Of a DNA stretch of 64,000 nucleotides, positions 1 through 64,000 are shown piece by piece. The stretch's first letter is position 1. The number at the start of each line of letters is the position of its first letter. Source of the stretch: Nocardia arthritidis (lineage in GTDB: Bacteria > Actinomycetota > Actinomycetes > Mycobacteriales > Mycobacteriaceae); NCBI RefSeq assembly GCF_011801145.1, contig NZ_CP046172.1:6944001-7008000 (forward strand), given 5' to 3'. The position numbers and the translations under genes are program-made. The notes beneath the pieces were generated by a model. That model made no database searches, was not told the DNA's origin, and saw only the letters and a program-made list of their open reading frames with translations.

Positions 1-1133
1 CGGAGACGATCCTGCGGCGAATTCGCGCGGCCGACGGTTCACCCGGCGTGCTGTCGGTGATCGCCGATCGCGCCGCGTACTTGTTCGACGCGCACCCCGG
101 CCGCGCCGGCTTGTCCGGCGCCGAACCGGGCCAGTTGCTCGGCCGCCGCCACCATGCGGTCGAAATTGCTTGCGGCGCAGGTGAAAGCATCTGGATCGGG
201 CACATACGGGTCGAGCTCGAGAATGGGTTCTCAGATAAGGCGCCCGCGACGGCAGCGCTGGCGCGTGCGGGCATTCCGCTGAGCACGGTCCCCGTCCGTG
301 CCGCGCTACAGGACTCGTCCTGCCCCGATGTCACCTACCACCGAGACGGGCCCGTCGGCACGATCACCTTCACGGCATACAACGGCGCGATGACAACCGG
401 CCTGTGCCACAGGCTGGCCGCCGCCATCCGCGCCGCGGCCCGGCAGCACACCCGCGTCCTGGTACTTCGCGGACAGACCGGCTCCCCGTTCTCGAATGGC
501 CTACATCTCGGCGCGATCGAACTCGACAAGCGACCGGCGTGGGAGGCCTGGCGCAATCTTCGCGCCATCAACACGGTGTGCCGGGAGATCCTGATGTGTC
601 GATCCCAGCTGACAATCGGGGCATTCTCCGGGTCGGCGGGCGCCGGTGGGGTGATGCTCCCGCTAGGGGCCGATGTTGTCGTCGCCATCGATCGTGCGGT
701 GTTCGACCCGCATTACGCCACAATGGGTTTGACAGGGTCGGAGCTGCACACCTATACGTTGCCCCGACGGGTCGGCGCGGCGACGGCGCGGCGGTTGCTG
801 ATCGCCTGCGAACCGATCGATGCGATGGCGGCGCACGAGATCGGCCTCATCGATCAGATCGGCCCGGCAGCCGGTTTCGACGGCTGGCTCGCCGAGTTCG
901 CTCGCGAGTACGCGGAACCCGGCCGGTGGGATACGACCATGCGGCGTAAGCGTGTCCGCCTGAGCCGGGACTTCGCGCGAGTACCGCTGGATGCGTACGA
1001 GATTCAGGAGCTCGCCACCATGGCGCAGTGCGTGTTCGACGACCGGTACGACTTCGCAAGGCGACGGCAGTCGTTCCTCGACAAGACCGCCTACTCGGGT
1101 TCCCGAGCCGATATCGCACAAAGCGGCGCCTGA
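1..1133 (+). CDS. hoxX: HoxX-like hydrogenase maturation protein, C-terminal part (5' end outside window)
   Basis: The reading frame is open from base 3, before the first ATG at 48, so the gene starts upstream and only about 376 residues are seen. The N-terminal part keeps the end of a formyl-transferase-like region, including a WIGH motif. The rest is a crotonase/enoyl-CoA-hydratase domain with a glycine-rich SGSAGAGG segment. This order is typical of HoxX/HypX, which in characterised bacteria generates CO from a formyl group for the [NiFe] hydrogenase active site under aerobic conditions. No hydrogenase structural gene lies to the right, so any hydrogenase cluster must be to the left. Assignment rests on domain order and motifs. 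A stand-alone crotonase is less likely because of the upstream extension. Confidence 0.8.
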   Translation, partial: ETILRRIRAADGSPGVLSVIADRAAYLFDAHPGRAGLSGAEPGQLLGRRHHAVEIACGAGESIWIGHIRVELENGFSDKAPATAALARAGIPLSTVPVRAALQDSSCPDVTYHRDGPVGTITFTAYNGAMTTGLCHRLAAAIRAAARQHTRVLVLRGQTGSPFSNGLHLGAIELDKRPAWEAWRNLRAINTVCREILMCRSQLTIGAFSGSAGAGGVMLPLGADVVVAIDRAVFDPHYATMGLTGSELHTYTLPRRVGAATARRLLIACEPIDAMAAHEIGLIDQIGPAAGFDGWLAEFAREYAEPGRWDTTMRRKRVRLSRDFARVPLDAYEIQELATMAQCVFDDRYDFARRRQSFLDKTAYSGSRADIAQSGA

Positions 1134-1581
1134 TCGTTTTCGGCGACATACCCAACTCGGTAAATCGGCCATAATCTATGTGATATAAACCTCGAAAATA
1201 AGGTCGATTACAATCGTAGCTACTTAATAGCTATCATCTTAACCATCCGTTCGCCGCCGCACTTATCCAAAATACGCAGCCGCACTTGGCCAGATGCTTG
1301 CCTATCCGGAAAAATCGAGCGTTTACCCATCGAATAAGCATGGATCCGAGCTCTTGTGATATAGCACTCACCGGCCTGTTTCACCACTTCCGCATTGCGC
1401 TACTTCTGCCACAATCAAATCAATCCATGCAGTAGCGAACTCGCCGCAATAAAGTGATCCCGATGCCTCACACGTTCGACGAGACGCTGACGAACATCGC
1501 AACAGGTACACAGCTCGTGATTTTCGAACTCGAAGACGTGGCCGCCGGATGATGACGGATTCCCGAGGAGGCCACGTAAAC
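1134..1581. other. Intergenic region, no gene seen
   Basis: About 450 bases between the HoxX-like gene and the conservon. The first half (about 1175-1350) is clearly richer in A and T than its surroundings, as expected for promoter DNA. I see no convincing reading frame, terminator or named operator in it. Confidence 0.5.
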
Positions 1582-4095
1582 GTGCCGAAGCGAAGGAATA
1601 CAGCACCAACACGGCGCCGGGCGTGGTCGCTATCCCACTGGCCGGTGCGCACGAAGATCGCCGCCGCGCTCGCACTGCCGGTGCTGGTCGCGGCGACGCT
1701 GGCGGCCGCCAGAGTGCAGACCCAATTGGCCGACGCGGCGCGGTTCACCTCGACCGCCGACCATGTCGGCGTGCTGCCCGCGGCGGTGGACCTCGGCGCG
1801 GCGGTCGACGCCTTGGGCGCCACCCGAATCGCCGGGACCGACCCGGCGGCATCCGCTCGAGGGGTGGACGATGCCGCGCACCGGCTCGCCGATCAGATCG
1901 CCGATCTCGGCCGCGCCACCGGTCCGCTCGGCGATGCGATCGCCTCGGCCCGGATGCTCACCGATCGACTCAGCTCGGACGCGCACACCGCCGACATCGC
2001 CGATCGAGTGGACACCATCAACGCCACACTCCAGCGCGGGGTAGCCGATGCCGTACCGACAGCGGGATCGGAATATCTGAGCCGGTTGAGTGACCGATTC
2101 GTCGACGCATGGGACGCGCGCCGCGCCTTCGCGAGTCAGCGAATCCTCTCGGCCGGCACCGACCGTGGCCCGCATTCACAAACCCGGCTCGTCTTCTCGG
2201 CCGGCGTCGAAGCCACCGCACTCGGCGAACTCGCCACAGGGGAACCCGCTTCGAGCCCGATCGACACGACACTGCGGGCCAACCGGGCACGGCTGGACGC
2301 GCTGTCCAACGGCGCCGATATCGACACACTCGCCGATACCTTCACCGCGGGCGAGGCGAGCTACCGCCAGATCATGGCCGATGCCACCGCGGCGCTGCGG
2401 CAAGGGATCACTGATCGAGCCACCGAGTCCAGCACCTCGGCACTGCGCGACACCGCCATCGTCATCGCGGCACTGCTCGGCGCGCTCACGGTTGCCCTGC
2501 TGATCGCGCAATCGCTGGTGATCCCGATCCGCCGTCTGCGCGACGGCGCGCTGCGTGCGGCGCGCCACGATCTGCCCAAGATGATCGCGCGTATCCGGGC
2601 CGCGGACCCGGATACGCGGCTCCCCGCACCGGTACGCCTTGCCCATAACACCGGCGAGGAGCTCGGCGAGCTCGGCGAAGCCATCGACGACCTGCACCGC
2701 CAGGCCATCAAACTGGCCGGCGAGCAGGCCACGATCCGGCGCCAGGTCAACGATATGTTCGAAACGCTGTCACGCCGCAACAAAGCGCTGATCGATCAGC
2801 AACTGGGCTTGATCGAGGCACTGGAGCGGGACGAGGAGAACCCGGCCCGGCTACGCAGCCTGTTCCGACTGGACCATCTGGTGACTCGCATGCGCCGAAA
2901 CGGCAACAACCTGCTGGTGCTCGCCGGAACCACGGCGCGACGCAACCGGACCGGCCCGGTGACCATGACCGAGGTGATCCAGGCCGCGATATCGGAGGTC
3001 GAGGAGTATCGAAGGGTCGCGCCGAACGGGGAACTCGACGTCACCGTCGCCGGTGCCATCGCGCCGGATCTCGCGCACATCCTCGCCGAGCTACTCGATA
3101 ACGCGCTGCGCTTCTCCCCACCGGACAGCCCGGTACGGCTGACCCTCGCATCGGCGATCGATGGCGGTGTGCTCATCGACATCGCCGACGCCGGGCTCGG
3201 CATGGCGCCGGACGAGATCGCCGAGATCAACCGGGATCTGGTGACCGGCGGTTCGATCAGCGCCGATACCGCGCGGCGAATGGGCCTGTTCGTTGTCGGG
3301 CGGCTGGCGCACCGGCACGATATCGCGGTTCGACTGCGGCCGACCCGTGGCGTCGGCGATCGCACCGGCATTACCGTCGGGGTGCATGTGCCCGCGGCGG
3401 CGCTGGTCGAATCGGCTCCGCGACCCGGTCCGGAGATCGGCGCCGCGATCGTCTCCCGGCGGACACCACAGCCTGCTCCGTCACCGGTCGCCATCGCGGC
3501 CACGGCTTCGGCCCGAGTGGCGGACCCGCCCGGCCCGGCGACCGCAGCCCGGCACCCAGGCGCCCGCCTGCCCAAAAGGCGCCCCGGGGCGAACGGATTC
3601 CCGGTCAGCTCGCCCGAGGCCGTTCCGACGAATTCCACGGAACCACCGCCACCACGCCACCACCGCGAACCGCGGCCCCGCGCAGCCGCTACCACGGCCT
3701 TCTTTACCGCCCGGCTATCGGATACCGTTGCGCCGCAACAGGATTCCGACAACGAGCCGACGCCGATCTACCAGCGGCTCGTCTCCGAATGGCTGGCCGA
3801 CCCGAACGTCCCGCCGGAAGTCCGCAGCACGCGGTGGTCATCGGCCAGCGCCGACGCCGGGTGGGATGCGGCGCGCCAGGCCGCATCCCACCCGGTCGAA
3901 CGGACGACCGCGGCCGGACTGCCGATCCGCCAGCCCGGCGCCCGCCTGATCCCCGGTTCCGCGGCCGCCGATGATGCGCCATCCACCCGCGATCCCGAAC
4001 GGATTCGCGCCGGACTCACCGGGCTGCGATCCGGTATCGAGCGAGCCCGCGAGCAGACCGGGGCCACTACCGATGACCCTAGGGAGACCCGATGA
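1582..4095 (+). CDS. Conservon sensor histidine kinase (CvnA type)
   Basis: Membrane sensor kinase of about 837 residues heading a conservon. A first membrane helix near residues 20-40 and a second near 290-310 bracket an extracytoplasmic helical sensor region resembling nitrate/nitrite-sensor-type domains. A HAMP-like linker follows, then a dimerisation helix with the LDHLVTR phospho-acceptor histidine near residue 431, and a HATPase domain with N-box ELLDNAL near residue 503. The last 250 residues are a proline/arginine-rich tail common in actinobacterial members. I chose GTG 1582 because a GAGGAGG ribosome site (1565-1571) sits 10 bases ahead. The ATG at 1549 has none and overlaps that site. 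The stop overlaps the next gene in ATGA. No response regulator is adjacent, as is usual for conservons. Confidence 0.9.
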
Positions 4096-4496
4096 ACAGC
4101 ACCGTGCGTGACCTCGACTGGCTGCTGACCAAATTCGTCGCCGAGGTGCCCTCGGTCCGGCACGCCGCCGTCGTATCGGCCGACGGACTGATCACCGCGG
4201 CGAGCGCGGACCTGCCGACCGAACAGGCAGACCGGCTCGCCGCCGTCACGGCAGGGCTGGCAAGTCTCGCCACCGGCGTATCGAACCTGTTCGGCGGTGG
4301 TGTCGTGCAGCAATCGATCATCGAGATGCAGTACGGCTATCTCCTGCTGATGAGCGCGGGCAGCGGCGCCTTCCTCGCCACGCTCACCACCGGTGGCAGC
4401 GATATCGGCCAAGTCGGCTACGACATGGCGTTGCTGGTCGACAGCGTCGGTACCGCGCTCCAGGTGACCGAACGATCCCGCTCGGCCGGTGGATGA
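4092..4496 (+). CDS. Roadblock/LC7 domain protein (CvnB type)
   Basis: Protein of 134 residues, one roadblock/LC7 alpha-beta domain, the expected full length for CvnB. In conservons these proteins are thought to act with the small GTPase and the kinase in a membrane-associated complex reminiscent of eukaryotic G-protein systems. The region around ASVVSADGL-like residues (here AAVVSADGL) and the central [11 protein letters not shown] stretch match the family pattern. Start and stop codons overlap both neighbours as ATGA (4092-4095 and 4493-4496), so production is translationally coupled. Confidence 0.92.
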
Positions 4497-4855
4497 CCGT
4501 GACCGACGAATCGACTCACCCGCCCGACGAACCGCGCCTGGCGCGGCCCTATGCCGTCACCGGCGGCAGAACCGAAGCGGCCGTGGACCTTCCGCTCGAG
4601 GCGCTGATCGAAACCATCGCCGCCGGTCCGACGAGCGGATTGCCCGGCACGATCGCCGACCTGTGCGACACCCCGCTGTCGGTCGCCGAGATCGCCACCG
4701 CGATCGGGCTGCCCATCGGGGTCACCCGGGTGCTCATCGCCGATCTGATCCTCGCCGGAATCCTGCGCCGACACGACACCCTGGCCGCCGACGCCACGCT
4801 GTTCGAGCGTCGCGCTCTGTTGGAAAGGACGCTCGGTGGTCTTCGCGCACTCTGA
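4493..4855 (+). CDS. DUF742 protein (CvnC type)
   Basis: Protein of 120 residues matching the DUF742 family by position, size and a winged-helix-like core ([10 protein letters not shown], then [20 protein letters not shown]). The N-terminal [10 protein letters not shown] segment is characteristic. The core looks like a DNA-binding or protein-docking winged helix, but no biochemical role is firmly known. It overlaps the roadblock gene by four bases and its 3' end overlaps the GTPase gene by 20 bases, so the four conservon genes form one coupled operon. Confidence 0.9.
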
Positions 4856-5429
4856 CCGGCCGCGACCCACCGGCCCGGCCCGATCGACCAAGATCGCCGT
4901 GGCCGGCGGATTCGGCACCGGCAAAACCACCTTCGTCGGGGCCATCTCCGAAATCGTGCCGGTCCGCACCGAGGCGCTGGTCACCGAGGCCAGCGCCGGA
5001 ATCGATTCGCTCGCCGGACTTCCGGGCAAGGAATCCACCACGGTGGCCATGGATTTCGGTCGGATCACCATGTCCGACGAGCTCACCCTCTACCTGTTCG
5101 GCACGCCCGGCCAGCACCGCTTCTGGTTCATGTGGGACGACATCATCCGCGGCGCGATCGGCGCCGTCGTACTCGTCGATCTGCGGCGAATCGACGAAAG
5201 CTTCGCCGCCATCGACTATTTCGAGATGCGTGAACTTCCGTTCATCATCGCGGAGAACGTCTTCCCCGACTCGCCCGAGGTCGACATCGGCGACATCCGG
5301 GAGGCGCTCACCGTGTCGAACCAGGTGCCGATTCTGCGAATCGACGCGCGCGACCGCGAATCCGTCAAGCGCGCCCTCATCACTCTTACCCAACACGCAC
5401 TGAACCGCCTCGCCACTGACCCGATGTGA
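4836..5429 (+). CDS. Conservon small GTPase/ATP-binding protein (CvnD type)
   Basis: GTP-binding protein of 197 residues. The Walker A/P-loop GGFGTGKT lies at residues 24-31, and a YLFGTPGQHRFW segment acts as the switch II/Walker B DxxGQ-like region. The start is GTG 4836, inside the end of the DUF742 gene and preceded by GGAAAGGA. In characterised Streptomyces conservons the CvnD protein binds guanine nucleotides and acts with CvnA-C to control development or secondary metabolism. The target here is unknown. Confidence 0.92.
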   Translation: MVFAHSDRPRPTGPARSTKIAVAGGFGTGKTTFVGAISEIVPVRTEALVTEASAGIDSLAGLPGKESTTVAMDFGRITMSDELTLYLFGTPGQHRFWFMWDDIIRGAIGAVVLVDLRRIDESFAAIDYFEMRELPFIIAENVFPDSPEVDIGDIREALTVSNQVPILRIDARDRESVKRALITLTQHALNRLATDPM

Positions 5430-5442
5430 CAGGAGTCCGCCG

Positions 5443-6240
5443 ATGCACCACGACATACACCACTTCGCGATGGGCAGATGGTTACTGCTGCTGGCATATG
5501 TGGTCTCGGTAGCCGGGTCCTTCACCGGTCTCGCCTGCACCCGCCGCGCGGTCGCCGCGGGCGATGGCCCCCACCGAACCCGTTGGCTGCTGATCGCCGC
5601 CATCTCGATCGGCGGGGTGGGCATCTGGCTCATGCACTTCATCGCGATGCTCGGTTTCACCGTTCCGGGCGTAGCGCTGCGCTACGACCTCTGGTGGACG
5701 GCCGGCTCGGCCGCACTGTCGATCTCCGCGGTATTCATCGGGCTGCTCGTACTCGGCCCGACGGTGCGAGCAGGCCGACTGCTCATCGGCGGCCTCATCA
5801 CCGGGCTGGCCGTCAACCTCATGCACTACACCGGGATGCGGGCCATCCGATTCCAGGGGCGGATCCACTACGACACCCGGCTCGTCGCCCTCTCTGTGCT
5901 GATCGCCGTCGTCGCCGCGACAGCCGCGCTGCTGTTCACCCTCATTCTCGAATCGACGCCGCTGCGCTTGATCGGCGGTGCCGTCATGGGTGTCGCCGTG
6001 GTCGGCATGCATTACACCGGTATGGCCGCCGTCCGCGTCGAAGTCGATCCGGCGCTCCCGGCACCCGTCGGCATGGCCGTCTTCTCGTTCCTCTTCCCGG
6101 TGTTCGTCCTCGGCCTGCTCGGCCTCGCGGTCCCCATCACCGCCCTGCTCACCACGACGCCCGCCGCACCGTCGGCTCGGCCACGTTCGACCGCCCCATC
6201 TCGGCGGACATCGCGGGCGCGTTTGCCGAAATCCGCTTGA
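5443..6240 (+). CDS. MHYT-domain integral membrane sensor
   Basis: Hydrophobic protein of 265 residues with about seven predicted membrane helices and three MHYT-like motifs (LMHFIAM, LMHYTGM, GMHYTGM). The MHYT domain is proposed to bind a metal, probably copper, through its Met and His residues and to sense oxygen, CO or NO. Most MHYT domains are fused to an output domain such as GGDEF/EAL. This one ends in a short basic tail with no output domain. It follows the conservon GTPase by 13 bases with a good AGGAG site, so it is probably cotranscribed and may supply a signal to the conservon. The functional link is inference. Confidence 0.88.
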   Translation: MHHDIHHFAMGRWLLLLAYVVSVAGSFTGLACTRRAVAAGDGPHRTRWLLIAAISIGGVGIWLMHFIAMLGFTVPGVALRYDLWWTAGSAALSISAVFIGLLVLGPTVRAGRLLIGGLITGLAVNLMHYTGMRAIRFQGRIHYDTRLVALSVLIAVVAATAALLFTLILESTPLRLIGGAVMGVAVVGMHYTGMAAVRVEVDPALPAPVGMAVFSFLFPVFVLGLLGLAVPITALLTTTPAAPSARPRSTAPSRRTSRARLPKSA

Positions 6241-6262
6241 AAGTCGGCGGCCACCGATGTGA

Positions 6263-6286
6263 CGAAGGTCATCTATCCGACCTTCG
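6263..6286 (+). terminator. Terminator-like hairpin after the MHYT gene
   Basis: Perfect 8-base inverted repeat CGAAGGTC/GACCTTCG with an 8-base loop, 22 bases after the MHYT stop codon. There is no clear T-run, which is common in high-GC actinobacteria. The rest of 6287-6641 holds nothing I can support, apart from probable promoter DNA for the next pair of genes. Confidence 0.5.
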
Positions 6287-6641
6287 GATGGGCGACAATA
6301 CGGTCGGCCGCCCGTGCGATGTCCGTCTTCGGCTCGCCGGGCTCGATCGAATGTCCGCTCTTTGCGCACATACCGCCCATTCCATGTCCGCATTCCGCTA
6401 TCGGCCATCGAATCCGGTAAGCACGATGTCTTTACTACGGGCCGCTATTCGGACATTTCCGGCCTCTTTATTCGTTGCCTGTGCAGTTGCCCGGGTATAG
6501 CGTGAGTTACACGTCTCCTACATTCGACGATTCTCGATATTGTCGCGGGTTTCACCCTCCGAGGCTCAGCGTTCGGCAAATCGTGCAGGTCCGGAAGTCC
6601 CGTTTCGATTTGCCCCGAGATATCGATTGGGGTGAGCCTCC

Positions 6642-6848
6642 ATGAGTAATGCACTCGACGTAAGCGATGCCGTCGACGCAGCATCTCTCACCACGGCGCG
6701 AGTACGAGATCGGCCGACCCACGAGATTGCCCGTCAATTGGACCTGCACCCGTCGGAAATCGACGCAGACAAGCCGTTCGATCAATTCGGCTCCGCCGCC
6801 ATCGACCAGCCGGCTCGGTACCTCGCCGGCGATCGGGAGGCACGGTGA
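6642..6848 (+). CDS. Degenerate acyl-carrier-protein-like protein
   Basis: Short protein of 68 residues. The pattern EIARQLDLHPSEID followed by PFDQFG matches helix 1 and the loop of an acyl carrier protein from a modular synthase. The expected GLDSV/GLDSL phosphopantetheine motif is replaced by GSAAID, so there is no serine at the attachment position. The ending LAGDREAR resembles the LAGDLEA that normally follows. It may be an eroded carrier protein or a non-acylated docking remnant. The stop overlaps the thioesterase start (GTGA), so the two are coupled. Confidence 0.55.
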   Translation: MSNALDVSDAVDAASLTTARVRDRPTHEIARQLDLHPSEIDADKPFDQFGSAAIDQPARYLAGDREAR

Positions 6849-7759
6849 ACCTGCCCACCGATCTGCTCCTGCCGCTGACAAGCGATTTCGCGTCACGCAC
6901 GACAAGTCGACATCCAGCGCCGACAACAGCGCCGATGATGCTGGTGCAGCCCGGCGGATTTCCGGCGAATTCCTTTCGGCGACTCGCACAAAAACTGGCG
7001 CCCCGGATCAGCTTGACCGTGGTGGATCTGGACGGAATTCCGGAACACCGCATGGCCACCCTCACCGGGCGGCCATGCCCGCTCACGGTCGACGAAGTGG
7101 CCGAGCGGATCCGCGCGGCCCTGGCGAACCGCGGTCTGTTCGCGGCGCCGATGTGGTTGCTTTCCGGCTGGTCGTTCGGCGGCGTGATCGCTTACGCGTT
7201 GTACACCGCCCTGCCGATCGGTGAACGACCTCGCGGGCTGCTGCTGCTCGACAGCGTGGCACCGGTTCCGCCGTACCTGCCAGCCGGCGATCGATTGCCG
7301 TTCGCGCTGATCCTGCCGTGGTTCGCGTCCTACCTGGGCGCGAGAAGCGGTCGCGCGCTCGACCTGCCCGCGCAGCTGTTCGTCCGCGCCGACGGTGAAT
7401 CGGGACTCCGGATCGTACTGGACGCCGCGTTGGCGGCCGAGGCGCTGCCACCGGAAACCACGCTGCCGGGGTTGCGGAAGCTCTTCCACGCCTATGTCGA
7501 CAATGTGCTTCGCCACGTGCGCATGAGTCGAATGTGGCAGCCGCGACCGACATCGGGTCCGATCACCGTAGTGCGACCCGATCGGGGCCTTTTCGGCACC
7601 CGCGACGCACTCGGGTGGGAGCGACTCGGCGACAACGTCCAGGTGCGGTGGACATCAGCGAATCACTATTCGCTCCTGAGCGATCGGGTTGCCATCGACG
7701 CGATTGCCGATACCGCGCTCGCGTGTTTGTGCGGTATCCGGGCCCGAATGCCGTCGTAG
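6845..7759 (+). CDS. Type II thioesterase of PKS/NRPS type
   Basis: Alpha/beta hydrolase of 304 residues. The GWSFGG nucleophile elbow puts the catalytic serine near residue 110, a VQPGGF oxyanion segment sits near residue 36, and a conserved SANHYSLL histidine region is near the C-terminus. This arrangement matches the thioesterase domains of polyketide and nonribosomal peptide synthases. Such enzymes release or edit acyl chains bound to carrier proteins. No synthase is present in the window, so this is an orphan paired only with the degenerate carrier protein. Start GTG 6845 overlaps the previous stop. Confidence 0.8.
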   Translation: MNLPTDLLLPLTSDFASRTTSRHPAPTTAPMMLVQPGGFPANSFRRLAQKLAPRISLTVVDLDGIPEHRMATLTGRPCPLTVDEVAERIRAALANRGLFAAPMWLLSGWSFGGVIAYALYTALPIGERPRGLLLLDSVAPVPPYLPAGDRLPFALILPWFASYLGARSGRALDLPAQLFVRADGESGLRIVLDAALAAEALPPETTLPGLRKLFHAYVDNVLRHVRMSRMWQPRPTSGPITVVRPDRGLFGTRDALGWERLGDNVQVRWTSANHYSLLSDRVAIDAIADTALACLCGIRARMPS

Positions 7760-7820
7760 GAGTAAGTGAGCGGCTACCGCAGGATCCGGCATGCGCACCC
7801 AGTTCGGAAGACGATCTTGA

Positions 7821-7842
7821 TGCGCCGACTTCCTATGGCGCA
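7821..7842. terminator. Hairpin between convergent genes
   Basis: Inverted repeat TGCGCC/GGCGCA with a 10-base loop in the 98-base gap between the thioesterase gene and the convergent AraC gene. The position suits a bidirectional terminator. The stem is short, so support is modest. Confidence 0.4.
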
Positions 7843-7857
7843 CAACAGTATCCGATT

Positions 7858-8742
7858 TCAGCGGCGCAACGTCGCGGATGGCGGCTCACCGTATCGCCGC
7901 CGATACAGCGTAGCGAACCGGCCGAGATGAGCGAAGCCGCACTCGGTGGCGATCTCGGAAACCGTTGTGACGCGGTCGTCGGCGGCCAGCAGCACGGAAT
8001 GTGCCCGCCGCAATCGTATTTCGCGGAGGTACGCGATGGGCGTGGTGTGCAGATACCGGCGAAATCCGGCCTGAATTGTCCGCGTTCCGACGCCGACCGC
8101 CTCCGCGATGTCCGCGATGGTCAGTGGTTCGGCGGAGTGCTTCTCGATGAGTTCGGCGGCGCGCCGAATGCTCCTCGGCGCCATCGTGATCGACCGTCTC
8201 GACGGTTCGGCCGGACGATCGCGCGGCGGACTGAGCATCAGATGAGCCGTCAGCAACCGTTCCGCTCCCCCGGTGCCGGACTCCGGGCGCTCAGCTCGGG
8301 TGGTCATCACCAGACGAACCAGCGTCGGCCACGACTCCGTCCCGCTGTGCTCGATCAGGACTTCGAGGTAGAACAACAGCGGTTCGGCCGGGATTCTGCC
8401 GAACCTGCTCAGGAGATAACTCCGCATCAGCTCCGGCGCGAAGCGGACGATCACCACATCCTCCCCGGGGTCCCAGCACATCGAGACCGGTAAGCCGACG
8501 CGCGGCACCGAGCTGACGATCGCCGCACAGCGGGGCTCGGCAACTCTCGCGGACTCGCGCAACGGAATTCGCACGCGGTACCAGCACTCGACGCCGCTAT
8601 GCACCCACTCGGCCGGTTCCAGCGACGCGGACGTGCCGTGGCCTGCGCTCATCGACACCATGCGTAGGCCGCCGAACTCGACCCGGGGAGCCGACGGTCC
8701 CGGCGGATAATCCCACAGCACGCTATCGAATATCGTGTCCAT
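7858..8742 (-). CDS. AraC-family transcriptional regulator
   Basis: Protein of 294 residues. The C-terminal two-helix-turn-helix AraC domain includes a LTIADIAEAVGVGTRTIQ helix pair and the second-helix pattern VSEIATECGFAHLGRFATLYRRRYG. The N-terminal 160-180 residues form a cupin-like ligand or dimerisation domain with no obvious metal ligands. The gene points toward the thioesterase and is divergent from another AraC gene at 9338. Its target is unknown. Confidence 0.9.
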   Translation of the reverse strand: MDTIFDSVLWDYPPGPSAPRVEFGGLRMVSMSAGHGTSASLEPAEWVHSGVECWYRVRIPLRESARVAEPRCAAIVSSVPRVGLPVSMCWDPGEDVVIVRFAPELMRSYLLSRFGRIPAEPLLFYLEVLIEHSGTESWPTLVRLVMTTRAERPESGTGGAERLLTAHLMLSPPRDRPAEPSRRSITMAPRSIRRAAELIEKHSAEPLTIADIAEAVGVGTRTIQAGFRRYLHTTPIAYLREIRLRRAHSVLLAADDRVTTVSEIATECGFAHLGRFATLYRRRYGEPPSATLRR

Positions 8743-9337
8743 TCAAGGGTTCCTGATCGATGGGCCCAGTTATCTACCGGCATCCCCACTTACCACGATC
8801 TGCCACAAATCTGCTCTATAGCAATATCTATAAAGTCACACCACCACGCCGCGTCCGGTGGATATCGGTCGCGCCGAACGGATAGTGGTATAAGGAGCGA
8901 CCACATAGTGTGGTTCGGACTCGGCCCGGTCGCGGCCTTGTCGAAAACGTCCGAGCGCCTGTCGATTATCCGGTCGACAGGCGCTCAGTAGAGGTACACC
9001 ACCGTTGGCGGCTCTCCAGGAGAAGTCGCCGCCCACTCAACCCGCAGGCACCGGTGCGACCACAGCGGCGACTGCGAAGGGTTTGCACATGGATCCGCGC
9101 ATCTTCACATTCTCATCGGAGTACGACGAACTCGGTGGCGAAATGCCCACTACTGGTGCGGACAGTGAAACATGATCGCGTGCAGTACACCACTTTTCGT
9201 AAGCACCGCCATTTCCCGAGCGTTTCCCGGAGAAAGATCCGACCTGCTCAGCGACTACGATGGCCGGAAGTGCCACATCCGTGTCCGATACGGCCAATTG
9301 ACAAATCCACTGTCGCACAGAACAATCCGCTCCGGAA
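8743..9337. other. Intergenic region between divergent AraC genes
   Basis: Nearly 600 bases. It holds AT-rich promoter-like DNA just upstream of the leftward AraC gene (about 8800-8840) and a strong hairpin at 8953-8986, listed separately. A very short leftward reading frame near 9040-9105 lacks a ribosome site and is not called. Confidence 0.45.
8953..8986. terminator. Perfect 13-bp stem-loop
   Basis: Inverted repeat GAGCGCCTGTCGA/TCGACAGGCGCTC with loop TTATCCGG. This is one of the strongest hairpins in the window. It lies alone in a 595-base intergenic region, with no recognised gene ending directly beside it. It may end transcription of a short unrecognised RNA or act as an attenuator. 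Confidence 0.6.
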
Positions 9338-10366
9338 ATGTCTACTGAAATCCCAGCACCCCTCGCGCAGCTACCGCAGCACCGCTCCGGCAATGGTACG
9401 GCGATCCTGGTCGAGGTCGGCGCCGAACGCGGCGTGCCCACCGAACGAATCCTGCGTGGTACCGGTTTGACCGAGTGGGATCTGCGCGATACGACCGTCG
9501 ACATCGAGCCATGGCAGGAGTTCTCGGCCGGCCGCAATCTTGTTGCGGCAGCGGGCGAACCGGGCCTCGGCCTCATCGCAGGCACTCGCCATCACATCAA
9601 TTCGTATGGCGTATGGGGTTTCGCGCTTATCAGCAGTCCGACGGTCCGCGATGCCATTCGGGTCGGCTTGCGTTATCTGGCGTTGACCAGTGCCTTCTGC
9701 CGGATGACACTGGAAGAGGATGCGGTCGAGGCCCGATTCTGTTTCGATCCGGCCGCGATTCCCGCGGATGTCCGTACGCTCTTCGTCGAGCGCGATACGG
9801 CCGCCGCGTTCACCCTGTTTCAGGAAATGCTGCCCGGCGCCGAACCACTGCGCTGGGATTTCGCCTACCCGGCTCCGCGATGCGTCCAGCGTTATCAGGA
9901 GACATTCGGCGTGCCAACCGAATTCGAGGTGGCACGCACCTACGCGGTATTGGATCCCGGCCTGCTGGCTTCACCGCTCCCGCGCGCCAACGAACGTATC
10001 GCGCGCCGGTACGAGGAGCGGTGCAGACAGCTTCTCGACCGCCGCAATCCCGGCTCTCCGCTACTGAATCGCATCCGAATCCTGCTGCTGCGCACGCCCG
10101 ATCGCCTTCCGTCCATGGATGACGTCGCCGCACAACTGAACATGGGCACCCGCACGCTGCGTCGCAGGCTCACCGAGGAGGGAACGAGCTTTCGCGGCGT
10201 ACTCGCCGACTTCCGCATGGAGCTGGCGGAGGAATTACTGCGCACCGGTGTCACCGTCAAGGACGTCGGGCAGCGACTTGGCTACTCCGATCCTGCCAGC
10301 TTTCACCGCGCGTTCCGTAGCAGGACGGGGATGGCACCAGGACAGTATGCGCGCCGAATACGGTAA
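9338..10366 (+). CDS. AraC-family regulator with AraC-type arabinose-binding-like N-terminal domain
   Basis: Protein of 342 residues. The N-terminal 200 residues match the domain of the OruR/ArgR-like AraC branch, with a HHINSYGVWGFALISSPTV segment. The C-terminal helix-turn-helix domain ends in LGYSDPASFHRAFRSRTG, the family signature. It is a paralogue of the regulator at 37487-38527, which has the same architecture. It is divergently arranged with the AraC gene at 7858. No dedicated target is evident in the flanking DNA. Confidence 0.9.
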   Translation: MSTEIPAPLAQLPQHRSGNGTAILVEVGAERGVPTERILRGTGLTEWDLRDTTVDIEPWQEFSAGRNLVAAAGEPGLGLIAGTRHHINSYGVWGFALISSPTVRDAIRVGLRYLALTSAFCRMTLEEDAVEARFCFDPAAIPADVRTLFVERDTAAAFTLFQEMLPGAEPLRWDFAYPAPRCVQRYQETFGVPTEFEVARTYAVLDPGLLASPLPRANERIARRYEERCRQLLDRRNPGSPLLNRIRILLLRTPDRLPSMDDVAAQLNMGTRTLRRRLTEEGTSFRGVLADFRMELAEELLRTGVTVKDVGQRLGYSDPASFHRAFRSRTGMAPGQYARRIR

Positions 10367-10953
10367 GCCACACTCTGCATCCACTCGGCATGCTCTTCCA
10401 CGGTTATGCCGCCGACTGATTCGACTGCAACATGGCAAAAAGTAGCAGCGGATTGGCGTCCATTCGCGCGATTTCTCCAAAATTCTGTCGCCTTTCTGTC
10501 GAATTCACCCGCGTTCTCCGCCGCTACGGAATCGCCTCCTATCGTCGCAACGTCAGCAATTAGACAGTTCGCGCATCGTGGCATTTACACACTATGGACC
10601 CTGTCCGACAAATTCCCATAACGAGGGCGAGAATGTCAGCTTTTCTGCGCACGCAGGGTGACGTTTATCACCGCCGAAATCAGTGACCTACTCGACCGTG
10701 GCAAAGCTTCGAAGGCCGACCCGACCGGCTGGAACCCGGAAGGTTGCGACGCACCATGTCAGAACTCTCAGATGCGTCTACGCAAACGCCCAGTACCGCG
10801 CAGGTCCGGGTGCTACAGGTTTTCTTGTGAGGCGAAATCGAGGTGGTTACGGACACCGGAAACGAAGCCGGAAGTCATGACAACGAGAAACGTCCGGCGC
10901 GGCCACTGCGGAAATGGTAGGGCTGATGCCTTGGTGGCCGGAAGGCCGCAACG
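10367..10953. other. Intergenic region, no gene supported
   Basis: About 590 bases between the AraC gene and the hairpin that follows the leftward secreted-protein gene. Several open frames cross it on both strands, but none has a ribosome site together with recognisable protein sequence. I see no supported feature in it. Confidence 0.45.
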
Positions 10954-10983
10954 CGACTCCGATCCTGGTAGGGACCGGAGTCG
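10954..10983 (-). terminator. Terminator-like hairpin of the secreted-protein gene
   Basis: Twelve-base stem CGACTCCGATCC/GGACCGGAGTCG with one G-U-compatible position and a 6-base loop. It sits 17 bases beyond the stop codon of the leftward gene at 11001-11726, the expected position for its terminator. Confidence 0.6.
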
Positions 10984-11000
10984 ACGCTGGGGATTCCGAG

Positions 11001-11726
11001 TCAGCCGGCCTGCTTGCCCAGTGCGTCGGCGAACAGCAGTGCTGATGCCACTGCGACCGGCCCGCCGACCACTACCGTGCCGACAACGGCGCCGATCGCT
11101 CCCAGTGCGGCAGCGGTGACAAGGCATCCGCCCAGAAAGCCAGGAACCGCTAATGTCCCGATCGTGAGACCCGCCAACGCCGCGCCACCGAAGAGCCCGC
11201 CGCCGAGACAACCCACCGTTGCCCCGACGACCGTGCCCAACAGCGCGCCGATCGAGACGCCGAGTCCCGATTGGGTGCTGAAGTTCGAGACCGCGTCATT
11301 GAACTTGTCCGACTGCGGATCAATGGCAATGTCACGCAAGGCAACCGGGCGGTGCTCCCCCGGTGTCGCGCCGGCCCGGTCCGTGCTGGGCGTCAACAAC
11401 GCTGTGCCGCCGTTGATTTCGGCCGCGATGGGGTATTTCAGGCCATCCCGCTGATAGGACATCGGAAAGGTGGCGACCAGCCGGCCGTCCGATGTGGTGA
11501 CCCGCAGCGTGTCATCGACCACGGACAGCGAACCCGAGTCGGTTGTCAGCGCAACCGACTTTCCTTCGATCCTCGCCCGGTAGCCGATGACGTCCGTCCT
11601 CAGCTTGTTATCGACCACGCCGACCGGTCCCGCATCACGCGACGGTGCGGCATTGGCACCGGCCGCCGCGACGGTCACCGTGCACATCACCGACGCACAC
11701 AGGATTGCTGCGGTCCTGTTCCTCAT
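11001..11726 (-). CDS. Secreted protein with beta-rich domain and glycine-zipper tail
   Basis: Protein of 241 residues with a cleavable Sec signal peptide (basic start, then CASVMCTVTVAAAGANA). Residues about 40-130 look beta-rich. The C-terminal 90 residues are strongly hydrophobic and glycine/alanine-rich with repeated GxxxG spacing (GALLGTVVGATVG, then VVGTVVVGG), which resembles membrane-inserting glycine zippers. It resembles a family of uncharacterised secreted proteins common in Nocardia and Rhodococcus. I cannot name a function. It stands alone, 237 bases beyond the end of the siderophore operon and in the same orientation. It has its own terminator. Confidence 0.75.
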   Translation of the reverse strand: MRNRTAAILCASVMCTVTVAAAGANAAPSRDAGPVGVVDNKLRTDVIGYRARIEGKSVALTTDSGSLSVVDDTLRVTTSDGRLVATFPMSYQRDGLKYPIAAEINGGTALLTPSTDRAGATPGEHRPVALRDIAIDPQSDKFNDAVSNFSTQSGLGVSIGALLGTVVGATVGCLGGGLFGGAALAGLTIGTLAVPGFLGGCLVTAAALGAIGAVVGTVVVGGPVAVASALLFADALGKQAG

Positions 11727-11963
11727 CTATTCCTTCTCCTTATCGGGGGTGCAGGGGCGCTCGGATACGCCCACTGATCGACCGGCCCCAGCGGCCGTTG
11801 CCGCTGAGATGCCCTGCCGAAGCTGTCACCGGCGGGACCGGATCGGACGGGCCCGCGAAGCTGGTTCCGCTCGAATCCGCGACGGCGTTCCCGGTCGTGA
11901 CCGTGGTCCCGGACATCGCCGACTACGGCCGCATGACCGGCGCGAATTGTGTGGGGCGAGTTG

Positions 11964-13313
11964 TCAGTTCCGCTCGAAACCGCGGACGCGTTCCCAATCG
12001 GTAACCGCCGCGTCGAAGGTGGCCAGTTCCAGGCGAGCGGAATTCGCGTAGTGGGCGACGATGTCGTCGCCGAACAGCGTGTGCGCCACCGGACTCGACT
12101 CCCACCGGTCGAGCGCCGCGCGCAGCGTGGACGGTAACCGCTCGCCGCCCTCGGACGGCGGCGGCAATTCGAGTTCGTGTTCGATGCCGTACAGTCCAGC
12201 GGCGATCATTGCCGCGACCGCCAGATAAGGATTGGCATCGCCTCCGGGCACCCGGTGCTCGAGGCGCAGGCTGTGGCCCGCGCCGAGGACGCGGACCGGG
12301 GCGGTGCGGTCGTCACGCCCCCACGAACACGTCACCGGCGCGAACGATCCCGGTTGTAATCGCTTGTAGGAGTTCACGTTCGGAGCGAACAGCAGCATGA
12401 GGTCGGCCATGCAGGCCAGCTGTCCGGCGACGAAATGGTCCATCAGCCGCGACATTCCGCCGTCCCGGTCCGGATCGGCGAACACCGCGGCGCCGTCCTC
12501 GGCGCGCAGGCTCAGATGCACGTGGCAGGAATTGCCTTCGCCGGCATCGTATTTCGCCATGAACGTGAGTGCCGCCCCGCGCTGCGCGGCGAGTTGCTTG
12601 GCGCCGACCTTGTAGAGCACGTGATTATCGCAGGTGGTGAGCGGGTCGTCGTAGCGGAAGACGATCTCGTACTGACCGGGATGGCATTCCGCGCGCGCGG
12701 TCTCCACCCGCATCCCCGCGGCGGTCATGGCGCGGGTGATGTCGCGAACCAGCGGAGTCACGCCATCGAGCCCGGTCAGCGCGTAGTCGGCGTTGTAGCG
12801 GGTCGCCGGGCGTAGCTCCCGGTAGCCGTGATCGTGGGCATCTTGGTAGGAGTCCCGGAAGACCAAGAACTCCAGTTCGGTACCTGCGAAGGCCCGCAGG
12901 CCCATTCCGGCCAGCCGGTCGAGTTGATCGCGCAGGATCCGGCGCGGCGCGACCGGCACCACGGTGCCGTCACGCCAGGTGGCATCGGCCAGCACATAGG
13001 CGGTGGCGTCGTCCCAGGGCAGCCGCCGCACCGTGGCGAGATCCGGCCGTAACACGAAATCGCCGAAACCCGCACCGGCCACGTCGATCGCGTAGCCGGG
13101 GCCGGTCCGCATATCGATATCGGCGGCGAGCAGATACACGCAGGCGCCGAGACCGTTGTCGATCACCTCGGTCAGGAAGTGATCGGCGGCGATCCGCTGT
13201 CCCTTCGGATCGCCGTGCAGCACCGGCAGCGCGAGCACAACCTCCTCCACGCTGCCCGCGATGATGTCGCGGCGCAGCTGATCGATGCTGTATCGAGGTA
13301 TCTGAACCGACAT
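11964..13313 (-). CDS. Glutamine-synthetase-like ligase of the siderophore operon
   Basis: Protein of 449 residues of the GS type I fold. Metal and nucleotide ligands are intact: ELEF (Glu146, Glu148), AECHPGQYE, CHVHLSL, the NSYKRL loop, and RLEHRVPGGDANPYL. These support ATP-dependent activation of a glutamate gamma-carboxyl or similar acid. The N-terminal half is closer in pattern (GDFVLRPDL, RRLPW) to polyamine- and amine-glutamylating relatives such as PuuA and GlnA3 than to true ammonia-using GlnA, so the nucleophile is probably an amine. Start ATG 13313 lies 11 bases after the NIS synthetase stop. A longer open frame upstream only shadows that gene. As the last gene of the operon, it probably ligates an amine or hydroxylamine intermediate, by inference. 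Confidence 0.82.
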   Translation of the reverse strand: MSVQIPRYSIDQLRRDIIAGSVEEVVLALPVLHGDPKGQRIAADHFLTEVIDNGLGACVYLLAADIDMRTGPGYAIDVAGAGFGDFVLRPDLATVRRLPWDDATAYVLADATWRDGTVVPVAPRRILRDQLDRLAGMGLRAFAGTELEFLVFRDSYQDAHDHGYRELRPATRYNADYALTGLDGVTPLVRDITRAMTAAGMRVETARAECHPGQYEIVFRYDDPLTTCDNHVLYKVGAKQLAAQRGAALTFMAKYDAGEGNSCHVHLSLRAEDGAAVFADPDRDGGMSRLMDHFVAGQLACMADLMLLFAPNVNSYKRLQPGSFAPVTCSWGRDDRTAPVRVLGAGHSLRLEHRVPGGDANPYLAVAAMIAAGLYGIEHELELPPPSEGGERLPSTLRAALDRWESSPVAHTLFGDDIVAHYANSARLELATFDAAVTDWERVRGFERN

Positions 13314-13324
13314 CGCCGTGCCCC

Positions 13325-15181
13325 TCATGCTCGCTGATGCAGCGGGTTGTCGACTACGCCGTGGCTGAGGTCGAATTCGCCGTCGCGCTCGGGCCGGTCG
13401 TGATCGCCGAAGGCGCGCAACTGTTCCCGGTTGAGCGCGATCCGCTCGAAGGTCGGGGTGAACAGATCGAACAGCGCGAACCGATCGGCCAGTTCCGGAA
13501 AACGCCGCTGGTAGGCGAGGACCTCCGTGCGCACCAGATCCCAGAACCGTGCCTCCGGTACGCCGAGGTGGCGGTCGGTGATATCGGCGAGGTAGCGGAA
13601 GTGGCCGGTGAAGATCGCGCTCTGGATCGAGTGCAGCAGATCCGGGGCCGCCCACCGATGCAGCACCGCATCGGCAGCAGGCGGCAGATCCGCGTATTCG
13701 GGCAGGTCCTCGGTGAGCAGGTTGATGTCCTCGGCGAAATCCTTCACCGCCACCCGCACCGGAATCTCGTTGTCGTCGTACACGATCACGGTGTTCTCGC
13801 CGTGCGGGCAGAATGCGATCCCGTATCGGCACAGGTAGTGCAGCAGACCTGGCAGCAGGGCGTGCAAGAAACGGTCCAGCCAAGCGGTCGCCGACAGGCC
13901 CGAACGCCGGACGAGTTCCGCGACCAACGCGCCACCGTGTGGATCCTCGTACAACAGAGCGGCCATCGTGCGGGCGCGCTGTCCCGGTTCGAGATACCAC
14001 GAGACCGGTTCCCGCCACACCGCACCGAGTAGCTCGTGGTACCGATAAGGCGCGCCGGGCACCTGGCCGAACATCGGGTGTGCCACCGCGACCGAGGCCA
14101 CCTCACCGAGCAGGATGATCCCGCTCTCCGCGTGCAAGAAGGGGTCGGCGGCCCGGATGCGCTGCACCCAGGCAGTGATCACCGGGGCGGCTCGGGTCGG
14201 CTCCGCGGCGATGCCGCGCCAAACCAGCGTGTTGCGAATAAGCAAGGCCAGCTTGGTATTTCGCCGCCTCGGCTGATCGACATTGGTGAGCGTGCGGATC
14301 GATTGCAGCGGCCGCAACCGATCTTCGGCCTCGCCGAGCGCGATGATCCGCCGGTCGGCCAGGTACGGCGCGAACAGGGTCTGGACCACCTCGTCCCAGT
14401 GCCAGGGATGCACCGGCAGCCACACGTAGTCGCCCGGGTCGGTCCGGTCCGCGACCTCGGCCAGGCGTGCGGTCAGCACGGCGCGGAACCGGGCGATCTG
14501 CTCGACGCCCAACTCCTCCTCCAGCAGCCGCCGCATGGTCAGCCCCCCGACATCGGCGTAGGTGGCCAGCTCTGGATGCACGGCTATCCAGCGCAATCGC
14601 AGCGAACGGCCGGATTCCGGTGTGTAGTGGGCGATATCGGCGGCCGAGAAACCCAGCCGTCCCTTGTTGAGGATCAGGCACGGATGTCCCGTCTGGTATG
14701 CCTCCAACTCCTCATAGGGCAGCTCCGCCAACTCGGCGACCGGCAGCACATCGCGCAGCAGCCGGGAGTCGGCGGCCTGGGTGGCGATGAGTTCGCCGAC
14801 CGCCTCGCACAGGACGGCGCCGTCGAGCCCGAGGATTTCGCGCAGATCCAGCAACAGCTGCTGTGGATCGTCGGCCGTGACGGTATCGCCCCCGAATTCA
14901 CGTGATACCGAACCGGATTCGATGCGCCAGCTACCGAAGCAGCCGCGCCGGGCGCGGAATCGGTACACCGCGCCGCCGGGGAGGCACAGCCGGTACCCCG
15001 CGTCGTCGGAGACCGGGGCGACGACCTGTTCGTAGGCCAGTTCGGCGAGCATCTTGACCACAAGCGCGCGCCCGGCACGCCGCCACAGGGCGGGAGCGAG
15101 ATTCGGGTATTCCATGGATGGTTCGTGCGGCAGCGGCCGTTCGGCGAGCGCGTCGGAGGGCAGTGAGATTTCAGGAAGCAC
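13325..15181 (-). CDS. NIS siderophore synthetase, IucA/IucC family (second)
   Basis: Protein of about 618 residues of the NRPS-independent siderophore synthetase family, which adenylates a carboxylate (often citrate) and condenses it with an amine or hydroxamate. Family landmarks are GHPCLILNKGRLGFS, VHPWHW, SIRTLTN and the FhuF-like C-terminal part with CPHGENT. It resembles RhbF/AlcC-type enzymes acting late in assembly. The likely start is GTG 15181, preceded by GAAAG and overlapping the exporter stop by 11 bases. ATG 15115 would give 596 residues and is an alternative. Confidence 0.9.
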   Translation of the reverse strand: MLPEISLPSDALAERPLPHEPSMEYPNLAPALWRRAGRALVVKMLAELAYEQVVAPVSDDAGYRLCLPGGAVYRFRARRGCFGSWRIESGSVSREFGGDTVTADDPQQLLLDLREILGLDGAVLCEAVGELIATQAADSRLLRDVLPVAELAELPYEELEAYQTGHPCLILNKGRLGFSAADIAHYTPESGRSLRLRWIAVHPELATYADVGGLTMRRLLEEELGVEQIARFRAVLTARLAEVADRTDPGDYVWLPVHPWHWDEVVQTLFAPYLADRRIIALGEAEDRLRPLQSIRTLTNVDQPRRRNTKLALLIRNTLVWRGIAAEPTRAAPVITAWVQRIRAADPFLHAESGIILLGEVASVAVAHPMFGQVPGAPYRYHELLGAVWREPVSWYLEPGQRARTMAALLYEDPHGGALVAELVRRSGLSATAWLDRFLHALLPGLLHYLCRYGIAFCPHGENTVIVYDDNEIPVRVAVKDFAEDINLLTEDLPEYADLPPAADAVLHRWAAPDLLHSIQSAIFTGHFRYLADITDRHLGVPEARFWDLVRTEVLAYQRRFPELADRFALFDLFTPTFERIALNREQLRAFGDHDRPERDGEFDLSHGVVDNPLHQRA

Positions 15182-16388
15182 TGGGTATCTTTCGATCGGT
15201 ATCGAACTCGGCGGCGCGGCCGGGTGGCCGCCCGCCGAGGCACGGAACAACAAGTGCGGCAGCGAGATACAGCACGCACGCCACGGCGATCGGCAGGCCG
15301 AGCCGATGGGAGGCGGCTGTGGCGGCCGCTATAGGAGCAACGAACAGCGCGCCGACCCGGGCGGTTTCGACCACCGTGTATACCGGCCCCGCCGTGCCGG
15401 TGGCCGAGAACATCCGCAGATCCAGCGCGACCTGGCCGAGCCCGAGCCCGACGCCGAAGATCAACCGGCCTACCGTCAGCGTGATCGGCTCGGTGGCCAG
15501 CGCCTGCACGGCCAGACCGACCGCGGCGGTCACGAAGGTGGCGGGCAGCAGCCGGCCGCCGAGCACCCGATGGGCGCGCCGGGTCCAGGGCATGGCGGCC
15601 AGCGCCGCGGCATGCGGGAGCAGGAACAGCAGGGCCGCAATGGCCGTCGTGGCGCCGAGGGTTACCGCGTAGTCGACGAAGAACGGGCGGATCATGCTCC
15701 CGGCGATCTCGAAGACCACCGCGAGCGCGGCCACAGTCACGACCGCGCCCAACGTTGCGCTCCGCCGGACCGGTGCCTGCTCGGCGTCGGTGCGCACCGC
15801 ACCCGTCCGGGTGAGCAGCCGGTAGCACAGCAGCGCCAGCGCACCGTCCAGTAGCGCGAAGGCCGAGATCCCCCACCGGGGATCCGGTAGCGCCAGGACC
15901 GCCGCACCGACCAGGGTCGAGGCGACCATCGCGGCGTGGAATACCGCGACATACGCACGCACACCACGGATTCGGTCGCCGCCGTCATAGGTAGAGATCA
16001 GCGCCGGATAGGCGAGCAGCAGCGCACTGTTGGTCGCGACCACCGCCGCCGAGACGGCGGTGAAGGTCGCAAGATTCGGTGCGAGGCCGAGTGCCGCGTC
16101 GAATATCGCCGAGGCGCACAATCCGGCGAACACCAGCCGGTGCAGCGGCCAGCGCCGGGCCGCCAGTCCCCACAGGGGCAGCGCCGCGAAGCCGATCACG
16201 CGGCAGACCCACAGATACGTGCCGGTGGCGGCGAGGTCGTCGGTGGCGAACAGGGCGCGAAACAGCTCCGGATAAAACGGTGTCAGCGCGGTTTCGCCGA
16301 TCAAGTGCAGGCCGACCACACCGATCAGCACCCGCCGTCCCGCCGCCCGCGTATCGTCCGGCGGCGCAACCACTTCCGGTGCGGCCAT
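15171..16388 (-). CDS. MFS transporter, probable siderophore exporter
   Basis: Protein of 405 residues with about 12 predicted membrane helices and a typical MFS two-bundle layout. It lies between the N-hydroxylase and the second NIS synthetase in a tightly packed operon, a place often held by the exporter of the finished siderophore. Its start overlaps the hydroxylase stop by one base and its end overlaps the next gene. Direction of transport is inferred from context. Uptake is covered by the divergent ABC system. Confidence 0.85.
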   Translation of the reverse strand: MAAPEVVAPPDDTRAAGRRVLIGVVGLHLIGETALTPFYPELFRALFATDDLAATGTYLWVCRVIGFAALPLWGLAARRWPLHRLVFAGLCASAIFDAALGLAPNLATFTAVSAAVVATNSALLLAYPALISTYDGGDRIRGVRAYVAVFHAAMVASTLVGAAVLALPDPRWGISAFALLDGALALLCYRLLTRTGAVRTDAEQAPVRRSATLGAVVTVAALAVVFEIAGSMIRPFFVDYAVTLGATTAIAALLFLLPHAAALAAMPWTRRAHRVLGGRLLPATFVTAAVGLAVQALATEPITLTVGRLIFGVGLGLGQVALDLRMFSATGTAGPVYTVVETARVGALFVAPIAAATAASHRLGLPIAVACVLYLAAALVVPCLGGRPPGRAAEFDTDRKIPSAS

Positions 16389-17770
16389 CACCGCGCCGAA
16401 TCGGGCCGGGCACTCGGGGACGGCAGCCGACCGAATCCACCGGACGGGTGAGCACCGGCCCGCGGCGGCCCGAAGGTGGTGAACGCGGTCGTGGCGGGCA
16501 CCGGTGCGACCGGACGCCCCGCCACCGAGTTGAGAATGGTCGCGGCCCGCCACGCCCCCAGCGTCAGATCGGGCGCGCCCACCCCGTGCGTGTGCATATC
16601 CGAGTTCTGCGCGTACAACCCCCCGGTCACACTCGGATCGGTCGTCACCCGATAGTCGCCATCGATGCGGTAGCGGCCCTGAGCGTCCCAATCCACCAGC
16701 GCCGCAAGCGGTTCGAGGAAATCCGGGCGGCGCGGTGCATACCCGGCGGCCAGCAGCACCCGGTCGGTGACCACCTCGAATGTCTCCCCGAGCTGAATGT
16801 GCTTGCAGCTCAGCGCATATCCGTCAGCCGTGCGCGCGGCCGCGGTGACCTCCATACCCGGGCACATCATGGCATCCGCCCACCCGCCGCCGATCCGCCG
16901 GTCGTACAACTCGTCGTAGATGTCGGCGATGGTCTGCGCGCTCATTCCCTTGTACAACTGCCACTGCTGGGGAATCAGCCGCTCGCGCACCGCATCCGGC
17001 AGACCGCGGAAGTAGTGGATGTAGTCCGGGGTGAAGTGTTCCAGCCCCAGCTTGGAGTACTCCATCGGCGCGAACGCCGGGGTCCGGGTCAGCCAGCGCA
17101 GTCGCCATCCGGTATCCCGTTGTGCCCGCAACAGATCGAGGAATACCTCACCGCCCGACTGTCCCGACCCGATCACCGTCACATCCGTTGCTCCACAGAG
17201 ACTTTCGCGTCGCATCCGGTACTCGGCCGTGTGAAATACCCGCTCCCCCACCAGATCCGCGAACGGAGCCGGAATCACCGGTTCGGTACCGACCCCGAGC
17301 ACCACATTGCGGGCCAGTACCCGGCCGCCCGCATGCTCGACCACGAACACCCGCCGCGCACCGTCCCACTCGCACGAGGTCACCCGAGCGTCGAACCGGC
17401 ACGACGGGAGGGATTCGGCGACCCAGCGGCAGTAGTCGTCGTACTCGGTGCGCGGCACATGCCAGCGCTCGGCGAAGACGAACGGGAACAACCGGTCCCG
17501 GGTGCGCAGGTAGTTGAGGAACGACCAGCGACTGGTCGGATCGGCCAGCGTGACCAGGTCGGCGAGAAAGGGCACCTGGAGCGTCGTACCGTCGATCAAC
17601 ATGCCCTCGTGCCACGCGAATCGCGGTCTGCCGTCGAGGAACAACGTGCGCAGCCCGGTGGGCTCGGCGAGTGCGGCCAGCGCCAGGTTGAACGGACCGA
17701 TGCCGACGCCGACCAGGTCGTAGACGTCGTCGGGTACTGCGGAGGTCATCTCGGGTGATTCGCCTTTCAT
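16388..17770 (-). CDS. FAD/NADPH amine N-hydroxylase (IucD/RhbE family)
   Basis: Protein of 460 residues of the lysine/ornithine N-monooxygenase family. The FAD site is VGVGIGPFNLALAAL near the N-terminus, the NADPH site is VIGSGQSGGEVFLDLL, and a late LLAAGYAPRRPDFL motif is the conserved ATGY-type signature. Given the two upstream genes that make 1,3-diaminopropane, the likely substrate is that diamine, as for RhbE of rhizobactin biosynthesis. ATG 17770 overlaps the upstream stop as ATGA. ATG 17749 is an alternative. The product N-hydroxy-diamine normally needs acylation, but no acyltransferase lies next to it. Confidence 0.92.
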   Translation of the reverse strand: MKGESPEMTSAVPDDVYDLVGVGIGPFNLALAALAEPTGLRTLFLDGRPRFAWHEGMLIDGTTLQVPFLADLVTLADPTSRWSFLNYLRTRDRLFPFVFAERWHVPRTEYDDYCRWVAESLPSCRFDARVTSCEWDGARRVFVVEHAGGRVLARNVVLGVGTEPVIPAPFADLVGERVFHTAEYRMRRESLCGATDVTVIGSGQSGGEVFLDLLRAQRDTGWRLRWLTRTPAFAPMEYSKLGLEHFTPDYIHYFRGLPDAVRERLIPQQWQLYKGMSAQTIADIYDELYDRRIGGGWADAMMCPGMEVTAAARTADGYALSCKHIQLGETFEVVTDRVLLAAGYAPRRPDFLEPLAALVDWDAQGRYRIDGDYRVTTDPSVTGGLYAQNSDMHTHGVGAPDLTLGAWRAATILNSVAGRPVAPVPATTAFTTFGPPRAGAHPSGGFGRLPSPSARPDSAR

Positions 17771-19752
17771 CCGCGAATATCCGCGACCGGGTTCGGGATT
17801 CGCAGATAGATCGACTGGTTGTGGACCGGGCCGTCGAGTTCGTCGCGGCCGTCGACACTGGTCAGAAAGTTGGCTTTGCACGGCAGTTCCGGGGCGTCGA
17901 GCCATGACTCGACCACTGCGGGACCGGTTGCCGCAGTGAGGGTTTCGCGCAGCCGCGCCAGTAGGGCGCGCTCGTCGGCCAGCCGCAGCGCGCCGAAGGC
18001 TCCGATCAGGCCGAGCAAATTGTTCACCAGCAAGTAGTAGGTGATCCGCTCGTCGACCAGGGCATCATCGAAAACGATAGGCGCGCAGTCGAATCCGGGC
18101 AGGATTGCCGCGGTCCGGTCGGCGTGCGACGCGGCCACATAATAGCCCTGGCTGTCGCGATACCATCCGCCGACTGGCCAGCCATCGGTGTCGAGTTCGA
18201 CCAGCGTGTTCTGATGGTGGGCCTCCAGCGCCAGCCCGTGCCGGGCATACAGCCACAACAGCGGGGTCGCCACGACATCCAGGTAGCGGCCGAACCATTC
18301 GATACTGGCCTGCGCCACCGTCTTTCCGCCGCGGGCGGCCAACGCGCCGATGATGTCGGCGAGCCGCGCCGCGCCGATGCCCGGCTGTTCGGCGACGAGT
18401 CCGGCAATACAGACCGCGCGGCCGAATCGGCCGGAAGGGTTGTCGCGCACCGCGATCTCGAAACCGCTCTCCCCCGGCACGCCCGGTACGTCGACGGAGA
18501 TCCACGCCGGATCCCGCAGGATGTGGAAATCCGGATGTGCCCGGCGCAGATCCGCGCTCAACCCGGCATCCAAGAGCCGGGCCGCGGTCACGCCGAGGGC
18601 GAGTTCGTCACGCTTGTTATTGCGGCGGGAATTGGTGATGCGCATGCCCAGCGAGAGTTTGAGCATGGCTACGGCCCCGTCCCGATACACCGTGCGCACC
18701 GACGAGGTCGGATACCAGTGCGCCCCTACCGGTCCCAGGTCGCACAGCATGCCGCTGTCGAGCAGGCGCCCGACGGCCGGGGTGCCGAGCAGCTGCCGCG
18801 CCTGCCACGGATGTGCCGGAACCGGAACGAAATTCGCGGGCACCTCCCCTGCCCCGAACAACCGCCGCACCGTCTGCCACACCGGCTCCGAAGTGGCGCT
18901 GTCGCCGATCACGAGATCGGCGTGCGCGGCGAACCAGTGCAGCGCGAACGAGCCGCGCAGTTCGGGTGAGTACGCGGCCAGCTCGGCCTGCGACGCCTCC
19001 GGCCTGCTCTTGGCGACCGGATGGAACGGATGCCCCAGCAGCAGAGCCTGTTCCACGGTGAGGAACTCCGGCTGCCCGGCCGATGCGCCGGGCCGCGCCC
19101 GGCGCTCGGACAGGTGGGCGGCGATCCGCTGCGCCGAATCCAGCACGCGCGCAACCGCCGCCGCACCGGTGTGCGGCGCACCGCCCAGCCGCCGAGTGGC
19201 TTCCCGGATCACCGCCGCCGCGACCAGCGCGACATCGGCGCGCTGCCCGTCGGCGAGCCGGACCACCCCGAACCGATGCCAACCGGTGGCCGACCGGTAC
19301 AGCACCGGAACACACAGCCGCAACCCGGTCGCAGCCAGCTCCAGTTCGAGCCGGCCCGCCGACGGCACGGCGACCCCGAATTCCCGGACGTAGCAACGAA
19401 GTAGCGCCTCGGTCGCCGCGGCATCGGCGGCGCGGACCGGATCGGGATCGTCGAGCGGATCGGCCGCGGTTTCGCGGTCGATGGTCCGGTCACCGACGGC
19501 TCCACCGTGCGCGACGCGCCCCGAGCCATCGGTTCGCTCACCTGTCTGCTCCCCGCTTGCGCGCGGCTCCGGTATCACCGGGCAATGCCCCGCCGGCCCG
19601 ATTGTTCGCTCGACTCCGGCATGACCGAGCGGCTCGGCTGCGCCTTTTGATCGCCCGCTGCGCTCGCTCATACCTCCGCCTCGCAGGCGCTCAGCTCCGG
19701 CATGACCGAGCGGCTCGGCTGTGTCTATTGGTCGCTCGCTGCGCTCGCTCAC
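17767..19752 (-). CDS. NIS siderophore synthetase, IucA/IucC family (first)
   Basis: Protein of 661 residues by coupling from GTG 19752 (GTGA overlap with the decarboxylase stop). Family motifs are GHPFHPVAKSR, VPAHPWQ, MLKLSLGMRITNSRR and EAHHQNTLVEL, typical of citrate-activating members such as RhbC/IucA. The first 55 residues are encoded by a duplicated MSERS-type repeat and are not part of the enzyme fold. Homology begins near ATEALLRCYV, about residue 113. The true start may therefore be downstream, but no better ribosome site is evident. The fold itself is full length. Confidence 0.88.
   Translation of the reverse strand: MSERSERPIDTAEPLGHAGAERLRGGGMSERSGRSKGAAEPLGHAGVERTIGPAGHCPVIPEPRASGEQTGERTDGSGRVAHGGAVGDRTIDRETAADPLDDPDPVRAADAAATEALLRCYVREFGVAVPSAGRLELELAATGLRLCVPVLYRSATGWHRFGVVRLADGQRADVALVAAAVIREATRRLGGAPHTGAAAVARVLDSAQRIAAHLSERRARPGASAGQPEFLTVEQALLLGHPFHPVAKSRPEASQAELAAYSPELRGSFALHWFAAHADLVIGDSATSEPVWQTVRRLFGAGEVPANFVPVPAHPWQARQLLGTPAVGRLLDSGMLCDLGPVGAHWYPTSSVRTVYRDGAVAMLKLSLGMRITNSRRNNKRDELALGVTAARLLDAGLSADLRRAHPDFHILRDPAWISVDVPGVPGESGFEIAVRDNPSGRFGRAVCIAGLVAEQPGIGAARLADIIGALAARGGKTVAQASIEWFGRYLDVVATPLLWLYARHGLALEAHHQNTLVELDTDGWPVGGWYRDSQGYYVAASHADRTAAILPGFDCAPIVFDDALVDERITYYLLVNNLLGLIGAFGALRLADERALLARLRETLTAATGPAVVESWLDAPELPCKANFLTSVDGRDELDGPVHNQSIYLRIPNPVADIRG
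19614..19752 (-). repeat. Two tandem copies of a 58-bp repeat read as protein
   Basis: Two 58-base units, 19614-19671 and 19695-19752, 81 bases apart start to start, nearly identical in their first 27 bases (CTCCGGCATGACCGAGCGG onward) and in the final GCTGCGCTCGCTCA. Read leftward each encodes an MSERSxR...AEPLGHAG peptide. The unit is a candidate dispersed intergenic repeat, here lying across the junction of two siderophore genes and kept in frame. Confidence 0.8.
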
Positions 19753-21281
19753 CGGCCCGCCTCCCGGTCGCCTGCGGCGACGACCGCGGCGATGAGGGTG
19801 TCGACGTCGGCTCGCGTGGTGTGCGGATTGAGCAGCGTGAATTTCAGTCGCACACCGCCGGATTCGGCGCCGAGGTCGGTGCGTCCGATGATCGCCGTTC
19901 CCGTGGCGAGCAGTTCGCGTCGCAGGGCCGCGTTGATCGCGTCGATGGCCGCGGCGTCGGGGTACCGCGGTCCGCGGTATCGGAAGACCACCGTCGAGAG
20001 CACCGGCGAAGCGGTCAGCTCGAGCCGGTCGTGTGCGTCGATGCGGTCGGCGGCGTAGCGGGCCAGCTCGTGGCAGGCATCGACGAGCTCCCCGATTCCG
20101 TTGCGGCCCAGCGCCGAGAGCGTGACAGCCACCTTGAGCATGTCGGGGCGGCGGGAGGTACGCAGCGAGCGATGCAGCAGGCTCGTGTATCCGGCGTCCT
20201 CGTCGTCGGCCGGATTGAGGTATGCGACCTGGCGGGCCAGCGGAGCCAGATCGGCGGATCGCCCGGCCAGGAAGAGGCCCGCGGCGATCGGCTGCCAGCC
20301 GAACTTGTGGAAGTCGAGGGCGATCGAATCGGCGCGGGCGATGCCATCGAGCAGGCCGGCCAGGCGCGTGGAGAACAGCGCACCGCCGCCATAGGCGGCA
20401 TCGACGTGCAACCGGGTTCGGTGCTGCCGGGCCAGTTCGGCGAGTTCCGGCAGCGGATCGATCGAGCCGAAATCGGTGGTGCCCGCCGTCGCGGCGATGA
20501 CCAGCGGGACGGTGTCGCCGCGGCCCAGCTCCCGCCGCAACACCGACAGGTCCATCCGCTGCCGGTGATCGACCGGTATCGCGACTACCGCCGACTCACC
20601 GAGACCCAGCAGGGCGACCGACCGCTGCATCGAAAAGTGCGCCGCCGCCGACGTATACACGCGCATGCGTCCGAGCACCACCGCGGGCAGACCGTCGCGC
20701 ACGGTATCAACGCCGAATCGCTCGGCCAGCACCGCCTCCCTGGCCAGCAGCAGGCCCATCAAATTCGATTCCGTTCCGCCGGAGGTGAATACGCCACCGG
20801 CGGTGTTCGGGTCATAGCCGACCAGTCCGGCCAGCTCGGCGACCAGCCGCGATTCCAGCACGGTCGCCGCGGGCGCCTGATCCCACGAATCGAGGGAGGG
20901 ATTCAGCACTGAGGCCACCGCGTCCGCGGCCACCGCGACAGCCAAGGGCGGGCAGTGCAGATGCGCCTGGCAGGCAGGGTCGGTGGGATCCACCGATTCG
21001 GCAGCCATCACCCGCGCGAACCGGGTCAGTGCCGCGATCTCACCGATGCCCTCGGCGGGGACGAGATCATCCACGGCCGTTCGGATTCGCCGTGCCACCG
21101 CGTCCGGGCCGCCTGCGGGCAGCGGTCCCGCGCGCAGGACCGCTGACTCGTCGAGCGCCGTAAGCGCCGCCTCGAGCAGCTGACGCAGCCGGGCCGTATC
21201 CGATACTCCACCGGTCAACCGCACGGCCGACCGCGCGAGACCTGTTCGCCGACCTTCGAGGATCGCCGCCTGGTTATCCAC
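19749..21281 (-). CDS. PLP-dependent L-2,4-diaminobutyrate decarboxylase
   Basis: Protein of 510 residues of the group II decarboxylase family. Visible features are the SGGTESNL motif, the HVDAAYGGG segment and the PLP lysine in DFHKFGWQP. Together with the adjacent diaminobutyrate aminotransferase it would make 1,3-diaminopropane, as RhbA/RhbB and the Acinetobacter Dat/Ddc pair do. Substrate is inferred from that pairing. Its start overlaps the aminotransferase stop by 8 bases and its stop overlaps the NIS gene by 4. Confidence 0.88.
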   Translation of the reverse strand: MDNQAAILEGRRTGLARSAVRLTGGVSDTARLRQLLEAALTALDESAVLRAGPLPAGGPDAVARRIRTAVDDLVPAEGIGEIAALTRFARVMAAESVDPTDPACQAHLHCPPLAVAVAADAVASVLNPSLDSWDQAPAATVLESRLVAELAGLVGYDPNTAGGVFTSGGTESNLMGLLLAREAVLAERFGVDTVRDGLPAVVLGRMRVYTSAAAHFSMQRSVALLGLGESAVVAIPVDHRQRMDLSVLRRELGRGDTVPLVIAATAGTTDFGSIDPLPELAELARQHRTRLHVDAAYGGGALFSTRLAGLLDGIARADSIALDFHKFGWQPIAAGLFLAGRSADLAPLARQVAYLNPADDEDAGYTSLLHRSLRTSRRPDMLKVAVTLSALGRNGIGELVDACHELARYAADRIDAHDRLELTASPVLSTVVFRYRGPRYPDAAAIDAINAALRRELLATGTAIIGRTDLGAESGGVRLKFTLLNPHTTRADVDTLIAAVVAAGDREAGR

Positions 21282-22698
21282 GCCGCACCCCGCGTTCGTC
21301 GGCGATCGGCCGGTAGCGGCGGTCGGCGGCGGCGACGGCCTCGGCTGTCCGCTCGAAGACGGTGTCGAGTTCAGCCTCGCTGACAGTCAGTGGCGGCAGC
21401 AATCGCAGCACCGCGTCGTGGCGGCCGCCGAGCTCCACGATGACGCCGCGCGCCAGGCATTCCGCGCGCACGGCCGCGGCGAGTGCGGAGGCGGCGGGGC
21501 GCGCGCCGCAGGCGTCGGCGGCGCCGTCCGGATCGACGAATTCGAGACCGATCATCAGCCCGCGCCCCCGGACGTCGCCGATGCACGCGAATTCGGTTGC
21601 CAGCGCACGAAACCGGTCCAGCATGCGCGCGCCGAGCACCGCGGCCCGGCGGTCGAGGCCCTCCGCCGCGACGAACCGCAGGGTCGCGGCGCCCGCGGCC
21701 ATCGCGAGGGTGTTGCCGCGGAAGGTGCCGATATGCGCACCCGGCGCCCAGCCGTCGTAGTGCCCCCGATAGGCCAGCACCGCCAGCGGCTGACTGCCGC
21801 CGATCGCCTTCGACAGCACCATCATGTCCGGGACGACGCCGCTGTGCTGGACCGCCCAATACGTGCCGGTTCGGCCGACGCCGGTCTGCACCTCGTCGGC
21901 GATGAGCAGAATGCCGTGGTCGTCGGTGATGCGGCGAATCCGGCGCAACCACTCCGAATCGGCGACGACGACCCCGCCCTCGCCCTGCACCACCTCGAGG
22001 ATCATCGCCGCAGGCGAGACGACGCCGCCCGCCGGATCGCCCAGCAGCCGCTCGATGTATTCGGCTGAGATCCGGGCGGATTCGGCCCCACCGACGCCGA
22101 ACGGGCAGCGGTACGGGTCGGGATAGGGCAGGCGCACGACATCGCTGGCGATCCCGGCCACGCGCTCCTTCGGCGCGACGTTCCCGGTCACGGCGAGGGC
22201 GCCCGCGGTCATCCCGTGGTAACCGCCGGTGAAGGTGAGCACGGTGCGCCTGCCGGTCACCGTCCGGGCCAGCTTGAGCGCGGCCTCGACGGCGTCGGCA
22301 CCGGACGGGCCGCAGAAATGGACCCGGGCGTCGCGGGCGAAATCCCCAGGGAGGACGTCGTAGAGCGCGGTGGTGAAGTCGTCCTTCTCGGCTGTCGCCA
22401 GGTCCAGAATGTGCAGGGGCGCACCGGAATCCAGGATGCGGCGCAGAGCTTGCACGACCACCGGATGGTTGTGCCCGAGCGCGAGCGTACCCGCCCCGGA
22501 CAGACAGTCCAGATAGTGGCGGCCGTCCGCGCCTTCGATGTGAATTCCCTTGGCACGCACGGGGACCACTGGGAACGATCGAGCATAGGTGCGCGCCGAC
22601 GACTCTCTGCGGTCCTGCCGATCGAGAATTTCCGCCATCTCCGGCGATGTGGTAAATGGTTGCACTGTCGAAACAGACAAAATGGACCTTTCCGGCAT
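21274..22698 (-). CDS. L-2,4-diaminobutyrate:2-oxoglutarate aminotransferase
   Basis: Class III aminotransferase of about 474 residues. FCGPSGADAVEAALKLAR, GGYHGMTAGALAVTG, LLIADEVQTGVGRTG and the PLP lysine in VLSKAIGG are all present. It matches the Dat/RhbA/EctB branch, which converts aspartate semialdehyde to diaminobutyrate. It is the first gene of the leftward siderophore operon. ATG 22698 is only 6 bases from the iron box. A TTG at 22680 has GGAAAGG six bases ahead and may be the real start. Confidence 0.9.
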   Translation of the reverse strand: MPERSILSVSTVQPFTTSPEMAEILDRQDRRESSARTYARSFPVVPVRAKGIHIEGADGRHYLDCLSGAGTLALGHNHPVVVQALRRILDSGAPLHILDLATAEKDDFTTALYDVLPGDFARDARVHFCGPSGADAVEAALKLARTVTGRRTVLTFTGGYHGMTAGALAVTGNVAPKERVAGIASDVVRLPYPDPYRCPFGVGGAESARISAEYIERLLGDPAGGVVSPAAMILEVVQGEGGVVVADSEWLRRIRRITDDHGILLIADEVQTGVGRTGTYWAVQHSGVVPDMMVLSKAIGGSQPLAVLAYRGHYDGWAPGAHIGTFRGNTLAMAAGAATLRFVAAEGLDRRAAVLGARMLDRFRALATEFACIGDVRGRGLMIGLEFVDPDGAADACGARPAASALAAAVRAECLARGVIVELGGRHDAVLRLLPPLTVSEAELDTVFERTAEAVAAADRRYRPIADERGVRRG

Positions 22699-22704
22699 TT
22701 CGGA

Positions 22705-22723
22705 TTAGGTTAGCCTAACTTCG
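22705..22723. promoter_or_regulatory. IdeR/DtxR iron box between divergent siderophore operons
   Basis: The sequence TTAGGTTAGCCTAACTTCG matches the actinobacterial IdeR/DmdR consensus TTAGGTTAGSCTAACCTAA at 16 of 19 positions, including the full TTAGGTTAGCCTAAC core. It lies 6 bases from the aminotransferase ATG and 150 bases before the first permease gene. With iron bound, IdeR would repress the leftward operon and probably also the rightward one. Confidence 0.85.
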
Positions 22724-22872
22724 GTGGCGAAGCTAGCGCATGACACGAGCGTTCGCAACAAGGTGAATTCCAGCTTCACCAAGTTGGTTCCAACCGGAAC
22801 TACCGCTATCCTCTCGACCCCGTGACCCCTCAGCAACCGCTGGGATGTCCTGTGCAGGAAGGTCTTTCATCG

Positions 22873-23877
22873 ATGTCGCGCATGCCGTACCGCACCGTGG
22901 CGGTGCTCACCGCACTCGTGGCCTGCCTCGGTGTCGCGGTATTGCTCAGTCTGTTGATCGGGGCACGCGCGATCGATCCCGCAGCGGCGCTCGAGGCGTT
23001 GGTCCGCGGCGACGGCTCGCGGGAGGGTCTCGTGATCCGCGATATCCGACTGCCGCGCACCGCGCTCGGGGTGCTGGCCGGAGCCGGTCTGGCGGTCGCC
23101 GGGGCCCTGCTGCAGGGACTGACTCGCAATCCGCTGGCCGAACCCGGTGTGCTGGGCGTGAGTTCGGGGGCGGCGTTCGCGGTGGTGCTCGCGATCTACG
23201 TCGCGGGAGTCGGCACGCCGCTCGGCACCGCCGGAAGCGCACTGCTCGGCGCCGGGGTCGCGTCGGCTGTGGTCTACGCCGGGTACGCGGGCCGCGGCGC
23301 GGTCACGCCGATCCGGCTCGCGCTGATCGGTGCGGCGTTGTCGGTGATGTTGTCGTCGTGGAGCTACACCCTGATGTCGCTCGACAAGCGCACCGCCGAC
23401 GAGGCCCGGTTCTGGCTGACCGGTTCACTGGCCGGGCGGCCGATGACGGTATCGCTGGCCGTGGCGCCGTTCATCGTCGCCGGGCTGGTGCTGGCCATCG
23501 CGCTGGCGCGCCCGCTCAACCTGCTCGCCCTCGGCGACGACGCCGCCACCGCACTCGGAGCACGGCCGGTCCCGGTCCGGGTGATCGGCGGAATCGCGGT
23601 GGCGCTACTGGCCGGTGGCGCGGTCGCCGGAGCGGGCCCCATCGCCTTCGTCGGCCTCGCCGTGCCCCATCTGATGCGGCTGCTCCTCGGCCGCGACCAT
23701 CGAATACTGCTGGCCGGATGTGCGCTGGCCGGGCCGGTATTGCTGCTGGGCGCCGATATCGTCGGGCGGATTCTATTGCGCCCCATGGAGATCGAGGCCG
23801 GTATCGTGACCGCGCTGATGGGGGCGCCGGTACTGATCGGACTGGCGATCCGGGCGCGGGCGGGCCGAACGGCGTGA
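22873..23877 (+). CDS. FecCD-family ferric-siderophore permease (first)
   Basis: Membrane protein of 334 residues of the BtuCD/FecCD permease family with about nine or ten helices. RNPLAEPGVLGVSSGAA and GPIAFVGLAVPHLMRLLLG are the family signatures. ATG 22873 is chosen because AGGAAGG (22856-22862) precedes it at correct spacing. The GTG at 22822 would add 17 residues without a ribosome site. It is the first gene of the rightward uptake operon, and the stop overlaps the next start as GTGA. Confidence 0.92.
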   Translation: MSRMPYRTVAVLTALVACLGVAVLLSLLIGARAIDPAAALEALVRGDGSREGLVIRDIRLPRTALGVLAGAGLAVAGALLQGLTRNPLAEPGVLGVSSGAAFAVVLAIYVAGVGTPLGTAGSALLGAGVASAVVYAGYAGRGAVTPIRLALIGAALSVMLSSWSYTLMSLDKRTADEARFWLTGSLAGRPMTVSLAVAPFIVAGLVLAIALARPLNLLALGDDAATALGARPVPVRVIGGIAVALLAGGAVAGAGPIAFVGLAVPHLMRLLLGRDHRILLAGCALAGPVLLLGADIVGRILLRPMEIEAGIVTALMGAPVLIGLAIRARAGRTA

Positions 23878-24998
23878 CCGCACCACACGACGATCCCGCC
23901 GCCGCACCCCGCACATCGGACGCTCCCCATACATCGGACGCCCCGATAAGCCGGATAACCGCCTTGCGCCGTCGTCCGGTGAGTACTCAGGGCAACGCGG
24001 TACGCCGACCACGCGTCCTGCGTCGCTATGCCGCGGTCGCAGTGTGCATCGCGCTGCCGCTGGTCGCGATCTGGGCGTTGACGCTTGGCGATATCCCGAT
24101 CCCGGTGCCCGACGCCGCCGCCGCGGCGCTCGGGCGGGGTGCGCCCGGCGATGTGCTGGTGGTGCAGCAGTGGCGGGCACCTCGGGTGCTCGCCGCCTTG
24201 GTGGTGGGCGCGGCGCTGGCCCTGTCCGGTGCGCTACTGCAAGCGCTGCTGCGCAATCCGCTCGCCGCACCCGATGTCCTCGGCGTCACCGATGCCGCGG
24301 CGCTGTGCCTGGTGCTCGCCACCGTGGCCGGGCTGCCCGCCGTCGCACTGCCGCCCGCCGCCTTCGCCGGCGCCCTGCTCGCCGCCGGTGCGCTCGTCCT
24401 GCTCACCCACCGGCGCGGGCTGGCCGAGGAGACGACGGTGCTCGTCGGTATCGGATTGCACGCCGTATTCGCCGCCGCCACACTGTTTCTCGTCGTCCGC
24501 TTCCCCGTCGAGGTGGCCCAGCAGACGGTGCGCTGGACGGTGGGCACACTCTACGCCAGCGCTTGGCCGCAGGCCGGGATCGGACTTGCCGTCCTCGCCG
24601 TGCTGACACCGGTCGCGCTGCTGCTGACCCGGCGGCTGGCGGTGCTGCAGTTGGGTGTCGATCTGGCCACCGGGCTGGGGCTTTCGGTGCGTCGCACCCG
24701 GTTGGCGGTGACGGCGGTCGCGGTGGCCCTCGCCGCCGTCGCCGTGGCGATCGGCGGCCCCGTCTCCTTCGTCGCGCTGGCCGTGCCGCAGGCAGCACGT
24801 CGCCTCGCCGGACCGCTCGGGGTGCACACGCTGCTCCTCAGCGCCGGGCTCGGGGCACTGGTCGTACTCGCCGCCGATATCGCGGCCCAGCACGCGTTCG
24901 CGGTCGTGCTGCCGGTCGGCGCGATCACCGCCACCGTCGGCGCACCGATATTTCTCTGGCTGCTCTTGCGGTCACCGCGTCGAAGGGGTGCGAAATGA
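23874..24998 (+). CDS. FecCD-family ferric-siderophore permease (second)
   Basis: Permease of 374 residues, second half of the transmembrane heterodimer. RNPLAAPDVLGVTDAAA and GGPVSFVALAVPQAARRL match the family. The N-terminal 45 residues are a polar, repeat-like extension (TSDAPHTSDAP) before the first helix, longer than usual. GTG 23874 overlaps the previous stop, and the stop overlaps the ATPase start as ATGA. Confidence 0.9.
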   Translation: MTAPHDDPAAAPRTSDAPHTSDAPISRITALRRRPVSTQGNAVRRPRVLRRYAAVAVCIALPLVAIWALTLGDIPIPVPDAAAAALGRGAPGDVLVVQQWRAPRVLAALVVGAALALSGALLQALLRNPLAAPDVLGVTDAAALCLVLATVAGLPAVALPPAAFAGALLAAGALVLLTHRRGLAEETTVLVGIGLHAVFAAATLFLVVRFPVEVAQQTVRWTVGTLYASAWPQAGIGLAVLAVLTPVALLLTRRLAVLQLGVDLATGLGLSVRRTRLAVTAVAVALAAVAVAIGGPVSFVALAVPQAARRLAGPLGVHTLLLSAGLGALVVLAADIAAQHAFAVVLPVGAITATVGAPIFLWLLLRSPRRRGAK

Positions 24999-25816
24999 CA
25001 AATGTCCGAGACGATCCGAACCGCGCACTGCGTACCGATGGACTCACGCTCGCTTACGACGGCCGCGAGGTGGTGCGCGAACTGAACGCCGCGCTGCCCG
25101 ATGGTGGATTCACCGCCATCATCGGCCCCAACGGCTGCGGGAAATCCACACTGCTGCGCGGCCTGGCCCGGCTGCTGATGCCGCGGCGCGGCGCGGCCTA
25201 TCTCGACGGACAACCGATCCATCGATTACCGACCCGGACGGTGGCGCGACGCATCGGACTGCTGCCGCAATCACCGATCGCGCCGGAGGCCATCACCGTC
25301 GAGGATCTGGTATGGCGGGGTCGCTACCCGCATCGCCGGCTGCTGCGTGCCGCCGACACCGCCGACCGTGCGGCGGTCGAGGCGGCGCTCACCAGCACCG
25401 GACTGCTCGAGCTGCGCGGCCGTCCGGTCGACGAGCTGTCCGGCGGCCAGCGCCAGCGAGCCTGGATCGCCCTTGCTCTGGCCCAGCAGACACCGCTGCT
25501 GCTGCTCGACGAGCCAACCACCTACCTGGATCTGCGACACCAACTCGACGTGCTGGACCTGCTCGCACACCTGCATCGAGACGCGGGCCGCACCGTCGTC
25601 GCCGTACTGCACGACCTCGATCAGGCCTGCCGCTACGCCACCCACCTGGTCGTACTCGCCGATGGCCGACTCGTCGCCGCGGGCGAACCGGCGCGGATCA
25701 TGACGGCCGAACTGGTGGAACAGGTATTCGACGTGCCGTGCGAGATCATTCCCGATCCGTTCACCGGCACCCCGATGGTCGTGCCGCGTCCGCGCGGTGC
25801 ACGAGGAAAGGAATAA
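24995..25816 (+). CDS. ABC transporter ATPase for ferric siderophore
   Basis: ATPase of 273 residues of the FecE/FepC group. Walker A GPNGCGKST lies at residues 44-52, with signature LSGGQRQR, Walker B LLLLDEPT and the switch histidine in VLHDLDQA. It powers uptake with the two permeases and the binding protein. ATG 24995 overlaps the permease stop (ATGA), and the stop lies 2 bases before the binding-protein start. Confidence 0.93.
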   Translation: MTNVRDDPNRALRTDGLTLAYDGREVVRELNAALPDGGFTAIIGPNGCGKSTLLRGLARLLMPRRGAAYLDGQPIHRLPTRTVARRIGLLPQSPIAPEAITVEDLVWRGRYPHRRLLRAADTADRAAVEAALTSTGLLELRGRPVDELSGGQRQRAWIALALAQQTPLLLLDEPTTYLDLRHQLDVLDLLAHLHRDAGRTVVAVLHDLDQACRYATHLVVLADGRLVAAGEPARIMTAELVEQVFDVPCEIIPDPFTGTPMVVPRPRGARGKE

Positions 25817-25818
25817 CC

Positions 25819-26793
25819 ATGGCGCGGTTGCGCTTAGGACGCCGCCGATTCGGGTTGGCGCTGGCCGGTGTGCTCACTGCCGGACTTCTCACCGGATGCG
25901 CTGAGGCGCAACAGAATCCGTCAGGACCCTCGGTCACCGTCGAGCATGCGATGGGCCGGACCGTCGTCCCGGCCCATCCGGCACGGGTCGTCGTGCTGGA
26001 CACCCCGGAACTCGACGCCGTGACCGCACTCGGTGTGCGGCCGGTGGGCGCCGCCGTCGTCGATCCGGGCACACTCGATCTGCCCGGATATCTACGGGCG
26101 GAACTGCAGGGCACCGAACGCGTCGGGTCGATGGACGAACCGAGCCTGGAGAAGATCGCGACACTGAAACCGGACTTGATCCTGTCGTCGAAGACCCGGC
26201 ACGAGCAGATCTACCCGCAGCTGGCGCGGATCGCGCCGACGGTATTCGCCGAAACACCCGGCTATTCGTGGAAGGACAATTTCCGGCTGTACGCCAAGGC
26301 GCTCGGCAAGGACAGCGAGGCCGATGCGCTCCTGGCCACTTATCAGCGCAGGGCTACCGGCCTCGGTTCGGCGTTCGCCGCGGCGAACGGCGGTGTGCCG
26401 CCGACGGTTTCGGTCGTCCGGTTCATCGACGGACCTACCCGGCTGTATCAGAAGAAGACCTTCAGCGGAGTCGTGCTCTCCGATCTCGGCGTCCGCCGCC
26501 CACCCGCCGAAGACGTGGACGACTTCTCCCTCGACGTGGGTCCCGAATTGGCCGACAAGGCCGATGCCGACTACGTGTTCACGATGTCCTACGGAGATCC
26601 GGCCAAGTCCCAGCAGCAATCGTTCACCGCGAGCCCGCTCTGGCACACCCTGAATGCCGTCCGCACGCATCGGGTGTTCCCGGTGTCCGACGAGGTGTGG
26701 ATGCTCGGCATCGGTGTGCAGGGCGCGAACCTGGTCCTCGACGACATCGCGCGTGCCGCGGCCGTCGATCCGATGCGAGGACCGATCCGCTGA
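25819..26793 (+). CDS. Siderophore-binding lipoprotein (FecB/FepB type)
   Basis: Protein of 324 residues with a lipoprotein signal peptide. The lipobox LLTGC gives lipidated Cys27, and twin basic residues precede it. The mature part is a class III periplasmic-binding fold (RVVVLDTPELDAVTALG, then KIATLKPDLIL). In Gram-positive actinomycetes it would sit on the outer face of the cell membrane and deliver ferric siderophore to the permease. AGGAAAGGA precedes the ATG. The stop shares one base with the next start (TGATG). Confidence 0.92.
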   Translation: MARLRLGRRRFGLALAGVLTAGLLTGCAEAQQNPSGPSVTVEHAMGRTVVPAHPARVVVLDTPELDAVTALGVRPVGAAVVDPGTLDLPGYLRAELQGTERVGSMDEPSLEKIATLKPDLILSSKTRHEQIYPQLARIAPTVFAETPGYSWKDNFRLYAKALGKDSEADALLATYQRRATGLGSAFAAANGGVPPTVSVVRFIDGPTRLYQKKTFSGVVLSDLGVRRPPAEDVDDFSLDVGPELADKADADYVFTMSYGDPAKSQQQSFTASPLWHTLNAVRTHRVFPVSDEVWMLGIGVQGANLVLDDIARAAAVDPMRGPIR

Positions 26794-28025
26794 TGACTAT
26801 CGAACTGCCCCGCTCGGCCGCGCCGCTGCGCGCGCTGCCCGCGACCACCCTGGCCGCCGCGGTCGTCGAACGCCTGTGCGCCGCCGACCGTCCCGTCAAC
26901 GCCTATCTTTACGACACCGAACGCGCGGCCGAACGCGCTCGGCGCCTGCGCGCCTGCCTGCCGGACTGGGCGGAGATCTTCTACGCGGTCAAGGCCAACT
27001 CCTTCGAGCCGATGCTCACCGCACTCGCCGCGGAGGTCGACGGGTTCGAGGTGGCTTCGGTCCGCGAGATCGAGCTGGCGGGCAAGGCCGCGACCGCCGC
27101 GGGCCGCACCGCCCGACTGGTCGCGGCGGGTCCCGCGAAAACCGCCCCGGTGCTGTCCGCGCTGGTGGCCGCGGGCGCCGAGGCGGTCAACGTGGAAAGC
27201 GTCGCGGAGCTGTACCGGCTCGACGAGGCGGCGGTCCAGGCCGGGGTGCGGATGCCGGTGGCGCTGCGCGTCAACCCCGACCGGGTACCGGTGACCGGCT
27301 CGCTGACCATGGGCGGCGCGGCCACCGTGTTCGGAACACCCGAATCCGATGTGCCCGAGGTACTTTCGGTAGCGGCGACACTGCCGAGCGTGCAGGTGGT
27401 CGGCTTCCACATCCACGCCGTCTGCAACAATCTCGACGCTGCCGCGCACGCGGCCTACGTCCGCTGGTGTCTGGACTACAGCACCCGTACCGCCGCCGTG
27501 CACGGCATCGAGCTGCGACTGGTCGACACCGGTGGCGGCATCGGCGTCGCCTTCGGTGACGAACAGCCATTCGATCTGGATCGCTTCGGCGACGAGCTCA
27601 GCGGCATCCGACCACCGGACGGCGTCCGGGTGCTTTTCGAACCCGGCCGCTGGCCGGTGACCGAATGTGGTTACTACGCAGCCGAAGTCGTCGACATCAA
27701 ACATGCCTACGGCACCTGGTTCGCTGTATTGCGCGGCGGTATCAACCATTTTCAGCTGCCCACCTCATGGGACATCGTGCACAACTTCACGGTCGTCCCG
27801 ATCGAACCGTGGACACATCGCTGGCCGCGCCGTGAGCTGATCGACACGCCCGTGACCGTGGTCGGCGAGTTGTGCACGCCCGAGGACACTTTGGCCAGGG
27901 ACATCACGGTCGACCGAATCCGCATCGGCGACATCGTGGTCTTCCCGAACGCGGGCTCCTACGGCTGGGAATTCGCCATGCCCGAATTCCTCGGCCACCC
28001 ACCCGCCCCGCGCTGGGTGCTCTGA
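26793..28025 (+). CDS. Alanine-racemase-fold PLP decarboxylase of the siderophore locus
   Basis: Protein of 410 residues of fold-type III PLP decarboxylases (ornithine/diaminopimelate decarboxylase family). The PLP lysine is in FYAVKANSFEPML, the glycine-rich phosphate loop is DTGGGIG, and the active-site cysteine loop is GELCTPEDTL. Close context relatives are SbnH of staphyloferrin B, which decarboxylates a citryl-amino-acid intermediate, and similar siderophore decarboxylases. It is coupled to the uptake genes, not to the biosynthetic ones. A substrate cannot be fixed from sequence. Besides an intermediate of the pathway, a free diamino acid is possible. Confidence 0.85.
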   Translation: MTIELPRSAAPLRALPATTLAAAVVERLCAADRPVNAYLYDTERAAERARRLRACLPDWAEIFYAVKANSFEPMLTALAAEVDGFEVASVREIELAGKAATAAGRTARLVAAGPAKTAPVLSALVAAGAEAVNVESVAELYRLDEAAVQAGVRMPVALRVNPDRVPVTGSLTMGGAATVFGTPESDVPEVLSVAATLPSVQVVGFHIHAVCNNLDAAAHAAYVRWCLDYSTRTAAVHGIELRLVDTGGGIGVAFGDEQPFDLDRFGDELSGIRPPDGVRVLFEPGRWPVTECGYYAAEVVDIKHAYGTWFAVLRGGINHFQLPTSWDIVHNFTVVPIEPWTHRWPRRELIDTPVTVVGELCTPEDTLARDITVDRIRIGDIVVFPNAGSYGWEFAMPEFLGHPPAPRWVL

Positions 28026-28069
28026 TCCACCGCTCCGATGGCGGGATCGTCTATGTCCCAGGCTGATTC

Positions 28070-28102
28070 GCGGCCCGTTCCGGTCGATTCGGAACGGGCC
28101 GC
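28070..28102. terminator. Bidirectional terminator hairpin
   Basis: Perfect 13-base stem GCGGCCCGTTCCG/CGGAACGGGCCGC with a 7-base loop. It lies between the stop of the rightward decarboxylase gene and the stop of the leftward siderophore-interacting gene, ideal for ending both transcripts. Confidence 0.8.
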
Positions 28103-28119
28103 ACGCCCGCCGCGGGAGG

Positions 28120-28944
28120 TCAGTCCACCGAGCGGCCGAAGCGCCAGTAGCCGGTGAAGGTCACATCCGCCTTGGGGATTCCGCGATCGGCGACGAGATG
28201 GCGGCGAACGCCGCCGGCGAGTTTCTGCTCGCCCGCCACGAAGCCGTAGACACCCTGCGAGGGGAGATCCGCCGCACGCACCACGTCGAGGGCCATGCTG
28301 CCCACCGGTGCGTGCGGATCGTCGCGCACCAGCCAATTCACCTGCACGCCTTCGGGTTCGCCCAGATCTTGACTGTCATCGGGGTGCGCGATCTCGATGT
28401 ATGCCGCCCCGTGCTGATCCCGCGGCGCCGATCGCAGCGCACCGGCGATAGCCGCCAGCGCACTCTCGTCACCGGCCAGCAGCGACCACGAACAATGTTG
28501 CGGCACTTGGTACATGATGCCCTCATCGAGCAGCCCTACCGGCGCGCCCGGGGTAGCGCCGCTCGCCCAGCCGCAGGCCGGGGTGTGCTCACCGTGCATG
28601 GCGAAGTCGATATCGATCTCGGCTGTCTCGCCGAATTGCCCCGCACCGGCGGGCCGGTGCTCGCGCACGGTGTAGTTGCGCACCACCGGCCGCTGCTCCT
28701 CGCTCATCATCCGGCACTGCGCCCACCAGAGATCGCCGACCGCCGAGGACGGCAACCGCAGGCCGTGCCTACCCGGCAGGAACAGCCGGAACCATTGATC
28801 GAACCCCATCGGAGTGAAGCAGGCCAGACCGGTGCCACCGAGCGTGACACGAACGAAATTCGGGCTGATCCGTTTACTCGCCACCACCTCGGCGGTCAGA
28901 ATCTGCCGCTCCTCGGGCTTGACGTACTTGGTGCACCTAGCCAT
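28120..28944 (-). CDS. Siderophore-interacting protein (ferric-siderophore reductase, ViuB/SIP family)
   Basis: Protein of 274 residues. An FAD-binding beta barrel carries the RNYTVRE motif, followed by an NAD(P)H-binding SIP domain with WSLLAGDESALAAIAGAL. Members reduce the imported ferric siderophore in the cytoplasm to release iron. It is convergent with the uptake operon and has its own iron box directly upstream of the ATG. The operator therefore overlaps the ribosome-binding region, and the transcript may be very short-leadered. Confidence 0.92.
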   Translation of the reverse strand: MARCTKYVKPEERQILTAEVVASKRISPNFVRVTLGGTGLACFTPMGFDQWFRLFLPGRHGLRLPSSAVGDLWWAQCRMMSEEQRPVVRNYTVREHRPAGAGQFGETAEIDIDFAMHGEHTPACGWASGATPGAPVGLLDEGIMYQVPQHCSWSLLAGDESALAAIAGALRSAPRDQHGAAYIEIAHPDDSQDLGEPEGVQVNWLVRDDPHAPVGSMALDVVRAADLPSQGVYGFVAGEQKLAGGVRRHLVADRGIPKADVTFTGYWRFGRSVD

Positions 28945-28949
28945 GAAGG

Positions 28950-28968
28950 TTAGGCTAGCAAAACCTAA
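28950..28968 (-). promoter_or_regulatory. IdeR/DtxR iron box of the siderophore-interacting gene
   Basis: TTAGGCTAGCAAAACCTAA matches the IdeR consensus at 15 of 19 positions. A second, weaker register overlaps it at 28945-28963 (14 of 19), suggesting binding of more than one dimer. It is 6 bases upstream of the reductase start. Confidence 0.75.
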
Positions 28969-28982
28969 GTTTTATGCCAGAT

Positions 28983-29301
28983 TCACGATTGTCGCAACGT
29001 CGGGGTCATCCCAGGCCCTGCAGCGCCATAGCGCAATATTTTCCTGACCACGCCGCTGCCGATGTCCAGGATCGTGTAGACGGGTGCGCCGATCTGCGCG
29101 TTCCACGGTCCCCGCAGGCCACTGGTCTGCCCATTGTCCCAGGTGATGCAGGGCTCGATCGGGCCGTTGACCGAGGTCCAGTTGATCTTGCCCCACAGCT
29201 ACCGGAGATCGGCGCCGCCGAGACGGTGCCGGAGCGAAAGACGGCGCGGTCACGACGGCGGCCTTGGCAAGCGCGGCGACGGCCTTCCGGCGAACGGACA
29301 T
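28983..29301 (-). pseudogene. Frameshifted small secreted protein
   Basis: A good ribosome site (AAAGGTGG) precedes ATG 29301 and a signal-peptide-like start (MSVRRKAVAALAKAAVV). After about 30 residues that frame turns into arginine-rich nonsense. A second frame then gives convincing protein (NWTSVNGPIEPCITWDNGQT, ending RQS) up to the stop at 28983. A third frame bridges the junction with VSAAPISGSC. One or two indels therefore separate signal peptide and mature domain. It is either a broken gene or a sequencing error. The intact product would be a secreted domain of about 80 residues, family unknown. Confidence 0.6.
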
Positions 29302-29864
29302 GTCAGCCACCTTTCACGTTGCGGAAACCGTATGGATGACGCCGATCCGAATAGCGCGCCAGGATGTTTGCCAAGAATTTCCAAACCGTCGACAAAGTAT
29401 TCAAGACATTCACCGAGCGACGGCTGCCGATTGTGCGCCAACAAGAGTGCCACATTTACCCTCAACGGCCGCGGACGTGCGGCCACCCCCACCCCTCGGC
29501 AGGTAGCGACCTCTTGTCGCCTTTCTGCACAACGCGATACCCGACTGGCGTCCATTCGCCGCACCCCCTGAAGGCCCTGTCCACTATTCGGTCATGCTGG
29601 ACTGCATCGTCGACAAATCGGCAGGGTGAGCCCTATATTTAAAATATTTGCTAATAAATTGCCATGAATGTCAGAGGGTGATATCGCTCGACATCCGCTG
29701 AGAGGAGATCTGGTCGATGTTCGCGTCCGTTGCGATTGCCTTGGGTTGCGAGAAAAACGACCATCCTCGAAAAGGTGGGGGAAATCACCGCAACTCCACG
29801 GAGACCGACAATTGTTCCTGGAGTTACAGCGGCTGAGACAACACTGGCAGACAGAAAGGCCACA
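29302..29864. other. Intergenic region, no gene supported
   Basis: About 560 bases before the dehalogenase gene. A distinctly AT-rich patch (about 29630-29665, with TATATTTAAAATATTT) looks like promoter DNA foreign to the base composition around it. No reading frame here has protein-like sequence plus a ribosome site. Confidence 0.45.
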
Positions 29865-30797
29865 ATGGCAGCCGTCGCTGTTCTCGACTCGTTTATGCAT
29901 TACACCGATACCGGGTTCGGTGATACACCGGTGGTGTTCCTGCACGGAAATCCCACCTCGTCGTATCTCTGGCGGAACGTGATCCCGTATATCGCCGATC
30001 ACACTCGCTGCCTCGCGCCCGACCTGATCGGTATGGGCGCCTCCGGTAAGCCCGACATCGAGTATCGCTTCGCCGACCACGCCCGGTACCTGGACGCCTG
30101 GTTCGAAGGGCTCGGCATCGACCGAGCGGTGATCGTCGGCCACGACTGGGGCGGTGCACTCGGAATGGACTGGGCCGCACGCCATCCCGGCCGGGTTCGG
30201 GGAGTCGCGCTGGTCGAGACCTTCCTGCGGCCGATGCACAGTGACGACCTCTCAGCGCCGATGGCCCGGATCTTCGGGCGGCTGCGCGGACCGGAGGGCG
30301 AGCGAATGGTGTTGGCGGACAACATGTTCATCGAGTCCGATCTCGCGGCAGTCCCCGGACTTTCGGCAGCCGACCTCGAGATCTATCGGGCACCCTACCC
30401 AACGCCGGAATCGCGCAGGCCGATGCTCGCATGGGCCCGCGAATACCCGTTGGACGGCGAACCCGCAGACGTCGTCCAGCGCGTATTCGATTACGACTAC
30501 TGGATGGACCGAACCCCCGAGGTACCCAAGCTCGTGCTGGCCGGCATGAACAGCGCGACCGACCTGGGCTCACCCAAAGTAATCGGTTGGGCGCGAGCGT
30601 ACTTCGCCAATGTGGAAGTCGAGTCGATCGGCCCCGCGGGCCATCATGCCCCCGAATACCAGCCCGACGCGATCGGCTCCGTACTCGCACGCTGGCTTCA
30701 TCGGCACGCACTCACCCCCGCTGGCATCGATCTCGGTAGCTGGATGAACGGGTTTGGGCCGCTAACCTACTCCAACCTCGATCTTCCTCCTTGTTGA
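29865..30797 (+). CDS. Haloalkane dehalogenase (HLD-II/DhaA-LinB type)
   Basis: Alpha/beta hydrolase of 310 residues. HGNPTSSYLWR supplies the halide-stabilising Asn characteristic of HLD-II enzymes. GHDWGG holds the nucleophile Asp94 (not Ser) and a halide-binding Trp95. GPAGHHAPEYQPD holds the catalytic His. These enzymes hydrolyse the carbon-halogen bond of haloalkanes to an alcohol in the cytoplasm. ATG 29865 has AGAAAGG six bases ahead. Both flanking stretches hold broken genes, and no other haloalkane pathway gene is near, so it may have been acquired alone. Confidence 0.9.
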   Translation: MAAVAVLDSFMHYTDTGFGDTPVVFLHGNPTSSYLWRNVIPYIADHTRCLAPDLIGMGASGKPDIEYRFADHARYLDAWFEGLGIDRAVIVGHDWGGALGMDWAARHPGRVRGVALVETFLRPMHSDDLSAPMARIFGRLRGPEGERMVLADNMFIESDLAAVPGLSAADLEIYRAPYPTPESRRPMLAWAREYPLDGEPADVVQRVFDYDYWMDRTPEVPKLVLAGMNSATDLGSPKVIGWARAYFANVEVESIGPAGHHAPEYQPDAIGSVLARWLHRHALTPAGIDLGSWMNGFGPLTYSNLDLPPC

Positions 30798-30884
30798 CGG
30801 GCTTGCCCGATCGGTTTCGGCCGATGTTTCCGGCCAGCCGCTCCCGATCCTGCCCACGCCCCGACCCGGTCGATATGTCGGTAC

Positions 30885-31355
30885 ATGGTGCCAGCCGACG
30901 ACCTTGTTCGCCGCGACTACCGTGGTCTGGGACACATCGAATGTTCGTGCGTGGACGTCGAATTCGCGGATGTGCGGGGCCGGACCGAGTGTCCGGCCAG
31001 TTACGGCGTGCGGACGCGGCAGGGCGCGTTCACGATCTGGAATCAGCAGCAGGGTCCGGAGTCATTGCTCACCACCAGGATTCGCGGTCTGTCGATCGGG
31101 CGTGCGGATCGGCCCGCGCGCGGATCCGGCGTTTTCATCTCCGGCGGCGGCGACGAACGATTCGGTACCCGCGGCCGCGTCGAGGCGGACCTCGTCGAGC
31201 TGGGTGAGATCTATATCGACGGCGGAATCGCCACTGGTGCACGGAATCTCATCACATCGGTCGCATCGTTACGACCGGAATCGTGGCCGGTCCGCCTTCC
31301 GGGCGCGGGCCAGGGAAGGCATCCGGGCGGCGGACTTCGGACCGCTCACTTATAA
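30885..31355 (+). pseudogene. Truncated protein of an uncharacterised actinobacterial family
   Basis: About 156 residues. The central part (TTRIRGLSI, ADRPARGSGVFISGGGD, then GEIYIDGGIATG) resembles the start of a larger uncharacterised family in which IYTDGGI is followed by a long conserved domain. Here the sequence degenerates after the DGGI segment and ends without that domain. There is no good ribosome site. I read it as a decayed N-terminal fragment. Confidence 0.45.
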
Positions 31356-31646
31356 GAGCTGGCCTGTCCGGTTCGGGAGCGCGGCATGGGGAAACGGGCC
31401 GGATAAACACCAGCACCGCGCCCCATGCCGACGTTCATCACCGGCGGCGGCCGGATGGTGTTCGGCCCGTTGATCTTCCGGCGACCGCCGCCAGGCCATC
31501 TCGAATGACCGGAATGCGGTGTACCCGACTCACACCCATATGGAAACTATTCGGTGCGAAACCGGCCAGGGACTGCTGTGCTGATCCTGGCGCTTGTCTG
31601 AACTACCCGATCTCCCGAATCCCGGCTGAGACTTGCCATCGCGATG

Positions 31647-32099
31647 TCAGTGGTCGAAGCTGGCTTCGCCGCTGATGGGCGTATGCCAGGTCGCGCTGCC
31701 GCCCCAGAACGGTGCCACGTGCTCGCCCGTGCGGTCGGGTGTGTGTCGGCGCAGTCCTCGCCGGTGGTTTCGGAGAGCAGTTCCCACAACGAGTTCGCGG
31801 TGGGTTTGTGGCGGCTGGTCTGCCAGGGGTAGCCGGGGATCTGGTCGCGGAGGTGTGCCAGGGCGCTGGTGTCGATGGTGATGTGTTGACCGATCAGCTG
31901 CGAGCAGTCCAGGCCGGGCGGGTGCGGCTTGTGGAGGAAGCAGGGTGATGGCGGCCTCGTCGCTTCTGAGTTGTTCTCCAATCGTGACAAGCGCGTGGTA
32001 GAGCGCGGCGATGCCGGGGTTGGTACGCGTGCGCGTCGCCGCGGCCTCGGCGTTGTGGTGATCGGGCCATTGCAGGAGTGGTTCCGGCGCTGCACACAC
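31647..32099 (-). pseudogene. Probable frameshifted hypothetical gene
   Basis: Leftward, the first 55 residues in one frame (PGIAALYHALVTIGEQLRSDE) look like real helical protein. The continuation appears in the neighbouring frame (SQLIGQHITIDTSALAHLRDQ, then NSLWELLSETTGED). The switch falls near 31940. Together they would make a protein of roughly 140 residues with no family I recognise. The evidence is protein-like composition only. Confidence 0.4.
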
Positions 32100-32348
32100 T
32101 CGGATTGAGATCGAATGTTGCTGAAGCGGAAAGCGCCGGGTGTAGCACGCTGCGCTGCGGGTGATCGGGGCGTGTCGTGGTCATTGTGGCTATCACCAGT
32201 TCGGTGTGCTTTCACCCTGCTCGGGCGTTATTCGGTGGCAGGGTGGGATCGCGGGCAAAATTCCGGTAACACATCAAGTGTGAGCTACGACACTAAGACA
32301 CAGGGCTATCGCGCACCCAGCACCAGCCCCATCGGTAAGGAATTCATC

Positions 32349-32555
32349 ATGTCCGCATTGTTCAAGGTGGCCGCAGCTACCATGCTCACCGCCGGCGCTC
32401 TGGCAGTCATCAGCCCGGTCGCTACCGCGCAGACCGCCGACACCAGCACCACCGTCGACACCAGCACCAGCATCAGCGCCGATTTGTTCTCCGGCCAGGT
32501 CGCTACTGACGCCGGCCTCAAAGCCGTCCTCGGCGCCTCAACCGACATCGAATAA
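32349..32555 (+). CDS. Small secreted threonine/serine-rich protein
   Basis: Protein of 68 residues. A signal peptide (FKVAAATMLTAGALAVISP, cleavage after ATA) leaves a mature part of about 40 residues rich in Thr, Ser and Asp, with TADTSTTVDTSTS. AAGGA precedes ATG 32349. Such very small secreted proteins are common in Nocardia and have no known role. A short hairpin (GGCCC/GGGCC) follows the stop at once and a long structured hairpin follows at 32582. Confidence 0.65.
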   Translation: MSALFKVAAATMLTAGALAVISPVATAQTADTSTTVDTSTSISADLFSGQVATDAGLKAVLGASTDIE

Positions 32556-32581
32556 GGCCCGGTGGGCCGAGGACGGGTGGC

Positions 32582-32645
32582 AGCGGAACTGCCCGGCCGA
32601 GAGGGCTTGTCCGTCGAGGCAACCCGCTCGGTTGGCAGTTCCGCT
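32582..32645. ncRNA. Long structured hairpin, possible RNA element
   Basis: A 64-base near-complete hairpin. Stem blocks pair 32582-32593 with 32634-32645 (AGCGGAACTGCC/GGCAGTTCCGCT), 32597-32601 with 32627-32631, 32603-32605 with 32623-32625, 32607-32609 with 32620-32622, and 32611-32612 with 32618-32619, leaving a GTCGA loop. The regular bulges and length exceed a plain terminator. It could be a stable small RNA, a 3' UTR structure of the secreted-protein gene, or a palindromic mobile repeat. Confidence 0.5.
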
Positions 32646-32990
32646 TCTGCCTCGGCGCCCGGCCGTCGTGGTCGATGTGGTCGAAAACCGCAGGGTTCAG
32701 GGTGGCGGGCTGCTGTGCCATGTCCGGTGGTGGAACCGGTTGACCGCGTGGCGATAGCGGAGCGTGCACCTCGCGCCTTGTATCGGGAGGTACCGACTAC
32801 CGCAACGGCGCGGTGGTCGTGGGCGCCACGCCCTTGAAGTTCCTGCGGACATGGATGGCACAAGCCATTTCATCTCTGCGCGCTGGCCGAATCGGTGACA
32901 ATGACACCGTCGGTTCCACCGTCGGCCGGGATCACGCACCAACCGAGCCAGGGCAGACTCGTCCGAACGTAGACAACCGAGGAGAGCAGC

Positions 32991-33194
32991 ATGGCCACCG
33001 GAACCGTGAAGTGGTTCAACGCCGAGAAGGGATTCGGCTTCATCGCCCAGGATGGCGGTGGCCCCGACGTCTTCGTGCACTACTCCGCCGTCCAGTCGGC
33101 CGGCTTCCGCTCACTGGAGGAAGGCCAACAGGTCACCTTCGACGTCGCCCAAGGGCCCAAGGGTCCGCAGGCCGAGAACGTCACTCCCCAATAA
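32991..33194 (+). CDS. cspA: Cold-shock protein, CspA family
   Basis: Protein of 67 residues, full length for a single cold-shock domain. RNP1-like KGFGFI and RNP2-like VFVHYSAV are intact, with N-terminal [11 protein letters not shown]. It binds single-stranded RNA and DNA as a chaperone. GAGGAG lies about 8 bases before the ATG. As usual for csp genes it has a long untranslated leader (about 340 bases after the upstream hairpin). It stands alone, with no operon partner. Confidence 0.95.
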
Positions 33195-33320
33195 GAAGTT
33201 CGCCAGCAGCACTCGGTCGCCTCGACCTGGCGTTAGCACCATCCCCGCGGACAGGCCGAGCCGCCCGGACACCAGCAGCCAGACTCGCCCAGGAAACCGG
33301 CGGCGCCGGGGACCGTTCGG

Positions 33321-33386
33321 TAGCCGCTGCGCCACCGCCGAGGCCACCGTGCCGACGAGGCCGCCGAAGAAGCCGCTGGGTATCGG
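33321..33386. repeat. Direct repeat, copy 1
   Basis: A 66-base sequence beginning TAGCCGCTGCGCCACCGCCG and ending TATCGG, repeated at 34661-34728 with only a G/C change and a 2-base insertion. Read leftward it would encode IPSGFFGGLVGTVASAVAQRL, resembling a membrane or signal-type tail, so it may derive from a gene end. This copy lies in the otherwise empty region after cspA (33195-33736). Confidence 0.75.
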
Positions 33387-33736
33387 TCGTCTACCGCGGC
33401 CCTTATCTCGATGGCGCCGCACTCCGATCCTCCGGCACATCGTCAATGCGAACCGGATGTATCGGACCGTGGTGCGAGCACACGCCGATTGGCCGAGTCT
33501 CGGCGATTCGCCCGGGGTGATGTGGCGTACTTACATTGTTCTGCGGGGATTGTTGTCTTTTGCTCGCGCTGATCGAGATGGTTCGCATCTGTGCGGGCGT
33601 TAATTGTCGAATGGAGATGCGTCAGCATCCGAGTCCCGCGAGTATCTGATCTCGAAGAACGCATCGCCGAATTGCACACAGGTACAGGCGAATCGACTCT
33701 GCGACGGAGGCATGCATTGACGAAAGAAACCCGATC

Positions 33737-34663
33737 GTGACCGCAACCCTGCACAGTGTCCGCAGCACAGACGGGACCGAGATCGCATACCAGGTCGCCG
33801 GCCCCACCGACGGCCGGGCGCTGGTAATGCTGCACGGCCTGGCAGCGAGTATGGCCGCCTGGGGCTCGGTGATCGACCGGTTCGCGCAGCGATACCGCGT
33901 GGTGACGCCGGATCTGCGCGGGCACGGCTACTCGGGTAAGCCGGTGTCCGGCTACGACAATCCGGCCAACTGGGCGGGCGATGTCGCGTCCGTACTGGCG
34001 GCGGAGAACATCGCGTCCGGTGCGGTGCTGCTGGGATGGTCCTACGGCGGATTCGTGCTCACAGATTATCTGGCAGAGCGAGGAACCGGCGTGGCGGACG
34101 GAGTAGTGTATGTCGATGCCGTCACCGGCACCCCTGGGCATGATATCCAAGGGGCACAGCTCGGTCCGGCAATGCTCGCCGCGGCGCCCGCCATTTTCGA
34201 CGAGGGCGGCGTGCACCAAATCCGCGCCTATCTCGAGGCTGCCGAGGCCGGTTTCTACGGCGACGTGCCCGGGCCCGACCTGCAACGCCTCGTCGGCTTG
34301 AACCTGGTCACCCCACCGCGCGTTCGCGAAGCACTGCTGACTCGACCTCCCCGCGACAACGACGCCACGCTGCGCGCACTTGACGTACCCGCGCTGGTCA
34401 TCCACGGTCTCGACGACGCGGCGGTTTCGGCGGATACGGCCCGCTATATCGCCGGCAAGGCGATTTCCGATGCGCGCCTGTCCCTCTGGGAGCACACCAC
34501 ACACGCGCCGTTCCTCGAGGCTCCCACCCGCTTCGTCGACGAAGTCACCCACTTCATCGAGAGCCTGCCCGCAAAGGGTCCGGCAGCGACCGTGACATCG
34601 GTCACGATGACGACGAACGTCCGTAGTGCGTCACCCCCCGGCGGTCGGACTGCTCAGAGATAG
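33737..34663 (+). CDS. Alpha/beta hydrolase
   Basis: Protein of 308 residues of the alpha/beta hydrolase fold. HGLAASMAAWG is the oxyanion loop, GWSYGG holds the nucleophile serine, LVIHGLDD the acid region and HTTHAPFLEAP the histidine. Substrate unknown. Similar proteins are annotated as peroxidases, esterases or lactonases. The last 25 residues after HFIESLPAK are low-complexity, and the stop codon TAG (34661) is the first codon of repeat copy 2. The natural C-terminus may have been rebuilt by arrival of the repeat. Confidence 0.82.
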   Translation: MTATLHSVRSTDGTEIAYQVAGPTDGRALVMLHGLAASMAAWGSVIDRFAQRYRVVTPDLRGHGYSGKPVSGYDNPANWAGDVASVLAAENIASGAVLLGWSYGGFVLTDYLAERGTGVADGVVYVDAVTGTPGHDIQGAQLGPAMLAAAPAIFDEGGVHQIRAYLEAAEAGFYGDVPGPDLQRLVGLNLVTPPRVREALLTRPPRDNDATLRALDVPALVIHGLDDAAVSADTARYIAGKAISDARLSLWEHTTHAPFLEAPTRFVDEVTHFIESLPAKGPAATVTSVTMTTNVRSASPPGGRTAQR

Positions 34664-34728
34664 CCGCTGCGCCACCGCCGAGGCCACCGTGGCGACGAGG
34701 GGCCGCCGAAGAAGCCGCTGGGTATCGG
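34661..34728. repeat. Direct repeat, copy 2
   Basis: A 68-base copy of the sequence at 33321-33386, in the same orientation, differing by one base change and a 2-base insertion (GAGGGG in place of GAGG). It starts exactly at the stop codon of the hydrolase gene. The two copies flank that gene at a distance of 1.34 kb. Confidence 0.75.
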
Positions 34729-34983
34729 GCGCGGGATTGTCGTCGCATCGGCCTTGCCGACGTCGCAGTTCTTTTCGAACACCGGGAGCGTGTCTCGCAT
34801 GCCGGCATGACCTGAGAACTATGCGGTGGATCTGTCCTACATCGTGCTCGGTGCGCGGTCGGATGTCGTATTTCCGGCAGAGCTGGGATCTGCGGCTGCT
34901 CGTTCGGGTTCGGGGAGGTAGACCGGAAGGCGATAGTTCGCTGTGTCTTCTTGAACCCGACTACTTGTAGATGGAGTGTGAGA

Positions 34984-35952
34984 ATGACTGTGAATCCGGC
35001 GAGTGAACCCCGATACAAGCTCAGCGATGCGCATTTTCATTTGCTCAACTTCATTCAGGCTGACGACGGTCCGGAACGACTCATCGAGGTAATGGATGAG
35101 GCCGGGGTCGAAAATATTATGGTCAATGGGATGGGTCTCTGCAAGAAATGGTCGGAGTGGGACCCGGTGGAGCCTTCGTACTATCTCGACGATGATTCGC
35201 GGGTTTATCCGTATTCCGTGACCGATGTGCTCGTGCACGAGCGTCTCACCTCGGTAGATGAAGAGCAGCAGAAGCGCTTCCACCCCTTCATCTGCGGTTT
35301 CGACGCAACGGACCGTAACGCGGTCGACCACATAAAGCGAATGATCCAGCTTTATCCGGGATTCTGGCAGGGTATCGGCGAGGTGTTCGCACGACACGAC
35401 GACCTCACCGCGCTGAAGTACGGGGAGCCGGGGCGCGCGGACCATATCGCTCTACATCCGGTATACGACTTCGCCGCGGAGCATGGCATGCCCGTCTCGG
35501 TCCACCACGACATCACTTCCGTCTGGCATCACGAGGGCGTGATCTACCTCGGCGAGCTTCGTCGGGCCCTGGAACCGCATCCGCACACCACGTTCATCTG
35601 GTGTCATGCCGGGGTCAGTCGGCGTCTCACGGTCTCCCGGCTCCCGGATGTGGTGCGAGAGTTGCTCGGGGAGTTTCCGCAACTTCATCTCGATCTGTCT
35701 TGGGTGGTATATGACATCCAATTGGTTCGGCACGGTCGGCCGAATGAGGAATGGCTGAGGCTTATCGAGGATTTCCCCGACCGCTTCATGATCGGTTCGG
35801 ATACCGTGTCGGACACATCCCAGTACGTGCCGACGATGACACGCTATTACCTCATCCTGGACAGCCTGCGCCCCGAGACCGCCAAAAAAGTTGGCCGAGA
35901 CAACTTCCTGAGGCTGTTGCCGTCCAGCCGAGTAAAGCTCGATGTGGTATGA
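34984..35952 (+). CDS. Amidohydrolase-2 family metal-dependent hydrolase/decarboxylase
   Basis: Protein of 322 residues of the TIM-barrel amidohydrolase superfamily. Metal ligands are visible: DAHFH near residue 15, VHHD in the centre, FIWCHAG, and the late Asp in IGSDT. The family (ACMSD/gamma-resorcylate decarboxylase group) includes hydrolases and non-oxidative decarboxylases of aromatic or amino acids. It is 25 bases upstream of a glutamate-decarboxylase gene on the same strand, so a joint pathway is likely. The substrate is unknown. Confidence 0.82.
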   Translation: MTVNPASEPRYKLSDAHFHLLNFIQADDGPERLIEVMDEAGVENIMVNGMGLCKKWSEWDPVEPSYYLDDDSRVYPYSVTDVLVHERLTSVDEEQQKRFHPFICGFDATDRNAVDHIKRMIQLYPGFWQGIGEVFARHDDLTALKYGEPGRADHIALHPVYDFAAEHGMPVSVHHDITSVWHHEGVIYLGELRRALEPHPHTTFIWCHAGVSRRLTVSRLPDVVRELLGEFPQLHLDLSWVVYDIQLVRHGRPNEEWLRLIEDFPDRFMIGSDTVSDTSQYVPTMTRYYLILDSLRPETAKKVGRDNFLRLLPSSRVKLDVV

Positions 35953-35977
35953 ATCAACCTATAGCGGAGGAATTCTT

Positions 35978-37405
35978 ATGACCGACACTCGAATGATCGA
36001 TGATGTATTCGCTTCGAATGAGCTACGGCACGACGCGCCGAAGGTCGGGTGCCCGGAGCACGAAATGCGCCCGGAGGCCGCCTATCAGCTCGTCCATGAT
36101 GAATTGATGCTCGATGGCGTATCGCGGATGAATCTGGCCACATTCTGTACCACATGGGTGGACGAATTCGCGCGTCGATTGATGTCCGAGACTCTCGATA
36201 AGAACATCGTCGACAAGGACGAGTACCCGCAGACGGCGGAACTGGAACAGCGCTGCGTGCACATGCTGGCCGACCTGTGGCACGCGCCGGATCCGTCGAC
36301 GACCCGAGGCACATCGACGATCGGTTCCAGCGAGGCGGCGATGCTCGGCGGTCTGGCGGCCAAGTTCCGCTGGCGCAAACGCATGCACCAATCGGGGAAG
36401 CAGGCCGGTAGGCCGAACATCGTGTGCGGGCCCGTCCAGGTCTGCTGGGAGAAGTTCGCCCGCTACTTCGACGTGGAGCTGCGCCAGATCCCGCTGCGTG
36501 CCGGCAAATACCACATGACCGGCGCGGACGCCGCGGCGCACTGTGACGAGAACACGATCATGGTGGTGTCCACGTTCGGTGTCACCTTCACCGGACTCTA
36601 CGAGAACGTCGAGGAGATCAGCCAGGCGCTGGACCGGCTCGAACGGGATCGCGGCTTGGACATCCCGATCCACGTCGACGCCGCCGGTGGCGGGTTCCTG
36701 GCACCGTTCGTGGCACCGAGCGTGATCTGGGACTTCCGGCTGCCACGAGTGAAATCGATCAATTCGTCCGGGCACAAGAATGGGCTGGCGCCGCTCGGCT
36801 CGGGCTGGGCGATCTGGCGCGAAGCCGAGGATTTGCCGGAAGAGTTGATCTTCAACGTCGACTATCTGGGTGGCAACATGGCCACCTTCAACCTGAACTT
36901 CTCCCGCCCTGGCGGACCGGCCATCACCCAGTACTACGAGCTGATCCGGCTGGGCCGCGAGGGCTACACCCGGCTACAGACGGCGATCTACGAGGTCTGC
37001 CGACATTTGGCCCGAGGCATCGCGGACATCGGACCCTTCGAAATGATCCACTCAGGTGATCCCATGCGAGGCATCACCGCGATCTCGTGGCGGCTGCGCG
37101 GCATCCAGCCGTTCAATCTCTACGATCTTTCGGACCGTCTCCGCGCCCGTGGCTGGCTGATCGCCGCCTACCCGCTGCCCGCCGATCGTCAAGACGAGGT
37201 CATCATGCGTGCGGTGATCCGCCACGGGTTCAGCTTCGACATGGCCGATCTGCTGCTCGAAGACATACGCCGCAGCATCGACCAACTGACCGAACACCCG
37301 TGGACCACATCGTTGACGCGGAAAGAGGCAGGATCCTTCACGCACAACGCGGTCGCAAGCGTGCCGACGCCCGATAGCGTCCGGCATAAGGGAAATAGCC
37401 GATGA
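35978..37405 (+). CDS. Glutamate decarboxylase-like PLP enzyme
   Basis: Protein of 475 residues, near the 466 of E. coli GadB. HVDAAGGGFLAPF and the PLP lysine in SGHKNGLAPLG match the glutamate-decarboxylase branch, as do GTSTIGSSEAAMLGGLA and FSRPGGPAITQYY. The reaction is glutamate to 4-aminobutyrate plus CO2. GGAGG lies 8 bases before ATG 35978. No glutamate/GABA antiporter is adjacent, so an acid-resistance role is less likely than a metabolic one with the amidohydrolase. It is convergent with an AraC gene. Confidence 0.9.
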   Translation: MTDTRMIDDVFASNELRHDAPKVGCPEHEMRPEAAYQLVHDELMLDGVSRMNLATFCTTWVDEFARRLMSETLDKNIVDKDEYPQTAELEQRCVHMLADLWHAPDPSTTRGTSTIGSSEAAMLGGLAAKFRWRKRMHQSGKQAGRPNIVCGPVQVCWEKFARYFDVELRQIPLRAGKYHMTGADAAAHCDENTIMVVSTFGVTFTGLYENVEEISQALDRLERDRGLDIPIHVDAAGGGFLAPFVAPSVIWDFRLPRVKSINSSGHKNGLAPLGSGWAIWREAEDLPEELIFNVDYLGGNMATFNLNFSRPGGPAITQYYELIRLGREGYTRLQTAIYEVCRHLARGIADIGPFEMIHSGDPMRGITAISWRLRGIQPFNLYDLSDRLRARGWLIAAYPLPADRQDEVIMRAVIRHGFSFDMADLLLEDIRRSIDQLTEHPWTTSLTRKEAGSFTHNAVASVPTPDSVRHKGNSR

Positions 37406-37486
37406 CAGCGACCGAAGTGCATGCCACCGAACAGGGGATAGATCGGCACGCACACGGCGGTTGCCGCGAACAGTACGGCTCGCCGG

Positions 37487-38527
37487 CTATCGTCGGGCCA
37501 TGGCCACGGGCACCGACGGTCGGTGCTGCCGGAACTCCTGGGGTGGACAACCATTCCAGCGGCGAAAGGCGCGAATGAACGATGCCCCGTCCGCGTAACC
37601 CAACCGCAGCGCGACCTGCTCGCTGGTCATATCGGTATGAGCGAGCAATTCCTCGGCCAACAGCTGCCGCACCTCGTCGACGAGTGCACGGAAGGACGTA
37701 CCTTCCTCGCTGAGCCTGCGAGCCAGCGTACGTGGACTGATGAACAGTTCGGCGGCAACGGCCGCCTGATCGGGTAGTGCTGCGGGGTTGCGCGCCAACA
37801 CATCTCGCACCGCGCCCGCTGTCCCCTGCCGGGCTCGGCGACGTTCGAGCATGTCGTGGCAGAGCTGCTCGCATGTAGTGCGGGTCCATTCGTCGGCTTG
37901 CGGCAACGGGAAGTCCAGATAGGCGCTGGCGAAGGCGATAGCATCCTCGTCGGCATCGAAATCCGGTTCGACACCGAAAATTTCGCGATAGCGGACGACC
38001 TCTGCGGGCGCGGAATGCCGATACGTCACCCGTTCAGCGGGCACACCTGCGGCGAACAACTCACGACCGATGGTCTGGATGCCGGATGTGATTCGTTCGG
38101 CCAGAAACGGCCGGACATCCAGCGGCACCTCGGCGCCGTCGAATACAAGCTTGCTCTGCTGCGGCCCTTCTTCGAAACGCAGGTGCCCGAATACGAACGC
38201 CAAATCCAGATATCCCAGCGCCACCTCGATCACCTGGCGCACAGTCCCGCTGGACAGCAGCGCCAGCCCCCACGGCCCGTACAGCGCGATGTGATATCGC
38301 CGTCCGGCCTCGGCGCCGAGGCCTGGCTCGTCGCCGAATCGGCGGAGCAGGTTCCGGATGACCGCCACTTCTTGCCGCGCCGTCACCACCGCGTCACCGT
38401 CACGCACCAGCTCGGGTGTCAGGCTCGTCCCGGCGAACAGCTCGGTGGCGCTCATGCCGCGTTCGGCCGCCAGCTGCGCCATGACATGCACGCTGGAGGT
38501 GTTCCGCACCAAATCCCAGTCGAACAT
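37487..38527 (-). CDS. AraC-family transcriptional regulator
   Basis: Protein of 346 residues, same architecture as the regulator at 9338-10366. The AraC-type N-terminal domain carries RRYHIALYGPWGLALLSSGTV, and the C-terminal helix-turn-helix ends in LGYADGASFIRAFRRWNG. ATG 38527 is chosen. Upstream in-frame sequence lacks protein-like character. It is convergent with the glutamate-decarboxylase operon and may regulate it or the carboxylase gene upstream. Both are inference. Confidence 0.88.
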   Translation of the reverse strand: MFDWDLVRNTSSVHVMAQLAAERGMSATELFAGTSLTPELVRDGDAVVTARQEVAVIRNLLRRFGDEPGLGAEAGRRYHIALYGPWGLALLSSGTVRQVIEVALGYLDLAFVFGHLRFEEGPQQSKLVFDGAEVPLDVRPFLAERITSGIQTIGRELFAAGVPAERVTYRHSAPAEVVRYREIFGVEPDFDADEDAIAFASAYLDFPLPQADEWTRTTCEQLCHDMLERRRARQGTAGAVRDVLARNPAALPDQAAVAAELFISPRTLARRLSEEGTSFRALVDEVRQLLAEELLAHTDMTSEQVALRLGYADGASFIRAFRRWNGCPPQEFRQHRPSVPVAMARR

Positions 38528-38759
38528 CAAAACAATCCTGCCTTCCGTACCCCGGACGAACAAATACCGCCACGCGCGAAAACGTCTCGACCGCAAGTGC
38601 CGCGGCTCCCGCCGAGGCAACCTTCGATGGACGCTTCAGCGGCTGCCGGAACCGGTCCAACAGCGAGGTCGATCAGGTGTCCGAGCAGTGGCCGGCGCAT
38701 AGGCGCCGGACCGGCAACGGCACCTCGCTCAACCGCCGTTCGCATCGGACGGTCCGGGC

Positions 38760-40304
38760 TCACAGCGGCTGAATGAACCGTTTGCGCGGGCTCGGCGCAA
38801 ATGTCTTGTCCCGCAACAGATCAAGTGCCCTACGAAGCTCTAGTCGAGTCTGCGACGGCTCGATGACGGCATCGATGTAGCCGCGTTCGGCGGCGACCCA
38901 CGGGGTGGCGACGGTCCGGTTGTAGACGTCGATCATCTCCTGCCGCACCGCGGGGGCGTTCTCGCCCGCCGCCGCGAGTTGTTTACGGCCGATGATGGCG
39001 ACCGCGCTCTCCGCGCCCATGACCGCGATGCGTGCCGTCGGCCAGGCCAGGTTGATGTCGGCGCCGAGTTGTTTGCACCCCATCACCGCGTACGCGCCGC
39101 CGTACGCCTTCCGGATCACGACGGTCGCGATCGGCACGGTGGCCGACATCAAGGCGAAGAAGAACCGCCCACCCCGCTTGATCACGCCGATCTTCTCCTC
39201 CTCGACTCCCGGCAGCACTCCGGGCGTGTCGACAACGAAGACCAACGGCAGCCCGAACGCGTCGCACACCTGAATGAAGTGAGCGGCTTTGTCCGAGGCA
39301 CGAGCGTCGATCGCACCGGACAGGACCAGCGGCTGGTTCGCGACCACGCCGACGGGCCGCCCATTGATCCGGGTGAAGCCGGTGATGATGTTGCGTGCTC
39401 GCTGCGCGCCGATCTCATGGAATTCGCCGTCGTCGAAGAGGCGCAGCAGCACGTCGTACATGTCGTAAACCGTGTTGTCCCCGTCGGGGATGATGCGATC
39501 GAGCTCACGGTCGGATTCGGTGATTTCCGGTTCCAGCCCCGGGTTGACCAGAGGCGCGTGCTCCGTGCAACTGGACGGCATATAGGAAAGGTAGTCGCGG
39601 ACCCACTGGAACGCGGCCTGCTCGTCCACGGCCACGTGATGGAGATTGCCGTACTGGGCCTGGTTGTATGCGCCGCCCAGCTCGTCGATGCTCACCTCTT
39701 CGCCGGTGGCCTCACGGATCACGTCCGGACCGGTGACGAACATATAGGACTGCTCCGTGGCGACCAGCACGTCGGTGTTGATCGGCGCGTACACCGCGCC
39801 CGCGGCGCATTTGCCGAGCATCACCGACACCCGCGGCACCACACCGGACAGCGGTATCTGCGCCTTCGCGATCTGGGCGTACCACGACAGCGAAGTCACG
39901 GACTCCTGGATGCGGGCGCCGCCGGAGTCGTTGATCCACACCACCGGACAGCCGACGCGGAGCGCGAACTCCAAGACCCGCACCACCTTTCGGCCGAACA
40001 TCTCACCGACGGTGCCACCGTGCACGGTCTGATCGTGCGCGACGACCACCACCGGTCTGCCATCGATCCTCCCGTGCCCGGTGACGACGCCGTCGCCGTA
40101 TAGCGCGTCCGGATTTCCCGGCTGCCGCACGAGCGCGCCGATTTCGACGAACGATCCGCGGTCCAGCAGCATGTCGATGCGGTCGCGGACGCTGGTAATT
40201 CCCTTAGCCCGGCGCTTGCTCAGTCCCGCCTCACCGGCCGGCTCGTGCGCGAGTTCGAGGAGCTTGGTCAATTCGGCCAGACGCTCTGCCGTCGTACCTG
40301 TCAT
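38760..40304 (-). CDS. Acyl-CoA carboxylase beta subunit (AccD/PccB type carboxyltransferase)
   Basis: Protein of 514 residues with both crotonase-like carboxyltransferase halves. [14 protein letters not shown] is the acyl-CoA-binding oxyanion region of the first half, and [23 protein letters not shown] that of the second. It transfers carboxylate from biotin to acetyl-, propionyl- or longer acyl-CoA. No biotin-carrier alpha subunit is nearby, so it must borrow one encoded elsewhere, as actinomycete AccD isoforms do. A TATAAT-like box and a tandem palindrome lie upstream. Confidence 0.93.
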
Positions 40305-40465
40305 CGCAGCCCTTTCCCCGTGTGCCGTAGCGTTCCCGGGACCAGCGACATCGATCGCTGGATCTCGACGATCGGCAATCCGCGCGAAACCGTCTGCGGA
40401 ATTTGATCGTCAGACCAGTTCAACATGGACAGCTGACATACGGCTGAGAAAATTGGGTGAGATAA

Positions 40466-40539
40466 ATTATACTGGCAGTTAACTGTCCAGCCCAGACAAC
40501 AACCTGTCAGTTAACTGTCCATTCCAGGCAATAATCTGT
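40466..40539 (-). promoter_or_regulatory. Tandem 32-bp palindromic operator-like repeats with TATAAT box
   Basis: Two adjacent 32-base units (40476-40507 and 40508-40539) each begin with the perfect palindrome CAGTTAACTG followed by TCCA, a variable part, and CAA/ACCTGT-like ends. The 32-base period is close to three helical turns, so two dimers would sit on one face. Reading leftward toward the carboxylase gene, a TATAAT (40466-40471) follows immediately. A repressor bound here would block that promoter. Confidence 0.65.
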
Positions 40540-40582
40540 CCGAATACGCAAATTCGACCGACCAATAATTCCGCCGCAGAAT

Positions 40583-42106
40583 TCAACAGCCCGATTGGTC
40601 CGGTCCACCGCCCGCCATGATCGTCACCGACACCTGACCGGCACCGGGGCATGCGGCAATCCGTAGGTCCGCGGCGTTCTGTCCCGATACCTGACGTCCA
40701 CCGGCGATCCGCACGTGATATCCACCCGGATACGGACGGTGCGGGGCGCTGATGACGGTGATCGCGCCGTCGGGGAATCGTCCGCCGCCGTCGGCTCGCC
40801 CGGTATCCCACCGGTAGGTGAACTCCTGCGTGGCGACGTTGTAGTTCCACTCGATCGGGGTGCCGGAGGTCAGCTTCGGATACGGCCGCACCAGCGCGTC
40901 CAGATTCGATTCGCGCACGTTGCCCGGCGTGCGCGGCAGGTGCGCGTCCACCACGATCGCCTGGTCGTCCGGATTCTTCGCGACGGTAGCCGGATCGCCG
41001 CCGAGATAGGTCCAGTTGAACCAGCCGAGTCGGCCCTGATCGAACAAATCGAGGTTGCCCACCAGCGCGCCCCGATCGCCGGTGGCGCCGAATTCGGTGA
41101 CCACCGGCGGGATACCGACCGCACCGGAGTAGACCTCGGCCTGGTTGACATCCGATTTCCACTGCGGATCGCAGCCACCGCTTCCGCCGCCCTGCAGCGC
41201 CTGGACCACGCAGTACACATTGAATCCGTACACGGTGTTCCCGACCGGGGGCGCGCCGAGATCCGCGGTGGTGCCGTAGTTCGTGGTGATGATGCCGGAC
41301 AACCAGATCGGAGTATCCGGGTCGGTGGACCGGATCGCGTCGCTGACATTGCGGTTGAAGGCGCGCAGCGAATCCATGATCGGCGGCGGACACACATTCG
41401 CCAGACAGGGCAGGAAGGCCGGACCCGCGGGCGGCTGGTTGAGCGGGCCGTAGCCGACAACGCCCGGCTTGCCCTTGAAATACGCCGCTACATGCTGCCA
41501 CATCCGCAGAAAGCGGGTCTGAATGCCGATGCCGTCCGGACCGGGGGCGTTGGCGAAGAAGTTCTCGGTCGCGTTCCAGAACGCGGGATTGCCCAGGTTG
41601 GCCGCCACCAGGTCGTGGGACGTATCGGGTGCGCCGTTGGTCAGCGTCGCCCAGGGCGGTGCGCCCTCACCGCCGATCGCACTCGACCACAGGTCTTGGT
41701 GAAACTCGATTTCGACACCGATGCCGTGGTCGTGCAGCACACCGACGGTGCTCGCGATGTCGGCGAGGTATCCGTCGTCGTAGCGGCCGGGCTGGGGTTC
41801 GACGGCCTCCCACATGATGGGCATCCGTACCGCGTTGAAGCCCTCGTCGGCGAGCAGCTGGGCGTCGGGTGCGCCGAATCCGGTGGCCGATGGCAGATAG
41901 GGCGGCCTTTTGTTCGCCACGTTCTCGCCGTGGAATACGACCACACGACCGGAACTGTCGGTGAACCACTTCCCGGCCCCGCGGATCGGCGTGGCCGCGG
42001 TCGTGGTCTGCGGATCCGCGACTCCGTAACCGTTCGGCAGAAATACCATTACTGCCGCGATGGCGACGCCGAGCACAGCCCTTCGGACCACGTGGAGTTG
42101 CGGCAT
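40583..42106 (-). CDS. Secreted GH5-family protein, endoglycoceramidase-like, catalytic acid/base replaced
   Basis: Protein of 507 residues with a signal peptide (VLGVAIAAVMVFLPNGYGVA). The GH5 barrel has EFHQDLWS and GGEGAPPWA, which are typical of endoglycoceramidase-related members. The general acid/base position, normally the Glu of LNEP, reads LNQP with Gln224 (codon CAG at 41435-41437). The nucleophile in VVTEFG (Glu338) is kept. A C-terminal beta domain (about 400-507) matches the family. Relatives cleave the glycan from glycosphingolipids. This one may be inactive, altered or a binding protein. Confidence 0.85.
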   Translation of the reverse strand: MPQLHVVRRAVLGVAIAAVMVFLPNGYGVADPQTTTAATPIRGAGKWFTDSSGRVVVFHGENVANKRPPYLPSATGFGAPDAQLLADEGFNAVRMPIMWEAVEPQPGRYDDGYLADIASTVGVLHDHGIGVEIEFHQDLWSSAIGGEGAPPWATLTNGAPDTSHDLVAANLGNPAFWNATENFFANAPGPDGIGIQTRFLRMWQHVAAYFKGKPGVVGYGPLNQPPAGPAFLPCLANVCPPPIMDSLRAFNRNVSDAIRSTDPDTPIWLSGIITTNYGTTADLGAPPVGNTVYGFNVYCVVQALQGGGSGGCDPQWKSDVNQAEVYSGAVGIPPVVTEFGATGDRGALVGNLDLFDQGRLGWFNWTYLGGDPATVAKNPDDQAIVVDAHLPRTPGNVRESNLDALVRPYPKLTSGTPIEWNYNVATQEFTYRWDTGRADGGGRFPDGAITVISAPHRPYPGGYHVRIAGGRQVSGQNAADLRIAACPGAGQVSVTIMAGGGPDQSGC

Positions 42107-42424
42107 GGTGACAACCTAACATCGCGCATTTGCCGGAATGAGCCCACCACACCATCGATCAGGCCTCGATCCGACGCACTCGAAACCGGACCCGGGCCGC
42201 AAGTTCGGAGCTGGCCGAGTTAGGCAATTCCCGCGTCAGGCAATCCCGCATCGAAACATACCTTCGGTACGGTTTACCGCTCCATATCCGACGAACGACG
42301 ATCAATAAACCGAAAGAAATACAACTGAGAAATTCTATTCGACATCCAAGAATTCTCCCAGGTTTTCAGTGAAATGGATTACATCACAAGCCATTTAGAT
42401 AGCTGGCGATTAGCCTAAGTCGAT

Positions 42425-43708
42425 ATGAGCCAAATACTCGTCTTCACGAGACCATCCAAGGGTCACCTTTATCCACTAGTTCCCGTACTGGGTGAATTGT
42501 CGGCTCGGGGGCACCGGATCACCGCGGAAACCCTCCCCGGCAGTCAAAATGTCCTGAACCCACTCGGCATCACCGTCCGGGAACTGCCCGAGTCGCTGAC
42601 CCGGGACGATCTCGACGACGGCGCGCAATCGTCCCCGCAGGCCGCGCTCAGCGCCGCCATGCACGCCCTGGTGCGCCACATCCCGGACGAAATCACGGCC
42701 ATCGAGGCGGCGGTCGATGCGGTACGACCCGACGCGCTGATCGTCGACATGACATCGATCGGCGCCCAAATTTACGCGGCCGCAAGCGGTTTGCCGTGGG
42801 CGTCGTGGTCACCCATGCTGCTGCCGATACCGTCGCGGTGCGTTCCGCCGTTCGGGCCGGGGTTGACGCCGATGCGCGGCCCGCTCGGCCGGATCCGCGA
42901 CGCGGTCGTGCAGACGAAGATGGATCGGTTGTGGGACGAGGTGCTCCCCCAGATCAATGCCGCACGACTCGACCACCGGCTGCCACCGCTGCGGCACACC
43001 TTCGACTATCTGGCGCAACCTCCGCTGATGCTGAACTTCACCGCGCAGCCCTTCGACGACCCGCGCGACGACTGGCCCACTGAAGTCCAGCAAATCGGCC
43101 CGGGTCTCTGGGCGCCACCCGCGACCAGGCCGGCTTGGCTCGACGAAATCGATCGGCCGCTGGCCATCGTCACCTGCTCCACCGAATTCCAGGACGACGG
43201 CGCCCTGGCACAGATTGCCATGGACGCGCTCTCCGACAGCGGGATGTACACGGTGGTGACCGCGGGCGCGGTGGATCCGTCCTCGTTCTCGGTACCGGCA
43301 AACGCCCGCGTCGAGGCGTTCCTGCCGCACCACCTGCTGCTGGACCGCACGGCCGTAGTGGTATCCCACGGCGGTATGGGCATCACCCAAAAGGCTTTGG
43401 CCGCAGGCGTTCCCGTATGTGTCGTGCCGTTCGGGCGGGACCAGCGCGAGGTCGCCCGCCGAGTGGTCACCAACAAGGCGGGCGTCTGGGTGCCGAAGAA
43501 GAAGCTCACCGTCACGGGGTTACGTGCCGGTATAGAGCGAGCGCAGCGGTGCGCGCCGGGAGCGCGACGGGTAGCGGCCGGATTCGCGGCCGCGGGCGGA
43601 CCGACCCGGGGCGCGGATCTGCTCGAATACCACTTCGCCGGACGGCTGCGCACGCATCGGCAACCGGAGCCCGAATCACGATCCGTCCCGGATCGAAACG
43701 TCGCGTAA
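42425..43708 (+). CDS. GT1-family glycosyltransferase (macrolide/antibiotic glycosyltransferase-like)
   Basis: Protein of 427 residues with the two-domain GT-B fold. The N-terminal acceptor domain starts with the family pattern RPSKGHLYPLVPVLGEL. The C-terminal donor site is VVSHGGMGITQKALAAGVPV, ending PFGRDQ, the sugar-nucleotide signature. Such enzymes transfer glucose or another sugar from UDP- or dTDP-sugar to macrolides or other lipophilic small molecules. It heads a group with an exporter and GalU, which makes UDP-glucose. Start ATG 42425 follows a 318-base promoter region shared with the divergent GH5 gene. Confidence 0.85.
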   Translation: MSQILVFTRPSKGHLYPLVPVLGELSARGHRITAETLPGSQNVLNPLGITVRELPESLTRDDLDDGAQSSPQAALSAAMHALVRHIPDEITAIEAAVDAVRPDALIVDMTSIGAQIYAAASGLPWASWSPMLLPIPSRCVPPFGPGLTPMRGPLGRIRDAVVQTKMDRLWDEVLPQINAARLDHRLPPLRHTFDYLAQPPLMLNFTAQPFDDPRDDWPTEVQQIGPGLWAPPATRPAWLDEIDRPLAIVTCSTEFQDDGALAQIAMDALSDSGMYTVVTAGAVDPSSFSVPANARVEAFLPHHLLLDRTAVVVSHGGMGITQKALAAGVPVCVVPFGRDQREVARRVVTNKAGVWVPKKKLTVTGLRAGIERAQRCAPGARRVAAGFAAAGGPTRGADLLEYHFAGRLRTHRQPEPESRSVPDRNVA

Positions 43709-43835
43709 GGGTAAGCAGCCGAATCGCTCTTCATCCAATGTGTTGATACACAGCACTATTCGAGCATCGAGTGCCGAATCCGCGGCCCGCCGTGGCCGAT
43801 TCGGCATGTTCGGCGAACAGAGAGGGGAGGCCGCG

Positions 43836-45401
43836 ATGATCGGCCAACAAAGTCGGCGCCGATGGTGGATCCTCGGGGCAGTCTGCCTCGCCGCACTGCT
43901 CATCGGGGTTGCCAACAACATTGTCAATGTCGGACTGCCCGCCATGAGCGCGCAACTCGGCACCACCACCGCGACACTGCAGTGGGTGGTCGACGCCTAC
44001 ATCATGTGCCTGGCCGGACTCCTACTGGTCGGCGGCTATCTCGCGGACCGGTACGGCCGCCGCCGCATGCTGATCATCGGCCTGCTGCTGTTCGCGGCGG
44101 CGTCGGCCGGGGCCGCCGCCGCCCACGGTTTCGACGGGCTGGTGGCCGCGCGTGCGGCGATGGGTGTCGCGGCCGCGCTGATCTACCCCGCCACCTTGGC
44201 CATCATCGCCTCGGTGTTCACCGACCGCTCGGAGAAGGCGTTCGCCGTCGGGCTGTGGTCGGCGATATCCGGGATAGCGGTCGCCTCCGGTCCGCTGATC
44301 GGTGGTCTGCTCCTCGCTCATTTCTGGTGGGGCTCGGTATTTCTGGTCAATCTCCCGCTCGTCGCGATCACCTTGGCCGCAACGGTTTTCGCGGTGCCCG
44401 AGTCGCGCAGCGCTACCCGGACACCGCTCGATCTGGTCGGCGCGGGTGCGGCGATAACCGGGATCGCACTGCTGCTGTGGGCGATCATCAGCGGACCGCA
44501 GCGCGGCTGGTCCGATCCCCTGGTCGTGGCGGCCTTCCTCGCCGCGAGCATCGTGCTGATCGGCTTCTACTATCGGGAGCGGCGAAACCGGTTCCCGCTC
44601 TTGGATGTCCGGCTGTTCGCCAATCCACGTTTCACCGTCGCGAGCTGGTCCATCACGACCGCGTTCTTCGGTCTGGTCGGTTTCAGCTTCATGATCACCT
44701 TCTATTTCCAGACCATCCGCGGCTACAGCCCGTTACAGGCGGGGCTCGCCATCGTGCCGTACGCGCTCGTCGTCGCGGCAATGGCGCCGCTCGCCCTTGC
44801 GCTCACCCGCCGCATCGGTACGAAATATGTTGTGGTCGCCGGACTTTCGTCGATGAGCGCGGGATTTCTGGTAGCCACTCGAATCGAGCTCGATACACCG
44901 TACGACGGTCCGATCCTGCTCGCCATCTGTTTGATGGCCGTCGGGCTGGCGTTCACCACCGGTCCGGCGACGGACGCATTGCTGAACACGGTGCCCCCGG
45001 AACGCGCGGGGGTGGCTTCTTCGGTCAACGACACCACCCGTGAGCTCGGCGCCGCACTCGGCGTCGCGGTCCTCGGTTCGCTGCTGAGCTGGACCTTCCG
45101 TGCCGATCTCGGTCGCGCCTGGTCGAAACTCGGTGTCCCGCAAGCGGTTATCGAACACGGTCAGACCTCGGCGACCGCGGCGCTGGCACAGGCCGTCGGC
45201 GCGCCCGCGACGCACACTGCCCAGCTCGCCTTCATCCACGGTCTGCACGTCGGCGCGTACACCGCCGCCGCCATCGCGGCGGCGGGCGCGGTGCTGGCTC
45301 TCGTCATGCTGCCGCATTTCGATCGAATCGAGCGCGGTGCAACAGAATTCGCGGTCTCCGGCGCTCCCGTATCCGCCGAGCCCATCAAATCAGCGAGGTG
45401 A
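43836..45401 (+). CDS. MFS drug exporter, DHA2 (EmrB/QacA) type
   Basis: Protein of 521 residues with about 14 membrane helices. Motif A-like GGYLADRYGRRRML and the late TTGPATDALLNTVPPERAGVASSV pattern match 14-helix proton-coupled multidrug exporters. ATG 43836 is chosen because GGGGAGG lies 6 bases ahead. Earlier ATGs lack a site. Placed after the glycosyltransferase and overlapping GalU, it would export a glycosylated or toxic compound. Confidence 0.9.
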   Translation: MIGQQSRRRWWILGAVCLAALLIGVANNIVNVGLPAMSAQLGTTTATLQWVVDAYIMCLAGLLLVGGYLADRYGRRRMLIIGLLLFAAASAGAAAAHGFDGLVAARAAMGVAAALIYPATLAIIASVFTDRSEKAFAVGLWSAISGIAVASGPLIGGLLLAHFWWGSVFLVNLPLVAITLAATVFAVPESRSATRTPLDLVGAGAAITGIALLLWAIISGPQRGWSDPLVVAAFLAASIVLIGFYYRERRNRFPLLDVRLFANPRFTVASWSITTAFFGLVGFSFMITFYFQTIRGYSPLQAGLAIVPYALVVAAMAPLALALTRRIGTKYVVVAGLSSMSAGFLVATRIELDTPYDGPILLAICLMAVGLAFTTGPATDALLNTVPPERAGVASSVNDTTRELGAALGVAVLGSLLSWTFRADLGRAWSKLGVPQAVIEHGQTSATAALAQAVGAPATHTAQLAFIHGLHVGAYTAAAIAAAGAVLALVMLPHFDRIERGATEFAVSGAPVSAEPIKSAR

Positions 45402-45403
45402 TC

Positions 45404-46339
45404 ATGTCCACTGTAATCCGCAAGGCCGTCATCCCCGCCGCCGGTGTCGGTTCGCGGCTGCTGCCGTTGACCAAGGCGATCCCCAAGGAAATGCTGCCGG
45501 TGGGTGACAAACCGGTCATCGAACACACCGTCCGGGAGCTGATCGACTCCGGCATCACCGATATCACCATCGTTGTCTCCGGCGGAAAGTCGTTGATACA
45601 AGAGCACTTCCGGCCCAACGACGCCTTGGTGGAACAGCTGCGGACCGATCGCAAATACGAGCTGGCCGACCTGGTGGAACAGACCGCGGACCTGTCTCGC
45701 CGCGGTCACATCACCTATCTCTACCAGCACGGGCCGTACGGCAACGGCACACCGGTGTTGAACGCCGCCCAAGACATCGGCGACGAACCGGTGCTGGTGC
45801 TGTGGCCCGACGACGTGTTCGTCGCCGAGGTGCCGCGGGCGCAGCAATTGATCGCCGCCTATGAAGCGACCGGCTGCCCAGTGCTCGCCCTCATGCCGAT
45901 GCATCCCCTCGACTCCCGGCGCTACGGCGTCCCGATGGTGCGCGAGGACCTGGGCGACGGCCTGTTGCGGATAGACGGTCTGATCGAGAAGCCCGAGCCG
46001 CAGTTGGCGCCGTCGGCGTACGCCGCGATCGGCGGCTATGTCCTCACCCCCGGGATCATCGACGAATTGCGGGTGCAGACCGAGCAGTGGCACACCCACC
46101 GCACCGGCGAGATCTACCTGACCCACGCCATCAACGCCTACGCGGCACACCACGCCGTCTACGGTCAGGTCATCCGGGGTGCGTGGTATGACACCGGCAA
46201 CCCCGCCGACTACCTCGTCGCGCAGGTCGCGGCCGCCCTCACGCACCCCGAATACGGACCGCTGCTGCGAAAACTCGTCGGCGATTCCGCGGATGTGCTC
46301 GACACCGAGCAATACGCGGGCAATACTGCTGCACAGTGA
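45404..46339 (+). CDS. galU: UTP-glucose-1-phosphate uridylyltransferase
   Basis: Nucleotidyltransferase of 311 residues. The N-terminal signature KAVIPAAGVGSRLLPLTKAIPKEMLPV and later IEKPEP and GGYVLTPGI are diagnostic of bacterial GalU. It converts UTP and glucose-1-phosphate to UDP-glucose. The GTG at 45398 overlaps the exporter stop (GTGA). ATG 45404 has a better-placed GCGAGG. Coupling with the exporter and glycosyltransferase suggests a dedicated supply of sugar donor, although a second housekeeping GalU may exist elsewhere. Confidence 0.93.
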   Translation: MSTVIRKAVIPAAGVGSRLLPLTKAIPKEMLPVGDKPVIEHTVRELIDSGITDITIVVSGGKSLIQEHFRPNDALVEQLRTDRKYELADLVEQTADLSRRGHITYLYQHGPYGNGTPVLNAAQDIGDEPVLVLWPDDVFVAEVPRAQQLIAAYEATGCPVLALMPMHPLDSRRYGVPMVREDLGDGLLRIDGLIEKPEPQLAPSAYAAIGGYVLTPGIIDELRVQTEQWHTHRTGEIYLTHAINAYAAHHAVYGQVIRGAWYDTGNPADYLVAQVAAALTHPEYGPLLRKLVGDSADVLDTEQYAGNTAAQ

Positions 46340-46391
46340 GGTGATCAGCCAGCGACATCCCGCCTCGGCCCCGATCGTAAGGAGATGTTTC

Positions 46392-47342
46392 GTGCGCGCC
46401 ACCGGCCATCGAATCGTCCTCGGCCTCGCCGCTACCGTATTCGCCTCCGCAATGGTGGGATCGACCGCGCCGCGGGCGAATGCGGACGCGTATGTCGAAC
46501 GCGTCTATACCAATCCGGCGGGCACTCGGCACTATTATCTGCACCTGCCGCCCGGCGATGTCGCCCACAAACCACTCATGATCTTCTTGCCCGGCTGTAT
46601 CGACCCCGTCGAAGAGAATCGCCCCGCAGTGCTGCCATTGATTCCGCAGTCGGATCGGATGGGTTTCGTCCTCGCGTATCCACTACAGGATCAAGCCGCG
46701 AATCCAGGATGGTGCTGGAATCCCTGGAACCCGGACGACAATCAGCGTGATCGGGGCGAACCATCGATCATCGCCGGAATAACCACCTCGCTCATCGACG
46801 AATTCAAACTCGATAAAGCCCGCGTCTATATCGGCGGATATTCCGCGGGCGGGGCCATGACGACCGTGATGGCCGCCGCCTATCCCGATCTATACGCGGC
46901 CATGGCACCGATGGCGGCCACCCCCTACCGACTCACCGGCGACGGCGAGGCGATCGTCAGCGAGATGGGCCCGCGTGCACGGGCGGTACCCGGTTTCTTC
47001 ATGCAGAACCTGTTCGACGAGGCGAGCATCTATCCGGTCGGCCGGGTGAATCTGTCCCAATGGCTGCAAGCCGACAACCTGGCCGACCCGGGATCGGTTC
47101 CGCCGCAACCGACCTCGACCCAACTGATCGGCCCACCGCAGGGGATCCCCATTCCGACCGTCGTCGAGCACTACCAGAGCCCGGCGGGTTGTGAAATGGC
47201 CCAGTTCTGGACGCTGACCCTGTCCGAGCATCAGATCGGCGCGCTGCTGGTGCAGCAACCATGGGGCGATCAGATGCGCGACGACATGATGAATTTCCTG
47301 CTGTCGCATTCGATGACTCAGCCGCACCGTTCGTGCGGCTGA
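46392..47342 (+). CDS. Secreted esterase, PHB-depolymerase/LpqC-like
   Basis: Protein of 316 residues with a signal peptide (GLAATVFASAMVGSTAPRANA). The alpha/beta hydrolase core has FLPGCID and the GGYSAGGAM nucleophile serine, as in polyhydroxybutyrate depolymerase and feruloyl-esterase-like enzymes (esterase family 1). GTG 46392 has AAGGAG 8 bases ahead. It follows GalU by 52 bases and may share its transcript. Substrate unknown. Confidence 0.85.
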   Translation: MRATGHRIVLGLAATVFASAMVGSTAPRANADAYVERVYTNPAGTRHYYLHLPPGDVAHKPLMIFLPGCIDPVEENRPAVLPLIPQSDRMGFVLAYPLQDQAANPGWCWNPWNPDDNQRDRGEPSIIAGITTSLIDEFKLDKARVYIGGYSAGGAMTTVMAAAYPDLYAAMAPMAATPYRLTGDGEAIVSEMGPRARAVPGFFMQNLFDEASIYPVGRVNLSQWLQADNLADPGSVPPQPTSTQLIGPPQGIPIPTVVEHYQSPAGCEMAQFWTLTLSEHQIGALLVQQPWGDQMRDDMMNFLLSHSMTQPHRSCG

Positions 47343-47356
47343 GCCCGGTTCGAGTC

Positions 47357-48184
47357 CTACGCGGCGTCGGCCAGTCGTAGCATCCGCTCCTGGGAGACGC
47401 TGGCGACCAGCCTGCCGCCGCGGTCGTACACTTTGCCCTCGACGAATGCCCGACCATCCGCCGCCGACGGCGAAACCTGGTCGAACAGCAGCCATTCGTC
47501 CACCCTGCACGGGCGCAGGAACCGGATCCCGAAGTCCAGCGCGACGGTTTGCACCGGGGTGCCCCAATACAGCGCCATCGCCGCGCCGAGCATGGTGATA
47601 TCCGCGGCATATGTCAATGCGCAAACATGCAGCGTCGGATCCTCCGGCATCGGCGCGCCGTAGCGGATCCACATCTGCTGGCGCGGCTGATCGGCGCCCA
47701 GAAACGTGTCGGGAACGCGGCGCACCGACCAGCACGGGTCGAAATCTATCGCCGCGAACCACTCGTAACCCGGGTCACCGGGTTGATAATCGGCCAAGCG
47801 CTCCGGACGGGGCGCCGGTGGGCAGGGGAGAGTGTGTTCGACACCACGCGCACCGGTATGAAACGAGGCGTCCAGCGCGATCGTTTCCAACCCCTCCTGC
47901 CGGCCGACTACCCGACGTAGCGCGAACGACCGACTGTCCCGAACGGTGACGACATCGAATTCGATATCCGCCTCCGGGTTACCGCGCCGCACGAAATAGT
48001 TGTGAATCGAATGCAACGCGAAACCGTCCGGCACACATTGTACGGCCGCCGCAACGGCCTGCGCGGCCAACTCACCGCCGAACGTCCTGGCCATCTCGGT
48101 ACCCGGATTTCCACGACGCCGGAACATAGCGGCATCTACCCGCTCCACCGTCAGCGTATCGATCAGACGAACCATCTCCACCAC
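47357..48184 (-). CDS. tesB: Acyl-CoA thioesterase II (TesB family)
   Basis: Protein of 275 residues, double hot-dog fold, usual TesB length. Landmarks are RTFGGELAAQAVAAA in the first domain, YFVRRGNP, and the second-domain SLDF-like segment (here VALDFGIRFLRP). It hydrolyses medium- and long-chain acyl-CoA to free acid and CoA. It is convergent with the secreted esterase (14 bases apart). The 400 bases upstream (48185-48560) hold no gene I can support and are AT-rich near 48340-48510. Confidence 0.9.
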   Translation of the reverse strand: MVEMVRLIDTLTVERVDAAMFRRRGNPGTEMARTFGGELAAQAVAAAVQCVPDGFALHSIHNYFVRRGNPEADIEFDVVTVRDSRSFALRRVVGRQEGLETIALDASFHTGARGVEHTLPCPPAPRPERLADYQPGDPGYEWFAAIDFDPCWSVRRVPDTFLGADQPRQQMWIRYGAPMPEDPTLHVCALTYAADITMLGAAMALYWGTPVQTVALDFGIRFLRPCRVDEWLLFDQVSPSAADGRAFVEGKVYDRGGRLVASVSQERMLRLADAA

Positions 48185-48560
48185 CTTCTGTCGCGATTTC
48201 CGGCCGTACCGGGAACCGAATTATCGACACGAATGCGCGTCATATGATCTGCCGCATCAGTCGGCATACAAAACAGGGATCGACCACATCGTCTCGCCTG
48301 TAGGCCACCTCAGCACCACCCCATGAAACCGCGAGGCGACAACTACACAACCTCATTCTCCGCGCAAAACAGGAGAATGCACAGTATCGATACTCGTGCA
48401 GTGAATCACACTTGATCCAGCCAATGCAGACCCTTGCCTATTTCGCCTATTCATTAGCATTTTTCGCCGTCCCGGCTGGACAATATTCAATACATAGCAA
48501 ACTCTAAGAATTATGCGCTCTTCTAAGGTTGCCGGAAGCTTCGGCAGCGATTTCGATCTC

Positions 48561-48581
48561 GCCCGACCGGGCCCGTCGGGC
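48561..48581 (-). terminator. Terminator-like hairpin of the Lrp gene
   Basis: Seven-base GC stem GCCCGAC/GTCGGGC with a 7-base loop, 5 bases after the stop of the leftward Lrp-family gene. Confidence 0.55.
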
Positions 48582-48586
48582 TCCCG

Positions 48587-49591
48587 TCACTTATGGACCC
48601 CTACCGTCGGTCGGCGAGCGCCGCGCGCTCGAGCCCACGGGGTCGGCCGTAGATGCCCCGGTCGCTTGATGGTGGCGAGAATCGCCGAGGTCTCCACGTT
48701 CGTCACCTCCGGGATCACACCAACCGTATCGGTGACGAAGGCGTAGATGTCGCCGAAGGTGGGCTTGGCGACGGCGAGCAGCAGATTCGCGGGCCCGGTG
48801 ATCGCCGCCGCACAAAAGACGTCCGGATGCACCGCCAACCGGCGACCGATCGTGTCGAGCGCACCGGGACGCACCGACAACCACAGCAACGATTGCGATT
48901 CCAAGCCGACCAGAGACAGATCGAAGATGGTGACCGGGCGCACGACATGTTCATCCAACAGCGTCACCAGCCGTCGACGGGCGGTGTGCGCGGTCACCCC
49001 GGCCGCCCCGGCCAGCTCGGTGTAACTGGCCCGGCCATTGCGCGACAGGGCCTCAATGATCGCCTCATCGACATCGAGCAGCTTCACCGGACGCTCCGGT
49101 TCGGGCATACCGAAACCCAGATTCAACTCCCCCGGCAGCGGCGGGTGCGCGGGGTCGACGGAGGGAAACACCCGCATCACCCGTTGCGCCTCCCACGTGA
49201 TCACCGCCGCCGTCGCCGGAATATCCCGTAACAGCAACGCATCTCGCTCCTGCGCGTTGTCCAGATACAGCAGCGCGAAGATCTCACCGCCACCACTGAT
49301 CACATCAACCGCACGAGTATCCGGCCTGCGCGCAAGAGCTTCCGCGAGCGCACCGACCCGCTCACGAGCGCACTTGAGCCGCAACGTGATCACCCGCAGC
49401 TGCGGAAAACAAGCCAGATTACGCATCGCCGACGCACGCACAATCCCCTTCTCATACAGCGGCACCGCACGGCGTACCACGGTGCGCTCCGACAGATCGA
49501 GACGCTGCGCCAACTCCCGCCACGACACACGCGGATCCGCAACCAGGGCAGTCACAATCCGGCGATCAGTCTCCTCCAGATGCTGGGACAT
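48587..49591 (-). CDS. Double-domain Lrp/AsnC-family regulator
   Basis: Protein of 334 residues, about twice a standard Lrp. The N-terminal helix-turn-helix (DRRIVTALVADPRVSWRELA) and effector domain are followed near residue 170 by a second helix-turn-helix (DEAIIEALSRNGRASYTELA) and a C-terminal RAM-like effector domain (ETSAILATIK). Such tandem members are common in actinobacteria and bind DNA as feast/famine-type regulators sensing amino acids or related acids. It is divergent from 50012 onward and convergent with nothing obvious. Target unknown. Confidence 0.9.
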   Translation of the reverse strand: MSQHLEETDRRIVTALVADPRVSWRELAQRLDLSERTVVRRAVPLYEKGIVRASAMRNLACFPQLRVITLRLKCARERVGALAEALARRPDTRAVDVISGGGEIFALLYLDNAQERDALLLRDIPATAAVITWEAQRVMRVFPSVDPAHPPLPGELNLGFGMPEPERPVKLLDVDEAIIEALSRNGRASYTELAGAAGVTAHTARRRLVTLLDEHVVRPVTIFDLSLVGLESQSLLWLSVRPGALDTIGRRLAVHPDVFCAAAITGPANLLLAVAKPTFGDIYAFVTDTVGVIPEVTNVETSAILATIKRPGHLRPTPWARARGARRPTVGVHK

Positions 49592-50011
49592 CTGCTCACA
49601 ATATCTTCAGCAACTTCAGAGATTCCTAGTAAATCCCCATGTTTTACACCACAGCAAATTTATGGCAAGGGTTGTCGACTCGATTGGCCCGCACGGCATC
49701 TCGGATACCGATCGCCGCCGTCATCAGTTGACCTGCGCGATTCAGGCCGTGGCGCAGGAAGGTGTCGAGCGGCTAGCCGCCCGCTTCGCCGGAAACCCCC
49801 GGGACAGACGATTTACCCGGTCTGCCAAGAGATTTGCAGGTTCGGCCAGCGAGCCCGGGAAGTCCGCCCAGATACGGAGATCGGCCGGAACGGTGGTCCC
49901 GGTCACAGAGATAACCGATGGTTTGCTGAATTAACCTTGTGATCGCCCCGAATTCGGCCAACGGAAAGCCCTATCGCCATCGAGTCGGACATTCGAGAAA
50001 GGCACGTCAGC
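49592..50011. other. Intergenic region, no gene supported
   Basis: About 420 bases upstream of the Lrp-family gene. The first 100 bases are AT-rich and likely hold its promoter. Open frames further right have no ribosome site or recognisable sequence. Confidence 0.45.
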
Positions 50012-50098
50012 ATGTCGATATCGAAAAAGTCCACGGCAGCCACCGCTGTCGCCGCCCGCCAAGGTGTGCTGCCCGTCAACAGCGTCAGCATCAGCTGA
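50012..50098 (+). CDS. Possible 28-residue peptide
   Basis: A short reading frame, ATG preceded by AGAAAGG (49996-50002) at good spacing, encoding a basic, Ser/Ala-rich peptide starting MSISKKST and ending VSIS. It has no homologue I recognise. It could be a regulatory leader, a precursor peptide or chance. Listed because of its ribosome site and because another short gene follows. Confidence 0.3.
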   Translation: MSISKKSTAATAVAARQGVLPVNSVSIS

Positions 50099-50187
50099 CC
50101 GGCGTCGTGACCGACGCCCCAGCCGGGTATCCGTCCCGCCCGACATCCGAATTATCGAGTCGCACAACCGAAGAAGGGTCGTATCCA

Positions 50188-50388
50188 ATGACACCGAACG
50201 ATGTGCCCACCCTTGGAGCACGGCGCGTAACGCCAATGGTCTCCGCTACCGCGACCGAGATACGGCAGCGGCTCGGTTTCCGGCGCAACCGGCTCACCGA
50301 AACGGAGCTCAGCGCCGTGGCGATGGCCATGGCCGAGGCGATCCATGCGACGAACACCCAGCATTCCGCGAAGTCACCGGGCCGGTAA
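50188..50388 (+). CDS. Small hypothetical protein
   Basis: Protein of 66 residues, ATG 50188 with AAGAAGGG about 10 bases ahead. The centre (TEIRQRLGFRRNRLTETELS, then AVAMAMAEAIHA) is predicted helical and amphipathic. It resembles no named family. It ends 38 bases before the convergent FG-GAP gene. Protein-like composition and the ribosome site are the support. Confidence 0.45.
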   Translation: MTPNDVPTLGARRVTPMVSATATEIRQRLGFRRNRLTETELSAVAMAMAEAIHATNTQHSAKSPGR

Positions 50389-50426
50389 TGCGCAGCCGCA
50401 GGCCACCGCGAGTACGTTGGGAAAGC

Positions 50427-51644
50427 TCACCGATCCTGTTGCCCTTCCGTTTCGAGTGGAAGCCGATTGCGCAGTACCGCAACGGATTCCGACAGCATGC
50501 TCATCGAGATCAGATCGTCGTGCCGGTCGTTGTCCAGCCGCGCCGCCTCCGTGCCCTGCGGCCCGAGCCCGACCGTGTGCTGTTCGACGAAACCGAAGGT
50601 GCGGTCGCCGTTGTTACGGAAGATCATCGCGGTGGACGGCAGGTATTGCAGTGCGGCGACATCCATCCGGCCGCTGCCGGTGAAATCGCCGACCGCGACC
50701 GCACAGGGACCGACCGGGCCGATGGTCAGCTGGGGCGAGCCGAAGTTGCCCTGTCCGTCGCCGTACATCACCGCGAAGCTGAACGCCGCGACATTCGCCG
50801 AGATCACGTCGAGATTGCCGTCGCCGTCCATATCGGCGACTTTCAGATCCTCGTCGGGCAGCGGCAGCACGTTCCACCGCGGCGGCAGGAAGCCGCCGTG
50901 TCGGTCGTTGAGCAGCACCCAGAAGCCGGTTGTCGGCAGATCGCCGGTGATGATGTCGGCGTAGCCGTCGTGATCGAGGTCGGCGACCAGGACAGTGGAA
51001 CGGACCAGCCCGGCGGCCAGCCATCGCGGCTCGGCGAAGTGGCCGGTGCCATCGTTGCGCATGATCGCGATCGCGCCCGGTACCGGGACCAGGTTGTTGA
51101 ACGCGATATCCAGATGTCCCGAATGGTCGAAATCCGCGAGTTGCACCCCGACCGGCAGTCCACCGGTACGGTAGGTGACATCCGGATTCGGATCGCGGGA
51201 ATAGGCGCGGTCGACGGTGAAATCGCCCTGGCCGTCGTTGACCAGCACCGTGATGCTGAACTGGTTGCTCACCACCAGATCCAGCTTTCCGGTGCCCCGG
51301 AGATCGCCTGCCACAACCGAATTCGCACCCACCTCGGTGGGGATGAACTGGGTGCGGCGCAGCCGCCCGTGACCGTCGCCGCGCAGAATCGCGACGCCGC
51401 CCGCATATCCGGTCGCGGCAACGGACTGGTTGCCGTCACCGAAGAAGTCGCCGACCGCCAGCGTCTGTGAGGCGTAGGCCGGACCGAGCCCGCCCGCGTA
51501 GTACTCGACCGAATCCTCGAACACCGGATCCGGTCCGGACGACCCGGTACCGCTCGAGCCCGTGTCCGGCGTCGCCGTAGCCGATCCGGCCAGCAGCAGC
51601 GCACTCACCGCAGCCAACGCGCACAGCCGCCTGTTTATCGACAT
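50427..51644 (-). CDS. Secreted FG-GAP/VCBS-repeat protein
   Basis: Protein of 405 residues with a signal peptide (ALAAVSALLLAGSATA) and a short Gly/Ser linker. About seven FG-GAP/VCBS blades follow, each with a calcium-type loop of the form DxDxDGxxD (for example DMDGDGNLD, DLDHDGYAD, DFDHSGHLD). This predicts a seven-bladed beta propeller that binds calcium and acts in adhesion or protein/carbohydrate binding. No catalytic domain is attached. Downstream of and codirectional with the secreted hydrolase gene at 51682. Confidence 0.88.
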   Translation of the reverse strand: MSINRRLCALAAVSALLLAGSATATPDTGSSGTGSSGPDPVFEDSVEYYAGGLGPAYASQTLAVGDFFGDGNQSVAATGYAGGVAILRGDGHGRLRRTQFIPTEVGANSVVAGDLRGTGKLDLVVSNQFSITVLVNDGQGDFTVDRAYSRDPNPDVTYRTGGLPVGVQLADFDHSGHLDIAFNNLVPVPGAIAIMRNDGTGHFAEPRWLAAGLVRSTVLVADLDHDGYADIITGDLPTTGFWVLLNDRHGGFLPPRWNVLPLPDEDLKVADMDGDGNLDVISANVAAFSFAVMYGDGQGNFGSPQLTIGPVGPCAVAVGDFTGSGRMDVAALQYLPSTAMIFRNNGDRTFGFVEQHTVGLGPQGTEAARLDNDRHDDLISMSMLSESVAVLRNRLPLETEGQQDR

Positions 51645-51681
51645 CCATTGTCTCCCGGATCTATTCGGTCGGTCTCGGATC

Positions 51682-53397
51682 TCAACTCCGCGGCACGCAG
51701 TCGTACCAGGCCGCGCCGGTGGTGTTCTGCAGGAAGATCTGCGGCCGCAGCACCTGTTCGAGGGTGGCGCGATCGGGAATGGTCACGCACCGGCTCGGCC
51801 CTGCGTTGCCCTGCGGCGCGTATTCGGTGGCCACGGCCCGCGACAGCCCGTCGAACGGTTGGCTCAACTCATCGCAGGCGGTCTGGTCGCGGTCGGCGCG
51901 GCCATGACAGTTGAACCACGCCATCGCGTAATGGACCGACAGCGCAGGCGATTTCACATTGCGTGGCACACCGAGCCAGTTGATCGAGTCGCCGTGGCTG
52001 CCGCCCTCGTAGTCGATGAACATGACCGGGTTGGTGCTGCGCGGATCACGCCGGATCAGGTCGTACAGATCCTTGGTGCCGATCGGCCCGTCGGTCGGCT
52101 GGAAGAATGGATTCGGTGGGAAGAACCCGTAGGCGTGGAATCCGGGTAGATCGAAATCCGCGGTCTGCAACTGCACCGCCGCCGACGACGGGAACTGGGT
52201 GAACCCGGACATGCCGACATAGGAATCGACCCTGGGTAGCGGCCTTCCGTCATAACCATGGCCCTTGTCCTGCCAGTTCAGGTACGAGGACATGCCGACC
52301 GAGCCGATCGACTGGCCCCACAGGTTGATGTGGTCGAGGTCCAGCAGGTCCAGCCACGGATCGCGCATGTTCTGGCCCGCGGGCACGTAGGCGGGGTTGA
52401 TTCGTACCAGCCGTGGATTCTGCAGCCGCACAACATTTCCGATCTCGTTGTTCAGATCGCTGATCGGCACGATGTCCTGTCCGGCGACCCAGCGCACCAC
52501 GTCCTGGGCGTCCAGGCAGGAACCCGGTGCGAAACACTTCTCCACCGCGAGCAGCGGCGTCAGCAGATCCAGCGCGTTGCCGTCGCTGGCAGGCTGACCC
52601 GCCTGGCCGAAGGTGAAGCTGATGAAACCGTTGCGCGCGGCCCCCTGCGCGTACATCGCGACATCGTTCTGCGTCTCCCCCGCACCCGGGAAACCCACTG
52701 TCACCGGATACTTTTCCGGACCAGGTCGATCCGGATCGACACCGTCGGGAAAGTACGCCTTGCCCGCGAGCGAGATGCCGCGCGCGTCGACCATCCGGAA
52801 CTTGCGCACCGTACCCAGTCTGAATACCGCGCCGGAATCGCTCGATGCACACGCGCCTTCGGTGGTCTCGTACCAGACACTGCCGTCGGAGTTGTTGCAC
52901 GGCAACCGGAAGCGCGCGGTGGCATATTGCGGATCGTCGTAGTCGTCGTCGTGCATCGCGTCATCGATATCGGCGATTCCGAACCGTCCGTTCTGATTCC
53001 AATCCGGGGCGTAGGCCGGATGCGGCGGGAACCCCAGGTCGAAAGGCGGTGTGTGCGTCAGCGCGTCCCACAGTTTCTGCGCCGCCGCCAGCGCGGGCGC
53101 GGCTCCCTGCGGCGTCCGCCAGGTCTGCGGTTCGGTCAACTCGACGAACGGCCGCGCCAAATGCCCTGCGTTGGTGAGTATTCCGGCCTTCACGAAGTAT
53201 TCGAGCTGCCCAGGCGTCAATGCGTCGAGGACAGTGCCGCTGAAAACCTCGCCGATCTCGGTGAACACATAGGACGGGTCCGGCGGCTGCGGTACCGGGT
53301 AAGGCTCGGCCACGGTCGGCGACAGACCGGCAGCTGCGGCGAGCAATACCGCCGCGGGCAGCGCCATCAGGCCACGAATTCGGCATACGATACGCAC
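51682..53397 (-). CDS. Secreted alpha/beta hydrolase of about 570 residues (paralogue of 58290-60038)
   Basis: Protein of 571 residues with a signal peptide (MALPAAVLLAAAAGLS). Around residue 130 a calcium-loop-like segment DWNQNGRFGIAD is followed by an acidic run. The hydrolase core has the nucleophile elbow WGQSIGS and the landmarks VRWVAGQDIVPISDLNNE and GGSHGDS. GGAGG precedes ATG 53397. The same landmarks recur in the protein at 58290. Family members are uncharacterised lipase/esterase-like secreted enzymes. The substrate is unknown. Confidence 0.8.
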   Translation of the reverse strand: MRIVCRIRGLMALPAAVLLAAAAGLSPTVAEPYPVPQPPDPSYVFTEIGEVFSGTVLDALTPGQLEYFVKAGILTNAGHLARPFVELTEPQTWRTPQGAAPALAAAQKLWDALTHTPPFDLGFPPHPAYAPDWNQNGRFGIADIDDAMHDDDYDDPQYATARFRLPCNNSDGSVWYETTEGACASSDSGAVFRLGTVRKFRMVDARGISLAGKAYFPDGVDPDRPGPEKYPVTVGFPGAGETQNDVAMYAQGAARNGFISFTFGQAGQPASDGNALDLLTPLLAVEKCFAPGSCLDAQDVVRWVAGQDIVPISDLNNEIGNVVRLQNPRLVRINPAYVPAGQNMRDPWLDLLDLDHINLWGQSIGSVGMSSYLNWQDKGHGYDGRPLPRVDSYVGMSGFTQFPSSAAVQLQTADFDLPGFHAYGFFPPNPFFQPTDGPIGTKDLYDLIRRDPRSTNPVMFIDYEGGSHGDSINWLGVPRNVKSPALSVHYAMAWFNCHGRADRDQTACDELSQPFDGLSRAVATEYAPQGNAGPSRCVTIPDRATLEQVLRPQIFLQNTTGAAWYDCVPRS

Positions 53398-53766
53398 CCG
53401 ACCTCCAACTCCGCCGAGATGAACCGGCCCGCAGACCGATTCGGACCATGCCGTAATTCAATCGGCGAACGGCGCGCACCGGGATCGCGCCGCCAGTCAG
53501 TTCATTGACAATCGCGGACAGCGGGCACGAGTACCACGACCGATCGCACATGGCACCGGTTCGCCCGCCGCTCTCCGAGACCGGGTTCTCGCCGAAACGC
53601 GCACGGTATCGGTTACCGATGATTCTTGATCCTTCCGGCCACAAGCTGTGCAGTTCCGGCCGTCCCCGGCGACGCACAAAGTAGTGACCGAATCCGACTG
53701 TATTTTTAATCCAATTGCTGCGCAAGGATATCCGGGACGGTGGGGCGCACGGGCCAGGAGGTTGTG

Positions 53767-55428
53767 ATGCGTACCGAGGAGGTACTGGAGACCACCGATG
53801 GGGTCCGGCTCAGCACGGTGACCCACCGTATCCCGCTGCCGAGCGGCGCACCCGCCCATCCACGCGACTGTGATTACCTGCGGCACTTGCGCATCCGATG
53901 CGCCGACGGCCCGGACGATCCCGCGCGCGCCGACACCGTGCTCACCCTGCTGCCCGGCGCGATCGCGGGTGCGCGATCACTACAACCGTTGGGCTGCAAC
54001 ACTGTTCGCAATCTTCAAGCCGCGGGCGTTATCGCCGAGGTGTGGGTGATCGACCGTCGCGCCAACGGCGTCGAGGATCATTCGGGGATCGAAATCGCCA
54101 TGGCCGAGGGTGATTATCACCTTGCCTTCGACTACTACTACCGCGGCGCGAAGGTCGGCGGGCGGACCTTCGACGGTTTCCGCACCGATCGCGAACTCGG
54201 TTTCCTGGCCGGATTCGGAATGGCCCGCACCGTCGCCGACCTGCACGAGGTGCTGTGCCGCGAGATCGCGGACCCGGATGCCCGGGCGAGATCGCTCTTC
54301 CTCGGCGGACATTCACTCGGCGGCATCCAGGCGGGCGCCTATGCCGCTTGGGATTTCGGCGGCCGCCCCGGACACGAACAGATCGCCGGACTGGTCGCGC
54401 TCGACACCGTCACCCACCTCGACCCGCTCCGGCTGCGCGGGCGCACCCGAGCAGGTCGGCCGCTCGCAGTGGCGACACGACAGTTCGAGCGGGCGCCGAT
54501 CGCCATGCGGCGCGGACTGATTCCCTGTAGCACAGCCGTCATGAACGGCGGATGGGGCAACCCGGAGGCGTTCGCGCTCATCGCGGCCGTCGCCACCGCC
54601 GCGACGCTCGCGCCCGATGCGGAATCCGATATCCTGCGCCTGCTGCCCGACCATGGCACCGCCGCACGCGTCCTGCGCGGCTCCACCGCCCGAACGTGGC
54701 GCGAATATCTCACCGGCACACCGAATTACCGCAAACTGCGGTTGACGAACCTGGCGCTGCTCGGTCTCCTCGGCGGTGCACACACCTCGATCAATTGCGC
54801 CGTACTCTCGATGAGCTGCGGCACCCTCGACAGCGCCGCGGTGGCCCCGCGCAGTTTCCCGCTCCCGTTCGAGGCCGGTACCCTACCCGGCCTGCGGTCA
54901 CTGTATCGGGCCGTGCTCGGAACCCAACCACGGTTCAGTCCAACGTCTTTCGACGAGCTGTACCACTGGCGCGATCACGACCGCTGCTGCGCACCCGACG
55001 CGCCGACCCAGCTCAGCCGCGGCGGCACACCCGCATGTGTGACCGGCGAAGTGGTCAGCATCGCCGAACTCGCCAGAATCCTCGCGGGCGGCAGGCTCAA
55101 CGTCTTCGAGGACTACTTCCCGCTGCGCCAGAGCATCGACGCGGCAGCCGTGCTCGGCGGCTGCCGCACCGGCTCGCTGACCCCGATCCGCCACGAATCC
55201 GGCTCGGCCCATTTGCCTTCCGTCAGCCTCATGGGCGGCTCCAGCTTCACCCAGCTCCTCGCCCGCTGGGGTGTCTATCCGGACGACGCCCTATGGTTTC
55301 CCGGCTATCTGCACTGCGACGTCGCCGCGGGCGCTCATCCGCGCGCCGACGGCGGTCCCGAACCGATCGCCGCCGCCCTCGCCGACTTCGTCCGCACCAA
55401 CCTGCCTTCGGCACAAATCGCCTCCTGA
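53767..55428 (+). CDS. Alpha/beta hydrolase, no signal peptide
   Basis: Protein of 553 residues. LTLLPGAIAGARS is the likely oxyanion region and LGGHSLGGIQAG holds the nucleophile serine. It lacks a leader peptide, so it is probably cytoplasmic or membrane-associated. The large size is due to a C-terminal region of about 250 residues (DELYHWRDHDRCC, then HLPSVSLMGGSSF) that I cannot assign. AGGAGG lies 5 bases before ATG 53767. It is divergent from the secreted hydrolase at 51682. Confidence 0.78.
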   Translation: MRTEEVLETTDGVRLSTVTHRIPLPSGAPAHPRDCDYLRHLRIRCADGPDDPARADTVLTLLPGAIAGARSLQPLGCNTVRNLQAAGVIAEVWVIDRRANGVEDHSGIEIAMAEGDYHLAFDYYYRGAKVGGRTFDGFRTDRELGFLAGFGMARTVADLHEVLCREIADPDARARSLFLGGHSLGGIQAGAYAAWDFGGRPGHEQIAGLVALDTVTHLDPLRLRGRTRAGRPLAVATRQFERAPIAMRRGLIPCSTAVMNGGWGNPEAFALIAAVATAATLAPDAESDILRLLPDHGTAARVLRGSTARTWREYLTGTPNYRKLRLTNLALLGLLGGAHTSINCAVLSMSCGTLDSAAVAPRSFPLPFEAGTLPGLRSLYRAVLGTQPRFSPTSFDELYHWRDHDRCCAPDAPTQLSRGGTPACVTGEVVSIAELARILAGGRLNVFEDYFPLRQSIDAAAVLGGCRTGSLTPIRHESGSAHLPSVSLMGGSSFTQLLARWGVYPDDALWFPGYLHCDVAAGAHPRADGGPEPIAAALADFVRTNLPSAQIAS

Positions 55429-55599
55429 CCGTTCGCGTTCGGCCGGCTCGACCACGGCGTTCTCCTGTGCGCGTAGCTGTCTGCTGTTATAGGTCGCGCC
55501 CGGGTGGCGGTGGTTCCCCGCAGAGACAGCGACAAAACGCCGCCGTGATCACCGGCGAACCGCCACTGCCATCGACCCGGCAGCTCCGAAATCGCCAGA

Positions 55600-55782
55600 A
55601 TGAAACCCATACCATCGGGCACGTTCGAACAGATCCGCGCCCACCTGGCCGCACAACTACCGGTCGACTGGCAGCAGATCTACACCACCGCCCTGCCGGT
55701 CAAGCACCCCCTGACGAGCGCCGAGGACGACGACATGGACTGGGCCCCAAACCCGACGGTTCACTCGGCTTGCTTCGCCTGA
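55600..55782 (+). other. Short protein-like reading frame, status uncertain
   Basis: Sixty residues with a natural-looking stretch (GTFEQIRAHLAAQLPVDWQQ) but no ribosome site before ATG 55600. It may be a small gene or the leftover of a larger one. The remaining bases of 55429-55866 hold nothing I can support. Confidence 0.3.
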
Positions 55783-55866
55783 CAGACCGGCCGTGACGCG
55801 AGAGCCGCGCACGGTGGAAGCTGGGGCACGACAAGATCACCACCCAGCCCACCGCCAAGGAACGCC

Positions 55867-56412
55867 GTGTCCGACTCCCATACGTCCAATTCCGTCCGGC
55901 CTACCCGCCGCGGGCTGCTCCTCGCCGCCGTCGCACTCGCGACGCAGCCCGTACCGACCGCCTTCGCCGCGCCCCGCACCGCGACCGGCCCGGTCCGGAT
56001 CACCGAGGGGCAGGTCGCCGAGGCCGCGCCGGGCCAGCAGATCTTCTACCCCTCAGTCACCAGCTGCCTGACCGTCACCCTGAGTCTGGGCAGCGGAGCC
56101 AAGGTCGGTGCGCACGCCAGCCTCTTCCAGGTGCCCGGTGAGCTGCGGTCCGACGCGATCCTGGCCGCTGCCGCGCGGCAGGCGGGAACCCGGCCGATCA
56201 TCGCCGTCGAGGTGCGGGGAGCCGTCGGCGCCTGGCATCCCTCGTACTTCACCAGGGCCATCGAAAGCTACGGCGACGGTGAACCTGTACCGATCCCGGA
56301 GCGGCCCGACCCCGACGGCATCGCCCGCGCAGTGGCCGCCGGGCTCGGTCTGCGGGGGCGCGTCCCGGTGACGGTACGGGATTTGCCCGACGGCGATCAG
56401 ACGGTGAACTGA
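55867..56412 (+). CDS. Tat-exported protein of unknown function with Cys/His pair
   Basis: Protein of 181 residues. A twin-arginine leader (TRRGLLLAAVALA, Arg14-Arg15) and an alanine cleavage region predict Tat export. The mature domain begins TEGQVAEAAPGQQIF and has Cys67 in TSCLTVTLS and His83 in VGAHASLF, 16 residues apart. That spacing and the surrounding small-residue pattern recall the CheD/CNF deamidase fold, but the match is by eye only. GTG 55867 has AAGGAA ahead. It lies alone in a hydrolase-rich region. Confidence 0.65.
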   Translation: MSDSHTSNSVRPTRRGLLLAAVALATQPVPTAFAAPRTATGPVRITEGQVAEAAPGQQIFYPSVTSCLTVTLSLGSGAKVGAHASLFQVPGELRSDAILAAAARQAGTRPIIAVEVRGAVGAWHPSYFTRAIESYGDGEPVPIPERPDPDGIARAVAAGLGLRGRVPVTVRDLPDGDQTVN

Positions 56413-56914
56413 TCGGCCTGCGCACGTGAGAATACGGGTGCGCCGACGGAATTCCCGGCGGTCCGCACTCGGCGGCAAACGGGGGTTGCCCGGATCGGTC
56501 GCCCAGGCCCGGAACGCCGCGGCCTGCGCGGTCGCATCGACCGGGGCACCGAAGATCCGGGTCGGGTCGTCGAGGGTGTCGACCCAGCGGTCGAAGCGAG
56601 TCGGACTGCCGATGCGTTCCCGGCTGACCGACGTCCACCGCAGAGCACCGGCTTCGAAGGCGGTGCCAGGTGCCATTTCGTGGCAGCCAATGCTGCCCGA
56701 GCCGGCCAGATGAACACCCGTAGTTGGCGTGAAATTCCATGCCGCTCAACGGGATTCGCGGGTCGCAGCGTGGACGACACTCATCGAATTCCCACCAGCG
56801 CCCGTCGTGGCAACGGGCCAGCAGCGCCAACCGGGAGAACCGGAACAGCACCCGCAACGGGATAGTTCGACGAACTCGGCTACGTACATGGTTCGCTTGA
56901 TGGTCTTCAAGGGG

Positions 56915-57859
56915 TCACCCGGTGAAGGGTGGGATGAACTGGCAGGGCACCGGGCGCGGGTGCGCCGGATCGAGCGCGTTCATGACGAACCCTGCCGCCC
57001 GCGGGCTGCCCGCGATCGCCAGGTGCTCGGAGTAGTCCTGGGGGCATCCGTCTTGCACGACGATGTTCGTCGCGTTCGGTGCCAGCACGTAGCCCGACGT
57101 ATAGGGGACGACGCCCTCGTCGGCGCGGGTCATGATGTTGGTATAGGCGATACCGGGGGCATACACGCCGTCGCTGTTGAGGTCACGCAGGAACGCCGAA
57201 CCGCGTGCGAACTGGAAGCAGGCCGCGCACGAGACACCGCTCAGTGCGTCGATCGCCGGTCCGGCGCCCAGCCTCCACGCGAAGTCGTGGATGTCGGCGA
57301 CACCGAATCCGTTGGTGCCCTGCCACGTCGGCGCGAGGGAGATGTATTTGTCGATCTTGGCTGCCCCGCCGAGTCGCTTGGCGTAATAGTTGGGCATCAG
57401 CGTGCCCTGGGAGTGACCGACGATGTCGACCTTGCGGGCGCCGGTGGCGGCGAGCACCCGGTCCACGAAAGCGCTCAATTCCGCGGCGCTGTCCTCGATC
57501 GGCCGCAGACCGCCGATCGCCGATACCGGCCACGGCAGCGGGTATGCACCGTAGGTCAGTGCGAACACGCAGTACCCCTCGTTCGCGAGCAGGGGGACGT
57601 AGGTGCCCCAGTTGGTTTGCCTGCCGCCGGCGGTCCCGTGTACCAGTACCACCGGATCCGGATGCGCGGGGGACGGTCGACAGCTCCAGTCGTTGCTGCC
57701 GGGCAGCGAACCACCGGGGTCGGTCAGCTCGCCGGGGACGCCTGCGAAGAAGTTGTAGACGACCGGCAATTGCGCGTACACCGGGCCTGCACCGGCCCCG
57801 GACATCACCGCCATCACCATCGTCGCGGCCAGTACAGCAAACATCCGCCAGCGCCTCAT
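56915..57859 (-). CDS. Secreted lipase (class 2 / triacylglycerol-lipase-like)
   Basis: Protein of 314 residues with a signal peptide (AVLAATMVMAVMSGAGAGPVYA). VVLVHGTAGGRQTNWG is the oxyanion loop, VGHSQGTLM the nucleophile elbow and CPQDYSEHLAI the histidine region. The acid lies in the MTRADEGVVPY segment. Cysteine pairs suggest disulfides. It hydrolyses lipid esters outside the cell. The 500 bases to its left (56413-56914) hold only a doubtful leftward frame, and 57860-58289 to its right holds no supported gene. Confidence 0.88.
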   Translation of the reverse strand: MRRWRMFAVLAATMVMAVMSGAGAGPVYAQLPVVYNFFAGVPGELTDPGGSLPGSNDWSCRPSPAHPDPVVLVHGTAGGRQTNWGTYVPLLANEGYCVFALTYGAYPLPWPVSAIGGLRPIEDSAAELSAFVDRVLAATGARKVDIVGHSQGTLMPNYYAKRLGGAAKIDKYISLAPTWQGTNGFGVADIHDFAWRLGAGPAIDALSGVSCAACFQFARGSAFLRDLNSDGVYAPGIAYTNIMTRADEGVVPYTSGYVLAPNATNIVVQDGCPQDYSEHLAIAGSPRAAGFVMNALDPAHPRPVPCQFIPPFTG

Positions 57860-58289
57860 CGCGCCCCCAACCTGTCAGCGGTTCAACTAGAACATGTTAT
57901 CGCGCACCCTACCGTGCGCCCCGCGGCATGGAAAGCTCACGGCCACACCATCATTGCCGCAACATACTCGACGTGCGGCGAGCTGCGGCCAACGGTGCCC
58001 GGTGACGACATGCGTGCCTACCTGGCCGAGCATCTCGGCGACCCGGCCGCGGCGTGCTGCGCAGCTCGTCAGCCGTCGAGCCCAGCACTGGATGCTCGTC
58101 GTCTGCCGAAGGCCGCAGTCCAAGCCGAACTCGATGCGATACCGAAGCTCCCGACGGCCTACACCTCGAGCACGACCGGCCACGGACTCGACATTTCACG
58201 CCGGACTGTGCGCATACCGACCCAGATCGTAGGCGTCGCGCCTAGATTTTCGTCGCCAGCTTGCTCGACCACAGCGACGGTGATCACCG

Positions 58290-60038
58290 ATGACCCCTGT
58301 ACTGCGCCTCGGACGAGCGTTGATTGCCCTGTGCGCCAGTGGAATTCTGCTGTCGACCGGTACCACCGTCCCGGCCGCCGCCGAACCACCGACCTCGGCC
58401 ACCGAACTCGATCCGATGTACGCGGTGCTCAACTTCTTCAGCGTCTTCGCGGGCACCCTGCGCGACCTGAACGACCCACGGCTGGCGCAATTCTGGACCG
58501 ATTTCTACACCAGCCTGCCCAGCCGCGCCGGGCAGAATTTCCAACAACTGCTCGACCCGGCACAGTATCAGGGCCTGGACGGTCCGCAGCGAATGCGGCA
58601 GACGGTCCAGCAGATGGTCGACACCACGATCCGCGTGGTGCCGACCATCGGTGGCGCGTCCTTGATTCCGCCGAATCCAGACCTGTTGCCGGACTGGAAC
58701 AACGACGGTGTCTACGGCGAGGTGGCCGATGCCGTACTGGACAACGACGCACCGCACGACGGACTCACCGCCCGGTTCCGTTTCCCGTGCTTCACCGAGG
58801 ATTCCACGATCACCTTCCGAACCACCGACGGCGGCTGCGCTCCCGGCGACACCCCCGGCGCGGATTTCGCATATGGTGTGGCACAGAAGTTTTCGGTCGT
58901 CGACTCGCGCGGCTTCCGGTTGTCGGGCACCATGTGGCTGCCCCAGGACGCGCTGCGGCCCGGCGACCGGAAGTTCCCGGTGACCGTATTTCCCAGCAGC
59001 GGCACTGTGGTGCAGTCGACCACCTACGGCTACACCATGGCGGCGGTCGCCCGCGGCTACATCGGCATCACCTACGACCCGGTCGGTCAGGGCACCAGCG
59101 AGGGAACCGCGGTGGATCTGCCCTTGCCCTACGACATCCCGCATTGCGGCGGCGTCGCCGGCTCGTGTCGCGATCTCCAAGATGTGATGCGCTGGGTGGT
59201 CGACGACGACATCATCCCCGTCGTCGACCTGAACAATGAACTCGCCAATGCCACCGACGTGTGGCGCGGCATCAACTTCCCCCGGCTCAGCCCGCGACAC
59301 AACCCCGCATACGCACCGGCGGGCGACAATATCCGCAACCCGCTGCTGGACCGCATCGATATCGATCGAATCGGCATCTGGGGCCAGTCCATGAGCTCGA
59401 TCGCCGTCACCAACTACCTGTGGTGGATCGGACAAGGCCACGGCGCCGACGGCAGGCCCTTGCCGAAACCCGCTGCGGCAGTGGGTCTTTCCGGCTTCGA
59501 ACCAACCAACGGCGACATCCCCACCCAGGTACAGACCGCCGACCAGGACTGGCCGGGACTACTCGCGGGCAGTCTGTGGCCGACCAACCCGATCCTCGAC
59601 CCTACCGACGGGCCGCTCGGTACCAAAGCCTGGTACGACCAGATCCACGTCACCGGCACCGGACATGCCGCGCTGCAATGGCTGACCATCAAGGGCGGCA
59701 GTCACGGCGACACCTCCAGCCTCACCATGGTTCCGCACACGCTGCCCGCGCGCAGACTGTCCACCCACTACGCGCTGGACTGGTTCGACTGCTTCATCCA
59801 ACACGACGGCGGCGCCTGCGCTCGGGTCACGGTTCCCGATCCGGATCTATCCCGGTCCGTGGCCGCCGAAATCGCGCCGCACGGCTCGGCAGGCCCGAGC
59901 TATTGCATGAACGTGCCCGATGCGATGGCCCCGGAACAGATACTGTTCACCCCGCTCCGCGACGCACTCAGCGCTGTCTTCGCCCAACTGCCACCACAGC
60001 CATGCCTTCCCGGACCTATTCCGCCGCTACTGAATTGA
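58290..60038 (+). CDS. Secreted alpha/beta hydrolase of about 580 residues (paralogue of 51682-53397)
   Basis: Protein of 582 residues with a signal peptide (LIALCASGILLSTGTTVPAAA). Landmarks in order are DWNNDGVYGEVAD near residue 135 (calcium-loop-like), MRWVVDDDIIPVVDLNNE, the nucleophile elbow IWGQSMSS, and KGGSHGDTS near the end. They match the paralogue at 51682 in order and spacing, so the pair derives from a duplication, now on opposite strands 5 kb apart. Function is presumed to be ester hydrolysis outside the cell. The substrate is unknown. Confidence 0.8.
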   Translation: MTPVLRLGRALIALCASGILLSTGTTVPAAAEPPTSATELDPMYAVLNFFSVFAGTLRDLNDPRLAQFWTDFYTSLPSRAGQNFQQLLDPAQYQGLDGPQRMRQTVQQMVDTTIRVVPTIGGASLIPPNPDLLPDWNNDGVYGEVADAVLDNDAPHDGLTARFRFPCFTEDSTITFRTTDGGCAPGDTPGADFAYGVAQKFSVVDSRGFRLSGTMWLPQDALRPGDRKFPVTVFPSSGTVVQSTTYGYTMAAVARGYIGITYDPVGQGTSEGTAVDLPLPYDIPHCGGVAGSCRDLQDVMRWVVDDDIIPVVDLNNELANATDVWRGINFPRLSPRHNPAYAPAGDNIRNPLLDRIDIDRIGIWGQSMSSIAVTNYLWWIGQGHGADGRPLPKPAAAVGLSGFEPTNGDIPTQVQTADQDWPGLLAGSLWPTNPILDPTDGPLGTKAWYDQIHVTGTGHAALQWLTIKGGSHGDTSSLTMVPHTLPARRLSTHYALDWFDCFIQHDGGACARVTVPDPDLSRSVAAEIAPHGSAGPSYCMNVPDAMAPEQILFTPLRDALSAVFAQLPPQPCLPGPIPPLLN

Positions 60039-60272
60039 CCGCCATTCCCGGCGAGCGCCCTTTCCGATCAGCCACGAAGAATGGTTACGACACCGGTCGG
60101 ACGCCTGGCGCGATTGGTCAATCAGCTGGCGAAACGGGTCATGTTCGGCGCGGCGGCCGGGTTCCTACGCTCACGTTATCGGGCAACGGCCCGGTGCATT
60201 CGCCGCTTCCCCCCGGACAGCGGGATCGGCGCGGCGAGACCGTGTTGTCTCGGTCACCGAAAGGACATCGTC

Positions 60273-61289
60273 GTGCAGCTGAAATCCGATGTCGCAGCGG
60301 GGACCGACGCCGCACCCCACTGGCGTGCCGCCGCGGTCGAGCGCGCGGACGGTCTCGGCGATCCGCGCCACACCAACGTGCCGACCTGGCTCGTCGCCGA
60401 GCTCGGCGGGATCCTCGGCGGCGGGGGCCGGATCAAGGTGGTCGAGTTGATGGGGCGCAGCGGGTTGCTGTTCTTCTGCTATCTGCCGTTGGGGATCCGA
60501 TTGGTGCTGTTCAGCGCGCTTCCCCGGGTCGACTGTGAGCTTGCGACGCTGCGCACGGCCTGGAATGCCGGCGCGCGGTACGAGTGGCATCACCATGTGT
60601 ATGCCGCGCGGTTCAGCGGGTTGTCGCTGGCGACGGTGCGGCGGGTCTCCGTCGGCCCCGAAGCGACCGGCTGGACGGCCCGGCAGCGGCTACTGTTGCG
60701 CGCGGTCGACGAATTACATTCCGAGAGAAGAATTTCCGACCAGACCCGGACCGGACTGGCGCAACACCTCACCACCGCCCAGCTGGTCGATCTGTGCATG
60801 CTCGTCGGCCACTACGAAATGCTCGCGATGCTGCTGATCAGCCACGGGATAGAGCCGGAACCGGGCATGTGGCGGCGCGGGCCGTTGCGCTGGCTGCGCG
60901 ACGTCGACAGCGGTGACGGCATCACACCACGGTGGTTGCCCCGATTCAATCGGATGGTCACCAATCGGATCTCGGGCGTGTTCGCCGGAAAAGTTCCGCT
61001 GTACACGGTGATTCACCATATCGGTCGTCGATCGGGCCGGTCGTACACCACTCCGGTTCGCGGTATCCACCGCGACGATCTGCTGATCGTGCCGCTGTTC
61101 TACGGCGCGAAGGCCGACTGGGTGCGAAATCTGTTGGCGGCGCGGGGCGGTGCGGCCACCTTCCGGGGGCGTCGGCACAAGCTGCTCGATCCGAAAGTTG
61201 TCGATGCCGCGGGTGCTACCGAATTGCCCAGCCCCGCAAGTCGTTACAGCAGGATAGTCCCCGTCTTGGTCGCCGAGGTCACGGACTGA
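60273..61289 (+). CDS. Carboxymuconolactone-decarboxylase domain fused to Ddn-like F420 nitroreductase domain
   Basis: Protein of 338 residues. Residues about 30-200 match the carboxymuconolactone-decarboxylase/AhpD-type all-helical fold (RVDCELATLRTAWNAGARYEW, then LVGHYEMLAMLLI). Residues about 220-335 match the Ddn family of deazaflavin-dependent reductases (HHIGRRSGRSYTTPVRGI, then VPLFYGAKADWVRNLLA). GTG 60273 has GAAAGGA 7 bases ahead. The longer upstream frame is not protein-like. The stop shares one base with the next gene (TGATG). Confidence 0.85.
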   Translation: MQLKSDVAAGTDAAPHWRAAAVERADGLGDPRHTNVPTWLVAELGGILGGGGRIKVVELMGRSGLLFFCYLPLGIRLVLFSALPRVDCELATLRTAWNAGARYEWHHHVYAARFSGLSLATVRRVSVGPEATGWTARQRLLLRAVDELHSERRISDQTRTGLAQHLTTAQLVDLCMLVGHYEMLAMLLISHGIEPEPGMWRRGPLRWLRDVDSGDGITPRWLPRFNRMVTNRISGVFAGKVPLYTVIHHIGRRSGRSYTTPVRGIHRDDLLIVPLFYGAKADWVRNLLAARGGAATFRGRRHKLLDPKVVDAAGATELPSPASRYSRIVPVLVAEVTD

Positions 61290-63676
61290 TGCAACCTGTG
61301 GCCCTGAGTTTTTCCGTGAACGGGCACCGGCTCGTATACGACGTCCGCGGCAGCGGTGATCGTACCGTCGTGCTACTGCCCGGCCTGTTCCTGCCGCGGC
61401 GCATGCACGACCGGCTCGCCGACGCCCTCGCCGATGCCGGACTGCGGGTAATCTGCTTGGAGCCTTTGGGTTTCGGCGCGTCCGATCACCCGGTCGGCCA
61501 CCGCCACTATTCGATGCCGAGGTACGCCGAACAGGTCGTCGCCCTACTGGACGAACTCGGACTGCGGCAGACCGTCTTGTTCGGTACCTCGGCGGGCGCG
61601 AATATCGCGCTGGCCACCGCCGCGTACGCCCCGCATCGGTTGTGCGGGCTCATCGTCGAAGCACCGGTGCTGGAACGGGCTCTTCCCGCCTGTGCGGCGG
61701 TGGCCGCCCCGGCGATGCTGCTGGGGCGCTACGGCGCACCACTGCTGCGGCCGGTCAGACGCGCGGCCGGTGGCCTCCCGCGTGCCCGTGGCGGTCTGGT
61801 GGATCTCGGTTTGTCTTGGCTCGTGCCGGATTCGCGCCGGATGGTCGAGGCCGCGCAGGGCATCATCCGCGGCGGAGTGTTCCTCCCACGCACGGCTCGG
61901 CATTCGATCCGCACCAGAACACTGGTGATCGGCCATCGGTTCGACCCCATCCACCCCAGCACCGACGCGCGCGGGCTCGCACGGACGCTGCCGGACGGAC
62001 ACTTTCTGCGCAGCCGATCGATCATCGAGCTGCGCCGCGACCCGAGCAGGCTCGCGCCGACGATCAGCGAGTTCATCGCCGGATGCTGGGGTACGGAATC
62101 CGCTGACAAGCCTGTCCGGCACGGTGATTCGGACCAGCCCGCACTGCCCGATCACGAGATCGTCATCGTTGGCGCGGGTTTCGGCGGGATCGGCGCCGCG
62201 ATCGAACTCCGGAAAGCCGGGTTCGACGATCTGGTGCTGCTGGAGCAGGCCGACGACATCGGCGGAACCTGGCGTGACAACATCTATCCGGGTGTCGCCG
62301 TCGACGTTTCCTCGTTCACCTATTCGTTCTCGTACGAGCCGAATCCGAACTGGTCACGGGTCTACGCGCCCGGTCGCGAGCTGAAGGAATATGCCGATCA
62401 CTGCGTGCGCAAATATCACCTGCGCGACAAAATCCGGTTGCACACCTTGGTCACCGCCGCGGCATTCGACGAAACCAACCACCTCTGGCGGCTCACGCTC
62501 GCCGACCAGACTGTGCTGACGGCACGCTACCTCATTGCGGCCGTTGGCATTCTGACCCAACCCAAAATGCCCGACATACCGGGCATCGGCGACTTCGCGG
62601 GCAAGTCCCTGCACACGGTGCGCTGGGATCACCGCCACGACCTCACCGGTGCCCGGGTCGCGGTCATCGGCACCGGAGCGACTGCGGTACAGCTGGTTCC
62701 GGCCATCGCCGACCGAGTCGCGTCCTTGGCCATATTCCAGCGCACGCCGATCTGGGTGGGACCCAAGCCCGATGTGCCGATCCCGGCGCCCGTGCGCGCG
62801 GTGTTTCGCCGGATTCCCGGTGCGCAACAATCGTTTCGCGCGCTCACCACCGCGCTCACCGAGACCGTGATGACCGTCGGTATCGTGCACAACAAGCAGG
62901 TTCCGCTGCTGGTGCGGGCCATCGAACAGGTGTGTGCGGCCAATCTGCGCTACCAGGTGCCGGATGGGCGGCTGCGCGAAAAGCTCACGCCGCACTACGG
63001 ATTCGGCTGTAAGCGGCCGACGTTCTCCAACCACTACTTCCGCACCTTCACCAGAGACCACGTCGAGCTGGTGACCGAACCGATCGAACGGATCACCGAG
63101 ACCGGCGTCCGCACTCGTGACGGCGTGCACCGCGAGATCGACACGCTCATTCTGGCAACGGGATTCAAGGTATTCGAATACGGCAATGCGCCACCTTTCC
63201 CGGTATTCGGCAGTGGCGGAGGCGAGCTCGGTGAATGGTGGGACGAGCATCGCTACCAGGCGTACCAGGGCGCCTCGGTCCCCGGTTACCCGAACCTTTT
63301 CCTCATCGCCGGACCGTACGCGTTCACCGGCGGGTCCTACTTCCAGCTGATCGAGAATCAGTCCCGGCACGCGATGCGCTGCGTCGCGCACGCCCGCGAC
63401 CGCGGCGCGACCCGTGTCGAGATCCGACCGGAAGCCCATCGGCGGTATTTCGAGTACGTCCAGCGTCGGCAGCCGAATACCGTGTTCTACAACAACAACT
63501 GCGCGGCGGCGAACAGCTACTACTTCGACAAGCACGGCGACGCACCGATCCTGCGGCCGTCCTCCGCGGTCGAATCCTGGTGGGACAGTCGCACCTTCCG
63601 TTTGTCGGATTACGAATTCCGCAGGGCTGCGAGCCTTTCCGAAGAATCCGGAGCCACCGAGGAGGCGGGCGCGTGA
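61289..63676 (+). CDS. Alpha/beta hydrolase fused to Baeyer-Villiger monooxygenase
   Basis: Protein of 795 residues with two complete enzymes. Residues 1-275: alpha/beta hydrolase with LLPGLFLP, the GTSAGA nucleophile, an Asp in GHRFDPIHP and His in LPDGHFL. Residues 285-795: class B flavoprotein monooxygenase with FAD site GAGFGGIG near 295, the fingerprint FAGKSLHTVRWD at 436-447 (FxGxxxHxxxW), and NADPH site IGTGATAV near 460. The monooxygenase would turn a ketone into an ester or lactone and the hydrolase would open it. The stop overlaps the next start as GTGA. Confidence 0.92.
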   Translation: MQPVALSFSVNGHRLVYDVRGSGDRTVVLLPGLFLPRRMHDRLADALADAGLRVICLEPLGFGASDHPVGHRHYSMPRYAEQVVALLDELGLRQTVLFGTSAGANIALATAAYAPHRLCGLIVEAPVLERALPACAAVAAPAMLLGRYGAPLLRPVRRAAGGLPRARGGLVDLGLSWLVPDSRRMVEAAQGIIRGGVFLPRTARHSIRTRTLVIGHRFDPIHPSTDARGLARTLPDGHFLRSRSIIELRRDPSRLAPTISEFIAGCWGTESADKPVRHGDSDQPALPDHEIVIVGAGFGGIGAAIELRKAGFDDLVLLEQADDIGGTWRDNIYPGVAVDVSSFTYSFSYEPNPNWSRVYAPGRELKEYADHCVRKYHLRDKIRLHTLVTAAAFDETNHLWRLTLADQTVLTARYLIAAVGILTQPKMPDIPGIGDFAGKSLHTVRWDHRHDLTGARVAVIGTGATAVQLVPAIADRVASLAIFQRTPIWVGPKPDVPIPAPVRAVFRRIPGAQQSFRALTTALTETVMTVGIVHNKQVPLLVRAIEQVCAANLRYQVPDGRLREKLTPHYGFGCKRPTFSNHYFRTFTRDHVELVTEPIERITETGVRTRDGVHREIDTLILATGFKVFEYGNAPPFPVFGSGGGELGEWWDEHRYQAYQGASVPGYPNLFLIAGPYAFTGGSYFQLIENQSRHAMRCVAHARDRGATRVEIRPEAHRRYFEYVQRRQPNTVFYNNNCAAANSYYFDKHGDAPILRPSSAVESWWDSRTFRLSDYEFRRAASLSEESGATEEAGA

Positions 63677-64000
63677 CGCAGGTCGCCATCGACACGCCCA
63701 TTCTTGTTGTGGGCGCGGGCTTTTCCGGCCTCGGCGTCGGCGTAAAGCTGGCCGAGGCCGGTTACCACTTCCGGATCGCCGAGCGCACCGACGATATCGG
63801 CGGCACCTGGCGGGACAATACCTATCCCGGTGTCGCCGTCGACATCACGTCGTTCAACTACTCGTTCTCCTGGGCGCCGAACCCGCGCTGGTCACGCGTC
63901 TACGCACCGGGCGGGGAGCTCAAGGCATACGCCGATCGGCTCGCCTCCGAATACGGTTTGCGGGACCGCATCGTATTCGGCGCCGAGATCACCGAATTGC
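63673..64000 (+). CDS. Second flavoprotein (Baeyer-Villiger type) monooxygenase, N-terminal part (3' end outside window)
   Basis: Only the first 109 residues are visible. They show the FAD-binding VVGAGFSGLG and the DIGGTWRDNTYPGVAVDI segment, closely parallel to the monooxygenase half of the preceding gene, so they look like tandem paralogues. GTG 63673 overlaps the upstream stop by four bases and GGAGG precedes it. The fingerprint that would separate Baeyer-Villiger from other class B enzymes lies beyond the window edge. Confidence 0.88.
   Translation, partial: MTQVAIDTPILVVGAGFSGLGVGVKLAEAGYHFRIAERTDDIGGTWRDNTYPGVAVDITSFNYSFSWAPNPRWSRVYAPGGELKAYADRLASEYGLRDRIVFGAEITEL

Follow-up and report, generated by a model that had tools for sequence, protein, structure and literature searches.

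The closest described systems are the rhizobactin 1021, schizokinen and aerobactin operons (RhbA-F, IucA-D), whose known gene order is our point of reference and which have in common with the locus described here a transaminase (DAT), a decarboxylase (DDC), a diamine N-hydroxylase, IucA- and IucC-type synthetases, an exporter and an iron box. The desferrioxamine DesA-D operons also share with it a decarboxylase, an N-hydroxylating monooxygenase (NMO) and an NIS synthetase, DesC being an acyl-CoA N-acyltransferase (GNAT). As far as is known to us, NIS siderophores owe their hydroxamates to acyl-CoA N-acyltransferases. A hydroxamate is also formed in the old glutamine synthetase (GS) assay, from ATP, glutamate and hydroxylamine. 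Here, as in many actinobacteria, a GS-family ligase paired with a decarboxylase occupies the acyltransferase slot, which suggests a novel route to the iron-binding hydroxamate group. No description of a GS in an NIS pathway appeared among the papers listed in literature searches, with most subscription journals outside their scope, and passages from PMC13238742 and PMC13136089 do not contain the words glutamine synthetase.

Gene set of the Nocardia arthritidis locus

The window, a stretch of 64,000 nucleotides from Nocardia arthritidis, carries a minus-strand operon at positions 11964-22698 in the order DAT-DDC-NIS1-NMO-MFS-NIS2-GS. Pfam and NCBIfam searches confirmed the genes and order given in an earlier note on this DNA, which had described a leftward operon with diaminopropane genes, an N-hydroxylase, an exporter and two NIS synthetases. 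The gene set is nevertheless larger than that note said, which missed a divergent importer operon ending in a decarboxylase gene (DC3), a siderophore reductase and two iron boxes:

11964..13313, minus strand: GS-like ligase (GS), 449 aa, proposed gamma-glutamyl-hydroxamate synthetase (PF00120, 316 bits)
13325..15115, minus strand: NIS synthetase 2 (NIS2), IucC-type (PF04183/PF06276; best solved match IucC 6cn7, 330 bits)
15171..16388, minus strand: MFS exporter (PF07690, 23 bits, below cut-off)
16388..17749, minus strand: N-hydroxylating monooxygenase, NMO (PF13434, 363 bits)
17767..19752, minus strand: NIS synthetase 1 (NIS1), IucA-type (start uncertain; recognisable homology from about 19452)
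19749..21281, minus strand: L-2,4-diaminobutyrate decarboxylase, DDC (PF00282)
21274..22698, minus strand: diaminobutyrate-2-oxoglutarate transaminase, DAT (PF00202; TIGR00709, 528 bits, above cut-off)
22705..22723, plus strand: DtxR/IdeR-like iron box in the gap separating the two divergent operons (19-bp consensus matched with 3 mismatches)
22873..23877, plus strand: Fe-siderophore permease, FecCD type (NCBIfam Fe-siderophore permease, 264 bits, below the cut-off of 428)
23979..24998, plus strand: second FecCD-type permease (ORF and position; named by eye only)
24995..25816, plus strand: siderophore ABC-transporter ATPase (ORF and position; named by eye only)
25819..26793, plus strand: siderophore-binding lipoprotein (PF01497, 94 bits)
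26793..28025, plus strand: DC3, alanine-racemase-fold PLP decarboxylase, proposed gamma-glutamyl-hydroxamate decarboxylase (PF02784/PF00278)
28120..28944, minus strand: siderophore-interacting FAD reductase (PF04954 and PF08021, both above cut-off)
28950..28968, plus strand: DtxR/IdeR-like iron box upstream of the reductase

The operon genes overlap or are separated by at most 55 bp, the DDC-NIS1 gap hinging on the NIS1 start, and GS is the last gene, 11 bp after NIS2. The tested stretch of NIS1 (17767-19452) matched PF04183/PF06276, with IucA as its best solved match (5jm7, 162 bits), and the only two PF04183 genes of the whole genome are both in this operon. Among solved proteins, NMO matched best to 6xbb (350 bits) and the putrescine N-hydroxylase 7us3 (321 bits), with diamine hydroxylases ranking near the top, while DDC scored 355 bits against the NCBIfam model DABADecarRhbB, under its equivalog cut-off of 900. 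Scored against what we take to be the 19-bp DtxR/IdeR consensus, the window gave two box matches versus none in 100 shuffles.

As seen, the locus holds DAT and DDC, a flavin N-hydroxylase of the Lys/Orn/diamine family and both IucA-type and IucC-type synthetases, all belonging to a hydroxamate-citrate NIS pathway. The IucB/RhbD-type GNAT of such a pathway was not found in the window, where a profile of operon GNATs matched no ORF of at least 80 aa at E <= 10, and the earlier claim that the window has no acyl-CoA N-acyltransferase was borne out.

The GS-like ligase and its distribution relative to GNATs

The ligase belongs to the GS superfamily, with PF00120 above cut-off, the metal and glutamate residues and a GS fold; its AlphaFold model (mean pLDDT 75.5) confirms the fold only, the active-site loops being of low confidence. 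PMC6529630 assigns six residues of GlnA4 to metal, five to glutamate and two to ATP, and all of these were conserved in 60/60 siderophore-type GS sequences (57 distinct, with that of locus L176 counted apart). The earlier note held the catalytic Glu, His and Arg positions to be intact, which is right where residues for metal, glutamate or ATP are concerned. It is not so for the ammonia-flap Glu of true ammonia-using glutamine synthetases (E327 of Salmonella GS), which is Phe324 in the window and Phe in 58 and Tyr in 2 of the 60 sequences. Against the PuuA gamma-glutamylputrescine synthetase model (NF045547), the ligase scored 219.5 bits versus a cut-off of 650.

The window's GS is 56% identical to the GlnA4-type paralogue of its own genome. 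In a quick tree, the 51 sequences that we label GlnA4-type, which are not beside NIS genes, formed a 100%-supported clade excluding the siderophore kind, itself paraphyletic around that clade. The window's GS falls outside it with four near-fixed differences, a comparison in which the Streptomyces coelicolor reference protein was not included. The signature residues Arg207, His211 and Tyr215 were found in 60, 60 and 58 of the 60 siderophore sequences and each in 0/51 of the GlnA4-type clade, which has Lys, Asn and His at these sites. All three occur in the L176 protein, which is 37% identical, has Thr at the glutamate-binding E259 and stands in an operon with no DC3. At least one likely siderophore-kind protein (P0073) carries the NCBI name GlnA4. 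Chance co-location of a GlnA4 gene was considered and rejected: in a GS-centred scan, 33 of 80 GS relatives were beside NIS2, and 46 of the 47 that were not fell in one GlnA4-type clade, the other (L064, a 3.1-kb fragment) grouping with the siderophore kind.

The distribution of the ligase was compared with that of GNATs in 80 actinobacterial loci drawn by NIS2 homology. GS was present without GNAT in 26 loci and GNAT without GS in 54, with no locus having both or neither; the anticorrelation proposed as a test in the earlier note is thus exclusive in this set. The NIS2 search matched 139 of 394 genomes, and the 80 loci comprise 60 from the best-scoring rows, taken after setting aside the window's own genome and three second-copy rows in the same regions, plus 20 hand-picked from lower rows. 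A locus was scored GS-positive if tblastn placed a GS match (E <= 1e-10) no more than 6 kb from NIS2, and GNAT-positive when the operon-GNAT profile reached at least 50 bits within 7 kb. Three GNAT-positive loci served as seeds of this profile, and both these seeds and the sequences used for iteration came from the set being scored. Among the lower-scoring, DesD-like loci sampled, GNAT was present in 20/20. In loci chosen by GS and having NIS2, GNAT was absent in 33/33 (several cut by contig ends), and GS-positive loci gave no match to the profile even at E <= 1e-3. The 59 GS-positive loci are 56 distinct ones (duplicates L093/L144, L108/L145 and L068/L149); 52 have an NMO relative, the other 7 holding only part of the operon, and 21 have an MFS relative. 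DDC and NMO relatives stand beside NIS2 in 39 of the 54 GNAT-positive loci.

All GS-positive loci fell in one NIS2 clade, so that their exclusivity with GNAT counts as one event, a single old switch to which the sampled loci show no exception. Many independent swaps are unsupported, the tree having one change. This tree was made by a quick method and has flagged long branches, including those of L176 and the window; L067, L074, L075, L078, L083, L139 and L198 (short or cut) as well as L064 were left out. The GS-positive loci span six named actinobacterial families, plus the window's genome. Overall, the proposal that GS replaces the acyltransferase passes its anticorrelation test, albeit as a single event, and its chemistry is a prediction from sequence.

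The DC3 decarboxylase and the proposed pathway

A DC3 relative was found in 43/59 GS-positive loci, with two more just beyond the sequence fetched, and in 0/54 GNAT-positive loci. The two are L095 and L202, which only seemed to lack DC3: at 64-65% identity, relatives occur about 1 kb beyond the fetched sequence on the contig of L202 and, assuming that C23 is the contig of L095, about 2.2 kb beyond it for L095. In both L095 and L202, DDC is unlinked to the locus. In one GNAT-positive genome, G269, DC3 relatives sharing 32-37% identity occur away from the locus.

Considering the observed gene content, GNAT exclusivity, GS-DC3 linkage, residue conservation and iron boxes, we propose, with a probability of about 0.6, that this is a citrate-type NIS siderophore pathway whose acyl-CoA N-acyltransferase has given way to a GS-fold ligase related to GlnA4, and that DC3 trims the product to a 4-aminobutyryl group. 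DAT and DDC would supply 1,3-diaminopropane, one nitrogen of which would be hydroxylated by NMO. GS would convert L-glutamate to gamma-glutamyl phosphate and couple it to the hydroxylamine, giving the gamma-glutamyl hydroxamate of N-hydroxy-diaminopropane, from which DC3 would take off the glutamyl alpha-carboxylate to leave a 4-aminobutyryl hydroxamate. Two such arms would be joined to citrate by the IucA-type NIS1 and the IucC-type NIS2, the siderophore would leave through the MFS exporter, and the ABC importer and reductase would recover the iron. On a schizokinen-like frame, the computed product is C20H38N6O9 ([M+H]+ 507.277) or, should DC3 leave it untouched, C22H38N6O13 ([M+H]+ 595.257), the Fe complexes being predicted at m/z 560.189 and 648.168, respectively. 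The glutamyl-hydroxamate siderophore of the earlier note agrees with the glutamate-binding residues kept in 60/60 sequences; however, the linked decarboxylase suggests trimming of this glutamyl unit to 4-aminobutyryl, and the siderophore may therefore lack a glutamyl carboxylate.

Alternatively, GS could make the gamma-glutamyl hydroxamate while DC3 acts elsewhere in the pathway as an SbnH-like citryl-amino-acid decarboxylase, leaving intact gamma-glutamyl groups in the siderophore. SbnH (staphyloferrin B N-citryl-Dap decarboxylase, 6knh/6knk) is indeed the closest solved relative of DC3 (6knh, 246 bits, versus 144 bits for BtrK, 2j66), sharing its fold family, NIS context and S308 and W309, both absent from BtrK. 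According to PMC7857480, R304, K347, H379, S308 and W309 contact the citryl group in SbnH, and FigC, SbnH and AcsE, all of NIS pathways, decarboxylate citryl amino acids. Nevertheless, the three basic contacts R304, K347 and H379 are replaced by Gln/Ala, Glu and Met/Leu in 36/36 DC3 relatives reaching these sites (39 were aligned). The Glu at the K347 site is common to DC3 and BtrK, the butirosin-pathway enzyme that decarboxylates glutamyl-[BtrI] (2j66, 7ru7), which belongs to the same fold family and offers a precedent in converting carrier-bound glutamate to carrier-bound GABA, although it acts on a carrier-protein thioester and is more distant in sequence. Moreover, DC3 is absent from all 54 GNAT-positive loci, even from the 39 with DDC and NMO relatives, and the diamine is already supplied by DDC. 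A citryl-decarboxylating DC3 is therefore unlikely.

Other roles for the ligase and comparison with known systems

GS might instead protect, detoxify or tailor an ordinary amine by glutamylating it, the substrate being diaminopropane in free form or the siderophore once completed, with an unrelated acyltransferase elsewhere in the genome closing the hydroxamate. GlnA3, GlnA4 and PuuA glutamylate ordinary amines, as described in PMC6529630, and a search of 20 whole GS-positive genomes (G197 and G551 being probably one strain) found an operon-type GNAT elsewhere in 10, 4 of which have only weak ones (61-73 bits). The other 10 genomes had no IucB-type GNAT at E <= 1e-10 among the up to 150 candidates scored per genome, some genomes having more (G056: 161). 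A small ORF, GNAT-like by eye, lies between DDC and DC3 in 9/59 GS-positive loci (7 distinct) and is not in the window; some operons may thus still acetylate something. In the closed 10.0-Mb genome of the window, PF13523 gave five matches, of which only one, at 6001249, was above cut-off; the ORFs next to this gene, judged by eye, encode HisG and a carnitine acyltransferase, and the gene itself scored 54 bits against the operon-GNAT profile, which had one other match at 25 bits. An IucB-type acyltransferase elsewhere in this genome was accordingly rejected, with only the hisG neighbour and four sub-threshold matches as candidates, in a search confined to GNATs of the PF13523/operon-GNAT family. 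Together with the exclusivity in 80/80 loci and the position of GS at the close of the operon, directly behind NIS2, this makes an ordinary-amine ligase distinctly unlikely.

In the least probable reading, an NIS synthetase would itself acylate the hydroxylamine with citrate, and GS and DC3 would modify the opposite end of the diamine. In its favour, the locus has both NIS genes, in diverged form, and two NIS2-like copies without an NIS1 relative occur in five GS-positive loci (four distinct). Against it, GNATs accompany these NIS types in clades neighbouring the GS-positive one, and the NIS enzymes known to us make amides and esters, not hydroxamates.

If the proposed replacement of the acyltransferase by GS is true, it would add a natural route to hydroxamates from ATP, glutamate and a hydroxylamine, tie an enzyme family of nitrogen metabolism to iron uptake, and give a class of siderophores, distinguished by basic 4-aminobutyryl arms, for which one could search by mass. 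More tentatively, the GS-fold ligase and the alanine-racemase-fold decarboxylase may form a two-enzyme module that builds 4-aminobutyryl hydroxamates from glutamate instead of by acyl-CoA chemistry, and so define an undescribed class of NIS siderophores that is widespread among actinobacteria.

Unlike the locus described here, desferrioxamine has its hydroxamates made by the DesC GNAT. Rhizobactin 1021, schizokinen and aerobactin likewise have the IucB/RhbD GNAT, whereas the window has the GS-like ligase and an SbnH/BtrK-like decarboxylase instead. The ligase itself resembles GlnA4, the gamma-glutamylethanolamide synthetase of S. coelicolor, in the residues that PMC6529630 gives for that enzyme, namely those for glutamate, metal and ATP as well as a Phe in place of the flap Glu; with respect to the GlnA4-type clade, the siderophore GS lies outside, with its own Arg207, His211 and Tyr215.

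Layout of the siderophore locus

The window (66% G+C) spans 6.944-7.008 Mb of a genome of 10.0 Mb in one contig, in which the two NIS synthetase genes found both map to this locus. The leftward operon had been described correctly in the earlier note, judged by the genes and the order found, and the rightward half of the locus (importer, decarboxylase and reductase side) had been overlooked.

Features of the siderophore locus
21274-22698, leftward operon, diaminobutyrate-2-oxoglutarate transaminase (DAT)
19749-21281, leftward operon, L-2,4-diaminobutyrate decarboxylase (DDC)
17767-19752, leftward operon, IucA-type NIS synthetase (NIS1), start uncertain
16388-17749, leftward operon, N-hydroxylating monooxygenase (NMO)
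15171-16388, leftward operon, MFS exporter
13325-15115, leftward operon, IucC-type NIS synthetase (NIS2)
11964-13313, leftward operon, glutamine-synthetase-like ligase (GS)
22705, DtxR/IdeR-like box in the intergenic region between the divergent operons
rightward from that shared region, two permeases, ATPase and binding protein, then DC3
26793-28025, rightward operon, DC3, type III PLP decarboxylase
28120-28944, siderophore reductase with its own DtxR/IdeR-like box at 28950

The boxes were searched with the 19-bp DtxR/IdeR consensus; with up to three mismatches, two matches were obtained in the 64 kb and zero in 100 shuffles. The NIS1 start is uncertain because its N-terminal extension (about 19640-19752) holds two direct repeats reading MSERS...AEPLGHAG, which resemble an interspersed repeat. 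An AraC-family regulator (7858-8742) weakly matches RhrA, the regulator of rhizobactin genes (43 bits; cut-off 500). A glutamate decarboxylase (35942-37405; TIGR01788, 591 bits, above cut-off) is encoded some 8 kb away from the siderophore genes, a possible source of free 4-aminobutyrate whose nearness is probably coincidental.

Alternation of GS and GNAT beside NIS2

In the pathway predicted from these genes, GS would join the gamma-carboxyl of glutamate to the hydroxylamine of N-hydroxy-diaminopropane, DC3 would take off the alpha-carboxylate, and NIS1 and NIS2 would attach two arms to citrate, as in schizokinen. We give about three chances in four that GS makes the hydroxamate, and consider it somewhat less likely, but still more likely than not, that GS does so and DC3 then acts on the product. 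What the sequences themselves show is the set of genes, the strict alternation of GS and GNAT, the linkage of DC3 with GS, the conserved residues and the iron boxes. An IucB/RhbD-type acyl-CoA N-acyltransferase (GNAT), which the earlier note had reported missing, was indeed absent from the window (ACYLTRANSFERASE), as an operon-GNAT profile (IucB/RhbD/DesC kind) returned no match among the window ORFs at E <= 10. Across the whole genome, PF13523 gave five matches, one above cut-off, at 6001249, flanked by ORFs resembling hisG and carnitine acyltransferase by eye and with no siderophore operon there; the operon-GNAT profile scored this gene at 54 bits and one further place at 25 bits.

Among 394 genomes of the class, 139 had an NIS2 match at E <= 1e-40, and 80 loci were extracted (the 60 best-scoring rows plus 20 hand-picked lower, DesD-like rows). 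The anticorrelation that the earlier note had asked to be tested held in 80 of 80: GS without GNAT in 26, GNAT without GS in 54, and both or neither in 0. A separate GS-centred scan of named genomes gave 80 loci, 33 with NIS2 adjoining GS (Streptomyces and relatives, Nonomuraea, Actinomadura, Micromonospora, Nocardiopsis, Frankia) and GNAT in 0 of these; the 47 without NIS2 include L064, a short fragment carrying a GS that clusters among the siderophore-type sequences. The 59 GS-bearing (GS+) loci are 56 distinct ones, since three occur in both sets. When 20 GS-operon genomes were searched whole, 10 lacked an operon-type GNAT at E <= 1e-10, four had weak matches only (61-73 bits) and six had strong ones (at least 155 bits), as expected for Streptomyces carrying desferrioxamine genes. 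At least two genomes (G285, G309) carry both operon kinds, with GS in one and GNAT in the other.

Of the 54 GNAT-bearing (GNAT+) loci, 15 lack NMO and DDC relatives inside the fetched stretch, so finding a GNAT next to NIS2 does not alone establish that an operon makes a hydroxamate. These 15 (L153, L159, L161-L165, L167, L169, L170, L173, L174, L177, L179, L180; some cut) form a second kind of NIS locus, with NIS1 in 13 and DAT in 10, ordered DAT-NIS1-GNAT-NIS2 in L153.

A tree of 107 NIS2 proteins, built by a quick method and with long branches flagged, has one branch (SH-aLRT 100) that separates all 53 GS+ rows, that of the window among them, from the others, and therefore the sample contains one switch, kept without exception. 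The pattern is strong conservation, not repeated independent replacement.

Several variant operons count against the predicted pathway. Nine GS+ loci (L068, L070, L084, L108, L145, L147, L148, L149, L066), seven of them distinct, carry between DDC and DC3 a differing small conserved ORF, GNAT-like by eye and not present in the window; the L068 copy has no Pfam match, and the L068 and L145 copies no NCBIfam match. One guess is that it acetylates a free amine. Five GS+ loci (four distinct) of Micromonospora and Nocardiopsis type (L085, L108, L145, L147, L148) lack a NIS1 relative but carry two NIS2-like copies. In L095 and L202, DDC is unlinked; elsewhere in both genomes lie relatives at 58-62% identity, each split into two pieces. 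L176 is a minimal DDC-NMO-NIS2-GS operon without a DAT, NIS1 or DC3 relative in its stretch; its GS is very divergent (37%) and retains the R/H/Y signature.

The DC3 partner and its known relatives

A DC3 relative, of the alanine-racemase-fold PLP decarboxylases, was found in 43 of 59 GS+ loci versus 0 of 54 GNAT+ loci. Thirteen of the 16 GS+ loci without one are short or cut. In L095 and L202 a DC3 relative (64-65% identity) lies just outside the fetched stretch, the L095 case assuming that contig C23 is its own; in L176, where DC3 is missing from the operon, less than 300 bases separate GS from the end of the contig. Whole-genome searches of five GNAT+ genomes gave no DC3 match at E <= 1e-20 in four and two matches, at 32 and 37% identity, in the fifth (G269).

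The nearest solved relatives of DC3 are SbnH and BtrK; that SbnH is the nearer overall counts against the predicted pathway. In the SbnH study (PMC7857480), K347, R304, S308 and W309 are described as gripping the citryl carboxylates of the substrate, with H379 nearby. Of 39 aligned DC3 relatives, 36 reach these sites: the R304 site is Gln in 31 and Ala in 5, K347 is Glu in all 36, and H379 is Met in 31 and Leu in 5. S308 and W309 are retained in the DC3 relatives, whereas BtrK, which converts carrier-bound glutamate to carrier-bound 4-aminobutyrate, lacks both and has the same Glu as DC3 at the K347 site. As basic contacts are lost and an acidic one is gained, these residues argue against a citryl substrate and for a cationic-tailed one, e.g., gamma-glutamyl-N-hydroxy-diaminopropane.

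Among the literature matches listed from a library of 5.39 million papers, with subscription journals mostly outside coverage, none described such a gene combination or placed an enzyme of the GS family at the hydroxamate-forming step. All parts belong to known families; their combination, and the placing of a GS-family enzyme at that step, appear to be new.
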